From NCBI GenBank assembly GCA_947568835.1, contig OX387611.1, positions 5,708,001 through 5,772,000 of the forward strand: 64,000 nucleotides of DNA, given 5' to 3'. The stretch comes from Protonemura montana (lineage: Eukaryota; Arthropoda; Insecta; Plecoptera; Nemouridae). The notes under the pieces are model-generated. The model had not been told where the DNA came from and searched no databases. It saw only the letters and a program-made list of their open reading frames with translations. A program made the translations under genes and the position numbers. Shown piece by piece: positions 1-64,000 of this stretch. Position 1 is the first letter of the stretch. The number at the start of each line of letters is the position of its first letter.

Positions 1-555
1 GGCACTTAGCCTACTCCTGTCGAAGAGCACCAAGGGGACCATCGGCTTAACGTCCCTTCCGGAGGACGGTACAACGCGAACAACAGGATTCCTTCACAAA
101 TCCATGCCGTCGAGAGGTTGATAAGCGAGGCGAGTGAAGTTGCTGTACTAACTTTCATCCCTCCAACCTCTCTCCCGAACAGAACTGGTCATGTGTATGA
201 TGTTCATCCATCTAATACCTGACTCAGCGCAGTGTTGCTTAACTTTCATCCCACCAACCTCTCTCCCGAACAGAACTGGTCATGTGTATGATGGTCACTC
301 ATCCAATACCTGACTCAGCGCAGTGTTGCTTAACTTACATCCCTCCAACCTCTCTCCCGAACAGAACTGGTCATGTGTATGATGGTCACCCATCCAATAC
401 CTGACCCAGCGCAGTGTTGCTTAACTTTCATCCCTCCAACCTCTCTCCCAAACAGAACTGGTCATGTGTATGATGGTCACCCATCCAATACCTGACCCAG
501 CGTAGTGTTGCTTAACTTTCATCCCTCCAACCTCTCTCCCAAACAGAACTGGTCT
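1..555 (-). repeat. 5S-derived SINE with tandemly repeated head, truncated by window edge
   Basis: It reads in reverse relative to the 5S promoter. The tail part (cttccggaggacggtacaac, and tccatgccgtcgagaggttg) is followed by about four copies of a ~107-bp segment containing cagaactggtcatgtgtatg and the 5S-like box (cagcgcagtgttgcttaac). The copy ends in the middle of a unit. Confidence 0.85.
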
Positions 556-560
556 AGTAT

Positions 561-1429
561 ATCAGAAATCTCTTCGCCCTTTTATGTATCTCATGCTCAA
601 CTAATTTGATCATATTAATAAGAAAACATTAAATCGACAGAGTCTTCGTTCGAAAGTGTAATATGCCTAATAAGCGAAAGATATTTGAATAATTTGATAC
701 CAAACGACAGCAGTCAAATCTCCCACATACCATGAATAAGCCTTGGATCCCAAATGAAATCCACCCTTTTCACCCTATTCCGTACCGTAAAGAAAATCCT
801 CGCTGTAAGGAGAGAAAGGAAATTTCATTTCTCATTTTCCCATTAAAATATCTCCTCTGTAGCTGGCGAAGTCTCAGTTCAAAGATTCTCATCTTCACTC
901 TCCCTAATTCTTTCGTGCGTTTCGCACTTTGGCATCTCGTAGAACCGGACGGGCGCCGTGCTAATTTGATTCAATCAGACTCAGCTTCAGTGTTCAAGCG
1001 CTAGGGGCGTGGGAAGCGATGAGCCAGATAACTGTCAGATTCAAAATGATACCGTTTTAAAAGGTTTAAAGACGATAAGTTATGGTAATTATTCGCTCTG
1101 GCTGTGATTGATGTGTAAAAGTTGAAAATTGAAATTAGCATCAGCATTGAACATTTTTCCCGGCTTAAAAACAGACTTTACTGCTAAAAGTAGTTTCCGA
1201 TTTTTATTTCGTTTTTATTTTCGAAATATATTATTTTCTAGTAAAGTAGTTATTTTATTTCTTGTTTATTTAAATGTTCAGAAAACTTGACCCCATAATG
1301 GCACCGGTAAACGAGAATGACGAATTAAAAGATGCAATCTAGCTTAGAAGAGAAGAGGTAAATTCCGGTGCTCACACGTAAAGTGCTCATGTAGATTGGC
1401 ACAAAATTATATCCCAAAAAACTTTTATC
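561..1429. other. AT-rich, nothing recognised
   Basis: A 90-codon frame at 732-1004 has no recognisable motif and probably arises by chance. Confidence 0.5.
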
Positions 1430-1726
1430 TGAATAGAACTGGTCATGTGTATGATGGACACCCATCAAATACCTGACACAGCGCAGTGTTGCTTAACTTT
1501 CATCCCTCCAACCTCTCTCCCAAACAGAACTGGTCATGTGTATGATGGTAACCCATCAAATACCTTACTCAGCGCAGTGTTGCTTAACTTTCATCCCTCC
1601 AGCCTCTCTTCCGAACAGAACTGGTCATGTGTATGATGGTCACGCATCAAATACCTGACTCAGCGCAGTGTTGCCTTCGGTGATCTCACGAGAACCGGTG
1701 TTTCCAACACGCCAAGCCGTTTTGTG
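1430..1726 (-). repeat. 5S-derived SINE head, about three tandem units
   Basis: Three ~107-bp units followed by a full 5S-like promoter head read in reverse (ggtgatctcacgagaaccgg, then tttccaacacgccaagccg). The SINE tail is missing. Confidence 0.85.
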
Positions 1727-2283
1727 ATCAAAAATTCAATAAATTATTGATTTCAATGATACAAAATTCGATGATAACAGCAGCTGCAAGTTAATTCAAT
1801 ACATCAAACCTTTTGGTCTTGGTGGAATGAAATGGGCTCACAGAAAAGAATCTTGTGGTGATAAACTGGTGGTACCAAAAAAACTAAACTCGCCTAGTAA
1901 ACACCTGCTAGTCGTTAAGAAAGAATTAAACATTTGTTACGACCAGCTTCGAGCTCGAAAGAAAAAGCAAAAAAAGCAAGGAACAACGAGATGAGAAACG
2001 GGAGACGGACTTTTTTATATATTTTTTTTCTCGAGGGTTTATAACAAGAGAAAGAAAAAAGGGATAAAGCTTGCAAGGAAATTAGTAGCTATTTCTTTTA
2101 CCGTGTCGTCATCTATATTATAGGCACTTGCTTTTATTTTTAACAACGATTCACATTCTTTACCTTTATACATAGCTAAAAGTTTTTGGCACTTTAACAC
2201 CTTTTGTAATATGGCGTGTTTTTTTCTAACCATTTCACATTGAGAAACTTTAAAAACCGTTTGCTTTAATTGCTTGGTTATTT

Positions 2284-3170
2284 ATGGGACACTGCATTGC
2301 TACAGTCTAGTACGTGAGAGAAGATACCAGCACAAATACTGTCCCCTGCATTGTTACAGTCTAGCCCGTGAGAGAAGTTATCAGCACAAGGACTGTCCCC
2401 TGCATTGCTACAGTCTAGCCTGTGAGAGAAGATACCAGCACAAGGACTGTCCCCTGCATTGCTACAGTCTAGCCCGTGAGAGAAGATACCAGCACAAGGA
2501 CTGTCCCCTGCATTGCTACAGTCTAGCCCGTGAGAGAAGATACCAACACAAGGACTGTCTCCTGCATTGCTACAGTCTAGCCCGTGAGAGAAAATACCAA
2601 CACAAGGACTGTCCCCTGCATTGCTACAGTCAAGCCGGTGAGAGAAGATACCAACACAAGGACTGTCTCCTGCATTGCTACAGTCTAGCCGGTGAGAGAA
2701 GATACCAGCACAAGGACTGTCCCCTGCATAGCTACAGTCTAGCCCGTGAGAGAAGATACCAGCTCAAGGACTGTCCCCTGCACTGCTACAGTCTAGCCCG
2801 TGAGAGAAGATACCAGCACAAGGACTGTCCCTGCATTGCTACAGTCTAGTCCGTGAGAGAAGATACCAGCACAAGGATTGTCCCTGCATTGCTACAGTCT
2901 GGTCCGTGAGAGAAGATACCAGCACAAGGACTGTCCCTGCATTGCTACAGTCTGGTCCGTGAGAGAAGATACCAGCACAAGGATTACTCCCTGCATTGCT
3001 ATCAACTCATGACTGTTATTTCAGTTACAATTTAAGGAGCCACAATTAGGATTCAAACATTTTTTTTTGTTTTTCATATGATAGCGTGAAAATAAAAAAT
3101 AATAACAAAAATATGATATTTATAGCAATAAGAAGATGACGGACATCAGCGTAGATGTTTTTTAGTGTTA
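2284..3170 (+). repeat. Mobile element A with 54-bp minisatellite (about 13 units)
   Basis: Units begin cattgctacagtctagcccg and end ccagcacaaggactgtccc. The last few units are one base shorter. The non-repeat flank gctatcaactcatgactgtt and the block ggacatcagcgtagatg recur, inverted, beside the second array near 57.3-57.4 kb, so array and flank move together. The long open frame through the units is a consequence of 54 being a multiple of 3. Confidence 0.85.
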
Positions 3171-3214
3171 AAAATGGGTCCTTTTTGTTTTTGTTTTTTG
3201 TTTTTTTGAAAAGA

Positions 3215-4012
3215 GTATACCTCTTGTTTTTAGAATCATGTCTACTTGATGTAACCTTAGTACTAGTTTTAACAAAAACTATTTGAACTGGGTTTTGAAT
3301 GCTAAGTAAAGAACAACTAAATGTCCTAACGTTTCGTTACTTGTGCCTCTTACTTCTTCTTTTGAAATTTTTGCTCACCAAAGGCAATTTTGAAATCCGA
3401 ACTGTAAAAAGTTTCAATGGAAAATATTTCTGAGAATTTTATCCTAGGCAATATTTTTCCGGATATTTTTATTAGAATGTTTTTGAATCTTGATTTTCTA
3501 CAAAACCACGAAACCGATTATTTTCAAGGAGTGGAAGTTCATGTTTAGAAAATGTCATCAAAATGGGCTTACTTTAGAGAAAGGAATTGGTTTAACTGTT
3601 TGACCAGTAGCAAACAAGAACACATAACAAAATCCGGGTTGAAAAATTGAATTTGGCTAGAATCGAATTGAGCTTTGCTGGCTTCTCTCAATAAAAAAAA
3701 TATTTCCAACAAAGAAGTACGAGGGCAAAAACTACATTGCTAATAAAATAAATCAAACTATTTTTTTTAAATACAATTATGTTAGTTTTTAATTATTTAC
3801 CTTCATTATTTTAGTTAGATGCATTTAGAATGCCTGAACTAGGTAATTGTTGTAATTTTTTCATTATTTTGTTTCTAAGAAATGTCAGTACTGCTTTCAC
3901 TCTTGATAAAGTAACAGGTACAAGTTACAAAACGTTTTTCTTCACTTATAAAACCCACTTTTAATAGTAGTTAGATAAAATAAAGTAGACATGAGTCTAA
4001 AAACTATGATAG
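3215..4012. repeat. Pieces of the fold-back family flanking unrecognised DNA
   Basis: An antisense end (3230-3360: gtttttagaatcatgtctac, gtcctaacgtttcgttactt) and a sense end (3800-4012: gtaacaggtacaagttacaa to gacatgagtctaaaaactat) lie about 450 bases apart in inverted order. Another antisense piece is at 4408-4545. Between them nothing is recognised. Confidence 0.5.
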
Positions 4013-5689
4013 CCCATTTTTAGAGTGCCTAATAACTAATACCAAAACCATATTAACTAATAACACTTAATTCAATGCTTGTCCTACTGGCATCCAATAA
4101 CTCTGATAGCAATTCTTAACATCTGTGCCAATGATTTCCTTCGCTCTTCGTGACTCAATGAAAGTCACATCCTTACGGTTCTCAATTACTTGGCAATACC
4201 GACAAGCTGTCAGCGGGTTGGTGGATCGTGCCGCCTTAAAATTACCAATTACACGAGTTGAAAGCGACCTGATATTGAAAGCACCTCACGCCGAGAAACT
4301 CTGCGCTTTTCAAGTGTTGATCTGCAGCCATCTTTAGTGGTGTTTTGGTAGACCATGGATTTGTGGAAGTCAGCAGATGTTTAAGATGTGAAACCTTGGA
4401 GATGATTGTTTTTAGACTCATGTCTACTTGATTTATCCTTAGAACTAGTTTTAAGAAAAACTATTTGAAATGGGTTTTGAATGCTAAGTAAAGGACAACT
4501 AAATTTCCCAATGTTTCGTAACATGTACTAGTTACTAGTAGGTATATGTATATATGTAGTAATTTGGTGGGTTTTTTTGCGAAGATCAGTAACGTTATGA
4601 CAGTACCACAGGTATTACGGTAATGGATGTGCATAGCGAGCAAAATCTTCAATTCTACTTAAACACAAAAAAAAAATCCATTGATTGTTTTTTTTTGCAA
4701 TCTAGCGCCCAAACGCATGCTCCGATTAGAACGAAATTTGCAAAGCACATTTTTGTGTTTTCACTTGTACACCCCCTGCGTTTTGTTTTTTTTAGAAAGT
4801 CAGTCAAATTGTTTTGAAACTATTCAAATTTTACGAAATATTTAAGATTTCCTAAACACGCTTTGAAATTGTGCAGCCAAAAGTGTTTGATAATTTTACC
4901 AAACTTTGCAAAGATGTGAAAAATACCAAAATAAGGTAGTTGTTAAGTTTTTGTTTAGTTTCTCTTGTTATTCACAAATGTCCAGGATATTTTTGTGGAT
5001 TTTGACTGTGTTGCTTTGATATTTACCTACAATAGATCGGTTTCACATTGTAACACCCCTTAAAATCGTTAATACTCTTCTAACAACGCAACTTAAAGTG
5101 CACTTGCAAAGCCCTAGTTTCCAAAACACACAAAAAACTAGTAATCCACTAATTTCAAGCGACAGAATCTTTTAAAATACCACACAAAACTCCCAAACCA
5201 TGACAAGATTTCGCATTTCTCGCCAGGTAATTAGAAAATGTAGTCAATTTTCTAATCAAAACTTGATGTTTGTAGCGCCAATGAAGCCTTTCTCTAATCA
5301 ATCCAGTGACTTGCTGATTAATTACTTTAAGATCGGTGCTACAGGTGTTGCTAAGTGCAAAGCAACAGCTAGCTAGGTGCGTTCAGTAATTAAATTCAGA
5401 ATATTAAAACAGAATTAGCTTTGATTTTCTTCGCTGTAGCAAGAGGCCCATCTTGCAGACGGGTGAACGAGTTTGGTGTGCTAGAGAAGTATGTTTCTTT
5501 TTTCCAATTTCTTGATGTTCCATCAATCAATGTCTTAGGATTATGTAACTTTGAACTCGTTGTGACGTAACTAGAATTTTGTGAGTGGTTTATATTTCGT
5601 TGTTTTAAAAACAGTGTTTCATATAATTGAAACGTGAACAACTCTGATTTTAATTACCAAATGGACATTTCAAAAAACGGCAAAAATGA

Positions 5690-5868
5690 GTTAAACTGGG
5701 CTTTGAACGCTAGGTAAAGAATAGCTAACTTTTCAAATGCTTAATTTTTTAATTCATTTTAGGACAAAATTTGTTGTTCTTTACTAAGCATTTAAAATCT
5801 AGTTGAAATAGTTTTTGTCAAAACTAGTGCCAAAGCTAGATAAAGTAGACATGAGTCTAAAAAAATTC
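5690..5868 (+). mobile_element. Diverged fold-back element
   Basis: Left arm taaactgggctttgaacgct and right arm agcatttaaaatctagttga are inverted versions of each other. The right end gacatgagtctaaaaa is constant. Confidence 0.6.
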
Positions 5869-6309
5869 ACAAACGATCCCTGTAGTTTTCACTTAAAAAA
5901 TACTACAATGAAATATTAAACTTATTTTTTGTATTTTGTGCTAAAAAAAACGATAGAGTGGTAACCAATTCCCAATAACAAAATCGTAACTTAAAAATAA
6001 TCAAAATTGAAGCTCTGAATATTCACGATTTTGACACACTTGTCCATGCACAACGGAACAAAGGTACATCAAATATTAAGATACCATGCGAAACCATCTT
6101 ACTCTAACTTGCAATGAGAAGAATACCTGACATGAAAATTCCTCTGAGTGCGGTCCCTTCTTAAGCTCCTAAGTCCCGGTTGCTTTTAAGTGGTTTGGAG
6201 ACTGAACACCTTTAATGACTTCAAATCAGTATTGATTTTAGAGGTCCTCTGCCTCCGAGTCCCTCCAATCAAAAGCATCTCCTGTCAATTACACGATCCA
6301 TCTGCAACC

Positions 6310-6560
6310 TCAAAAAATGGTTTTTAGACTAGTGTCCACTTGTTATTGACCCTGATTATTTTATTTAGATGCATTTAGGATGCTTGAACTAGGTAATTGT
6401 TATAATTGTATGTGGTTCTTTTGTTATCGGAAAATTGTCAGGACTGCTCTAACCCTTGATAAAGTAACAGGTACAAGTTACAAAACGTCGGGAATTTTAG
6501 TTGTCCTTTACTAAGCATTCAAAACCCATTTCAAATATTTTTTGTTAAAACTCAAAATGT
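6310..6560. repeat. Fold-back family fragments
   Basis: A short antisense end (tttttagactagtgtccact) followed by a sense piece with gtaacaggtacaagttacaa, aacgtcgggaattttagttg and aaaacccatttcaaatattt. Confidence 0.55.
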
Positions 6561-6593
6561 GTTCTGTATCTCATAAATCTCTCTTAGTCAAGG

Positions 6594-6722
6594 TTTTTTA
6601 GTGGACCGTTATCCGTCCAACAGTCCGTTTATTTGTTAATTGCTTAGCAACAGCCAATCAAAAGATTTTTTTTTGTATTTTAACGGCCTGTTAATAACTT
6701 AACGGATCACTGAGAATCCGAT
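6594..6722 (+). repeat. Short MITE-like repeat
   Basis: tagtggaccgttatccgtcc, cagtccgtttatttgttaat, agcaacagccaatcaaaag and taacggatcactgagaatcc. The ends are roughly inverted. A second diverged copy lies at 17600-17740. Confidence 0.45.
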
Positions 6723-7528
6723 CCTTAGTTTTAGTTTTAGAATTGTTTTAACTCCTTGATAATGTGGGAGCTAAAATGGTTTTTATTTTGGGTCTAAAAT
6801 TAGATTGAATCTCAAAAATTTCTAATTGTCTTTGATAACATTGTTTTTATCTTAAATGCATAAAATATATTTTAAAATATCGGTTGTTTAAATTTAAACG
6901 AAATATTTATTTTCGTTTTAAAGTTGTTTTAGACAATGTTTGGACCTCTGAGAATGAAGATCGGTGTCCATTATTTTTATAAAACCCACTTAACATGAGG
7001 CTATTAATTTTATTAAGGAATAGTTTACTGCATAAATGGACTGGATTTATTGCTCTAATTTTAGCAGTGTAAATTGACTTCATCTTTAGTTAAATATTCA
7101 AGCTTTAAATTACTGATGTTCAGTTTTGATGAACTGGTGTTAGTAAAAATTACATGGTGAGGTAGATTTTCAAATTGCATTCCTTTTGCTTTTTGTTAAT
7201 GCACTATCAGAAAACTCTTGCAAAAACGTTTTATAACTTTGCCAGAAAATTAATTGTCTAAGACGATAAGGCTGTGGAAAATAATTTTCATAATCAATCA
7301 AAATATTTTAAATTAAGAAGAATAAAGGGGTACCTTATCAAATGCTTGTGAAGGATTTTTAAATTAGATTTTGTAAATGCAAGATTCTTATATCCCGCAA
7401 AGACATTCACATTAATTTAACAGGCAGCCTAAACCATTACCCTGCCGATAGTGGTTTTCGGTCTTTTTGTGTCTTTTTGCAACTAATTATCTAGTCAATA
7501 TCAATAATTAATTTTCTTATTGACAGAA

Positions 7529-7914
7529 ATATTATAGAAAAACTATTTGAAATGGGTTTTGAATGCTAAGTAAGGAACAACTAAATTTCCCGACGTTTCG
7601 TAACATGTACTAGTTACTTCTTCAAGGGTTAGAGCAGTCCTGACAATTTTCCAATAACAAAAGAACCACATAAAATTATAACAATTGTTATAGTTATTGT
7701 TAAATTGTTATAATTTTATGTGGTTCTTTTGTTATAGGAAAATTGTCAGGACTGCTCTTACCCTTGAAGAAGTAACTAGTATATGTTACGAAACGTCGGG
7801 AAATTTAGTTGTCCTTTACTTAGTATTCAAAACCCATTTCAAATCAAGTGTTTTTCTTAAAACAAGGATAAATTAGGTAGACATGAGTCTAAAAACCATT
7901 ATATTATAGAAAAA
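7529..7914 (+). mobile_element. Fold-back retroelement-like copy with 14-bp target duplication
   Basis: Two inverted arms of about 145 bp meet near 7680-7700 (ataaaattataacaattg / ttgttataattttatg). The right end is the family constant gacatgagtctaaaaaccat. The left arm is shorter and starts at gaaaaactatttg. The sequence atattatagaaaaa flanks both sides (7529-7542, 7901-7914). The motif gaaacgtcgggaaattta is the family signature. Confidence 0.8.
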
Positions 7915-9977
7915 TTGAATTTATCAGTTAATTTGGTAAAAGATGTCGTGGTTATGTTTATTTGTTGTGACATTTTCTGCTTACTCACTCAATTCTGTTC
8001 TTTAATTGTTCGTTTTTAATTTGGCACAAATACATGGCCGCCATTTTGTGTTCGTTTATGTCAGATGAAACCAGTTTTGAGCAGAATAGTCTACGTTTTT
8101 CTAGGAGGTGGTGTGAGTCGGAGCAAAAACAAGTGAAAACTGTTCAAGATGATTTATTTTGCTCTGATTTAACAAAATTCTGACAAAAGGCAAATAAAAA
8201 AACTTATTTTTCCAACAAGAATTTGTGTTTTGTATTTTATTTTTACAAGCAATGCACGAAATTTGAAGACAATCACAGTTACGTTTTAACGGTTTTCTTT
8301 TTTATTTTCTCCGCGATTTTAAATCATTATTTTCCTGTACATACAAGCTTCATTTCGTTTATAAAAGGAAAAATTGTAAATGGAAATTATTTTCTAGTGA
8401 ACCAAAATCCACAAACAAAAAAAATGCTTTCAACTCGATCAAAGTGTGTAGGTACACTGAAATTTTAGAAAAATATTGCAGATTTTTGATGCCAGAGCGC
8501 ACGGCATCTCCATCAACGCGAAAATACCACAGACATTTGATCTAAAACTTGCACATTGCCTTGGTTAAGTTGCGCCGCTTTCTGAACAAAACTTTTGATA
8601 TAAAAATTATTATTTGTTGTATTCCTCAAAATTAACAACTATCGTTATCCTCATCATGAATATGTGTATATCTACTTCAATGTAAATTATCTTTTATTTA
8701 GTCTTTTCATAAGTAGAAGCACTAATTTCAGGGCAAAAAAATGTGAAAGGTTCGGTTTTTTTAGCCTTTTATTTCAAATCTGGGTTAAAAAGCCTTTGAA
8801 ATTGGAGGTAAAAATTAAAATTCCTTTTGTCATTTTCTGTTGCTAATAAATAAACGGTGCATACAAAGCTATTTTCATTCCTCTCATTAAATTCCCGCTC
8901 AAATTTCTTTCAATCTTACAAATAACTACCGTTCATCACACAGGCAAACGCAGTAGCAGAAACCTTTGTTAACTTTCAGACTTGTGTTCTAAAATTAAAC
9001 ACGCCGTTCAGAAAATGTTTGAATAGAAAAGCCCAGCCAAATGCACAGCTTAACTTGACTACATACACCCACGCTAGTGGCATTTTCCCGTTTGCTTCTT
9101 CATATGGGTTGCCAGCGTTCAATTCATTCCACCAACGAGATAGCTTGATTAAAATAAAGCGAATAACGTAAGTCGACTCGCTTTTACGCCCAGCGCTATG
9201 GCAACACTGACAACTTGTCACTTTGGCCAGAAGTGAAGGCATGTAGCAAAATGAAAATGAGTTTTCCGACAGTCAAAAGGAATCTTCTTTTAAATGTTTG
9301 CTGTTTGGATGAACTGTCATGGCTGCCGGAAGGGAGAAAAGAGATTAGAAATATTCTGAAATGAACTATTCTAGAACGAAATGGTTGTTGAATGTGAAAT
9401 TGTTTCTCAGAGAGTTTCCGGAGTGGTCTGGTCGATTTAAATCTTGAGGGCTGGCTGATATTTTCAGCTTCATTGGAGTGGAATTTGGACATTTCTTGTT
9501 TGACTGAATGATGCTTAGCAGTTGATCGTTTATGTCAATCAGAAATTGAAAAGAACAGTCATCTACGAACAAAACGATTATGGCGAATGACGCAGGCCGA
9601 AATGCGAAAAATAAGTGTTTAACTGCAAATAAGTATACCAAAAAGCATAAGCGCTAGCATAGAGACGGAGCGAATTTAACGGTCATCTTTAACGGACATC
9701 TTGGATATTCAAATCTGGCGCTATACAAAGAAGGCTGTGGCTTTCACTTGCATTTTGAGGTTAGATTGTAGAGAGATATTTATTTTTTAGTAAGGTTTAT
9801 AGGAGCGCCAATCTGTTGATCATTTTGACCTGATATTTTTGTATTTTATTCTTAGTATTCGTATTTTTATATAATTAAGAAGTAAAAACATACAGAGATA
9901 CAATCAACAGACAACTCACATTTAGTTTTTTCATCCACGTTTGCGCCTAATGATGTACAACTTTCTTCTGTTTTCAG

Positions 9978-10111
9978 GAAATGTCTTCGTCATCGCTGCC
10001 ATCCTGCTGGAAAGAAATCTGCACAGTGTTGCCAACTACCTGATAGTTTCTCTGGCGGTAGCCGATTTGATGGTGGCCTGCTTGGTTATGCCGCTTGGTG
10101 CTGTTTACGAG
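9978..10111 (+). CDS. 5-HT1A: 5-HT1 receptor exon: late TM1 to TM2
   Basis: The exon follows a polypyrimidine tract ending in ttttcag and is followed by gtaaga. It begins with the last two bases of a Gly codon (phase 1) and then encodes 44 residues starting [13 protein letters not shown], which is the TM1 end and the first intracellular loop, through [16 protein letters not shown] of TM2, ending at VYE in phase 0. The conserved Asn of TM1 (GN) and Asp of TM2 are present. The upstream exon must end in a single G. Confidence 0.93.
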
Positions 10112-13100
10112 GTAAGATACTTTGGTGGAATTCGCTAAAAGTTTGTCAAAATGGAAAAAGTTTGTGAAATGCTGAAAGTCAAATTGCGTACGCAATTTCT
10201 GCATTCAAAGTCTGCAAAACAGTGTGACGTGGTTTCAATTTTGTGGTTTTCTTTAATTTAAAGACAAATTTTTATAAAGAAAAAATGTGATTTTTGTTGC
10301 CAAAACAAAAATTACTATTAAGCATAAGAGGTTCAAGGATAGATGCAACGTTTGGTAGCCATGGAGATGATGAGATCGCCTGACAGAGCTTCTCAATTCT
10401 GCTATCTTATGTTACCACGGGTATATCATGGCCTAGCATAGGAGGTTCAATAGTAGATTCAACGTTTGGTAGCCATGGAGATGCTGAGATCGCCTGACAG
10501 AGCTTCTCAATTCTGCTATCTTATGTTACCACGGGTATATCATGGTCTAGCATAGGAGGTTCAATGGTAGGTTCAACGTTAGGTAGCCATGGAGATGCTG
10601 AGATCGCCTGACAGAGCTTCTCAATTCTGCTATCTTATGTTACCACGGGTATATCATGGTCTAGCAAAGAAGGTTCAATGGTAGATTCAACGTTTAGCAG
10701 CCATGAAGATACTGAGTTCGCCTGACAGAGCTTCTCAATTCTGCTATCTAATGTTACCACGGGTATTTTCAAACTGAAAGTGAAAGCAGGCCTCATTATT
10801 TGAGATTGCCTTATCAATCTAGTGGGCATGCTACGCCTTTCAGTAAATACCGGTAATGGGCATAGATTTTGTTTCATCGGTGGTCATATACTTTGGTTTT
10901 CTTACGTCTACATGCGACTCAGCAAATCGAGTTCTTACGCTTTTATGATGATGGAAATATTCGATCAATCAGGCTGGCTGACGAGAAGAGTAACATCGAC
11001 GGTGCAACGCGAACATAAAGACGTTCAAATGTATTATTGATGACTTGTTCAATCTACTTTGAATGTTTGATCATTTCGACTTTGATTTGTCGGTCTATTG
11101 TCGGCGAAATTTTATCGTTGAAAATACCCCGCTTTCCCTTAACGTAATATGAATCCACGGTTTATTGAAATCATGAAAAAGTGAGTGATAACCGTGACAG
11201 TATCTGATATTTTTTCTTGTCTTTTTGCGTACACTTTTATTGGACTAGTCGTACGGTGATTTGTGGTGTTGAACGACGCACTGTTTTGACAACGCGATCT
11301 ACGGCACTGTTCTGATGGCTTCGGATAATAAGAAAATTATCATGCGTACAACCTATCCTAGAAAAGAGGGAAAGAAAACCGTGTGCCAGCACGTAGCCTA
11401 CTCCTGTCAAAGATCACCATGAGGATTAATGGCTTAACGTCCCTTCCGAAGGACGATAAAACCTGACTGGCTATCCCGGTTAGTCCCAGGTGTGCACTGG
11501 GAGCGAATTGCGTGTTCGACTGGACATGTGACTCTGCCCCAGTGCAACTTTCACGTGTTCGACTGGGCATGTGACTCTGCCCCAGTGCAACTTTCACGTG
11601 TTCGATTGGGCATGTGACTCTGTCCCAGTGCAACTTTCACGTGTTCGACTGGGCATGTGACTCTGTCCCAGTGCAACTTTCACGTGTTCGACTGGACATG
11701 TGACTCTGCCCCAGTGCAACTTTCACGTGTTCGACTGGACATGTGACTCTGTCCCAGTGTAACTTTCACGTGTTCGACTGGACATGTGACTCTGTCCCAG
11801 TGCAACTTTCACGTGTTCGACTGGGCATGTGACTCTGTCCCAGTGCAACTTTCACGTGTTCAACTGGGCATGTGACCTTGTCCCTGTACAACTGTCACGT
11901 GTTCGACTGGACATGTGACTCTGTCCCAGTGCAACTTTCACGTGTTCGACTGGGCATGTGACTCTGCCCCAGTGCAACTTTCACGTGTTCGACTGGACAT
12001 GTGACTCTGTCCCAGTGCAACTTTCACGTGTTCGACTGGACATGTGACTCTGTCCCAGTGCAACTTTCACGTGTTCGACTGGTAGAGTTGCTCGCTCTCG
12101 GGTCACTCCCAGTGCACTTTTCTTGCTCCAAGAATTTTGACAGTGCAATTGGAATACAATCAAATACACTAACAGCAGGTGATCACGTGTTCGGGTGGGA
12201 GCGCTCTCGCTCGGAGCTGGTGCAAACCCGGTGGAGAGCATGACGTCATTGAGCAAGTATCAAACCCGCCCTGGTGCAGGCCAGTCAAAAACGCCATTAA
12301 TTTTTCCGAAGAATTTGTTGAGTCAAGTTTAGGAGCATGTTTGTAGGAATACATAGAAAGTAGCATTAAAAAGTTCCTCAGTAGGACCAAAATTAAATCT
12401 TTAAAGTATAAAATAATTCTGCATTATTTGTGTGTATTTCTAGATTTTTTGATGATACTCTGATTCTTTGAGCAGTTAAATTAAATATTACTATACATTT
12501 GAAGTAAGGTCCAAAATTATAATTTACTGTTGCCGAAAAAACTTGCAATTACGATGCAAATATATGTATCTGATTGCTTGCAAGCTAGTAAATGAGTCTT
12601 TAACTGGCATTTATATTTTTTACCACTTATTGTTACAGTAATTATTGTACAATTTTCTACCCTTTAAGCCATCTTGGCCTACAATAATTTGTCTAGACTT
12701 ACTACAACCCCGTTGAAAGGGTTAACACAGCAACAGTGAGTCTACACAATTTTTTAGTTAAAAGTTAGTTATCAAAATGGAGATTTCCCCTTAATTTATT
12801 CAAGCTACGCTTAATTAATTATTTGCCTTTCTAGAAATGTAATATGGACAACGGCGAAAACATTTAATGTTCAATGTAAATTTAAGCTATTTGGTTCGAT
12901 AACCTTGGTGAAAACCGAAACAATGTGTGTCTATGGTAAATACCACTGGTTCTAAAATAACAACTACCACTTTCACATTCAGCTAACGGACTATGAAGGA
13001 TTGAATCAAATATTGTGCTAATTTCGCCAAACCTATTTGTCTAGAATCAACAAAATTTCGGTTTTGATTTTCATCCAAACATACTTGTAGCAGCATATTC

Positions 13101-16100
13101 AAATACAAAATCCAATGACTTATTACCTAAAGTCTAGCTGATGAACCACGAAAGCTTGTAATTCATTAATGAAATTCTGAATGAAATATTTAAGCTTTCT
13201 TTTACGTCGTTGAAGCATTAATCCGAGTATATTTGTGTTAGGTTTAGGTAGGTAAGAAACGAACAGGTTGGGTTTGGTTCCGTTAGGTTAGGTTAGGTTA
13301 GGTGATGTTCCGTAAGGTTAGGTTAGGCCTAGTATTTGACAAGTTTTAAAATTTAGGTTTGATTAGGTTTGAAATGCTCTATATTCAGTGGTATCTAAGC
13401 TTTTCTCTATGCCCTGCCTTACTTTCTAAACACTTCTTTGCAAGATATGACTTACCAGAAATGTTAACTTTTTACTTGTTATTTTCTTTCGTCGCACAAC
13501 GTGAGGTTGACCAAGCAAGACGAGTTACACAGAGACCGCCGTAAACGTTATCAACGGCCATACCATGTTGAAAACACCGGTTCTCGTCCGATCACCGAAG
13601 TTAAGCAACATCAGGCGTGGGCTTATGAGTTCTATAAGAAATTTTGCTTTTTTTGGTGCCTTAAGCGCTTTGGTTAGCCATTCTAATTTCATGTAAACCT
13701 ATGCACATTTTTTTTTAAATTCTGAACGCACGTGTAGCGTAAAGGTTGGTTTACTAATTTTTATTGTAAATTATGTTGTTTTGAGTTGCGTTAGGTCTGA
13801 ATTTAAGTCATAAATTCAGATTATTCTTAATCCTAGATTTAGCATCAAGGAAATACTGGCGGAATATGCAAAGAGGATAAACGCTGTCTGAAATGCCATG
13901 TATATATATTTTATTTTTAAAATTTTTCAAAAATTTACAATCTTTGTTTCTCAGATGTCCTCAGATGTCACTTTGGTATACATGCCTATATTTTTTTATA
14001 TTAGAAAAGTTGCTTTGAAGTTAAATTTTTCAGGCTGTGGAATATTTTGTTTTATTTGCAGGAGGATTTTGGAGATTGGGACATTTTTTTTTTGTTTTTT
14101 TGCTAATCTGCTTGGACCGATATCGATTAAATTTGCGGGAGACTTCGAAAATATCTCGGTTTAGATCTGAAATTTTTTTCAAATTTTCTCGCCTTCTAGT
14201 GGAAGTGTTAGTTTAAACTATTGCCATGACGACTTGCAATCACATGCAGTGATATTTAAATGTTTTTTGTGAGTTGGAAAGCCAATTTTCAGTCAAACAT
14301 TCTGGTTAAACCCGATCTTAATTTGTTGTCATTAATGAAGATTTATAAAAAAAAGAAATTAAAAAAAATCGGACACGTTGCTGGATCTTAATTCACAGTT
14401 GTAGATTACACGGCAAAATGTTGATAGAGCCAATCATAAAGTTTCGTTTGTTCTTGAGAAAGTTAAAAATTTACTTTGCAATGCCTACTTACTAGATAAT
14501 ACTTTACTTTACCATTTTAGCTTTGCATTATGGTATGAGCCTTAATCAATGCTATTAAAAACTAAAGAAAACCATCTTATTTTGATATAAACAGTAAATT
14601 TTAAGAAAATATTTATCAAAATCTTACTACTTTACCCTTGAGTTTTTAGTCGTATTCAATAAGCATTATTCAATTCACTCAAAAATAAGAAAATAATTGT
14701 TTGCTGTACAATTTCCCTGGTCAAAAAATAAAAAAATAAACCACCCGAAAAAATTGCGGATAAATATTAAGGATAACTAAGGATAAATCAAGTTGACATG
14801 AGTCTAAAAACCATCATAAAGAATCTCTATGGGGAGAAACGTGGGAAGTTAGTAGATAAATTGGCAAGACTCCTAGAGAACAGAACCACCTTAGGTTATA
14901 AATAACATTTTCTGATTAGATGTAGGGATTTAGATGCTTTTGAACAAGGTAATCGTTATAATTTTATGTGGTTCTTTTGTTATCGAAAAATTGTCATAAC
15001 TGCTCTTACCCTCGATGAAGTAACTATGTACAAGCTGTGGTACAAGTAATGAAACGTCGGCAATTTTAGTTGTCCTTTACTTAGCATTCAAAACCCATTT
15101 CAAATAGTTTTTGTTAAAGCTAGTGCTAAGGTTACATCAAGTAGACATGAGTCTAAAAACCATCATAAACACTCCCGGTTATTTATTTTCAATCAAACAT
15201 TCAAAAGAGCTATGTAAGCAAGTAAATAAAAAGTCTTATATGTCAAAGTTCAAAGTAAGAAGTTATCAACTTGGACCTCGGCAAACGTATATCCCTCTAT
15301 CCCTCTCCCTCTTTCTCAAACATAGAAAAGACAGATTGGCGAAATTGGGTATATCTGTATGATTGACTTGGCTTGTATGCCCGTGATTACTTCATTCATT
15401 TGCTTGCTTTCACCGTCTTCAAAGATCAAGGAGGTTTTTTTTCTCTAAAAGAAAAATATGCTCGTTGCCTCTCAGTAGAAGCTTCTTGTCCCTCTAGGGA
15501 AGATAAAGATGTTATTCAATTTCCTGGCAGTCTCCATATAAGTATTTTTTTTTGCTTTGCCATCTAAACCTGATTTTATTTATTTTGGACGCTTTTCTTG
15601 TAGTTCACTTTCTTCAGTTTCTTCACTTTCTTCAGTTTTTGCTTCCTGGCAAACAAGGTAAGTTGATTCACATCCATAATTTTAATACAAGATGGCAAGG
15701 TTAAAGAGGTTTATGACTTGTCTTAAAGAGCGTCAAGAAAATGCGTCGTCAAGCTATATCGATCACAGCAGACAAGGAGATTCTTGGTTATTTTTTCAAT
15801 CCGTAGCAACTGCTGCTAAATCTTAACTGCTTGAAAACCTTAGCAATAATGATTTGATTTTATGGTTTTTTGAAACCAAGTGTCGAGGACAGATTCAGTA
15901 CATATTGTACTAATAATAAGAAAGTTACTTTATAAAAATAAAAATAAAGAAGAAGAGGAAAATCATTTCATAAAGTATTCTGCCTTAGCGGGGTTGCATC
16001 AACCCCGCTAAGGCGTTAATCCAATTTCTTTTCAAGCGTGGAGTGAGTAAGTTAGGATAAAAAATCAGTCTTCTTTTAATACAACAACTCAGTCAAAGAT

Positions 16101-19100
16101 CCGATATTGCAACAGATTAACTTACCTAGAGGCAAATATTGATAAAGCTGCAAAATGAAAAATTGATTCCAAGATTTGATTTGTAGAGAAATTTAAGTGA
16201 AACGTTCTTTTAAATTTACTTAAAGGAATTTAATGCTAGAAAAATCTAAGACGTTTTTTTTTTTATCTATTGGAAGACATTCTAGCAAAACTCTATCCCA
16301 TATTCTTTATTTCTATGAAATTTATTAGCTAAGTGGTAACCCAAGCTAAATTCTCGCTGAAACGTAATTCGTTCAATCAATGTTTAAGCTTCCCAAGCAT
16401 TTCAAGTTAATAAAATAAAGGAATAGTTTATTCTGCGTGATGGTTTTTAGACTCATGTTTACTTGATTTATCCTTAGCACTAGTTTTAAGAAAAACTATT
16501 TGGTTTTGAATGCCTAAGTAAAGAATAACTAAAATTTCCCGACGTTTCTTACTTGAAGAAGTAGCTAGTACATGTTACGAAACGTCGGGAAATTTTAGTT
16601 GTGCTTTACTTAGCATTCAAAACCCATTTCAAATAGTTTTTCTTAATTTATTCTGTCTATTTTTGCACTTTTCAGTGCAATCGGTTAAACAGTTTTGAAA
16701 AAAAAAAACACAAAAAAGAACAAACAATTTATTCTATTACTCGCATTGTATACCGTCATTCGGAAGCAAAGAAAAACCGGTTGGCCCTTTTGTGCTCTTC
16801 GACAAGATAAGAATATGTGCCAAAACCAGATTTCCCTTCCTCCTTTTCACACTTAGTTAAGTTCATCATAACCCACTTATTCACCTAAGTAATTATACCT
16901 GTTAGTTGACAAAACACTGCATCGTTAAACAACTATAGTAAAAAATTATAGTCTTTAGAAACTGTTTACAACAATTACCAACAAGTAAACAAATAAACTA
17001 CTCTTTTCATAAAAACCACGCTCATTAATTACTTGAAATTTATATTAAAGTGAGATCAAATTGCATAAAATTATCTTGCCTCCGTTCTAAAATTTCCTTG
17101 CGCTAATGTTGTCACACCACTCTCTGTCAAATGATTTTCCACACCATTAACATTTTGTAATTCACGTTGAAACCTTAACGCAGTTCGGTGCATAATCTTT
17201 GAAAGCGTATTGCATTAAGGGGGATTTTCAAGGGGTTCACCACATGACTAGCGCCTTAATGGTAAAATGTGAAAAGGATTTAGAAATGTGCAGCATTTGT
17301 AAGCGATCTGTAGATACGGGGACGTATTCATGCTGAAGTTTTCTGAAATTATACCTTCTTGTGCGACGTAATGACTTTTCATTTAGTTAATCTGTGAAGT
17401 AACGTACGGAGGGGGGTTGCACTTTTTTAAATGGTCGCTCAAGAGTTAGTGAGTCTTTGATGAAAGAGGAATATGAATTGGAAGGCTTGCTTTTATGTTG
17501 AAAATAAGGACGGGAAAATTAACTGACAACTTCCCCATGTTGTTTGGTAATTTTTTTTCAAAAGAAATAAGTGCTGTCAAGTTGTTAATAACTAGGGATA
17601 GGTTTTTTAAAGGTCCGTTAAATCTAACAGTTCGTTAACTTGTTATTTGTTTGGAAACAGCCAATCAGAACATGTTTTTTTTTGCTTTTAATGGTATGTT
17701 AATTTTTACCATACCAATTACAAACTGGCACTTAGCCTTTATAAAAATATTGGACTATTTTATATTTAACTTCATTAATGAAGTAATGTGGTGCTTTGAT
17801 TTTTAATATGTATTATATTTTAATATTTTAAATATAATTATATTATATTATGTAATATTATAATATAATATAATTCTCACTTTGTTTTAAAAAGAAAGAC
17901 AATAGAAAATTAAGCAATGACTCTCATTTGAAAAGAAAATTAGCCGTTTTAATGTTTCCTACGGTTAACATAGAACGTCATTTGCCATTCATGTGACGTC
18001 GAGAAAATTCCAAATACAAATATGTAAAAAAATATGCTTTGAAATTAACTTTCCAACTTTCGTTCAAGTTTGTCGTACATTTGGGCGAACATGCCGAGCT
18101 ACGAAGCTGAAAGTTAATAATAAAGCTCATAACGAAGCAATCTTCACAATTCATAACCCCACGTCAAGTGACCTCCGAGAGCGAACTCTAGCGGAGGTTA
18201 TTTTTCATTCCATTCGATAAAATTGAAAAAGATTTCTACATTCCATGTTTTACAAGGAACTTTGACAAACCGAGATTTTCCTTGCTTTTGGCTGAAAGTG
18301 TTTGGAGTATGAAGATACAGTTTTAAAACTGGAGCCAGTGATTAAGATATAAGAATCTGAGTGGAAGTAGTTATCGTTAACTGGTATTAACTGGTCATTA
18401 TCATTAACCAAACACTGTTAAATTAGCCCCAATTTTTAAAACAACCCCACGTTATGTTTTTTTTTTATAATTTTTTAGAATCTATTTTATTACCTTTGGT
18501 TTTTTTACTATTTTGATTATATTTCTTTATTTTCATGAATTGATTTCATTTTGTCAATACTGATTAATCTAATTAATAACCCCTTTTGTATTTTTTATGA
18601 TTTATTTTTGTCTAGAAAGTACATTTTTTTATTATTCTTATTGTAATAATATACCTAAATTTTAAGAATATGCATAGCTTAATAATAATAATTTATTAAA
18701 ACTTTTTGCAACTGTTCTCAAAATCAAAATTAAACTCATCCACCCCGGTAAACAAGCTTGAAACACCCTCCAACAAAGAAAATCAAGACCACGACGAAAG
18801 AAATAAAAGTCTAGAAAACTTTCACCAAAAGAGTATCCTTTCTCGCAGCAAGATATCTCGATAGCCTCGTGCACTCTAGCGGCAGTCGGGCAAATTAAAT
18901 TACTTCCACGCGTCGGTCTCACCTTACTTCGTCTTCCGCCTAGTTCACAGTCTTGCCGTCAGAGCTGCCACAGCTGCCAAATACACCCAACTCGGCGTAA
19001 GAAGTCACTCTCTTAGACTTTCTTACAAACGCTCAATGTCCTGATGGTTTTTAGACTCATGTCTACTTGATTTATCCTTCGCACAAGTTTATAGAAACAC

Positions 19101-22100
19101 TATTTGAACTGGGTTTTGAATGCTAAGTAAAGGGCTACTAAATTTCCCGACGTTTCGTTACATGTACTAGTTACTTCTTCAGAGGTTTGAGCAGTCCTGA
19201 AAATTTTCCGATAACAAAAGAACCACATAAAATTATAACAATTACCTAGTTCAAGCTTCCTAAAAGCATCTAGACAAAATAATCAGGGTCAATAACTTAA
19301 AAACTAATGTATAATGTATTTTCTTAAATAAGAACTCGAACACATTGGCGTTTTTTAACTAACTAATTATGTGTATGGAAAAAACAATGTCCCATTTCGG
19401 CATAATTTAATCTTTCTTCAGCGCTAATCTGTATGTAGGTATATTTATTTTAAATTAAATCTATTACAAAGCTTATTTTAAATACTAGCCGTCGCTACCG
19501 GTGGTGTATTTGACGGTTTTGACTTGCGTTCCTAAAATGAACCTAAAAGTGACATTTCGTTTATGTTGGCGCCGACGTCCTCAGAACTATCCTGAGCCAC
19601 CATTACGTACATTGTTTATTTTCATGGAAACAAATGTATTAAATTTAAATCTCTGTTACTGTCTATATTTTCGTTTAAAATCAACAAAAAAATTAAACAT
19701 TTAACAAAATATCATCCAAAGAGCAATTTTTTCAATGTCTGCTCAGAAATGTCACTGGTATCTTACTTGAATAGATAAAAATCTAATAAAATTCATTTAA
19801 TTTCGTTATTTCTTGCAGATTACTCGCATTTAATACTGGTTTACGCTCTATTAACCTTAAACAGTGCTGGCATTTAAGCAATTGATATACGTGACCGAAA
19901 TTTTCAATCTTTGTAATTGAAAATATGTTTTCAAAAGAACTACCACCAGTACCATCGGGTAGCACCTGTCGTAACCACGTCTAACCGGCTCGTCAACTCA
20001 ACAGCAAGTTTAACAATAACGTTGGCACTCTGACAGTCAACTCAATGGCGTTGTCCTAATCGGTATTTCTACCTCAATTCGATTTCTTTCTTGTTTCCTA
20101 TCAAAGTTCGTCATATCCAGGACTATAAGACACTGACCGAACTCGAGTATAAAAAATATTACAACGTGTTTTCTGAAAAGTATCCGCCATTTTGAAGCCA
20201 AATTCATGTACTATCTCAAATGTTCCTTTTAAACTGAAGAGAAACTGAAATTAAGTTTATTTTGCCGGTTTTCAACTCAAGTCCTACTGCCTAATGTTGA
20301 TGCACAACGCACTCTCTCGCAAGAAGTTGAACTAGTTTTAATGAAGTGTTACTCTTAACTTATTTTTGCTAAAAGTCACCTTCAATGTCACTCACGTGCC
20401 AAGTAACCTCTTCAACCAGACACACTGTATTCACTTCGACGTAATCCGTAATTCAATTATGCATCCCATCTCAGTCATAGAGTCCAATATCTTATCCTTA
20501 AACCTGTAACAATGAACCTTATCCTAGAATGTTCTCACAAACACTGTTTTATACATATAGCTGTTGCCACCCTTGCCTTAACAACTTCATTTATTATCTC
20601 TCTTGGTTGGCATGATTCAATTTATTAATCATCACTTTTGTTTTTCCGTCCGTGCGTCTAGAGTCAGTGAAGAGTGAATCTTACCTCTTGATCGAGTTAG
20701 CGCTTGCCTATTGTTCAGAAGTAACATTGAGAGACTGTGTTCTGCACGGTTGAATGACCTTGTTTTACAGTTCAAGGGGACTTATAAAAGATATACACAA
20801 CACCACCGGGCCGTTAACCGGATATATATTTTGGGGTATATTTGTTATCGCCGTGTTGACAACGCGCTGTTTTAAAATCAGGCCATGTGGTATGATTTAT
20901 GAAAAACCAGACCATGTAAGGTAGAAAAAAAAAGCAGTGTAGTCGCGTAGCATATTCCTGTTGAGGACCACTAAGAGGACCACCGGCTTAACGTCTTTTC
21001 TGAAGGACGGTACAGCGCGGACAAAAGGATTCCTTCACAAATCTATGCTGTCGAGAGGTTGATGAATAAGGCGAGTGAAGTGGCAGCACTAACTTACATC
21101 GTTGTAACCTCTCTTCCGAACGGAACTGGTCATATGAAGGTCACTCATTCAATACCTGACCCAGCGCAGTGTTGCTTAACTTCGGTGATCACACCAAAAT
21201 CGGAGTTTCTAGTACAAAAATTTGTTCGGTCAAGAACTCAACATTTTGGCTTAACGATGAAAAGTCATTTGCCTTAAAAGATACCTCTAAACCTGCCTAA
21301 GCAAAGATTAAACGGCGTTGGTAAAACATCTAAAAAGTACTTGACTGAAATCAGTTTCAACAAGTAGTCCAAGGAAACACATTCTCTCAAAATCACGAAA
21401 CGAGACTCGGACCACATAAAAAAAAAAGAAGATGCTCTAATCTCGTCCAAAACTGTCAAGTGGAAATCTAATTTTCCACGAAGTAGGAAAAACTGACACG
21501 CAATTCAGCTTGTAAATGTCCAGCTGTCTCCTTTTTTGAGAAAAGCCACTCGAGTGGAGTGTGTAACCGAATTTTCCATCCCTTTCTTCACAACCATTGG
21601 AGCGTATTTTTCCGGGAATAACATTAGGCATAACAGGATTTAGAGATGGGAGCAAGGAATATCGAAAGGCATTGTGAATTATTACATTTCGGGTGGGGGT
21701 TTTATTGTGAATGGGGTGGGTGGTCGGATGGGATTTATAGGCGCACAGCATCTGTGCCCAATCATTGGAAGGGTATGGACAGAGGGGAAATCTTTATTAG
21801 ATTGGGATCCAATATTCGAGGAATGTTTTTGGACAAAAATGGCGGTGAACTACGCTTTGAAGGCTAAAAGGTGTAGAAAAAAGATCGTGTAGAATGATTT
21901 TTGTTTATGACAAACACTATTTGAACTGGTTTTTGAATGCTAAGAGAAGAAAACTGAATTTCCCAACGTCTCGTAACTTGTACCAGTTACTTTATTAAGG
22001 GTTAAGGTCCATCATTAACACATGCAAAATGGTCAAAAATGGATCTCAAATGAATAGATAGTGTTTCTATTCAATTTCATTTTCATTTTCTTATTATGTG

Positions 22101-25100
22101 AATGACAAGGAAAAACACGTGCCAGAAAAATAGTGATTTTTCCGGAAAAAAAGAAAAATTACACAACCCAGGACCGCAAACACAAGATTTGAAGAGTCTG
22201 CGAATTTTTCCTTAGTGCCTCAACATGGTCTTCTCTCACAAAAAATGTTGGTGTTCACAGCTAAAAATTGACTGAGATATTGATTTTCAAAAACTCTTTT
22301 TTTTTTATCTCAAAAAGATTCTGGTTTTAAACCAATCGTCAGTTGCGCAAAATTATGTACGTTTTGATAAATAATAATCCTTCGAGTGCAATAAGCCTAG
22401 ATGTGTTTACTGCATGATGTAATTTTGCTCCTAGGCCAGGCTGAATTCTAGCAACTAGTGCAACTTTCACGTGATCGACTGGGCATGTAAATCTGCCCCA
22501 GTGCAACTTTCACGTGTTCGACTGGTCATGTGACTCTGTCCCAGTGCAACTTTCACGTGTTTGACTGGGCATGTGCCTCTATCCTAGTGCAACTTTCACG
22601 TGTTCGACTGGGCATGTGACTCTGTCCCAGTACAACTTTCACGTGTTCGACTGGGCATGTGACTCTGTCCCAGTGCAACTTGCACGTGTTCGACTGGGCA
22701 TGTGACTCTGTCCCAGTGCAACTTTCACGTGTTCGACTGGGCATGTGACTCTGCCCCAGTGCAACTTTCACGTGTTCGACTGGGCATGTGACTCTGCCCC
22801 AGTGCAACTTTCACGTGTTCGACTGGGCATGTGACTCTGCCCCAGTGCAACTATCACGTGTTCGGCTGGGCATGTGACTCTGTCCCAGTGCAACTTTCAT
22901 GTGTTCGACTGGGCATGTGACTCTGTCCCAGTGCAACTTTCACGTGTTCGACTGGGCATGTGACTCTGCCCCAGTGCAACTTTCACGTGTTCGACTGGGC
23001 ATGTGACTCTGCCCCAGTGCAACTTTCACGTGTTCGACTGGGCATGTGACTCTGCCCCAGTGCAACTATCACGTGTTCGGCTGGGCATGTGACTCTGTCC
23101 CAGTGCAACTTTCACGTGTTCGACTGGACATGTGACTCTGTCCCAGTGCAACTTTCACGTGTTCGACTGGACATGTGACTCTGTCCCAGTGCAACTTTCA
23201 CGTGTTCGACTGGGCATGTGACTCTGCCCCAGTGCAACTTTCACGTGTTCGACTGGGCATGTGACTCTGCCCCAGTGCAACTATCACGTGTTCGACTGGA
23301 CATGTGACTCTGTCCCAGTGCAACTTTCACGTGTTCGACAGGGCATGTGACTCTGCCCCAGTACAACTTTCACGTGATCGACTGGACATGTGACTCTGTC
23401 CCAGTGCAACTTTCACGTGTTCGACAGGGCATGTGACTCTGCCCCAGTACAACTTTCACGTGATCGACTGGACATGTGACTCTGTCCCAGTGCAACTTTC
23501 ACGTGTTTGACTGGGCATGTGACTCTGCCCCAGTGCAACTATCACGTGTTCGACTGGACATGTGACTCTGTCCCAGTGCAACTTTCACGTGTTTGACTGT
23601 GCATGTGACTCTGCCCCAGTACAACTTTCACGTGATCGACTGGGCATGTGATGCTCGCTCTCGGGTCACTCCCGGTGCACTTTTATCGCTCCGAGAATTT
23701 CAAAGTTTTAATTGGAAAATGAAAAAATACATGACAAAGGCTTCAGAAGTTATAGTCTATTTGTTTCCCAACTTTAAAACCAAACAAAAATATGGTGAGG
23801 TTTAATGGTAGATTCAACGTTTGGTAGCCATGGAGATGCTGAGATCGCCTGACAGAGCTTCTCAATTCTGCTATCCTATGTTACCACGGGTATATCATGG
23901 CCTAGCATAGAAGGTTCAATGGTAGATTCAACGTTTGGTAGCCATGGAGATGCTGAGATCGCTTGACAGAGCTTCTCAATTCTGCTATCTTATGTTACCA
24001 CGGGTTTATCATGGCCTAGCATAGAAGGTTCAATGGTAGATTCAACGTTTGGTAGCCATGGAGATGCTGAGATCGCCTGACAGAGCTTCTCAATTCTGCT
24101 ATCTTATGTTACTAGGGGCTTATGAATATGCTATAAAACCATTGACATCAAACAAAATAAGCAAATTTTCATCAAGACTGTCAGACGAAAATAGTCGACA
24201 CTTGCTCACACCAATTTCTATCGCAGCAATTGACGTCATCGAAATTAAATACGTCAGCAAATTTCCACGGTGACAACAACAATTAAAATCGCTCGGGCGA
24301 CAGAAGCGATTGTCACGTGATTGGTCGCGGTTTAACACGTCATCCAGACAACTGACAATCGTGACAATCGCTTTTGACGTGACCTGCGCTCTGTCGAATA
24401 TAATTGGAGTCACGTATTTAATTAATTATTAACGTTCTTGGCTGGGAATTACATTGAAATTGGTTTTATTTGAGGTTAAAGAGGGTTTTGGGGGAAAAAA
24501 CTGGCAGCGTTTGACATTTCAAGGACTCTTCGAGCATTGATTTGAGTTTGATATTTTAAATATTAATACAAAAAAGGTCTGAAATCGTTAAATGTGACTT
24601 TGATGTGGAATTTAATAACTCCAATATTCTGCTGTGACACTGTTTGTTACTTTCAATGGTAGAATCACTTTTCAAGCTAATTTTACCTCATCTTGATATA
24701 AAATTAAAAAAAATAAAAACAATTTAATTGAGGTGTTAATACTTTGATTTGATATATTTAAAGCTATCGAAGTTTTATTTCTAATTTATTAGTTGTGCTT
24801 TTCAACAAAAATGTCAATTCTATAAATACACATATACCGAACAGTTTGGCGTGTTGGAAACACCGGTTCTCGTGAGATCACCGAAGTTAAGCAACACTGC
24901 GCTGAGTCAGGTATTGGATGGGTGACCATCATACACATGACCAGTTCTGTTCGGGAGAGAGGTTGGAGGAATGAAAGTTAAGCAACACTGCTCTGAGTCA
25001 GGTATTGGATGGGTTACCATCATACACATGACCAGTTCTGTTCGGGAGAGAGGTTGGAGGGATGAAAGTTAAGCAACACTGCGCTGAGTCAGGTATTGGA

Positions 25101-28100
25101 TGGGTGACCATCATACACATGACCAGTTCTGTTCGGGAGAGAGGTTGGCGGGATGAAAGTTAGTACAGCAACTTCACTCGCCTTGCTTATCAACTTCTCG
25201 ACAGCATGGATTTGTGGAGGAACCCTGCTGTTCGCGTTGTACCGTCTTTCGGAAGGGACGTTAAGCCGGTGGTCCCCTTGGTGCTCTTCGACAGGAGTAG
25301 GCTACGTGACTGCACTGACTTTCCCTCCTCCCTTCTAGGCTTGGTTAGGTTCATCATTATCCTCATCCTCATTCTCAACCTCGTTTTTATTAATTGTCTC
25401 ATAACGACCTCACCCGTTTGTTTTCAGATTTCAAAAGGTTGGATCCTGGGTCCAGAGCTCTGTGACATGTGGACGAGCAGTGACGTTCTTTGCTGCACGG
25501 CATCCATCTTGCATCTTGTTGCCATCGCCGTTGACAGGTGCGTTTAGTTCAATTAACAGACAACAGAGCGTGCTGCATGACATGACATTGTTTAGCACTC
25601 GAGTGCTTTCCTATTTTTAATAACACTAAACTTAGGATGTTAGCTGAAATTCTTATTGTGCTTTATGTGGCAGAATGTCATCTAGATTTATAAATTGATT
25701 TGGTTCTAAAATAGATACGATTTTAAGAACAATAAACATGTAACTACCTTATATAAATACCTCTTTTTGGGACCAGAGATAGGGGATGGGGCGAACAAGG
25801 CAAAGCTTAGAGGAGCGTATGTAAGTAAGAAGAAACGGGAAGAAAATTCGGAAAGAAAGGGATTGGAATTTTTAGAAAGAGGTTTGGGTAAAGGAATGGG
25901 ATAATTGTAATAAAATTAAAAAATTATGAATAATATAGACAATTTTAAAATATATATTGTAAATTGTTAGAGTTTTAATATACACATGAGATAAGGTTGC
26001 ATTCACGAACTAAAAACTCTAGCTTACTTGTCTTCCCTACAAGTCTTACCATCTCCTAGACCAGTGCAGGAAAAAGTCAACTATTCTGCAACAAAGTAAT
26101 CTAATCTGACACAAACGAACACAAAATAGCCGCTTTATTTTTGAGCTGAATTATAACAGAACACGGAAAGAGTACGATTAAGCGATGGAGTAGAAAAGAT
26201 CAACACAAATTAACACAATTATTGACCATTTTACTATTAAAAAAAAATATTTTTTACAAGATGAAAAGCAAATTAAAGTTCACTTTTGAAAAGAAATCAC
26301 TGACTAGTTCAGCGCTTGGGCTAAAACATCACAAACTTGGCTCGAAAGATGTTAAGCTTAAATATGATCTTGCTGGTTTTCGAACACAAATAGTTTTAGC
26401 TTTGAGTATGGGAAACTTCTTGGATTCATTGGTAGTTTCTAGCTTGCAAGTTCCATGGAACTATTCATTTTGACGAACATGGTAGCAAAAAGGACAACGA
26501 CAAGAATTTATTAAAGAACAAACTAGCGAACTACTGTCGGGTTTATAGCTAATAGTTTTTACTTTCACCAAACTAACAACCCTTTGTCTAGAACTTTATC
26601 GATTACACAAATCTAGTTTGCAAAACATGTGCCAACTTAGGAACTTGCGGCAATTTTGTCAAAGAATTTTGTGACATGAAGAAGATATGTAAGTGATATG
26701 ATTTAAACTATAGTTCTACGGAATGGTGAAATGTTTACTTTAGTGTTTTCAAGTTTCAGCCAATAAATTGAATTGGTTCCAAAAACATTTTTATTCAGTA
26801 ATTTTTTTTGTGAAGCTGTGGATAAGGGTCATTCCATGTCAATTCAACAATTTTTTTTTGGAAAATTGACCGTTACCTCTTAGATTTCCAAAAAACTTGG
26901 TGCGATGGTGACCATATCATTTATTTTGTTGAAATATTTTTTTGTTTGCCTCTAAGTCAAATGGTTCGCCCGGTACGGCACCGAAACGGCGGGTCGGTAG
27001 GTACTGAATTTTGGGGTACACGCGCCGCTTTTCTTTCTCAAATTGCGTCGGCTGTAATGAAGATACATAAATGAAAAAAACATTTGAAATTTATTAAAAT
27101 GTTGTTTTATAAAAAATCAATTTGGTTTATTAAAAAAATTAAAAATACGTCCATCCCCCTTTTAAATTTTTTTAACCCTTATTATCTTTCAAAAGGGTAC
27201 TTTTCTTTTCTTAAAAAATATATTTAGCTATGGGTATTAGTTCCATTTCTAAAGGTTTCAGAGTTGCACAAAAAGAGAATTTTGAGATAAAAATTAAAAA
27301 GTATCACCGCGTGTAATATTTTTCCTGTGTTTACGCGTATATGGGATAGTCCTCACAAAATCAACACATCGTTAAACCTGACCAACTTTTTTAAGAAATA
27401 AAAGTAGGCTCACGCATGAAGTAGGCTTAGAGCAGATTTCACTAATTTTTTCAAAATTTTGTCCCGCACCGTTCATGGGCAGTGGACAGTCCGAACTTTA
27501 GCACTTTTCAGTGTTCTGGTTCGCCATCCACGACGTTTGGGCTTCTAGCTAACGATTTCTTAAAGATAACGTTGAATAAAAACACCAATAGAATGCCGAG
27601 AAAATTTAGGTAAGGTAAACCCCTTAATGTATGCACATCCCCTTAATTGAGAAGAAAATAAATTTACCCTACTTTTAACTTAATGAAAATGTAATGAGAC
27701 ATAGCCTATAAATTAGCAATCAGTAATTGCTAATGCTGAGCTGCTGAGCAAACGAGGCCAGAAACACGTAGTAACGGTAGCTGCTACTTGATAGCGCTTG
27801 TAGTCGTCTTTTTCAACAAACCTCTACTAATAAATTATTACTACTCAAAATACCATTAGGCTTGACATTTTTGTCAAGATTACTTGAAGTTTAAAGAAAA
27901 ACGATTTGAAATTTGTTTTGAATGCTAAGTAAAGGACAACTAAATTTCCCGACTTTTCGTAACTTAAACTAGTTACTTCTTCAAGGGTTAGAGCAGTCCT
28001 TGAAGAAGTAACTAGTACATGTTACGAAACGTCGGGAAATTGAGTTGTCCTTTACTTAGCATTATACACCCATTTCAAATAGGTTTTTGCTAAAGCTAGT

Positions 28101-31100
28101 GCTAAGGATAAATCAAGTAGACATGAGTCTAAAAACCATCATACTTGAAGTTTAACCAGTTTCAAATTCGAGCAATTTAAATTATATTTTTTAACACTCA
28201 AAACGACGGTGACTCCATCAAGTGGCATTCACAGTTTATTTCACTCTAAAGTTGTCATTTGACGGCCATATTTCGCGGCGAAAGTTAAACATTACCACTA
28301 CGTCAGTACGATATCATTTACAATTTACCGAATCGAGGGTTATTACACTCAAACCGAAGCCAAGCCGCTCGTACTAAACTTTCCATTTGCAACGAAATAG
28401 ACCCCAACAAACAACAATCCATTTAGCAATTCCTCTCCCACCATAACGTTCGATTCACTAGGCAACCGTCCGAGCACGCTCGAGTCCCGGTTCTTATCTC
28501 AGTCGGGTCATCTTTGCTAAACTTTGCTGGTGAAATTCCTCGGGCGCATCATTAATGGTACGTTAGAGAAGGCCATTCTACCCTTGTAATTATCGCTTGG
28601 CTGTGTTTTGGCTAAGGTCCCAGAGGGGGAAGGAACTTAAGGGAGACAAGGGATTGAAATAAGATGGGGTTCATGTTTATGTTCACCTTAAGGGAAAATG
28701 TTGAGATGTGATCTTGCTGAGTGTGATTAAATCTGAGATACTGTTATCTCAACTTTTATGGCTTACTACCATAGCTCTAATTTATGAAGTGTCTTCCAAA
28801 AAAATGGCCGGTGAGTGGCGACTTTACAACGACAAAAATTGGTGGATGAATTGAATTGAATTGCTTGTATTGTATAATTAAAAAACCATGTACATAATGG
28901 CATATGACAAGTCAATATCTAAAATCTATGTTCTATGTTATTTGCTTGAAATTTAAAAACTCTTTGACAGAATAAAGAGCATTTTTTAACAGATTTTTTT
29001 TTACATTGGTCTTAAAGGTTAAAGTATTGTTTTTTACAAAATACAGCTTATAATCAGTTGGTTGATCAATCAGATGATTTTAAGTGGAGTCGATATCATT
29101 TTGAGTGTAAAATAAATTAATTTTTGTTGCTTGTATTTGAGACTGGTTTACGCTTGATCAATACTTATTATTGCTATAAGTATCGATTAATATAGGTACA
29201 TATTTCGATATTAATTATCATAAATACAATAAGAAACTTAAAATTAAAGTTAAAGTTGACTAAATTAAGGTTATTCATCGAAAACTTATTTATAATTTAA
29301 AAGTTTGTTCAAACTCATAAGTTGTAAAAATTTGAGAAATTAAAATTTTATAAACTCTTAGATAAAGTGGGTGTTAAATCGATTGTCATGGCAACAATCG
29401 ACCACATGCAGTAAAAGTCACTTGTTTCCAAGAGTTAGGGAAGATTTTATTAACGCCACTTAAAACACTCTTAAATACCGTTTAGGGGTGATTTTAGCCG
29501 GCCCGAAAATTTGCTTGAAAACAGTGATATTTTAATAATTCCAAGCCCAAAGAACAGGGATAACAAATAGTTTTTAACAATATCTTTGCTTCGAAACGAA
29601 ATATCTGGTGACTTGGAAATACAAACAAAATATCAATGGGACTTCTTACTTTGACCTCCAAATGACAGTTTAAAAGTTAAACCCCGTCCTTCCAGGTTCA
29701 AGTATTAAACAGTGATTTGAACAGAGAGAAAATAGTGACGGCTGCTAAATAAAATTTCTTTTATGTGAAAGGACAAAGCCTTCCTGAATCATCAACAAAT
29801 TCAAATAAAAATTAACATCTGTCTTGTGTATTTATCTAAAAATCCTCTTTCAAATCTCTCAAAAACCTCCGTTAAGCGTCGCAAAAGCAAGATTTAAACG
29901 GCGTTGGTGAATTTAACCCAAAGTAGCTTAGCTATTAGTTGAAAAATATTGTTAAACCATGTCTTAGCATTTTCAAATGGTTTTCTATCTCGGTGTTCTT
30001 CATGCTATTTTCACTTACTTATTGACGCTCTCTCAGATACTGGGCAGTGACGTACGTCGACTACATCCACACCCGCAACGTGAACCGCATCGGAGGGATG
30101 ATCGTGATGATCTGGACAGTGGCGATCGTAGTGTCGCTGGCGCCGCAATTCGGCTGGAAGGACCCCGAGTATCTCGACAGAATCAATTTGCAACAACGGT
30201 GTTTGCCGTCGCAGGATGTCGCTTACCAGGTATGGCCGCTCGCCACTGATATACAACGTGAAAGCCAATTTCTGAAGGTTATTTAAATTATTTCATTTTT
30301 ATTAATTTTGATTAACGACGCACTGTTTTAATAAAGGGCCCCGTGGTAATGGTCTAATAGCTTTGTTAGATGCATGGGTAAGTAAAATTATTTTTATAAA
30401 ACTAACTAGCCTAGAAGGAATTGATTTGTGGTGTTTAACGACGCGCTGTTTTGACAACTGGCCATGCGGCACTAGTCTAATGGCGTCGGTGAATGAGTGA
30501 ATGATGATGAGGATGATGATGAACCTAACCTAACCTAGAAGGGAGGAGGGGAAACTTGGTGCCGGCACGTAGCCTACTCCTGTCGAATAGCACCAAGGGG
30601 ACCACCGGCTTCACGTCCCTTCCGAAGGACGGTACAACGCGAGCAGCAGGATTCCTCCACAAATCCATGCTGTCGAGAGGTTGATAAGCAAGGCGAATGA
30701 AGTTGCTGTACTAACTTTCATCCCTCCAACCTCTCTCCCGAACAGAACTGGTCATGTGTATGATGGTCACCCATCCAATACCTGACTCAGCGCAGTGTTG
30801 CTTAACTTCGGTGATTTAACGAGAACCGGTGTTTCCAACACGCCAAACCGTTCGGTTAAGATTGCCAAGACAACCCTTGTTTCACCCACCCATTACTATT
30901 GATGAGGATGACGAAGAACCTAATCTAGCCTAGAAGGGAGGAGGGGAAACTTGGTGCCGGCACGTAGCCTACTTCTGTCGAAGAGCACCAAGGGGACCAC
31001 CGAAGGACGGTACAACGCGAACAACAGGATTCCTCCACAAATCCATGCTGTCGAGAGGTTGATAAGCAAAGCGAGTTAAGTTGCTGTACTAAAATTAAAG

Positions 31101-34100
31101 ATTTGATTACCTAAAAAAGTGTCAGTTTTACAATGCCATGATATGGTAAAAATTAAAATGTCTAAATAAAAGACATAACATCTAAAGCCTTAAGCCCGTT
31201 AACATCATATCTCCATGGTTGCAGCAAATCAAATACCAGAAGTGCAGAATTCCATAATTAAAATCTTGCAATTAATTTAATAGTAGGAGTATCTCATTGG
31301 CTGTTACCATGGTGATGAGTTGTTAATCGACAGATATTTTTTTATTTATAAATACCGCCAGTTATAATGACATATCTCTACGGTCACAGCCAATACTTTT
31401 ATTTGCATCTCAACCTCTGCTAACCTTTTCAATTAGAGAGTGTTAAATAATAATAACAATGAAAAAAACTATTTAAACTGGATTTTAAATGCTAAGTCAA
31501 GAACAACTAAATTATCCAACGTTTCGTAACATGTACTAGCTACTACTTCAAAGGTTAGAGCAGTCCTGACAATTTTCCGATAACAAAAAAACACATACAA
31601 TTATAAAAATTACCTAGTTCAAGCTTCCTAAATGCATCTAAATAAAATAATCAGGGTCAATAACTCAAAAACTAATGTATTTTGTATTTTCTGAAATACT
31701 TCAAGTAGACATGAGTCTAAAAACAATCATAATAGCAACAATATCATCATAAAGGTCTCAATTAACTGTCTTACCTTCCAGATCTTCGCGACCTGCTCCA
31801 CATTCTACGTCCCACTTCTTGTCATCCTCTGCCTCTACTGGAAGATCTTCCAAACGGCGCGCAAGCGCATTCACCGCAATCGAGCTCGTCGTCCGCAGAC
31901 AGCTACCAGCGACAAGGCGGCGCGACCCCCGATGAAGAGCTTCCTTTCCAAGAAACGCTTCCGGAAGATGAAGTCAAACAAGAAGTCGTCGGCTGCTGAA
32001 GCCTTGGTTTCGTCGCTGGTGCTCGTTGAGGGTCATTCCACTGCTTCGGTGGATGTACCATATGACGAGGAGATGGTGTGTGGTGTTTTATTATTAGAAA
32101 CACTTTATAACCTCTTAAAAATTGACGCCTGGCATTTGGAGTTACTCGAGATTGAATAGTTGTGTCACTAGAATCAGAGTGCCTGTGAATATTCACAGCC
32201 TCTTGGTCCTACTCCTTGGAGATCCGTAATTCTCATCAAATTCACTGACATCCTTACAAAATTCAAATGTTCTAGTAGCTTTATTGGTTAGAGCAACACC
32301 CACAATAGGTGGTTATCGAGGTTCGAGTCCCCGTTTGGGCACGTTTTTATAACACGTGTTCTACCAATTTTGACAGTGATAAAACCGTTAAAATACTAAT
32401 TTAAACCGTGAAAACACTTAAATTAGCGCGGAGTTTTTGAGAGAATACAGAATCAGAAATCTGACAATGGCGGTCTTGGTTTGAAGGTTTCTCTATGGCA
32501 ATCGCTATGCAGGTTATTTAAGAACAGTGAATGTCCTATGTCCCATTCGCAAAAAAAACCAATGTTATTAACTTAAAAAAATGCCTAATTCCATTTTGAT
32601 GAATGCCTGCGCAGTGCATGGAGAACAACGAGCATTTCAGTGGCGAAACAAGTTGCAACGCAGAGGCTGCCTCCAGTGGCGCACCGGACGGTGGCGACGT
32701 CGAGGCGGCGGTGGAGACGACGGTGCTGACCATCTCAGAGGGCGTCGCGTTGAGCGCGGCGCAGGCGCAGAACGAGTCGCCGGACAAGACGTCGACCAAC
32801 AACGGATCGGCGAGTCATCAGAGTCACATGAGTGATATGTCAAAGGTTGGTTGGTAATTTTCGATGAAATCTTATCAAAATTGCAAGCGTTTGCAATGCG
32901 CGGGGTATTTTATTATTTTGAACACTTTAAACGTCTCAAAAATTAATGCCCGTTTGGGCATCATGACAGTGGGTCATGTGGCACTGGTCTACTGGCGTCA
33001 GTGAATGAGTGGATGATGATGCACCTAACCTCTAGACAAGATGGGAGAGTGGGAAATCTGCTGCCAGTAACCTACTCTTGTCGAAGACCAAGGGGACCAA
33101 CGGCTAAACATTCCTTCCGAAGGACGGTACAACGCGAACAACAGGATTCCTCCACAAATCCATGCTGTCGAGAGGTTGGCAAGCAAGGCGAGTAAAGTTG
33201 CTGTACTTGCTTTTGTCCAACATACGTTTTTTCCGAACAGAACTGGTCATGTGTATGATGGTCAGCCAACTAATACATGGGTCAGCGCAGTGTTGCTTAA
33301 CTTTGGTGATCTCACAAGGACCGATGTTTGCTCTAAGTTTGACTATTTCTTTCTCTCAGGTAACGATGCTGAAGGAAAAGGAGCCCGTCGTGGTGGAGAG
33401 TGCCCACAAGGAGCGGGCCGTGAAGACTCCGAAGGAGAAGAAGGAGAGTCTTGAGGCGAAGAGGGAACGGAAGGCTGCCAAGACGCTGGCAATTATCACA
33501 GGTAACACAAAAGACCTGTTAATTGGCACTTTTAGGGCCAATTTTTCAAAGCTTTTAATTGATATGTATCGCATTTAATATTGATAAGATATAGATTGAA
33601 GATAATTCAAGTCATTTACACGCCTTGACAGCCTTAAAGATAAGCGCAGCCATTTTTCTTTATAATAACTTGTGCCTGCGGTTTCAAAATCCCAATTTAT
33701 TTATTATTGTTTTTAGACTCATGTCTACTTGATTTATCCCTTGCACCTGTTTTAATAAAAAAATTTGAAATGGGTTTTGAATGCTCAGTAAAGGACAGCT
33801 AAATTTCCCGACGTTTCGTTACATGTACTAGTTATGTTTTGTCTTTGTTTAACATTTTGGCACATTTTTTTTTTTGACAAAACACTTTCAAATGGGATTT
33901 AGTAGGGTTTTTTGCCCCATGACTGGCATGACTGGCGTATGGACGGATCTCCTTGCTCTATTTTAATTTTCTTGTAAACGATCGTTCAGGTTAGCGTAAG
34001 TAGACCAGAACTAAAAAAAATTAATCTGCGTATTACCATCCTCGCGTTTTTTTTTTTTCTGTAAATAAAAAATCATGGTTTATTGTTCAATTATATCTAA

Positions 34101-34865
34101 ATTAGTTGAAACCTACGTGAAATCTTATTTAAAATGCAAACGCTTGCGATGCGCGGGGTATTTTATTATTAATGAACACTATAACAGTGCTCTCCCAAAA
34201 ATCGATGCCCAAACGGGGACACGAACCACAATTTCCACCCGTCGCGGGTGTTGCTCTAACCATTTGAGCTAAATGGAGCTACTCGGTTTTTGAGAGGATT
34301 TTAGTGTATTTGATGAGAATGACGAATCTCCAAGGAGTAGAACCATGAGGCTGTGAATACTCACAGTCACTCTGATTCTAGTGACGCTATATCACGTCAC
34401 AACCATTCGATCTCCAGTAACTTTAATTTGACGTTGGATGCCTTTAAATTTTGTGACATTCGATTAAAATGTCAAACGCTTGCAATGCGTGGGGTATTTT
34501 ATTATTAATGAACACTATAACCCTCTCAAAAATCATTATAAATCATAATAATAATAATAATAATAATAATCAAACCATTTATTGATGTTGCATCGTAACT
34601 GTCAAACTTGTTTTGCTTCTCAGGCGCTTTTGTAGTCTGCTGGTTGCCCTTCTTCATCATGGCCCTGTTGATGCCTCTCTGCGGCGACGCCTGTCCCATC
34701 AACGACGTGATGGCGTCCTTCTTCCTCTGGCTCGGTTACTTCAACTCGACCTTGAACCCGATCATCTACACGATCTTCAGTCCCGAGTTCCGGCAGGCGT
34801 TCACCAGGATTCTGTGCGGGGCCAAACACATGCGCCACTTGCGGTTGAAAGGCAAACTACGGTGA
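9978..34865 (+). CDS. 5-HT1A: 5-HT1-type serotonin receptor (GPCR), 5'-incomplete, 7 exons
   Basis: Class A G-protein-coupled receptor for serotonin; family knowledge predicts Gi coupling at the neuronal plasma membrane. Seven exons join without a frame break: 9978-10111, 25428-25537, 30037-30229, 31782-32075, 32615-32845, 33360-33501 and 34624-34865, giving about 448 residues from late TM1 to the stop. Visible marks are LAVADL in TM2 (D2.50), SSDVLCC in TM3 (the amine-binding Asp), DRY split over exons 2 and 3, [10 protein letters not shown] in TM5, CWLPFF in TM6, NPIIY in TM7 and a C-terminal ILCG cysteine. The third intracellular loop is long (about 200 residues) and basic, as in 5-HT1 receptors. 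Position 5.42 is Ala where vertebrate 5-HT1A has Ser; this is inferred by alignment from memory. The exon(s) for the N-terminus and start of TM1 were not found and probably lie upstream. Octopamine or dopamine receptors are less likely given the TM3-i2 sequence. Whether it is 5-HT1A or 5-HT1B is uncertain. Confidence 0.93.
10325..10772 (+). repeat. 114-bp tandem repeat, four units
   Basis: The repeat starts of ggtagccatggagatgctga are exactly 114 bases apart (10354, 10468, 10582, 10696). Each unit contains cgcctgacagagcttctcaa. The last unit is the most diverged. It lies in receptor intron 1. Confidence 0.9.
11255..11466 (-). repeat. 5S-derived SINE, tail part only
   Basis: Starts with the conserved end (tgtggtgttgaacgacgcac) and runs to the cttccgaaggacg segment. 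It is then cut off where the 43-bp minisatellite element begins, so that element probably inserted into or recombined with this SINE. Confidence 0.75.
11470..12165 (+). mobile_element. Element B with 43-bp minisatellite core, about 13 units
   Basis: The core unit is gtgttcgactgggcatgtga ctctgtcccagtgcaac plus tttcac, rich in cacgtg palindromes. The left flank (tgtgcactgggagcgaattg) and right flank (gctcgctctcgggtcactcc) recur at other copies, so this is a dispersed element rather than a simple local satellite. The unit is not recognised as a named family. Confidence 0.85.
13282..13330 (+). repeat. Interstitial TTAGG-type repeats
   Basis: gttaggttaggttaggttag, a short break, then aggttaggttaggcc. 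This is the arthropod telomere unit, though short runs are common inside insect chromosomes and this one is not a telomere. Confidence 0.6.
13553..13612 (+). pseudogene. 5S rRNA 5' fragment
   Basis: Matches the first ~60 bases of arthropod 5S rRNA as recalled: caacggccataccatgttga, then aacaccggttctcgtccgat and caccgaagttaagcaacatc. It keeps the true 5S form tctcgtccgatc, whereas the SINE family has tctcgtgagatc, so it is a separate and younger derivative. The last half of 5S is absent. It could be the head of another 5S-derived retroposon. Confidence 0.75.
14925..15175 (+). mobile_element. Single-arm copy of the fold-back family, sense
   Basis: Contains ttttatgtggttcttttgtt, atgaaacgtcggcaatttta and the constant end gacatgagtctaaaaaccat. 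A second short end piece of the same family lies just upstream at 14780-14815. Confidence 0.7.
15982..16014. repeat. Perfect 15-bp hairpin with 3-base loop
   Basis: gccttagcggggttg / cat / caaccccgctaaggc. The arms are perfectly complementary and GC-rich in an AT-rich surrounding. No gene is adjacent. It is not followed by the CTRR end expected of a Helitron. Confidence 0.85.
16427..16655 (-). mobile_element. Fold-back element, - orientation, 9-bp duplication
   Basis: Starts with the constant end tgatggtttttagactcatg, followed by two inverted arms around tttcttacttgaagaagtag. It ends in agtttttcttaa. The direct repeat tttattctg is at 16427-16435 and 16647-16655. Confidence 0.75.
17600..17740 (+). 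repeat. Short MITE-like repeat, second copy
   Basis: aaaggtccgttaaatctaac, cagttcgttaacttgttatt and gaaacagccaatcagaacat match the copy at 6.6 kb in order. Confidence 0.45.
17815..17880. repeat. AT-only palindromic tract
   Basis: attatattttaatattttaa, then aattatattatattatgtaa and ttataatataatataattc. Low complexity, self-complementary. Confidence 0.7.
19042..19315 (-). mobile_element. Single-arm copy of the fold-back family
   Basis: Reads in reverse from tgatggtttttagactcatg through cccgacgtttcgttacatgt to gcatctagacaaaataatca. It is not folded back, so it shows the ordinary 3' part of the parent element. Confidence 0.7.
19765..20045 (-). repeat. Interspersed repeat family C
   Basis: Reverse copy: tcttgcagattactcgcatt and taaccggctcgtcaactcaa. 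Other copies are near 27690-28330 (split), 53990-54065 (partial, -), 60370-60620 and 63610-63920. All share tgcgagtaatctgc and gagcaaacgagc-type blocks in the same order. Class unknown. Confidence 0.65.
20829..21212 (-). repeat. 5S-derived SINE, diverged full-length-like copy
   Basis: Has the tail (gttgacaacgcgctgtttta), the middle (ccaccggcttaacgtctttt) and a damaged head (ttcggtgatcacaccaaaat). It is more diverged than other copies. Confidence 0.75.
21900..22012 (-). repeat. Fold-back family fragment
   Basis: Contains actatttgaactggtttttg, ttcccaacgtctcgtaactt and tagttactttattaagggtt-type sequence. It is diverged and lacks the constant end. Confidence 0.5.
22440..23705 (+). mobile_element. 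Element B, about 28 units of 43 bp
   Basis: The longest array. Variants (ggcatgtg or gacatgtg, tgccccag or tgtcccag, tcaac or gatcgac) alternate in higher-order blocks, as expected from unequal exchange. It ends with gctcgctctcgggtcactcc and cggtgcactttt, the conserved right flank. Confidence 0.88.
23800..24117 (+). repeat. 114-bp tandem repeat, three units (second locus)
   Basis: Same unit as at 10.3 kb, spaced 114 bases (23823, 23937, 24051). It begins about 100 bases after the end of a 43-bp minisatellite element. Confidence 0.9.
24121..24837. other. Unrecognised, short inverted segments
   Basis: gacagaagcgattgtcacgt and gacaatcgtgacaatcgctt near 24300-24375 are partly inverted and contain cacgtg. 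No gene seen. Confidence 0.4.
24838..25400 (+). repeat. 5S-derived SINE with three tandem head units
   Basis: + orientation. The 5S-like promoter head (gaaacaccggttctcgtgag, then atcaccgaagttaagcaaca) is followed by three ~107-bp units, then the body (acgttaagccggtggtcccc) and the ttaggttcatcattatcctc tail. It sits directly upstream of receptor exon 25428. Confidence 0.9.
25428..25537 (+). CDS. 5-HT1A: 5-HT1 receptor exon: extracellular loop 1 and TM3
   Basis: Bounded by tttgttttcag and gtgcgt. It encodes 36 residues from [15 protein letters not shown] through [15 protein letters not shown] to AVD, plus two bases of the DRY arginine. It supplies the disulphide Cys at the top of TM3 and the Asp that pairs with the serotonin amine. 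The upstream intron is 15.3 kb. A 5S-derived SINE lies directly upstream and reaches to within about 30 bases of the exon. Confidence 0.95.
26592..26696 (+). other. Possible terminal exon of a small Cys-rich secreted protein, or a relic
   Basis: Inside intron 2 of the receptor, after a possible acceptor (cctttgtctag), a 34-codon frame with a stop has six cysteines in a short span: [16 protein letters not shown] then [10 protein letters not shown]. An AATAAA follows at 26762. No start or signal peptide exon was found, and the family is not recognised. Chance is a real alternative for so short a frame, but the Cys density is unlike the surrounding DNA. Confidence 0.25.
27690..28330 (+). repeat. 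Interspersed repeat family C, split by fold-back element
   Basis: The left part has gctgagcaaacgaggccaga. The right part resumes after the insertion with ccagtttcaaattcgagcaa and aacactcaaaacgacggtga. Only the fold-back element at 27881-28155 interrupts it. Confidence 0.65.
27881..28155 (+). mobile_element. Fold-back element inserted into another repeat, 13-14 bp duplication
   Basis: Inverted arms with the signature gaaacgtcgggaaatt and right end gtctaaaaaccatca. The flanks tacttgaagtttaa (27881-27894 and 28142-28155) are identical. It splits a copy of an interspersed repeat (27690-27880 and 28156-28330), so the insertion boundaries are clear. Confidence 0.82.
28331..30036. other. Receptor intron 2, later part
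   Basis: A GC-richer block at 28380-28640 contains ccgtccgagcacgctcgagt and ccagagggggaagg, with no open frame of note. The rest is AT-rich with nothing recognised. Confidence 0.4.
30037..30229 (+). CDS. 5-HT1A: 5-HT1 receptor exon: DRY, TM4 and extracellular loop 2
   Basis: Bounded by gctctctcag and gtatgg. It completes the Arg of DRY and encodes 64 residues beginning [22 protein letters not shown]4 ([18 protein letters not shown]) follows, then loop 2, which contains the second disulphide Cys (QQRC), ending in AYQ at phase 0. GC content is clearly higher than in the flanking introns. Confidence 0.95.
30420..30862 (-). repeat. 5S-derived SINE, near full-length reference copy
   Basis: Complete order on the + strand, read backwards: tail tgatttgtggtgtttaacga, gatgatgag run, aacctaacctaacctagaag, body, a single head unit, and the 5S-like start ending cgccaaaccgttcggttaa. 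About 443 bp. It is a good consensus for the family. Confidence 0.92.
30901..31092 (-). repeat. 5S-derived SINE fragment
   Basis: Only the middle part of the element (cctagaagggaggaggggaa to ttgataagcaaagcgagtta); the head is missing. Confidence 0.8.
31455..31735 (+). mobile_element. Member of the same family, long antisense arm with short sense end
   Basis: Starts aaaaaactatttaaactgga and carries cgtttcgtaacatgtactag, then caagcttcctaaatgcatct and gggtcaataactcaaaaact. It ends in the sense orientation with caagtagacatgagtctaaa. It lies in receptor intron 3. Confidence 0.65.
31782..32075 (+). CDS. 5-HT1A: 5-HT1 receptor exon: TM5 and start of the third intracellular loop
   Basis: Bounded by ttaccttccag and gtgtgt; 98 codons, phase 0 at both ends. 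It encodes TM5 ([20 protein letters not shown]) and the G-protein-contacting helix [11 protein letters not shown] Lys/Arg-rich start of the third intracellular loop follows, ending in VPYDEEM. A mobile-element sequence starts about five bases after the donor. Confidence 0.92.
32080..32360 (+). repeat. tRNA-derived SINE in receptor intron 4
   Basis: Contains ttttattattagaaacactt, tattcacagcctcttggtcc, actccttggagatc, and a tRNA-like part ggttagagcaacacccac with gaggttcgagtccccgtttg. It matches inverted sequence at 34100-34440 in intron 6. It begins about five bases after the exon donor. Confidence 0.75.
32615..32845 (+). CDS. 5-HT1A: 5-HT1 receptor exon: middle of third intracellular loop
   Basis: Acceptor cctgcgcag, donor gttggt (weak), 77 codons in phase 0. 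The product starts [13 protein letters not shown] and ends DMSK. It is acidic, Ala/Ser-rich low-complexity loop sequence, so homology alone gives little support. The support is the open phase-0 frame, the high GC content and the correct joining to both neighbours. A donor eight bases further on (gtaatt) would put a stop at the junction and is rejected. It could be an alternative (cassette) exon. Confidence 0.75.
32855..32950 (+). repeat. tRNA-derived SINE end in receptor intron 5
   Basis: gcaagcgtttgcaatgcgcg, then gtattttattatt and cgtctcaaaaattaatgccc, the same family as in introns 4 and 6. It begins about ten bases after the donor of exon 32615-32845. Confidence 0.7.
32948..33333 (-). repeat. 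5S-derived SINE filling receptor intron 5
   Basis: Tail (gggtcatgtggcactggtct), body and 5S-like head (cagcgcagtgttgcttaact, then ggtgatctcacaaggaccga). It ends 26 bases before exon 33360 and makes up most of the 514-base intron. Confidence 0.88.
33360..33501 (+). CDS. 5-HT1A: 5-HT1 receptor exon: end of third intracellular loop, start of TM6
   Basis: Acceptor ttctttctctcag, donor gtaaca; 47 codons plus the first G of a Gly codon. It encodes [12 protein letters not shown], then the conserved segment [19 protein letters not shown] that leads into TM6 in arthropod 5-HT1 receptors. A 5S-derived SINE ends only about 27 bases before the exon. Confidence 0.93.
33708..33840 (-). repeat. Fold-back family 3' end fragment in receptor intron 6
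   Basis: Reverse copy from gtttttagactcatgtctac to cgacgtttcgttacatgtac. It stops abruptly before the parent's inner part. Confidence 0.65.
34100..34570 (-). repeat. tRNA-derived SINE copies in receptor intron 6, with (AAT)n
   Basis: A reverse tRNA-like part (ggggacacgaaccacaattt, gttgctctaaccatttgagc), the cctcatggttctactccttg-type body, then a second end fragment (aaacgcttgcaatgcgtggg) that runs into an (AAT)n microsatellite at 34545-34570. It ends about 54 bases before the last exon. Confidence 0.78.
34624..34865 (+). CDS. 5-HT1A: 5-HT1 receptor last exon: TM6, TM7, C-terminus
   Basis: The acceptor is tttgcttctcag. It completes Gly and encodes [19 protein letters not shown] (TM6), [20 protein letters not shown] (TM7 with NPxxY), helix 8 [14 protein letters not shown] and a short basic tail ending KGKLR before TGA at 34863-34865. 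The tail length is normal for 5-HT1 receptors. No polyadenylation site could be assigned with confidence downstream. Confidence 0.96.
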
Positions 34866-37067
34866 AGAGCTTGTACATTGTTTGGAAAGATGGCGCTGAT
34901 ATCTAATAGATTCATTTACAATTTCTTGGCTCTAATTTAAATGTAAGAGAAGCAGATGAGAATTAACATACAATTTCCTTTTATAAAAAAACATTGCAAT
35001 GCTAATTTAAAAAACATTTCATTTAAAGAACCAGGTATTTATTTGTGATTCACATATTTTTTCGATTATTTTGATATTGGCAAGTATATTTTTATCAACA
35101 CGTATTGCTGGTGTGTTTTTCTGGAATATAACGGTTCAGGTTTTGAGTCCACAGAAAAGATTTCAAGCTTTTTCACTATGGTAACGACCACTGAAATTTT
35201 GAAATTTTTTTAATTTGAAACTCAATAATTGATCTTAAAATTTTCTTTGTGGGTCTGGCCTCTGACCAGAACATGACCTTTTTTGTGGTTCATGAGTGGA
35301 AAGAAATATTTAAAATGAATTCTTATTTAAACAGAACTGTTCATTCAAGCTGTTTGCCATAATAGTGGCTATTTGATTTAAAATTTTCTTTGATACAGTT
35401 CAGCAGGTCTTTCGCTTTTGAAGATTTTTGGGAAAAAGCAGACTTTAACAGTTTTAAAAAAGCTTTTGGCAACTGATTTAATATTTTGATATATTTTGAG
35501 CAAAGCACGCCAGTGTTGTTATCTCCTTTGATATGGCTGCCAAATCTGACATTTTTTTACGAACATTTTTTCAATGGATCCACGATCAGTTGCGTTATGT
35601 CAAACAAATGCAAAATTAAGCAAAACTTGATCGATATTTAAACCAAAGTTTTTGCGGTTTAATCTGAGTAGGTTCAACAAATGATTGTTGAATTGTTAAT
35701 TTTTAACTTTAATTTCGATTTACAACGAATCTTGATGCGCGCGCCATCTCTCCGAGGAAGAGTACATTTCACAGACGACTTACGAATTTACGAAAACGCT
35801 TCCCGAGTTTCGGCAACGCACAACCAGTTGAGAAATCCATGCGGCTTCGATGCAAAATATTCTTTGCTGATAAACTTTTATCAAAAACTATAACATCTTG
35901 ATTGTAATATTATTCGTCTATATATGAAGATGTATTTAGCTTAACTTATTCCTAATGGGCGTTGTATTATTATTTTTTTTTCATTCACTTTCAAGCATGT
36001 GTTTTTATGTTCAATTAAAACATATAATAATTAATTAAAATGTTTATAAGCCACGTTGATTATTTCATTAATCACTGGATTCTTCGGGCGAAACGGGCAC
36101 AATAATCTAAAAGAGATGTTCAGCTGTCTTGTCTCTTGCGTTGATTTCTTAACTCTGGTGTTGAAAGGCAGTGATCCACGAATCAGGGTTAAGCTTTCAA
36201 ATGAATAAGCCAATCACAGATGGCGTTTTCAGCTACTCTAAAGTTGTTACCGTTGTTACCATGGCGATGGCGACATAACCCTCAAATGTAAACGGGTCAA
36301 GCTTAACACTATTTTGTGGATCAGATTTCTGAGAAATATAATATTTACAAGTTAAGAACGGTTCTCATGTGAAGCATTTTATTACATATATTTTTGTTTT
36401 TCTTGGCAACGAACAACAAATGCTTTGCAATAATTCAGTGAGTATGTATTTTATAAGTGGTTCAAGGCGACAGGTGGCGTGACACACAAAATATGAAAAG
36501 TGTTATATTCGTCCAAAATAAAATTGTATGTAGTGCACTTTTTAAAACTGACACTAAATTTGAAGAAGAAAAACAGATAGTGCGACGGGGAAATCATCGA
36601 GAAAATTACCTTTACGAAGGCTCTTGCGGCGTACTTTGGCGTAATTAAGAGGTAATTTCAAATAGAAAAAGTGGCCAAACATGAAAATTCATATCATGAT
36701 GAAACACTAACTTTAATGTTACCACCAGATAATGCTAGTTTTAAAAGTGGCTTCGCATTCAATAAGTGGGTTGTAAATAATAATAAAATATAAATAACTG
36801 CTTATTGAGTTGCTAATTAATGGCCAGTTAATCATATGTCTAGATTTAGCTACAATTATGTTCTGTAATAGCCTAGGTGTTGATGTAAATATTGTCTGAA
36901 TGAATGATATTCGTGTGAACCCATATTGTGGATGTTACTTGACAGAGTCTTAGAGTAATGTGTAAGCTGTTAAAGAGTTTACAGATATAATAAAAAACTA
37001 TAATATAACTATCATTATATTTGAAAGCTGTTGGTGTCATGTATTGCATATATTGTGTTATGTTAAA
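34866..37067. other. 3' flank of receptor gene
   Basis: Probably begins with the 3' UTR. No single polyadenylation signal stands out. No coding sequence recognised. Confidence 0.5.

Positions 37068-37097
<30 letters not shown>
37068..37097. repeat. (AT)n microsatellite
   Basis: Alternating at over about 28 bases. Confidence 0.9.
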
Positions 37098-37100
<3 letters not shown>

Positions 37101-37360
37101 TGTAATGAAAAAATATTATTAATCATTGACTGAAAAAAAAAATATTTGTAATTATTACTATTATTCATTTATTTTCTCTCTTAGTTTGATCTTGTTTGCC
37201 GTATCAGTATCAGTAAATCGTGCTGAATAAATTGTAGCTCGTTTTTTAAAGTCAGTGTCAGGCTTGAACCTGGACGGTGGAACTTGGTGACATCTTGCCG
37301 CTCTATGTTCGTTAGTTCTATGTCATGTTCTGTGGTTAGTTGAATTAATCTGAGACGAGT

Positions 37361-37750
37361 ACCGAACGGTTTGGCGTGTTGGAAACACCAGTTCTCGTGA
37401 GATCACCGAAGCTAAGTAACACTGCGCTGAGACAGATATTGGATTGGTGACCAGTTCTGTTCTGGATAAAAGTTAGTACAGCAACTTTATTCGCCTTGCT
37501 TATCAACCTCTCGACAGTATGGATTTGTGGAGAAATCCTGTTGTTCACGTTGTACCGTCCTTAGGAAGGGATGCTAAGCCAGTGGTACCCTGGGTGCTTT
37601 TCAACAGAAGCAAGCTAGGCGCCGGCACCGGGTTTCCCCTCCTTCCTTCTAAGCTAGGCTAGGTGCATCACCATCCACTCATTCACCGACGCCATGTTCC
37701 AAATGTCCCATTGTCAAAAAACTGCGTCGTTAAACACCACAAATCAATCA
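37361..37750 (+). repeat. 5S-derived SINE, full-length + copy
   Basis: Begins accgaacggtttggcgtgtt with a complete 5S-like head and ends in cgtcgttaaacaccacaaat followed by caatca. It gives both ends of the family. Confidence 0.92.
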
Positions 37751-38058
37751 TTTTAGATAAGTAATATTTAGTTGTTACAAGACGCAGCCCGCAGAGCAAA
37801 CTCGGCTCCTCCACCAACAATGGTGCTGAAAAAGAACAACTAATCGATTACAACCCATTTATTTTCCATCTTTCAAAAGGCCTTATAAATAAAATAAACA
37901 TACTTGAATAAATATTTTGTTTCTCAAGCTCACCTACAAATTTGTTCTTAAAAATAAATAAAAGAAGGCTCATTTGTTTCATTCTCTTTGAAACAAAATT
38001 AATAATGTCACGTGGGCGGGAATCAAAAGTGGACCCTACAGCAACCAGATCCACTCGT

Positions 38059-38131
38059 CTGTCGATCGTTGCTCTGTGGTAAACGTGCTCACTTCGTGTT
38101 GTATAGGTAAGGCTTTCGACTCCCAGTCAAG
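38059..38131 (+). repeat. tRNA-like sequence 1
   Basis: A-box-like tgctctgtggt and B-box-like ggctttcgactcccagtc at tRNA spacing. First of the cluster. Confidence 0.5.
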
Positions 38132-38311
38132 TTCATATTTTGACAGCTCTCAGCTCAAGTCTCTCTGGTATCTAATCATCACATAAAAAAAGCGATAAAT
38201 ATATGCCTATACAATTTGCATTTACACGAAGCATATCTCAGCAATGTCCAATCACGCAATGACGTTTAAACTTTGAACGCACTCCCAATGATTAAAAAAA
38301 AAAAATTAGTC

Positions 38312-38384
38312 CCAAGCGGGAATCGAACGCGAGTCCTGCTACATATCTGTTGGATGGCATAACCACTCGGCCACGAGAGCGACT
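38312..38384 (-). repeat. tRNA-like sequence 2
   Basis: Reverse strand: gtggccgagtggttatgcc (A box) and gcgttcgattcccgc (B box), separated as in a tRNA. It would need a longer variable region to fold as a true tRNA. Confidence 0.6.
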
Positions 38385-39160
38385 GCCTGGCCGTAGAGGT
38401 TTATAATTAATAGTAATTACAGATGAACTACCTGCAACAGGTATACTATACGGGTTACCGACCGATGGCCGTGATTTATCGACATTTAATTGATCAAGTA
38501 CATTTGATATCCAACAGACTTCGTTTGCGATCTCGATGTGCTTTAACTCGACTGCTGGTTCGGTGATACTTGTTTGGTATGGTTGACCAGGGGACCTGTC
38601 ATCGAGCAACAGGGTTCGACTGGCGTTCCTCCAGTCGGGTCCTAAGGCTTGCATTTTCGCGTCAGATCGTGGCAACTGGTGAAAGCCCAGTCTTTTTTGG
38701 AGTGGCTGAGTTCCCCAGCAATGCTTGGTGTTGGGGTCCGGTCCGGTATTTACACTTTGTGTAGAAGCGAAACCTTCTCTCTCTAGCTACCCGTGTTGTA
38801 CCCGTTGGAAGGTGGTTGTATTCTCTTCAGTAATCTTCTTGCATGTAATTTCTTGTTCTTGTTTCACTCTTGCATATCTGTTTACTTGTTTTCGTTGTAT
38901 ATTCATTTTGTTTCCACTCTTTGACAATCATATCTGTGCTGATTTCATAGTTGGATTCTTACGTTAGTAATTTTTATGTTATAACTTGTCAATATAAGTT
39001 GATATAAGCAGCTTGTGATTAGCTGCTTGTTTACTACACATCAACCTAAATTTTACTTTTTTGCAGCTCATTTAAAAACTCTGGTAACGAAAAATTTCAG
39101 AACCTTTCAATTTTTGGTCGTACACTTTAAGTTCAAGTAAAACAAAATGAAATGCACAGA

Positions 39161-39232
39161 GCTGGTATCGAACTTCGACCTAGCTGCTCACTTATCAAGC
39201 AACGTGACCACTCGTCCACGACAGTGGCCACA
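39161..39232 (-). repeat. tRNA-like sequence 3
   Basis: Reverse strand: gtggacgagtggtcacgtt and gaagttcgataccagc. Different body from the other members. Confidence 0.55.
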
Positions 39233-39351
39233 AATCAGTGCAGATTTTTAATAAACATAAATTGCTGCAAAACAACGATATGTAAAGAGATTGAAGCAAC
39301 ATAGAATCGTTGATATTTTAGTTGCATTATTTCAATATCCTCTCATCTGTC

Positions 39352-40440
39352 CGGCGTGGCTCTTTGGTTAGCGTGCTTGCTTCGTGTCGTGGAGGTCAGG
39401 CGTTCGATTCCCGGCCGAGCAGCTTTTTGGCAGTTCTGAGCTCAAGTCGCTCTAGTATCTAATAATCAAACTCGATGAAGCTGGATAAAATATCAAAAAT
39501 TTTACAAGTCCAGAGAGTAGTTCAATATTCTGCCAACAGGTGGCAGTTTAACACTCACAACTGTTCCTTTATACTTGATGCTAGACTTAGGAGCCGCTCA
39601 CGGGGTTAGGTGGGGTCTGGGGTCGTGGGATCGTCCCGCAAAATTGGCGGGTGCGACTGGCGCGGAGCGCCAGGAGCGCCCGGCAATTTTGCTACTGTCT
39701 TAAACATACGCCCAAAAAAAAAAAAACGAGAACTTACGTCGAGGCATCGTGATTCGAACCGAGTATCTCATAAAATCTTTGACCAAGTGAACGTGGAAGT
39801 CGATGCCTTTAACCGCACGACCACGAGGCTGTCATCATTTTTTAGCATTTTTTAAATGTATAAGTTCCCTTACTCCAGCTCCCACGGGTGGATGTTACAT
39901 TCCAACAGTCAAAAGATTCCTCCGTCGAGTGGGTTCGATCCACGTAGCGTATCTTTTTGACGTTACCGAAGCAGCGATCATACCAATGTGCCACGCAGTC
40001 GACCATGCTATGAGGTGAAAAATGAATCTATTTGAATTTCATGTTTGAATATTCACTTACTGGATAAGTACATGGTAAGTTCATGTTAGCAGTCGCAACA
40101 TTTATCTTTTAAAATTATTAAAATATCAAAGACAATCATTATTCGTCTTCGCAAGCAAGAGCTGGACCCGGCTACCACACCAAGCAGTGCAGAGGTACCA
40201 GATAACCACGCCTAGCAGTGCAGAAGCACCCGACAACTCCACAATACGGGATTTCACCATTTTCAACTGACTAACGTGAATGCAAGCTTTCTAGGCTGAC
40301 AAGGTGAACGCCAGTTAAAGCCCGTTGCTTGTTCACAGTGCCCATATTTACTCTTATCTATAAAGTTTCACCGAACACGCAATCGTGTTAAGACGCATCG
40401 TGACCCCCAGCGCAATCTGTTGGGTATCAAATGTACTACG
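39352..40440 (+). repeat. Composite ~1.1 kb tRNA-like module, copy 1
   Basis: Order on the + strand: + tRNA-like (39352-39422, ggctctttggttagcgtgct, gcgttcgattcccggcc), a nested GC-rich hairpin (about 39652-39706), an A-run, - tRNA-like (39743-39832, gtgattcgaaccgag), - tRNA-like (39919-39999, gtgggttcgatccac), then a ~400-base body ending acccccagcgcaatctgttg. The same order recurs at 41583-42645. Confidence 0.8.
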
Positions 40441-40633
40441 ATATTTTCCGAGTTTTAAATATATTGAACTTCTCACAGTAAATAACCAAAATAAAATATT
40501 CATATCCAACATAATATCCTTTAATAACATAATACATATCCAACATTATATCCAATATGTCCATCATAATATCCAACAGATTGCGCTGGGGGTCACGGTG
40601 CGACTTAACACGACTGCGTGTTCGGTGAAACAT
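40367..40633. repeat. ~60-bp inverted repeat
   Basis: The block at 40367-40431 (gtttcaccgaacacgcaatc to cagcgcaatctgttggg) recurs inverted at 40572-40633 with a few mismatches. It flanks an AT-rich loop that has its own atatccaac repeats. Confidence 0.8.
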
Positions 40634-40873
40634 TTACAAATAAGAGAACCAGGAGGCCCTGTGATCAAGCATCGGAGTTCGACTTGCGTCCCTCCTGCAG
40701 GGCTTCAATACTTGCATCATGTTGATAAATGGTGAAAGTCCTTACTCGTGGTGTGTTTGAGCAACACTGCGCAAGGACAAGTCCTTCGGTGCTTTAAGTG
40801 GAATTTTCTATTTGCTTGATGCCATTCAGATGTTTAACCATAGTACTTAATACGAAGAAAAAAAAGGAACTTC

Positions 40874-40944
40874 ATCGGGAATCGAACGCGGGTCTTCACA
40901 CACCGCATTCGTATACCTTAACCGCTCAGCCACGAGAGCAGATG
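40874..40944 (-). repeat. tRNA-like sequence in cluster
   Basis: Reverse strand: gtggctgagcggttaaggta and cgcgttcgattcccgat. Among the best-preserved A and B boxes in the cluster. Confidence 0.6.
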
Positions 40945-41126
40945 AACCTTTCCAATAAATAAGGAAACATTAATTGCTAAACTAGGAAGGAGTGAAGCAA
41001 GTTGGTAATAAGGAAAGAACTTGGTTGATTGGTAAATTGCTGCAAAACAACGATGTGTAAAGATATAGGAACTACATCGAATCGTTGACATTTTAGTTGC
41101 TTTGTTTCATACTCCTATCAGTTGTC

Positions 41127-41450
41127 CAGCGTGGGTCAGTGGTTAGCGTGCTTGCTTCGCGACGTGAGGGTGATGCGTTCGTATTCCGGCCGAACAGCTT
41201 TTTGGCAGCTCTGAGTTCGAGTTGCTCTGGGATCTGATAATCAAACTCGACGCAGCTGGAAAAAATATCGAAAATGTTGCAAGTCCAGAGTGTAGTTCAA
41301 TTTTATGCCAATAGGTGGCAGTTTAGCACTCACATCTATTCCTATATACTTGATGCTAGACTTAGGAGCTGCACACGGGATAAGGTGGGGTGTGGGGTCG
41401 TGGTGTCGTCCCGCAAGATTGGCGGATGCGACTGCGTTTGCCGGTTGAAC
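41127..41450 (+). repeat. Partial copy of the composite module
   Basis: + tRNA-like (gtgggtcagtggttagcgtg, tgcgttcgtattccggcc), then the atgccaataggtggcagttt segment and the region before the nested hairpin, which is lost (cccgcaagattggcggatgc only). Confidence 0.7.
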
Positions 41451-41582
41451 GATGTCCCTCAGTAAATTTTGCTGGATAAATTGTTGTTCGTTTCTAAAAT
41501 CAGTGTCAGGCGTGAACCTGGATGGTAAACTTGACTTGAATCGTTGACATTTTAGTTGCTTTTTTTCATGGCCCTCTTATCT

Positions 41583-42645
41583 GTACAGCGTGGCTCTGTG
41601 GTTAGCATGCTTGCTTCGTGTCGTGGAGGTCAGGCGTTCGTTTCCCGGCCGAGTAGCTTTTTGGCAGCTCTGAATTCAAGTCGCTCTGGTAGCTAATAAT
41701 CAAACTCAATTAAGCTGGATAAAATATCAAAAATTTTACAAGTCCAGAGAGTAGTTCAATATTCTGCCAACAGGTGGCAGTTTAACACTCACAACTGTTC
41801 CTTTATACTTGATGCTAGACTTAGGAGCCGCACACGGGGTTAGGTGGGGTCTGGGGTCGTGGGAACGTCCCGCAAAATTGGCGGGCGCGACTGGCGCGGA
41901 GCGCCAGGAGCGCCCGGCAATTTTGCTACTGTCTAAAACATACGCCCAAAAAAAAATAAAAAAGTGAGAAGTTACGTCGAGGCATCGTGATTCGAACCAA
42001 GTACCTCATAAAATCTATGACCAAGTGAACGTGGAAGTCGATGCCTTTAACCACACGACCACGAGGCTGTCGTAAATTTTTTACATTTTTTAAATGTATA
42101 AGTTTCCTTACTCCAGCTCCCACGGGTGGATGTTACATTCCAACAGTCAAAAGCTTCCTCCGTCGAGTGGGTTCGATCCACGTAGCGTATCTCTTTGACG
42201 TTACCGAAGCAGCGATCATACCAATGTGCCACGCAGTCGACCATGCTATGAGGAGAAAAATGAATCTATTTGAATTTCATGTTTGAAAATTCGCTTACTG
42301 GATAAGTACATGGTGAGTTCATGTTAGCAGTCGCAACATTTATCTTTTAAAATTATTAAAATATCAAAGACGATTAATATTCGTCCTCGTACGCAAGAGC
42401 TAGGCCCGGTCACCACACCAAGCAGTGCAGAAGCACTCTAAAACTTAAAAATTTGGGCTTTCACCATTTGCAACAAGTTGACGTGAATGCAAGCTTTATA
42501 GGCTGGCTAGTGGAACGCCAGTCAAGGACCGATGCTCGTTGACAGTGCCCATATTTACTCTTATCTATCAAGTATCGTCGAACATGCAATTGTGTTAAGA
42601 CGCACTGTGACCCCCAGCGCAATCTATTGGATGTCAAATGTACCC
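41583..42645 (+). repeat. Composite ~1.1 kb tRNA-like module, copy 2
   Basis: Parallel to copy 1, offset about 2.23 kb: + tRNA-like 41583-41656, nested hairpin 41872-41926, - tRNA-like 41976-42068, - tRNA-like 42155-42240, then the same body ending acccccagcgcaatctattg. Similarity is high throughout, so this is duplication rather than two independent SINEs. Confidence 0.82.
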
Positions 42646-42727
42646 GATCAATTGATGCTGGACTTAAGTTGGAAACTTGGATGTTGATACGCCCGATATT
42701 AACAAAAATAAAATAATCGCATTCATT

Positions 42728-43447
42728 GATCGGGACTTGATCGTGGGCCTTCAACTACATCGACCGAACGGCATCGCCGCTCGACTACAAGAGCAGCTGT
42801 TCTAACCTGGTGTTTTAACAAAGGAGAAGATTACATTTCATAACCTAATTCGAAAACAGAATCGGAATCAGTAGCACCGAAGAAATTTTCCAAATATTTT
42901 CGTTTACTAAAAGCTTCCAGATCCAGCGCTGATATTCGAAACTGGTGACCCGAAATTGGTCGACTCGTGAGATTCTTGGCCTGTACCAACATGACCAAAT
43001 TTTGTGACCCGGAGGACTTCATTGATAAGAGGACGAAAAAAGAGACGTTAAAATCTTCGAACGACCTCCAAATAAAAAATTAAAAAATACAAAATATGCT
43101 GGCATCGAACGCGTACCGTACTGAGCGTAACTCGGACAGCTTAACCAATCGGCCACAAGGACGATTGATTTTAGTTGCAGGTTTATAATGGATACTTATT
43201 GCAGATGAACTACCTGCAACGATATGTAAAGACATACTACGTCAAATTGTTGAAGTTTTAGTTGCATTATACTATATATTTATATGTGCTTATTTATTTA
43301 TTGATTTCTGCTACTGTCTTAATCAAACGCCAAAAAAAAATATGCAAAAGTGATATCTGTGGCAAAAGTATAAACGGGATTCGAACCCGGTATTTTCTCA
43401 CTTGCACTTTCATCACAATCGCGAACTTTAACCACACGACCACGTGA
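42728..43447 (-). repeat. Three further tRNA-like sequences
   Basis: 42728-42798 (B box gggacttgatcgtgg, weak), 43096-43166 (ggcatcgaacgcg with aaccaatcggccac) and 43374-43447 (ggattcgaacccgg with aaccacacgaccac). All are on the - strand with different interiors. The last has the best consensus B box. Confidence 0.55.
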
Positions 43448-43740
43448 ACATCTGCTTGCTTGCAGATGACGTAACTGTCAAGACGTAACTTGATGGACCT
43501 TGATTGCGACAATGGCATTGTTCTACGCAGACGGTTATAATTACGGTGGTAAACTGAATATATGAATTTCATATCTGATATCCGGGGTGACAGACTACAC
43601 TGTATTATTACCACAGTTTGTAATCTCATTCATATTTGCCCTCGACTAACCATCTCTAAAAATGCACGATAATATGACCGATTATTAATCATTAGCGCAC
43701 CAAGCAAGAGCTGGCAGCAAGAGCAAGAGCAAGCAAGACG

Positions 43741-44056
43741 GGTGCTTACACACTGACTCTTACCTCTACCTACATTCTCAACGTGGGTCGGACAATATTA
43801 TATAACAAGCTGCCTGCAATGATCAAAGAACAGGAACATAGACAAGGATTCAAATCCTAGATCCATGACTACATGATGAAACAGAGTTTTTATCACAAAG
43901 ACGAGTGCCTCAACGATTAATTTACTCAAAATGTTGTTCTGAGGATTATCAATGTACGTGTTTGCTCAATGTAAGCGTCACTGACAATGTTTACATGCAT
44001 AAAATGTATGGAAAAACTGATACATGTAAATAAATAAATAAATAAATAAATAAAAA
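43741..44056 (+). mobile_element. LINE 3' end with (AAAT)n tail
   Basis: One frame reads RTILYNKLPAMIKEQ, then a piece with internal stops, then FYHKDECLND. A YNKLP motif followed by a charged segment is typical of the C-terminal end of LINE reverse-transcriptase proteins of the CR1/Daphne type (recalled, not searched). It ends in aaataaataaataaataaat at 44030-44056, a LINE-like tail. The copy is broken and 5'-truncated. Confidence 0.6.
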
Positions 44057-44175
44057 ACTCAACCTGATTCTAGCACTAATCGACCACTGCAAAGATACTG
44101 GCTACCACCAGTTGCCATGAGCTAGCGTGTTTTTCTTTTTTTTTTGCTGGGACCCCCATCTCGCCCTGGAAACAT

Positions 44176-45580
44176 GGCGATCCCTTCACACTTCATCGCC
44201 TCTGCCTTACACTATCAAAGATCGCTTCACACTTCATCGCCTCTGCCTTACACTATCAAAGATTGCTTCACACTAAATCGCCTCTGCCTTACACTATCAA
44301 AGATTGCTTCACACTAAATCGCCTCTGCCTTACACTATCAAAGATTGCTTCACACTACATCGCCTCTGCCTTACACTATCAAAGATCGCTTCACACTACA
44401 TCGCCTCTGCCTTACACTATCAAAGATCGCTTCACACTGCATCGCCTCTGCCTTACACTATCAAAGATTGCTTCACACTGCATCGCCTCTGCCTTACACT
44501 ATCAAAGATCGCTTCACACTACATCGCCTCTGCCTTACACTATCAAAGATCGCTTCACACTACACCGCCTCTGCCTTACACTATCAAAGATCGCTTCACA
44601 CTAAATCGCCTCTGCCTTACACTATCAAAGATCGCTTCACATTACATCGCCTCTGCCTTACACTATCAAAGATCGCTTCACACTACATCGCCTCTGCCTT
44701 ACACTATCAAAGATCGCTTCACATTACATCGCCTCTGCCTTACACTATCAAAGATCGCTTCACACTAAATCGCCTCTGCCTTACACTATCAAAGATTGCT
44801 TCACACTAAATCGCCTCTGCCTTACACTATCAAAGATTGCTTCACACTACATCGCCTCTGCCTTACACTATCAAAGATCGCTTCACACTACATCGCCTCT
44901 GCCTTACACTATCAAAGATCGCTTCACACTAAATCGCCTCTGCCTTACACTATCAAAGATCGCTTCACACTACATCGCCTCTGCCTTACACTATCAAAGA
45001 TCACTTCACACTACATCGCCTCTGCCTTACACTATCAAAGATCACTTCACACTACATCGCCTCTGCCTTACACTATCAAAGATTGCTTCACACTAAATCG
45101 CCTCTGCCTTACACTATCAAAGATCGCTTCACACTAAATCGCCTCTGCCTTACACTATCAAAGATCACTTCACACTACATCGCCTCTGCCTTACACTATC
45201 AAAGATCGCTTCACACTACATCGCCTCTGCCTTACACTATCAAAGATCGCTTCACACTACATCGCCTCTGCCTTACACTATCAAAGATCGCTTCACACTA
45301 CATCGCCTCTGCCTTACACTATCAAAGATCGCTTCACACTAAATCGCCTCTGCCTTACACTATCAAAGATCGCTTCACGCTACATCGCCTCTACCTTACA
45401 CTATCAAAGATTGCTTCACACTACATCGCCTCTGCCTTACACTATCAAAGATCGCTTCACACTACATCGCCTCTGCCTTACACTATCAAAGATCGCTTCA
45501 CACTAAATCGCCTCTGCCTTACACTATCAAAGATCGCTTCACACTACATCGCCTCTGCCTTACACTATCAAAGATCGTGC
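44176..45580 (+). repeat. 41-bp satellite, about 34 units
   Basis: Near-identical units containing cactatcaaagatcgcttca and cactacatcgcctctgcctt. Because 41 is not a multiple of 3 and the unit lacks stops, all three + frames stay open, giving spurious overlapping frames. It follows a LINE tail and the tRNA-like cluster. Confidence 0.95.
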
Positions 45581-45879
45581 AGCCCGTTGCAAGCAACAGG
45601 AATCTCTGATGTACGGACATGCAAGGATTCATGCAAGGATCAACAATGTCGTGGAGGTAGAATGCATTGTCCAGCTTTTCGGCTGGTGTAATGCTGTCAT
45701 GTTTGGTAGTTAGTTGGTATATTTTTTTAATGAAATGTTACAATAGATACATAATTATAAGATAATATATTGTCCAATTCAGTCCAATGGCGGCTTGTAG
45801 GCACACAAATTGCTTGTAATTTGCGACCTTACTTGCTAGCTTGAGCTCGCCGCCGCTAGGCGACTAGGCTAAGTATTTA

Positions 45880-46010
45880 CTCCAGGTTTTTCATCCTCCC
45901 TTTTAAGCTAGCTAAGGTTCATCATCATCCTCATCATCATCCACTCTTCACCTACAAAAGGCCAGATTTCAAAACAGTTCGTCGCTAAACCTTAATTATA
46001 AATCAATAGT
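45880..46010 (+). repeat. 5S-derived SINE tail fragment
   Basis: Carries only the end of the element: catcatcatccactcttcac and a damaged gttcgtcgctaaacctt end. Confidence 0.65.
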
Positions 46011-46825
46011 CAAATCTTGGTATTTTCTTGTAGAAATATGTAGGACTTTAAAATTTACCTGTAGTTTAGTGCCACTAAAATTTAGAGTCGATATTTAGAA
46101 TCTAGCTTTAGAGTCTAAATCTTTTGCCCAAAATCATCTACGTAATCTCCGGTCAAAATATCTGATTCCTGTAAATCAACCAATTGATAAAAATACATTT
46201 AATTTTGAGGGTGGGAAGGATGTGAAGGGTGGTGAGATGGGATTTGGTTTCAGATTATTCATTTGTTGTCGGTACTGGCTTAGAGGTACTGAACGGTACT
46301 GGCTTTGGTACTAGGTATCCGCACACAGTCTTTAGACCCCATCTCTGACAAATGGCATTACATTTCTTCGAGTTTCCAAGTGTTATAAACTGTAATGATC
46401 GATTCGTCAGTAATTTCCGCTTTCAATTCAATTGTCTTTCGAATGGCCTAGTAATTAATCCTACTAATCGTTAAATCAGTTTCAGATCCATCGATGTTCA
46501 TTTTTTTCCCGCGACAAATGTACAAACCGTGCTGTCAACTAGCGCTGTCAAGCGCAGGTGTTGAAAATCGAAAACTTTTGACATTGACGACAAGGTTATT
46601 CTTCGCAAAAGAGGGGTTAATATTTTATCTGACAGCTTGCAGACGTCCTTTCAGAGTAGGTTAAAATTTATTTTTCGATTACTCTTATAATCAACAGGTA
46701 TATCAATTATAAACATTTTGTTTTCGCCGTCTTTCCATAAATAAAAATTTACGTCTGCAACATATGTCCAACCACCTGCTGCTGATACCTAACCTAAAAT
46801 ATGCTAAAATCAACCTTTTTTCCAG
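46011..46825. other. 5' flank of ORMDL
   Basis: Should hold the ORMDL promoter and a non-coding first exon. tcaagcgcaggtgttgaaaa near 46550 and the following 150 bases are candidates, but no core promoter motif is clear. Confidence 0.35.
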
Positions 46826-46832
46826 ATCGAAC

Positions 46833-47003
46833 ATGCTAGTGGGGGGCCACGGAGATTCTAATCCCAACTCATCATGGCTAAAAAGTCGAGGGCTTTGGGT
46901 CGCGTATGCTTTGAGTCTTCTAGTCCTTCACCTTATAATTCTCTGCATACCGATACTGACTGTGCCCATGGCTTGGACACTGACAAATTTAATTCACAAC
47001 CTG
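46833..47003 (+). CDS. ORMDL: ORMDL exon 1 (coding)
   Basis: 57 codons from the ATG to a phase-0 junction before gttagt. It encodes the cytosolic N-terminus and first membrane segments, ending [10 protein letters not shown]. The acceptor at 46817-46825 shows that transcription starts in an upstream exon that was not located. Confidence 0.93.
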
Positions 47004-47752
47004 GTTAGTAATTTTGGCCTTTACCCTAATAAAATATTCCTCCTTAAGCTCAAATATTCCGTGTCTGCATCCATCATGTTTTCGTAGGTGCACCTGTTTT
47101 TCCTGCACACTATTAAAGGTGCGCCGTGGATTCCGCAAGACCAAGGTGTCAGTCGTAAGCTCACGCACTGGGAGCAGATCGACAACGGAATTCAGTTTAC
47201 GCAGACAAGAAAAATGCTTACTGCTGTTCCGATAATTCTGTGAGTACTTAACCAACTATCTAGGTCTGACATGTCTGGAGAGTCTTTACTGTTCATTATC
47301 TTAAAATTGATTTTTGAACGTTTTTTATTACCTACTATTGGTTCACAATTCCAGATTTTGTTTTACTATATTTTCAGTTTACGTGATAAGATTAATCTTT
47401 TGTTCTCACTGTTGATCAACAGAATTTTTATTTTTATTCTATTTTTTGTACTTTTTGGTTGAGAATTTTGTACTAGAAGTGCTATTGTTTAATTTACTTC
47501 ATAAGCAGCGTGAAGATATTGCTTAAACATACTGGCAAGACTTGAGGTCCTTTTCTTGCCTACAATCAGGTCCCAATATAAACCGTATTTGACTACATTT
47601 ATTGCTTATTCTGCAGCTGCATCGTGACAGGCCGGTACACTCTACACGACACGTCACATTTTGTGGTTAACTTTGTGTCGATGCTGTCGGTGGTGATACC
47701 TAAGTTACCTGCATTGCACAAGGTTCGACTGTTTGGCATCAACAAGTACTGA
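46833..47752 (+). CDS. ORMDL: ORMDL sphingolipid biosynthesis regulator, complete, 3 exons
   Basis: ER-membrane protein that binds serine palmitoyltransferase and restrains de novo sphingolipid synthesis (family knowledge). The coding exons are 46833-47003, 47088-47239 and 47617-47752, with donors gttagt and gtgagt and acceptors ttcgtag and ttctgcag. Phases agree and give 152 residues; vertebrate ORMDLs have 153. Visible family marks are a short N-terminus with NPN, the SRGLW start of TM1, [10 protein letters not shown] before intron 1, [27 protein letters not shown], then IPKLP and the exact C-terminus RLFGINKY. The ATG lies seven bases after a tttttccag acceptor, so a non-coding 5' exon probably exists. 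The compact introns (84 and 377 bases) contrast with the receptor gene. No paralogue is visible in the window. Confidence 0.96.
47088..47239 (+). CDS. ORMDL: ORMDL exon 2
   Basis: 50 codons plus two bases (CT). It starts [13 protein letters not shown] and holds the most conserved stretch of the family, [14 protein letters not shown], followed by the start of the next membrane segment (AVPIIL). The donor is gtgagt. Confidence 0.95.
47617..47752 (+). CDS. ORMDL: ORMDL exon 3
   Basis: It completes the Leu codon and encodes [30 protein letters not shown] and the terminal RLFGINKY, then TGA. The terminal residues match the invariant ORMDL C-terminus as recalled from the family. Confidence 0.95.
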
Positions 47753-47936
47753 GTGTCTGCTTGAGTCAATACTCAGGCAATTTTGATATGCATTTCAGTG
47801 GCTGTACCAAAGCTCCAATTTCCTATTATAGTCAGAGCTTAAAAAAGTAAATTATGAGTCTGCTAGCCAGCTTACATTACCGGTACTGTACATAGGTAAT
47901 TTTAATTAAAATCATATGTTCCAAAATCAATGAAGA

Positions 47937-48435
47937 TTCAGCACAATGTAATAGTAATGTGTGGGTGAAACAAGGGTTAGCATGGCAATCTAAAACAAGT
48001 AACCCGTGCCCGGCATCGAACAGTTCATCACAATGTACTAGTTTTGGATGGGTGAAACAAGGGTTGTCATGGCAATCTAAAACAAGTAACCTGTGCCCGG
48101 CATCGGGCAGTTCATCACAATGTAATAGTAATGGGTGGGTGAAACAAGGGTTGTCATGGCAATCTAAAACAAGTAACCCGTGCCGGCATCGGACAGTTCA
48201 GCACAATGTAATAGTAATGGGTGGGTGAAACAAGGGTTGTCATGGCAATCTAAAACAAGTAACCCGTGCCTGGCATCGGGCAGTTCATCATAATGTAATA
48301 GTAATGGGTGGGTGAAGTAAGGGTTGTCATGGCAATCTAAAACAAGTAACCCGTGCCTGGCATCGGGCAGTTCATCATAAAGTAATAGTAATGTGTGGGT
48401 GAAACAAGGGTTGTCTTGGCAATCTTCAGAGTTCT
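47937..48435 (+). repeat. 86/87-bp tandem repeat, about six units
   Basis: Starts of gggtgaaacaagggttgtca are spaced 87, 87 and 86 bases (47963, 48050, 48137, 48223). A related single piece lies inverted at 30866-30905. It lies directly downstream of ORMDL. Confidence 0.9.
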
Positions 48436-48544
48436 TTGGTGACAAGCAAACGTGGTCTAGACTTTATTAAGCAGTGTGGGAAGTTTTATTTTTCATATTT
48501 GATTGATTGGGCTAAATACTGAATTTTCATTTATTTTTATTTTT

Positions 48545-48795
48545 TATTTTTTATTTAGCCTTTATGACAGACAGGTATGTACCCAGGTATGTGCCATATG
48601 ATAAGGGGATGTTAAGGATCAGTAAGGGATGGTGTTAGGAGACGGCCGTGCCCTTTGGGTGGTAGAACTATCCCAGCATTTGCCTGGAATGGTTATGGGA
48701 AATCACGGAAAAACCACAACCAGGATAGCCGGTCTCCATGATCGAACCTGGGACCTCCCGAATGCAAGGCAGACGCGCTCTCACTACGCTACTTT
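48545..48795 (-). repeat. Arthropod-type tRNA-headed SINE
   Basis: Reverse strand: tRNA-like head (gtagcgtagtgagagcgcgt, gtcccaggttcgatcatgga), then a body tatcctggttgtggtttttc and cccataaccattccaggcaa. This body is widespread among arthropod SINEs (recalled). The A-rich/T-rich end lies at 48530-48560. Confidence 0.75.
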
Positions 48796-49439
48796 CCATT
48801 TGATCACTCAAATGACGCGACCTGTGGAACAATATAGAAAAATAAGTTGCAAATCAACCTTAAAGTGGCACGGGCTAACTTACTGAATAAAATTACTAAA
48901 CAAAAATAAAAAACAATATAATCAAAAAATAAAAATAATAATTAGTCTATTTGGTTGCCTGCATATGGCCTATATGGGGTTGTCCTTTACTCAGATTAAT
49001 TTGATTAATGTGATTATGTATACAGGGTTCAGACTTTTGAGTTTGATAATGATATTATATTGTTAAGACAGATAATTTAAGAAGTCAATTAATTTTACTA
49101 GAATATGTATGAATTTTACATTTTCTGTGAAGGGATGGATATACTTTTGTACTCAATTAAACTAATTGTGTGTTTAAAGAAATTTTGAGTATTTCTTTCG
49201 ACTTAAAGTGTATTTTTGTTGAACACTTACAATCCTTTTCTCACACTTTCCGCTGTTGCTCTCCCGAAGGCACGTTTTCTTTTTTTTTGCCAAAAAATAT
49301 TGCGTGGAAGGATTTCTATCGTCTCTTTTTATATATATAATTATTTTAACAGACCAAAGTTCTATTTCTCTTCCTCTTGTCAACATGAAAATTTAACGTT
49401 CATGTTATCCTTGACCAGTGTTGGCTTCTATTCTCAAAT

Positions 49440-49770
49440 TTTTCTAATGGCATGTTTGGCTGGCTGCCCCGGTGCATTCCGATTGTGCGATAGGGGCGAT
49501 TTGCACGTGTTCGACTGGGCACGTGACTCTGCCCCAGTGCAACTTTCACGTGTTCCACTGGGCATGCGACTCTGCCCCAGTGCAACTTTCACGTGTTCGA
49601 CTGGGCATGTGACTCTGTCCCAGTGCAACTTTCACGTGTTCGACTGGACATGTAACTCTGCCCCAGTGCAACTTTCACGTGTTCGACTGGGCATGCGACT
49701 CTGCTCCTGTGCAACTTTCACGTGTTCGATTGGGCATAAGACTGTTGCCCAGCGCAACTTTTTGTGCATC
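49440..49770 (+). mobile_element. Element B, short copy, about six units
   Basis: Left flank ggctggctgccccggtgcat and ggcgatttgcacgtgttcga, then six 43-bp units. The right flank is absent. It lies between ORMDL and orcokinin. Confidence 0.85.
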
Positions 49771-51155
49771 TTCATTTTTCTTCTATTTCTGTGGTGTGTT
49801 ATGTAAATACCCCCTTGTACCTACCTGATAATATCCTTTTAATATCCTTTTATTTGGCAAAAATAATCATTTTTCACTCTCAAAATAATATTTTACGGGT
49901 CCACTCTTGTCTCTTCCTTTCTCCATGTAGTAAGTAGTTTGGTTATTGTGCTAAGAAAAGGGAGAAAAAAAGTAACTGTACCTAACTGTTCTGCACTGCT
50001 TATGCCTGCTATATATAATCAATAATCATTATACCATTGCATCTATAGCTGTACCAAAATGTGCTTTTGTAAGAGATAAAACATACTTTATTAAGCTTCT
50101 AGCAAAAGAAGTGACATTCGCCATGGCACTAGAAATTCTCTCGTCTGATTTGGGGAATTCTCTTTCTACGAACTACAATTAGGAAATATCTAAAAATATA
50201 TAAGTAATGTGGTAATGCAGTCGATTAAACACAAAACTATTGATTTTTTATTGTATTCCTATTAATTTTTCAACTAACTTTACACAATCGTAACGTATTC
50301 GTATAATTTTACACTTAATTAAATTTGAAGTCATAACAATCCATTTAAAGTGTGCCCACATTTTTGATACTTTGAAGGTAATTTGCTACTGATGCCAAAA
50401 CAATCTAATGTTTTTTTTTTTTACCATTGAAGTATAGCACAAACCACCAAAAACTATTAAATATTAGCCAATTAGGCAATAAATATATAGGTACTTATTT
50501 TGTGTGAGCTTAATAAAATAATAGCAAATAATTAACTACTTTTGGGGACATTTTTTGCAAATTCTCAAACTAAATTTTTGCCTTATTATATTAGCAAATC
50601 TACATAAACTAAATGTAGCTCATTTTGACAATCTCACTTTTACAAAGTAAGTGTTTTTAAAGCAAAAGGTAACAGAATAACGGTTGTTTTTACGTGACAT
50701 TTAATTTGGTATTTGTTTGAAGGTAAGTACAATTAAAACAAGGTACAAACTTGCATCAGGTAATGTGAAAAGCTTATGAAACATTCACAAAACTTAACAA
50801 ATATATTTATTGATAATTTATTATTCTCATTAAATTGAAGTAATTTAAATTTGATCAATACAATTATGGCTTATATCTTGTGCCGATAGGTTCCCTTAGA
50901 AATTTTGCTGAATAAATTCTAACATTATTTAAAATAATTAATACTTCACAGAAAACCTCAGCCAATTTAAATAACCAAAGCTGTATTCCAAATTTAAATG
51001 AGCACTGGATTTTTTATATTTTAGAAATTAAAGAATTTACAAATAAAGCAAAATAAATATAAATAGATATGGGTTCCAGGGAAAATACATGATGTCAAGA
51101 ACCGAATCTATTATAACTACCTAGCTAAATCAAATACCTTCATTTTTACACAATT
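49771..51155. other. AT-rich intergenic DNA
   Basis: Between the short element-B copy and orcokinin exon A2. No coding sequence or repeat recognised. Confidence 0.5.
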
Positions 51156-51161
51156 TTTATT
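51156..51161 (-). promoter_or_regulatory. Possible polyadenylation signal of the orcokinin-A transcript
   Basis: AATAAA on the - strand, about 11 bases after the stop of exon A2. It is close for a 3' UTR, so a later signal may be used instead. Confidence 0.4.
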
Positions 51162-51171
51162 AAGTGACCGA

Positions 51172-51490
51172 CTAATTGCCTACTTTCGACTGATGGTACC
51201 GAACCAGCAGTTCAGGGATGCTACGTTTTAAGAAGTTGCTGAATCCTACTCGATCGATTTCGTCGAAATTTCGCTTGACGAAACTGTCGAATCCACTGCG
51301 GTCGATCTCATCGAAATTCTTCTTAACGAAACCGTTGAACCCGCTCCTGTCGATCTCGTCGAAGTTTTTCTTAACGAAACCGTTGAATCCGCTTCTGTCT
51401 ATCTCGTCAAAGTTTTTCTTCGCAAAGCTGTTGAAACCGCTGCGATCGATCTCGTCGAAGTTTCGTTTCTGTTCGCCAAAATATTTGCCG
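51172..51490 (-). CDS. orcokinin: Orcokinin-A terminal exon A2, five orcokinins
   Basis: The acceptor is tttcattacag. It encodes GKYFGEQKR and then five orcokinins separated by KK or [30 protein letters not shown] twice, [14 protein letters not shown] and [14 protein letters not shown]. The C-terminal piece [16 protein letters not shown] and TAG at 51174-51172 follow. [10 protein letters not shown] is the diagnostic orcokinin core. AATAAA lies at 51161-51156 on the - strand, unusually close to the stop. Confidence 0.97.
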
Positions 51491-54400
51491 CTGTAATGAA
51501 ATGGGAGACATATTTTACTGCTGGAAATTTAAAATCGTACATCATTTGACGCAGAGAAATACAAATAAAATTTGCAGTCAAGTTGTTAATTAAGTGTATC
51601 TGAAAATAATTGACAAGGATGTATTTGATAGTGTATTTGTACCTGTAAGGAGTTGTGGAGAAAAAAGTTAGCACAGCAATATCACTCGCCTTGCTTATCA
51701 ACCTCTCAACAGCATGGATTTGTGGAGGAATCCTGTTGTTCGAGTTGTACCGTCCTTTGAAAGGGACACTTAGCCGATGACCCCCTAGGTGCTCTTCAAT
51801 AGAAGTAGGCTACATGCTGGCACTTAGTTATCCCTCCTCCCCTCTAGGCTTGGTTAGATTCATTATCATTCACTCTTTCACTGAGTCAAATCCTTTTCAA
51901 ATTATTGACTCTTACCGAATTCATTGAAATTTTAAACTATTGTTGAAAATTAATTACAAAAGGCTGGAATATAACTTCGGGCAGACAAAAAAAAAATGCA
52001 ATACTCCAAAGTTGAAAAACCTGGTTACCTGTTGGAACAAATGCAGGTAAGAGTAGAGTTGTTATACCTAATTTTTTTTGGTAGTAGATTCTTTTCCACC
52101 TGAATCCAAGAATGGCTTGAATCTTCAATTTAACTCTAGACAAAACAATTTGCATCGCTCAGATTTCTCTCAACTTGACAACGGAGCCGTGATTTCTTGT
52201 TTGCATACCTGAGAGAGTCCATACGCTTGGAGACGCCGAATCCTCCACCGGAAAGCGAGTCCAGACCCGGCCTTCGGATCTGACGAAGCAAGCGTTCGCT
52301 GGCAGCCTCATGGTCCGGTCGCCTCAGGAGATTGCTTGCGCCTGGCGGTGAAAAAATGTAATAAATTTCCTTCATTACTAGACATTGTTTGCCTAAACGA
52401 TAATAAAACAATTAAATTTGTTTTGGCTTGTGGCTATGGTGAGAGTGCACTGAAATACCAATGTATGTTTGTTCCTAATGGAGAAGAGGAAATGAAGAAC
52501 ATAACCAAGGTTATAAAAAGCTAGTTGCGGTAATGATGAGAAATGTACAACGTTTTGGCTAGGTTGCCGTTTTCACTTTAAATGACTAAATGTTTAAACA
52601 TTTTACAACTCTCTCCATCTATCACAATTAGTTTTTTTAACTCGGTAACGTTCCTTCTGTTCTCTTCCCCATAACATACATAGTTGATGCAATTAACAAC
52701 GTGCTATTGTTATTAATTAGCAATTTGGTACTCAGTTATAAGTTTCCATCCTGTTGTTATGGTTTCTTAGTTGTGATGCCATGGATTTATTTTTCAAGAC
52801 AAATGCATAGCGGGTATTTATTGTTTCGAGATTCTATGAAGATATCTGAGAATGGTTTTGGTAGAAAGGTAACAAAATTATATAAAAAAACCATACAGAA
52901 AAATTCAGACACAGGTATCGATAGAAAGTAACCTGTATAAATATTAGGTACAATGTTTGTACAAGTGGCAAAAAAAAAAAAAAAAAAAAAGTATATATGT
53001 ACCTATAGATGAAGGTTTAGATATAGCCGATTTAACAAAATATGTAGGTATACACATTTTAAGCCAACATAAAATTCTGCTCCCTCCCAGCAGATATAGT
53101 ACACAATATTTGCACTTCTGGCAACGAGCTGGGAAATCTTCCCGTGTAACAGCCGATTTTTAATTTTTTACAATTCTTGTAATTTTTCAAGCCCATTTCA
53201 TCGCTTCACAATCAAAGTTTTGTCGCATTCAACTTTTGCTTTTTTGTCAAGTTGCTTACCATGAAGTAACTGTGCAAATTTGTTTCGTATATAAATATTT
53301 TTTATTTCCATCTAAGAATACATCGCTGATCACAATTGTACTATAGCTCCTACTTCAAGTCTATATCAAACTTAAATTAGGAAGTACACAACTAAGTAAC
53401 AATTTTTCCTGCCCTCAAATATTTAAATCCAAACAAGGAAGCTAAGTTTTACCCTTTTAGTCCTTTGAGCTCATAATCAATCTCCATTAAAATGTTTCAA
53501 AAAATACTTGCAGAAAAAAACTTTTGATTTGATTTTTTTTTATGAATTACTGTTTAAATTAAACGGCCAGATTTTAGAGAAATTATTAGTTCTTTATCAA
53601 AAAGTTCAATGCCATTGTTGAAACACATTTAACAGAAATTTGTTTACTGTGGATATCTGTTATTTACTGTGGATTATTATTTAAAATAGTCTGGTTACAA
53701 ATCTTTGTTTCACCATTAAATTTCTATGTGAAATCAGAAAGCCAGCGCTTATGCTAAACTGCCTATGAGAAAATTGACCGCCAAAATCTTACTTTACCCC
53801 GACCAAAAGAATAAACTCCTAATAGGTGGCGTCGCATTTGTTTCGAGTGTTAAGAAATTAAATTTGCTTATGTCTTGCAGATTTAAGACATGCTTACGCT
53901 TAATTAATCTTTATGCTGACCTTAACAACTGATTTTAAATGTAACAATTTTTTTTAGTCGATTTTTTTTAAAGGCGGCCGCAAGCATCTTTAGTTAATAG
54001 GGACACACCGTTACCACATGTTACCAGCTCGTTTGCTCAACAGAAAGTTTAACATTAACGCTAGCACTGTTTTTTATATTTTAAAATCTTTAAATTAAAT
54101 AATTGTGGTATGACAATTTACAATGGGTCCCCTTCTGTTCACGATGTGCCATCGTAGAGTACCTCCAGACGTTATCTACCAATATCACTAATCTAAGGCA
54201 TCTAATTTTTACCGACATTGAAAATAATAAGACATTTTTACTCATCGGGATGAATACACGCAATTAAAACAGTAAATAAAAAACAGATTTACGGGAAAAA
54301 ATGGCAAAAATATTATCCTCATGAGACAGTTTGCCTCTTTTTTTTGTAGTACTAAAGACAGCAAAGTAATTTAATTATCTGGAATATTCTCGCCACCAAA

Positions 54401-55571
54401 ACTATTTCAAGTTGCGGCAATATCACTGGAATATTCTTGAGTCTTCCAGATTTTTAGTATTCTTCATACGTAGGGAAATTATAGAGGGATCGAACTATAT
54501 TGCCACCTCCTAACCCATCCACATTCCTTACAATATTGCCACCTCCTAACCCATCCACATTCCTTACAATATTGCCACCTCCTAACCCATCCACATTCCT
54601 TACAATGTTGCCACCGCCTAGCCCATCCACCTTCCTTACAATATTGCCACCTCCTAACCCATCCACATTCCTTACAATGTTGCCACCGCCTAGCCCATCC
54701 ACATTTCTGACAATATTGCCACCTCCTAACCCATCCACATTCCTTACAATATTGCCACCTCCTAACCCATCCACATTTCTTACAATATTGCCACCTCCTA
54801 ACCCATCCACATTCCTTACAATGTTGCCACCTCCTAACCCATCCACATTCCTTACAATATTGCCACCTCCTAACCCATCCACATTCCTTACAATGTTGCC
54901 ACCTCCTAACCCATCCACATTTCTTACAATGTTGCCACCTCCTAACCCATCCACATTTCTGACAATATTGCCACCTCCTAACCCATCCACATTCCTTACA
55001 ATATTGCCACCTCCTAGCCCATCCACATTTCTGACAATTTTGCCACCGCCTAACCCATCCACATTCCTGACAATATTGCCACCGCCTAGCCCATCCACAT
55101 TCCTTACAATATTGCCACCTCCTAACCCATCCACATTTCTTACAATATTGCCACCTCCTAACCCATCCACATTCCTTACAATGTTGCCACCTCCTAACCC
55201 ATCCACATTCCTTACAATGTTGCCACCTCCTAACCCATCCACATTTCTTACAATATTGCCACCTCCTAGCCCATCCACATTCCTTACAATATTGCCACCT
55301 CCTAACCCATCCACATTTCTTACAATATTGCCACCTCCTAACCCATCCACATTTCTTACAATTTTGCCACCTCCCAGTCCGTCCACATTCCTGATCAAAT
55401 ATCCATCCCCTTGTAGACCCAGGCCTTGAACAGAGATGCCATGCAGACGTCTTTTGAGCTGCGCAGCTGCTATGTCTTGCCGCTGCCCAAATTGTTCCAG
55501 CAGCACGTTAAGTAGTACACGTCTGCGTAGTTGATCTGCGCCGAGCTGCCAGCCCCAGGGAGCGCGCGATC
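51172..55571 (-). CDS. orcokinin: Orcokinin neuropeptide precursor gene (A and B alternative exons)
   Basis: Secreted neuropeptide precursor of arthropods, linked in insects to the circadian clock, ecdysis and reproduction (family knowledge). On the - strand, in transcript order, come a terminal B exon (55571-54454, own stop), exon A1 (52341-52209) and terminal exon A2 (51490-51172). B and A1 both begin two bases into a codon, so both can follow the same upstream exon. A1 to A2 joins in phase (AG|C). This predicts two mutually exclusive transcripts, A and B, as in other insects. The signal-peptide exon was not identified; it should lie above 55571 and end in phase 1. The A2 stop is followed within about 11 bases by an AATAAA motif. 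Confidence 0.93.
51657..51905 (+). repeat. 5S-derived SINE body and tail in orcokinin intron
   Basis: Runs from agcacagcaatatcactcgc to cactctttcactgagtc. The head is lacking. It lies in the intron between orcokinin exons A1 and A2. Confidence 0.8.
52209..52341 (-). CDS. orcokinin: Orcokinin-A transcript exon A1
   Basis: Acceptor tcaccgccag, donor gtatgc, length 133 with two bases carried at each end. It encodes [20 protein letters not shown], then [19 protein letters not shown] and MDSLR. The segment [12 protein letters not shown], flanked by RR and KR, looks like a further orcokinin-B or orcomyotropin-like peptide made from the A transcript. It joins to A2 with AG|C giving Ser. Confidence 0.88.
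52342..54453. other. Orcokinin intron between B exon and A1
   Basis: AT-rich, with an A19 run near 52970-52990 and a partial family-C repeat near 53990-54065. The small open frames show no motif. Confidence 0.5.
54454..55571 (-). CDS. orcokinin: Orcokinin-B terminal exon, 25 tandem peptides
   Basis: The acceptor is ggttctccag. The open frame starts GA|TCG and encodes [17 protein letters not shown], a linker containing QLKRRLHG, then GDGYLIR. Next come 25 head-to-tail 12-residue units, nearly all [12 protein letters not shown] (two end KIVR, one begins KVDG), and the tail [11 protein letters not shown] before TAA. The LGGG core identifies orcokinin B. The units abut with a single Arg and no dibasic site, so processing would have to be monobasic. 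The DNA unit is 36 bp with few variants, pointing to recent homogenisation by unequal exchange. The antisense strand is also open across the array, but only as a by-product of the repeat. Confidence 0.92.
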
Positions 55572-55631
55572 CTGGAGAACCGAAATTATTTTGTTAAATA
55601 TCAGTAACAGTTTTTGGTAAATATATTGATT

Positions 55632-56137
55632 AATTAGTGGTGTTTAACGACGCACTGTTTTGTCGACGGGCCATGCGGCACTGGTCTAATGGCTTCGGTG
55701 AATGAGTGGATGATGATGAGAATGATGATAAACTTAACCTAGCCTAGAAAAGAGGAGGGGAAATCAGGTGCCGGCAGGTAGCCTACTCATGTTGAAAAGC
55801 ATCTAGAGACCACCGGCTTAACGTCCCTTCCGAAGGACGGTACAGCGCAAACAACAGGATTTCTCCACAAATCTATGCCGTTGAGAGGTTGATAAGCAAG
55901 GCGAGTGAAGTTGCTGTACTAACTTTCATCCCTCCAACCTCTCTCCCGAACAGAACTGGTCTTGTGTATGATGGTCACCCATTCAATACCTGACCCAGCG
56001 CAGTATTGCTTAACTTTCATCCCTCCAACCTCTCTCCCGAACAGAACTGGTCATATGTATGATGGTCACCCATCCAACACCTGACCCAGCGCGGTGTTGC
56101 TTTACTTCGGTGATCTCATGAGAACCGGTGTTCGGTA
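55632..56137 (-). repeat. 5S-derived SINE with two head units
   Basis: Tail (ggtgtttaacgacgcactgt), body, two ~107-bp head units and the 5S-like box (ttcggtgatctcatgagaac). It lies about 60 bases upstream of the orcokinin-B acceptor. Confidence 0.9.
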
Positions 56138-56591
56138 ATCGTTTTAGAAAGAGGCTGGTGGTTGATCAAATGTGAATGATTGATTGATGAGTCAGAAAAA
56201 TCTCCAAGGAACTAATCCAGAAGACTGTGAATATGGTTTAAGTTGGGAAATATATTTTGAGTTATTGGGCGGAACTCATGAAGCTCAGCAGAGGCATCCA
56301 GCATGGGGCAAAAAATAAAATCTCTTGGTATTTGCATTTTTTCTTTTTACTATGGGCTCTATGGCATTGATTAAGGTGATGATGAACCATAATCTAGAAC
56401 AGAGGGATGGTAATCTGGTACTGGCTTTTCGTATACTATTGTTGAAAAAGCGGAGACGTCTCTTGATGAACTCTCCTATGGACCATGATGAATCCGAATG
56501 ACCACAAGATCTCTCTTTTCATCCATGATGTTGAATGTTGATACGCAGAGTGATACCAATGAGAACAATGACCCAGGCAGTTAATCTTGAT

Positions 56592-56665
56592 TGTTTTTAG
56601 ACTCATGTCTACTTGATGTAACTTTAGCACTAGTTTTGACAAAAAACTATTTGAACTGGGTTTTT
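56592..56665 (-). repeat. Fold-back family terminal fragment
   Basis: gtttttagactcatgtctac followed by gcactagttttgac and actatttgaactgggttttt. Terminal ~70 bases only. Confidence 0.55.
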
Positions 56666-56761
56666 GCAAAAAGCAATTTATCTACTTTCCTAAGTTTCTG
56701 TTAAAAAAAAAACATATTAATGTACGTAAGTTAGAAAAGTAGCACTATGCCAAATACAGGT

Positions 56762-56828
56762 GTGTCCGGATAGCTCAGTTACACCCATTGGGAGGTTCCG
56801 GGTAAATCCCGGTTAGGTGGCACACTTC
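56762..56828 (+). repeat. tRNA-like fragment, shortened
   Basis: tgtccggatagctcagttac followed by ggaggttccgggtaaatccc. The A box is well preserved but the anticodon arm region is deleted, so it cannot be a working tRNA. Confidence 0.5.
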
Positions 56829-57261
56829 CCATTCTAACGTCCTTTCCAAAATTCTGGTTTTGAAGATAGTGTTTTTATGAACAGGTGAAAAAGACACAAG
56901 AATATAGAAATAAGTTATCAAAGGGTCAGGAAATATTAGAAAAATATTAATTTTGTCGGAAATATCAACTTTAAATATTAAAAAGGTTTCCGTTTATTTA
57001 TTTTAAAAGATAGATATTATTTATAATTTGCATAAGTGACGTCACTGTATCTTATTGTTTATTTAGCATTTTTTCCTTCCGAAATTGAGCTCATGCATAG
57101 AAAAAAACGGTTATATTTTTTGTTTGCCACTGAAGTTTTTAACCTGTAAATTGCAACATGCAAGTATATCCCGTTCAGGGTGAGAACATAATTGTCCCAC
57201 AGAGGCACCACAAGTCGTATTGATATGACATGAGGGCCAACTTTCAAGTTAAAAAAATACT

Positions 57262-57655
57262 ACGCATCATCTACGCTGATGTCCACCAGTTTTTCTTTCT
57301 TTGCAAAGCTTTTGTCTTGTCAAGATGTTTTGTCCTTCAAATTGTTATCAATATTTTTAGAATTCTTCTGCAGATATCATAAGTATTTTGAAATCCCGCC
57401 ACCAAAAACATAACTGAAAATCCATTCATGAGTTGGTAGCAATGCAGGGGGCAGTCTTTGTGCGGGTATCTTCTCTCACGGGCTAGACTTTTGCAATGCT
57501 AAGGGCAGGCCTTGTGCTGGTATCTTCTCTCACGGGCTAGACTGTAGCAATCCAAGGGACAGTCCTTGTGCTTGTATCTTCTCTCACGGGCTAGACTGTA
57601 GCAATCCAAGGGACAGTCCTTGTGCTTGTATCTTCTCTCACGTACTAGACTGTAG
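57262..57655 (-). repeat. Mobile element A, second copy, about four 54-bp units
   Basis: Inverse of the 2.3 kb copy: tacgctgatgtccaccag at the left, then catgagttggtagcaatgca, then four units (tatcttctctcacgggctag). It gives the same order of flank and array. Confidence 0.82.
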
Positions 57656-57659
57656 AACT

Positions 57660-59157
57660 GATCCCAAATTTAATTAATCCACACCTTATTGAAGAGTTTG
57701 TGTTCCTATAAGCCACCATTAAGCTAGAGCAAAGAATGCACTCCATAAACTTTCTAAATCTCTCACTATCTCTCTTGCTATGGTGGTAAATTTTCTGTAT
57801 AGGTATAGACCGCAGAAGTTTGGTCCATGACTTGGCGATAGCATGCAATTATAGAATCATTCAGTAACGCATCAATGGCCCAATCAGAGGTTTTAATTGC
57901 TTTCAACACTTTTAATGCAATCAGACTTTGGTTTACAAATCCAACTTTATTGACAGAAGGCGGATAAAGTATGTTTTAGTGAAACCGTTGATTAATTTGT
58001 GGAATTAGTGGAAAGTGCAGGCAATTTATAGCACTAGAACTGAGTGAGGGTTGAAAAAATTTCTGAATTCGCTGAATGGTTCATCCGTGTGGCCGATTTT
58101 TGGTTTTAAGAGACGATTTATCGGTGGTGCGATCAGAACTCTACAGTCAAACTGCATCAAACTGCATCTAACTGACTAGTTGTTCTGTAGCATTAGTGAA
58201 TTTGAACACAAGGAATCGTATGCGCATTTAATAATTTAGCTCATTTGCCTACTTTTAATTGGTAACTATGTTACATTGGTTTATAATATTAATTAGCAAT
58301 CGTAATTTCCAAATGATACCTAGAATCATATTTTTCAGGACAAGTTGTACCTACTTAAAGGAACTTGTGATTATTTATACTGTGACATTGTTGATACATT
58401 GTGTAATGTTTAAAAAATGATAAAAAAAAGCATAATTGTCAGTGATTGGTCGATATTTTTCACAGACAGCTGAGAAGATTCTGACTAAACTTAAAAACTC
58501 GATGCTTTTGTGTTGATTTATCAAAAGCTTGATTAGCAGCAGCTCGTACAAAGGTTTGTTTTACCAAACAAGGCCAACACCATATCACTCCTCAGGCAAA
58601 TCTTCACAAATCGATAAAATATACCAACTAGAACCGCTCGCAAACCAAATCCATCCGTAAACTTTCTCAATTAATTTTTTTGAATCGCAAAGCAGGTCCC
58701 AATACATTCCATTTAAACGAAAAAAAAAAATTGGTTTATTCCCCCCTCCCCCTTATACCACTGAGCAAAAACAAAATACCTAAAGGCAGTTTCAAGTATA
58801 ATTTAAAGTTCAACCAACTACCTTCATGAGACAGCATCAAGCAAGTTTTAAAATGTCAATAAATTCTTTATGTAACCTTCACATAACTGACCCTTTTATG
58901 GTGCAATCATGGTGCTACATAATACGACCGGTGGTATTATATAACCCCGACCTAGAGCAGCACTTTTTAACAGTGCTAGAGTTTGTTGATTTCATCACCA
59001 CTAGCAACCGGTATTACGAAGGTGCTACGACGGTAGTATTGTCTAGAAGTCATACTGGGTTTCTGTTGATCATCACAGTGCAGTGAGGACAAAGCAACCA
59101 ATGCCATGAAGCGTTACTGAAGCCAGAGTAACTTAGAAATTGTGTAATTAATAAAAC
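57660..59157. other. Unrecognised DNA upstream of orcokinin
   Basis: Searched on the - strand for a signal-peptide exon. A short ATG frame ending at a gtaaaa donor at about 58568-58590 is too short to be a signal peptide. Nothing else recognised. Confidence 0.4.
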
Positions 59158-59862
59158 CACTCTATGTCGGGGTTACTTCTTGGTGCTATGGTGGTGCTAG
59201 TTAGCGCGGTGCTACTGACAGTAATACCAGGGTTACGAATCACCGCTCTAGGTCGGGGTTACTGCTTGGTGCTATGGTGGTGCTAGTTAGCACGGTGCTA
59301 CTGACAGTAATACCAGGGTTACGAATCACCGCTCTAGGTCGGGGTTACTGCTTGGTGCTATGGTGGTGCTAGTTAGCACGGTGCTACTGACAGTAATACC
59401 AGGGCTACGAATCACCGCTCTAGGTCGGGGTTACTGCTTGGTGCTGTGTTTATGCTAGTTAGCACGGTGCTACTGATAGTAATACCAGGGTTACGAATCA
59501 CCGCTCTAGGTCGGGGTTACTGCTTGGTGCTATGGTGGTGCTAGTTAGCGCGGTGCTACTGACAGTAATACCAGGGTTACGAATCACCGCTCTAGGTCGG
59601 GGTTACTGCTTGGTGCTATGGTGGTGCTAGTTAGCACGGTGCTACTGACAGTAATACCAGGGTTACGAATCACCGCTCTAGATCGGGGTTACTGCTTGGT
59701 GCTATGGTGGTGCTAGTTAGAACATTTCTACTGACAGTAATACCAGGGTTACGAATCACCGCTCTAGGTTCGGGGTTACTGGTTGGTGCTATGGTAGTGC
59801 TAGTTAGCACGGTGCTACTGACAGTAATACCAGGGTTACGCATCACTGCTCTAGGTCGGGTT
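59158..59862 (+). repeat. 86-bp tandem repeat, about eight units
   Basis: The starts of tgctagttag are spaced 86 bases (59195, 59281, 59367). Each unit contains agtaataccagggttacgaa and accgctctaggtcggggtta. GC content is higher than in the surroundings. Confidence 0.92.
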
Positions 59863-61829
59863 GATGACCAGACTCACTTTCAGTTTAAAGAGAAAACTTT
59901 GAAAAAAAAATAACTTTGCGTTGAGCTTTCTTGAAGACACTACAAGCAACACTATCTTCCCTACGACTGAAGTATTCCACAGAATTACTCCTGCTTGAGC
60001 TGAGCAATCAGTTGTGTCGTCATTTTCATGCCTCACTAGTTCTCGGAATTTCCTCGGCCCACGACTGAAAATCTCTTTAACGGCGGTGAAAAGCCGCTTT
60101 TCCGAGTGGTGTGCGTTTTATTTTCGCTATGTAGCGCTAAAGGAACATTATTGCGGCTTGGCTTTGCAGACTGTCGCTCTGTCGTGTTAGATACAATTAA
60201 CTTTTTGCCAATTACTGAGTTGTGGTATTATACCATTAACTTGATTAATTCTTGAAGAGATTTTAATTAATTTTATCTTGGCTTGTATTAGTTTAATAAT
60301 TAACTTGAGCGATGTTTAATAAAGATGAGACAATTGAGACTATTTTAATTGCATTTATATGTTTAGTCAGATTCTGCTGAGCAAACGAGCCGGCAATGTC
60401 TGGTTGCGGTAGGTGCCACCGGATGGCGTTTGCGGTCGTCCTTTCTCACAAAATCTTAACAATTAAATACATAAGACTCAAATAATACAGAAATATCAAC
60501 CGTTGGAGTAATTTTTATCTAAGATTTAATAGGCGTTTAAACCTAAACCAGTCTCAAATGCGAGTAATCTGCGAGAAATATCGAAATTAAATTTCTTAAC
60601 ACTCGAAATGACAAAGACTCAATCTAAAAGAATCTTAATTTTTTGTTGAAAATATAGTCTTTAAAAGAAATGTTTGGCAAATACAGTTTAATATTTGCGC
60701 TAACTCACTGATTATATCTTTTTACCCTTATAGGTACAACCACGGTTTAACCTAAATTTAGGACCAGGGTTTTTTTTCTGGTTTTTATCTTGCATATGCA
60801 GTTAAAAATTAATAAGCTTGAAAAATATATTATTCTTTGTATAAATATGTTTATTTTTTTAAGGATAGTAGAGAAAAAACCTGGCCAGTCTTTACATTTA
60901 AGTGCAGGTTCATTTTTTAGAACGGTTATTGGTTTTTTAATACAATTTTACAAGACAATTTTCGAAAATTCCCATGCTGCTCACAATTGTGTAAATATGT
61001 GTGTTTTTGTTCCAGCCTATAAGCGTTTATGAAATAATAAATAAATATGGTTTTTCTTATAAAAGAATTTTTAGTAAACAAGAGCTCTTTTTCGGGAGGA
61101 AAGAAATACCTTTATGATCCCATCAAGACTCGAAATGCCTTTAAATATCTCTTTATATGAATTTGGTTGCAATAGACCTTATGGCAAAACCAAGTCTATA
61201 TTCTTTTGAAATAGCTTTTCTAATAAAAAATAAATATACTCTATGTTGAAATAAAAAGTAATAGCTATGACGGCGAAACAGTTGTCGATTTAGCCTCAGT
61301 TTTGGATAGGCAAAAATGTTTAAGAAAAAACGAAAACATTCTCTATTCTGAAAATTTAATATTTTACATCACGATTCAAAATACAGAATTGCAAAAGTTT
61401 TATATTCAGAAATATTTGCAAACAGAGCATCGCTTTTTTAGACCCTTATTATAAAACATATTTCCATTTGTTCTATGTGTCTTTAGAAATGTCGAACAAA
61501 ACACACATGAAAAAGTAATGAAATACAAACGAACGTAGGAAAATCACAGAACGAATAGAACATTTCCCAAGAATTGTGTGTGTACAGAAATAACAAGAAT
61601 TGTGTCTTACCTTCATATTGTACAAGACGGTACTGGTACGAAACTTTGTTTTCTTTTCACTTCTCATGACGTTTGCAAGCATTGATTCACAGAGAAGAAA
61701 ACACGGTATTAATTATGAATGGCATTTTCGACTGGCCTGTCCTAGGGCGGGTTTGAAACATGCTCTCCGTCGGGTGTGGAACCCGTGATAACTAGCTGTC
61801 AAGACATGTATTTCGTTCTCTTTTACTCC
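59863..61829. other. Unrecognised DNA, possible orcokinin upstream region
   Basis: A GC-richer block at 60030-60190 could be a promoter of a - strand gene but has no clear motif. The rest, apart from the family-C repeat, is AT-rich. Confidence 0.35.
60370..60620 (+). repeat. Interspersed repeat family C
   Basis: + copy: gctgagcaaacgagccggca, gtaggtgccaccggatggcg, then cagtctcaaatgcgagtaat and ttcttaacactcgaaatgac. Confidence 0.65.
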
Positions 61830-62412
61830 GTCAAAATTCTAGGAGTGAAAAAAGTGCACCGGGAGTGACCCAAGAGCGAGCAACTCTGCCAGTCAAACAC
61901 GTGAAAGTTGTACTGGGACAGAGTCACATGCCCAGTGGAACACGTGAAAGTTGCACTGGGACAGAGTCACATGCCCAGTCGAACACGTGAAAGTTCCACT
62001 GGGACAGAGTCACATGCCCAGTCCAACACGTGAAAGTTGCACTGGGACAGAGTCACATGCCCAGTCAACCACGTGAAAGTTGCACTGGGACAGAGTCACA
62101 TGCCCAGTCGAACACGTGAAAGTTCCACTGGGACAGAGTCACATGCCCAGTCGAACACGTGAAAGTTGCACTGGGACAGAGTCACATGCCCAGTCAAACA
62201 CGTGAAAGTTGCACTGGGGCAGAGTCACATGCCCAGTCGAACACGTGAAAGTTATACTGGGACAGAGTCACATGCCCAGTCGAACACGTGAAAGTTGCAC
62301 TGGGGCAGAGTCACATGCCCAGTCGAACACGTGAAAGTTGCACTGGGGCAGAGTCACAAGCCCAGTCGAACACACAGATCGCTTCCAATGCACACTCGGG
62401 GAAGCCAGTCGA
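61830..62412 (-). mobile_element. Element B, inverted copy, about 11 units
   Basis: Reads in reverse. The right-hand flank comes first (gcaccgggagtgacccaaga, gcgagcaactctgcc), then about 11 units, then the inverse of the left flank (gcacactcggggaagccagt). It carries both ends, making it the best copy for defining the element. Confidence 0.87.
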
Positions 62413-63040
62413 ATACGCCATTGAAAAAAAATGATATCAATAATAAATCCAGGTTAAGAATCACAAAACAAAATAGAAAAATTCAAGATCACAGTAATGT
62501 CTTATAGTTATTCACAAAGTAAAGAAAACTTCAAGAAATTGTTGCAACCTTTCCGAACACTAATATTATAACAGTTACAAATAGAATATTGAAGAAGGCG
62601 CTTGTGTAGTTGAACAGCTAATTAGTGAAACATTTCAGAGAGGATAAGAAGGAATCATCTAAATTGTTTTTCGATCATCGCTTGGATCTCAGTCCCGGGA
62701 AATGAATAATTTACAAAGGATTTGGCGTAAAATTATGAAATTTCAGTCTCTCTTATTCCCCAATCGAGTCCTAACATCCCTAAAGGATCTTGAAGTTGAA
62801 GCAACCTAAACCGTTAGGAAAAGTTTTAGAGCTTCTGTCTAGTCTTGTTCGTAGCGTCCTATATAATTTTCATCCCTCATGTAAAGTTATGTCGACGGTG
62901 GTTTAACAAAGGAACTATGCTAGGGAATTTGGAGTAATTTTTTAGTTGCAAAATTTCAAACTTAATCAAACGATTTTTTTTTATCCGATAGAAAAAGTAA
63001 AAAAAAGTACATTGCTTAAGTTTTGGACTTAATAACTGTT
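62413..63040. other. Unrecognised AT-rich DNA
   Basis: No coding sequence or repeat seen. Confidence 0.5.
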
Positions 63041-63372
63041 TATTGATTGGTTTGTTTGGTTAAGTATAACGACGCACTGCGTTTTCGACGAGCTGTACGA
63101 CACTGATCTAATGACGTTGGTAAATAAGTGAATAATGATGATGAATCAAACCTAACCAAGAATGGAGGAGAACTAACACGTTCCCGGCTCGTAGCCTACT
63201 CCTGTCAAAGACCAAGATGACCATCGGCTTAAATTTCTTTCCGAAAGACGGTACAACGGGAACAACAGGATTCCTCCACAAATCCATGCTGTCGAGAGGT
63301 TGATAAGCAAGGCGAGTGAATTCCTGTACTAACTTTCATCTCTCCAACCGCTTACCCTGAACAGAACCCAAA
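63041..63372 (-). repeat. 5S-derived SINE, head missing
   Basis: Tail (tataacgacgcactgcgttt) to the end of the body (caagacgagtg-type segment at 63300-63320). The copy stops in the first head unit. Confidence 0.82.
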
Positions 63373-63609
63373 CAGTCAAACATATTTGGTGCTAGTGGTC
63401 GAAAAATATCTTTGTTGTTTTTATGGGGCATGTTTTTCCGAAAATTAATTTAGCGAAGAATTTTGGTACAATGTGGAATTGCTGTTCGGTAATCTCTGCT
63501 TTTATAACAATGAAAAATAAATACGCGTTTAAATGTAGCTTTAAAGGGTGGGTTTAAACATTTGATGAATTTTAAATAAAATGACAGTTATTATTCCCTT
63601 CTTTTTCAA

Positions 63610-63920
63610 CGCATCCATTTCCATTCAGTGATGAGTCTCAACGCCACCGTCAAACTTTCTGCCAAAAAACCGAGCCTCCTTCACGAGCTACCAGTAGTGA
63701 CCATTAGATAGCGCTTTTAACCTTTCTTAAAAAAAAAAAACCCTACAATTAAAGAATTACGACTCACAATATCGACCTTTGTATATCAATCGTTGAGGTT
63801 AACAATAATAAAGATTAATTGAACATAAAATCAGTTGTAAATGCGAGTAATCTGCAAGAAATAACAAAATTAAATTGTCTGCCACTCGAAACAACGGTAA
63901 CTCCCCCTAGCAGCATCTTC
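63610..63920 (+). repeat. Interspersed repeat family C
   Basis: + copy with a more diverged start (ccgagcctccttcacgagct) and a well-preserved end (tgtaaatgcgagtaatctgc, cactcgaaacaacggtaact). Confidence 0.6.
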
Positions 63921-64000
63921 CAGTTTTAACTGGGTAAAGTAGTCATTTATTACAGCCATTTTTTATGCAAATAAAACCTAACGACAACGTTAAGACTGAG

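Follow-up and report, generated by a model that had tools for sequence, protein, structure and literature searches.

The stretch at 38004-43450 of the window, which is the 64,000-nucleotide segment of Protonemura montana DNA analysed here, appears to be an aged and degraded copy from a repeat or mobile family. We consider it somewhat probable that this family is non-coding and consists of short units of RNA polymerase III (Pol III) type arranged around a conserved core. Copies occur in the genome singly, as head-to-tail arrays, and as palindromes. Among the literature search results listed, there was no published description of the composite family, in keeping with the earlier note's proposal of an undescribed element type.

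A cluster of tRNA-like units

A box scan of 38059-43500 (at most two mismatches in box B, at most two in box A, spacing 25-74) returned 14 A-box/B-box units, seven on each strand; in 50 first-order Markov shuffles the count averaged 1.14 and reached 4 at most. The same scan found nine units in the remaining 58,000 bases of the window, the tRNA-like matches outside the cluster including those at 32276 and 34217. The cluster is confirmed as real. Three of the seven plus-strand scan matches (39906, 42144, and 43320) are doubtful because they overlap minus-strand units. A tally based on homology, made partly by eye, gives about 15 units, ten on the minus strand and five on the plus strand (38077, 38580, 39357, a degenerate one at 41124, and 41591), which agrees well with the roughly 14 (four plus, about ten minus) counted previously.

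The tRNA-like character of these units holds for the spacing of boxes A and B, but not for recognition as tRNA: ARAGORN detected none across the window and six genome loci, and the Rfam tRNA model gave none at E ≤ 10 in 37500-44200. Functional tRNA genes were rejected, since neither method recognised a fold.

Organisation of the cluster

The cluster opens with u1 (38059-38181, plus strand), a paralogue of the module's plus-strand unit by self-comparison and box scan, followed by u2 on the minus strand (38294-38390; box A 38363-38373, box B 38319-38329, then a T-run) and by a left inverted-repeat arm (38453-38794, plus strand) that starts with CGGGTTACCGACCGA and contains the plus-strand unit u3 (38580-38623). 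Beyond the minus-strand u4 (39140-39235) lie u5 (39339-39430, plus strand; boxes 39357-39411, TTTTT immediately after), the first copy of a conserved 232-bp core (39484-39715, plus strand; 55-nt hairpin 39638-39692), the minus-strand units u6 (39716-39840) and u7 (39905-40010), and the right inverted-repeat arm of unit 1, of an inner (truncated) type (40208-40442, minus strand).

An inter-unit spacer without strand (40443-40568), comparable with the junctions of the L057 array, leads to the left arm of unit 2, also of inner type (40569-40744, plus strand), to u8 (40855-40950, minus strand; box scan, T-run), and to an additional partial copy comprising a plus-strand unit and the start of the core (41033-41434, plus strand). 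Unit 2 continues with its own tRNA-like unit (41573-41665, plus strand; TTTTT 12 nt past box B), core copy 2 (41718-41949, plus strand; hairpin 41872-41926), two minus-strand units (41988-42053 and 42166-42233, within 41950-42250), and a right inverted-repeat arm of outer type that marks the array end (42415-42653, minus strand). The right end block, which includes u13 (42733-42788), occupies 42654-42997 on the minus strand, and 9 of 42 genome matches end at 42995-42998. Two further minus-strand units follow, namely u14 with a spacer (43082-43220), homologous to the left-end block 38294-38446, and u15 with an A-run (43306-43450), the final one in the cluster.

Within this arrangement, 39352-40440 and 41588-42643 match at 89% identity along 1.08 kb, bearing out the two copies of about 1.1 kb described earlier as well as their order: plus-strand unit, conserved stretch with hairpin, A-run, two minus-strand units, and shared body. 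The shared body is present, but includes a separate conserved core. An A-run adjoins several of the tRNA-like units.

The composite across the host genome

The 1.1-kb module recurs in the genome, with 32 of 72 matched stretches spanning at least 88% of its length. The head pattern was found at 51 genome places, 37 of which were retrieved; among these 37 loci, the left arm lies upstream of the plus-strand unit and core in 31, and the right arm is also present in 28. A query with the plus-strand unit gave 40 scored matches and 667 unscored candidates; 38 of the 40 fell in the window or in retrieved loci, and most of these were composite copies. The constant order among genome copies upholds the claim of a fixed composite of divergent tRNA-like units in both directions, and the matches of the plus-strand unit speak against units that move alone and never as a composite. 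Target-site duplications were not found for the composite, the comparison covering the one retrieved copy with both hAT-like ends (L046), and neither a protein nor an autonomous partner was found, with reading frames checked in a few loci only.

Clean units measure about 1.7-1.8 kb and contain a plus-strand tRNA-like unit, the 232-bp core, minus-strand tRNA-like units, and inverted arms. One clean array holds nine core copies at exactly 1,752 bp spacing. Arrays comprise 2-9 copies, and their periods (1752, 1787, 1707, and about 1760 bp) are private to each locus, which points to local homogenisation; copy number and arrays vary among loci. The L057 unit aligns with window positions 39355-41019 and then again from 41589, at 67-69%. 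By this alignment, the two modules of the window are adjacent, decayed units of a tandem array, and the duplicated composite module of the earlier note stands as a duplication while being corrected to neighbouring array units. The head-to-tail arrays that characterise a satellite are thus found elsewhere in the genome, the window holding two decayed units. On its right side, the C1 array is bordered by sequence similar (72-84%) to the right end of the cluster in the window; at its left flank, the expected left arm is absent within 1.4 kb, where a u8-like unit alone was seen.

The conserved core and its hairpin

Among aligned copies, the 232-bp core has a mean identity of 0.86-0.98, against mostly 0.52-0.83 outside it, and the core motif occurs at 873 places in the genome. 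Its 55-nt hairpin is GC-rich and strongly conserved, and the pair 203/258 is U-A in 41 of 46 copies, C-G in 4, and gapped in 1. The plus-strand unit ends in TTTTT ahead of the core. Gene conversion could be an alternative cause of the core similarity.

A coding core was dropped because a one-base indel at alignment column 163 splits the copies. A viral origin was also rejected, two core patterns giving no exact match in viral_contigs, and the miRNA names that Rfam assigned on L051 do not reach their gathering scores and coincide with inverted pairs of cores.

Box footprints and terminators

In certain units, boxes A and B are retained while the interiors drift. The footprint is strongest at u6 (identity 0.98 in box B, 0.91 in box A, and 0.66 in the interior) and clear also at box A of u7 (box A 0.86-0.90, box B 0.83, interior 0.63); it is weaker at box B of u2, whose interior drifts among 17 aligned sequences, and at box B of u13. 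No footprint was seen at u4 in aligned copies, and the interior of u5 is almost as conserved as its boxes. The share of the compared 11-nt stretches that attain the conservation level of the box is 14% for u7 box B, 28% for u2 box B, and 26% for u13 box A.

Across 171 distinct units, which are related copies and not independent, the 30 nt beyond box B include TTTT in 87% (random 22%) and TTTTT in 49% (random 10%). As controls, TTTTT follows 18% of box B matches without box A and 6% of those where box A is at least three mismatches off. Of the nine stricter units in the window, all have TTTT in this 30-nt interval and six have TTTTT. What appear as A-runs are runs of T located past box B, terminator-like rather than tails. 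Because a T-run closely follows box B in most of them, the units resemble short Pol III units rather than SINE heads with bodies. The tRNA-like head with box A and box B that is expected of a SINE is present; a head and body in one Pol III transcript, judged from sequence alone, is not, because a run of at least four T residues intervenes in most of these 171 units.

Of the 29 differences between two units of the L057 array, 8 fall within 38 nt of one tRNA-like unit. Hypervariable cassettes in unit interiors were nevertheless rejected, and drift under relaxed constraint may suffice, because young copies show point differences and comparable hot spots also occur outside units.

A hAT-like carrier in young copies

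In a young group of copies, mostly on C3/C5, the composite sits inside a hAT-like element. hAT elements have CAGNG-type inverted ends, and such ends occur at a constant position in the young C3/C5-type copies. The left end, CAGTGTCGGACTGGCC, is the same at five different flanks and is present in just 6 of 13 young-group loci; a right end lies at L046:7410, and another, possibly nested, in L047. An 8-bp target-site duplication was not found in L046, the one retrieved copy with both ends, whose flanks mismatch at four of eight positions.

Interpretation and alternative explanations

We infer that the tRNA-like units are short Pol III units or TFIIIC sites. The lineage may keep them because it needs them, be it to escape silencing and remain open or to produce short RNAs. 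Spread would involve local tandem amplification, foldback rearrangement, and carriage as cargo of a hAT-like transposon, routes that are in part shown. A more ambitious reading, which we hold tentatively and regard as rather unlikely, is that of a new kind of mobile non-coding element in which selection would act not on a coding sequence but on a set of Pol III mini-genes (TFIIIC sites) that face both ways around a hairpin core. It would serve as a chromatin boundary that can move, or supply short RNAs, and it could ride other transposons and grow tandem or palindromic arrays.

That several SINE families came together here by chance, put forward in the earlier note as the main alternative, is very improbable because the module recurs in the genome in fixed order. 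Although every unit has tRNA-like boxes, an A-run lies near several, and further matches lie at 32276 and 34217, the identical order in dozens of genome copies largely refutes this explanation; the A-runs are terminator-like, and a search with u2 alone gave ten matches, not a high-copy result, although it missed lower-identity copies of u2 that the alignment of this unit contains. It is quite unlikely that the family is a functionless SINE-derived satellite, in which unequal exchange grew the arrays and gene conversion kept the core and boxes alike. Such satellites are described (PMC10702118), and the private array periods and weak footprints of certain boxes fit this origin, but conversion would not single out short boxes and let 30-50-nt interiors drift, as at u6, and the conserved pattern is also found in dispersed single copies. 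We think it unlikely that these are host sequences rather than a selfish element, whether a family of non-coding RNA genes or an array in which clustered box-B sites bound by TFIIIC would act as chromatin boundaries, like the IR elements of fission yeast. Numerous box-A/B sites, the inverted arrangement, and the conserved core would suit such a role, as would the precedent of yeast IR-L, whose five B-boxes are required for full boundary activity (PMC4502379); however, a hAT-like transposon found with several different flanks contains copies of the family, many copies are decayed, and loci vary in copy number and in their arrays.

Relation to known systems

A non-coding family of Pol III-type units around a core, our preferred reading, has partial counterparts. 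Some SINEs have a central domain that is highly conserved, and in MER6 the V domain is carried by a mariner MITE (PMC6887750). As described there, a strongly conserved non-coding domain is linked to tRNA-headed elements and, in MER6, spread as DNA transposon cargo. What sets the present family apart is its large number of short tRNA-like units, which face both ways and mostly carry a terminator, a core that lies beyond the terminator of the plus-strand unit, and a carrier that looks like hAT. Tandem repeats from tRNA-related SINE parts are likewise represented by the reptile sSats (PMC10702118) and by the table entries Hy/Pol III and Xenopus Satellite 1 (PMC9659126), whereas here the unit of 1.7-1.8 kb combines several tRNA-like units, a hairpin core, and inverted arms, and no derivation from a single SINE was seen. 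Tetris of Drosophila virilis, a foldback element, shares inverted repeats and satellite arrays; the table of PMC9659126 makes no mention of tRNA-like units in it. The fission yeast IR boundary elements also combine several box-B sites with inverted repeats (PMC4502379), but their boundary function was tested, whereas the present family appears in hundreds of copies, some in a transposon-like carrier.

The usual interpretation of Pol III-dependent repeats is as SINEs that each have a single promoter. A family with many terminator-bearing tRNA-like units and a conserved core, retained through arrays, palindromes, and carriage by a transposon, would connect the conserved domains of SINEs with Pol III satellites and TFIIIC boundaries; its several hundred natural copies would form a test set for why such promoters are kept.

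Sequences at the right border

The sequence spanning the 42997 boundary first suggested coding blocks around 42930-43030; these were rejected, as they look like further tRNA-like units and have no long shared frame in four loci. Both neighbours reported earlier are present, namely a LINE tail at 43737-44050, with genome matches of 82-87% on C1, C12, C13, and C16, and a satellite at 44179-45577, which is a 41-bp repeat.

A Fixed Composite Dispersed across the Genome

The tRNA-like cluster at 38059-43450 contains a module that is a fixed composite, present elsewhere in the genome with the same order of parts. The two window copies (39352-40440 and 41588-42643) share 89% identity across 1.08 kb, bearing out the duplicated module described in the earlier note. 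Searching the 258 Mb genome (34 contigs), in which the window occupies C14:5708001-5772000, with the 1,089-bp module, with 40 of 743 first-look candidates scored, yielded at least 72 matched stretches; 32 of the 72, the window's own counted, cover at least 88% of the module at 75-100% identity, on contigs C2, C3, C5, C11, C13, C14, and C15. Among the 37 loci fetched around these matches, 31 have the left arm matched over 250 nt or more, on the same strand, upstream of the + unit (u5, 39339-39430) and the conserved 232-bp core (39484-39715; 41718-41949), the exceptions being L023, L036, L037, L038, L041, and L045. The whole-module search that the note had proposed thus returned a constant order. 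The right arm, an inverted repeat of the left, is matched as well in 28 of the 31 loci, and the window's two-unit layout is partly common to L026, L027, L034, and L040.

With the + unit alone as query, 38 of 40 scored matches (667 weaker candidates were unscored) fell within the window or fetched loci, some of which, such as L041, carry only part of the composite; the remaining two lie at C13:3931267 and C1:21558342. The + head pattern occurs at 51 genome places, 14 of them outside the fetched loci. A query consisting only of u2 returned 10 matches, every one scored: four belong to the window or to copies of the composite, and six, at 76-77%, lie elsewhere. Four of these six, spaced about 2.3-2.4 kb apart on C5 (16634917-16642184), perhaps represent another array type.

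tRNA-like Units and Their Terminators

A box scan of 38059-43500 detected 14 units with A and B boxes, as estimated previously, against a shuffle mean of 1.1 and a maximum of 4 in 50 shuffles; the remaining 58 kb of the window contain nine. None of the cluster units was recognised as a tRNA. Homology, assessed partly by eye, places about five units on the + strand and about ten on the - strand, so that of the four + and ten - units originally claimed the latter figure stands and the former is nearer five. Related stretches from nine other loci likewise exceeded their own shuffles in unit number, in nine of nine cases, from 3 versus 0.85 to 12 versus 0.85. Beyond the cluster, two more good A/B-box units, mutually alike, lie at 32276-32330 (+) and 34217-34271 (-).

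Most tRNA-like units of the composite carry T-run terminators. In 171 distinct units from the fetched loci (identical ones counted once, those near locus ends dropped), TTTT occurs within 30 nt of box B in 87%, versus 22% at random places, and TTTTT in 49%, versus 10% at random and 3% upstream of box A. For TTTTT, controls gave 18% for box B lacking a good box A (at least two mismatches; n = 138) and 6% for box A at least three mismatches off (n = 47); because the units are related copies, these figures are not independent tests. TTTTT closes the + unit ahead of the core; judging by sequence, the unit would therefore not transcribe the core as its body.

Constraint on the Core and Boxes

The core and some boxes are under constraint. 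When 22 sequences are aligned (both window modules and 20 loci, the young group having one representative), mean pairwise identity across 39356-39715 is 0.79-0.98, mostly at least 0.86; it reaches 0.86-0.98 in the core, versus mostly 0.52-0.83 in 15-nt stretches outside. The box footprint is strong in u6 (B 0.98, A 0.91, interior 0.66), fair in u7 (B 0.83, A 0.86, interior 0.63), and weak in other units, a grading based on the background 11-nt stretches that reach box identity: 0.1% for u6 B, 1.4% for u6 A, 2.2% for u7 A, and 14% for u7 B. Unit u2 (17 sequences; A 0.87, B 0.81, interior 0.59) is matched by 9% (A) and 28% (B) of such stretches, and u13 (14 sequences; B 0.88, A 0.81, interior 0.73) by 4% (B) and 26% (A). 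Values for u5 are A 0.90, B 0.91, and interior 0.85; u4 has no footprint (B 0.66, A 0.73, interior 0.63).

The hairpin is almost invariant across 46 core copies. Two-sided changes occur at 5 of 41 predicted pairs, the best being 203/258 (U-A in 41 copies, C-G in 4, gapped in one), and the covariation term is small (-0.3). The core also contains CAGGTGGC, which we take, as a lead only, to be a CTCF-like motif.

Arrays and Palindromes

The composite also forms arrays and palindromes. The core motif, with up to three mismatches, occurs at 873 genome places (451 and 422 by strand), versus 0 and 1 for its reversed control. Among the 100 places listed, each an exact match on C1 or C2, 46 lie in nine arrays of uniform strand whose periods are about 1.68-1.79 kb, a few of the gaps equalling two periods; 18 form nine inverted pairs 690-996 bp apart, 15 fall in five other groups, and 21 are solitary.

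The source array of locus L057 has nine motif places at an exact 1,752-bp spacing, and in L057 the unit reads + unit, core, A-run, two - units, right arm, spacer, left arm, and - unit. Because this unit aligns at 67-69% to 39355-40762 and 40799-41019, and again to 41589-42643, the best interpretation of the two modules in the window is as adjacent units of an array, now decayed. On its right side the C1 array continues into sequence resembling the right end of the cluster (72% to 42784, 84% at 42935-42997); in 1.4 kb of its left flank the left arm is absent and a u8-like unit alone is present. At L057:1653-1690, 38 nt within one tRNA-like unit hold 8 of the 29 differences from the next 1,752-bp unit. 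Inverted core pairs make up tandem arrays inside the composite at L044:3013-7009 (about 917 bp) and L051:1249-3442 (about 820 bp), L058 is a palindrome with one core per arm, and L053 (C15) is a long palindromic version.

Possible Mobility and a hAT-like Carrier

Thirteen loci, L043 on C2 and the other 12 on C3/C5, form a young group, about 95-98% alike, in which the composite is carried by an element whose ends we take to be hAT-like. Common sequence extends past the arms, and the left end CAGTGTCGGACTGGCC is present in six loci with five different flanks (one in common to L009/L010, then L013, L018, L020, and L043). In L046, which represents L010 at greater length, an inverted right end lies at 7410 and delimits an element of 4,571 bp; as the 8 bp on its two sides differ at four positions, no target-site duplication is shown there. 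L047 likewise has an inverted right end, perhaps that of a nested insertion. In several oriented young copies the same inner sequence is followed by a second hAT-like left end, probably from a nested insertion that they share (L012:4648, L013:3522, L016:4245, L018:5067, L020:5075, L038:4832, and L043:3313). Of 42 matches compared in the C14 group, nine end at 42995-42998 and other copies run past into apparent further tRNA-like units; these comparisons gave no proven termini.

Relatives and Possible Roles

The earlier note's proposal of an undescribed element type agrees with the literature searched by title and start of abstract (subscription papers and repeat databases lying outside this scope), where no paper listed describes the composite. 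Among the publications consulted, it comes closest to MER6 and the conserved domains of SINEs (PMC6887750), to SINE-derived satellites (PMC10702118), and to Tetris and Hy/Pol III (PMC9659126). We infer that the units would recruit Pol III or TFIIIC, and that the composite would benefit from this recruitment. By analogy with the boundary system of fission yeast IR elements (PMC4502379), the composite may be a candidate mobile boundary; it may also be a candidate source of short RNAs.

Other Features

Pfam CC149 is matched (9.8e-39) by a reading frame in L048, and a frame in the window resembles 7tm_1 (1e-06, slightly under cut-off); on these grounds the genome is very likely that of an animal. 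Four 5S rRNA-like sequences lie at 13550-13658, 24836-24956, 30736-30856, and 37361-37466. Tandem repeats with a 91-bp unit occupy 149-554, 1435-1674, 24884-25162, and 55920-56107; by eye they look to be derived from the 5S gene, and the window would therefore hold arrays of 5S-type repeats too. One 43-bp minisatellite occupies four separate arrays (11511-12082, 22457-23651, 49504-49761, and 61889-62373).
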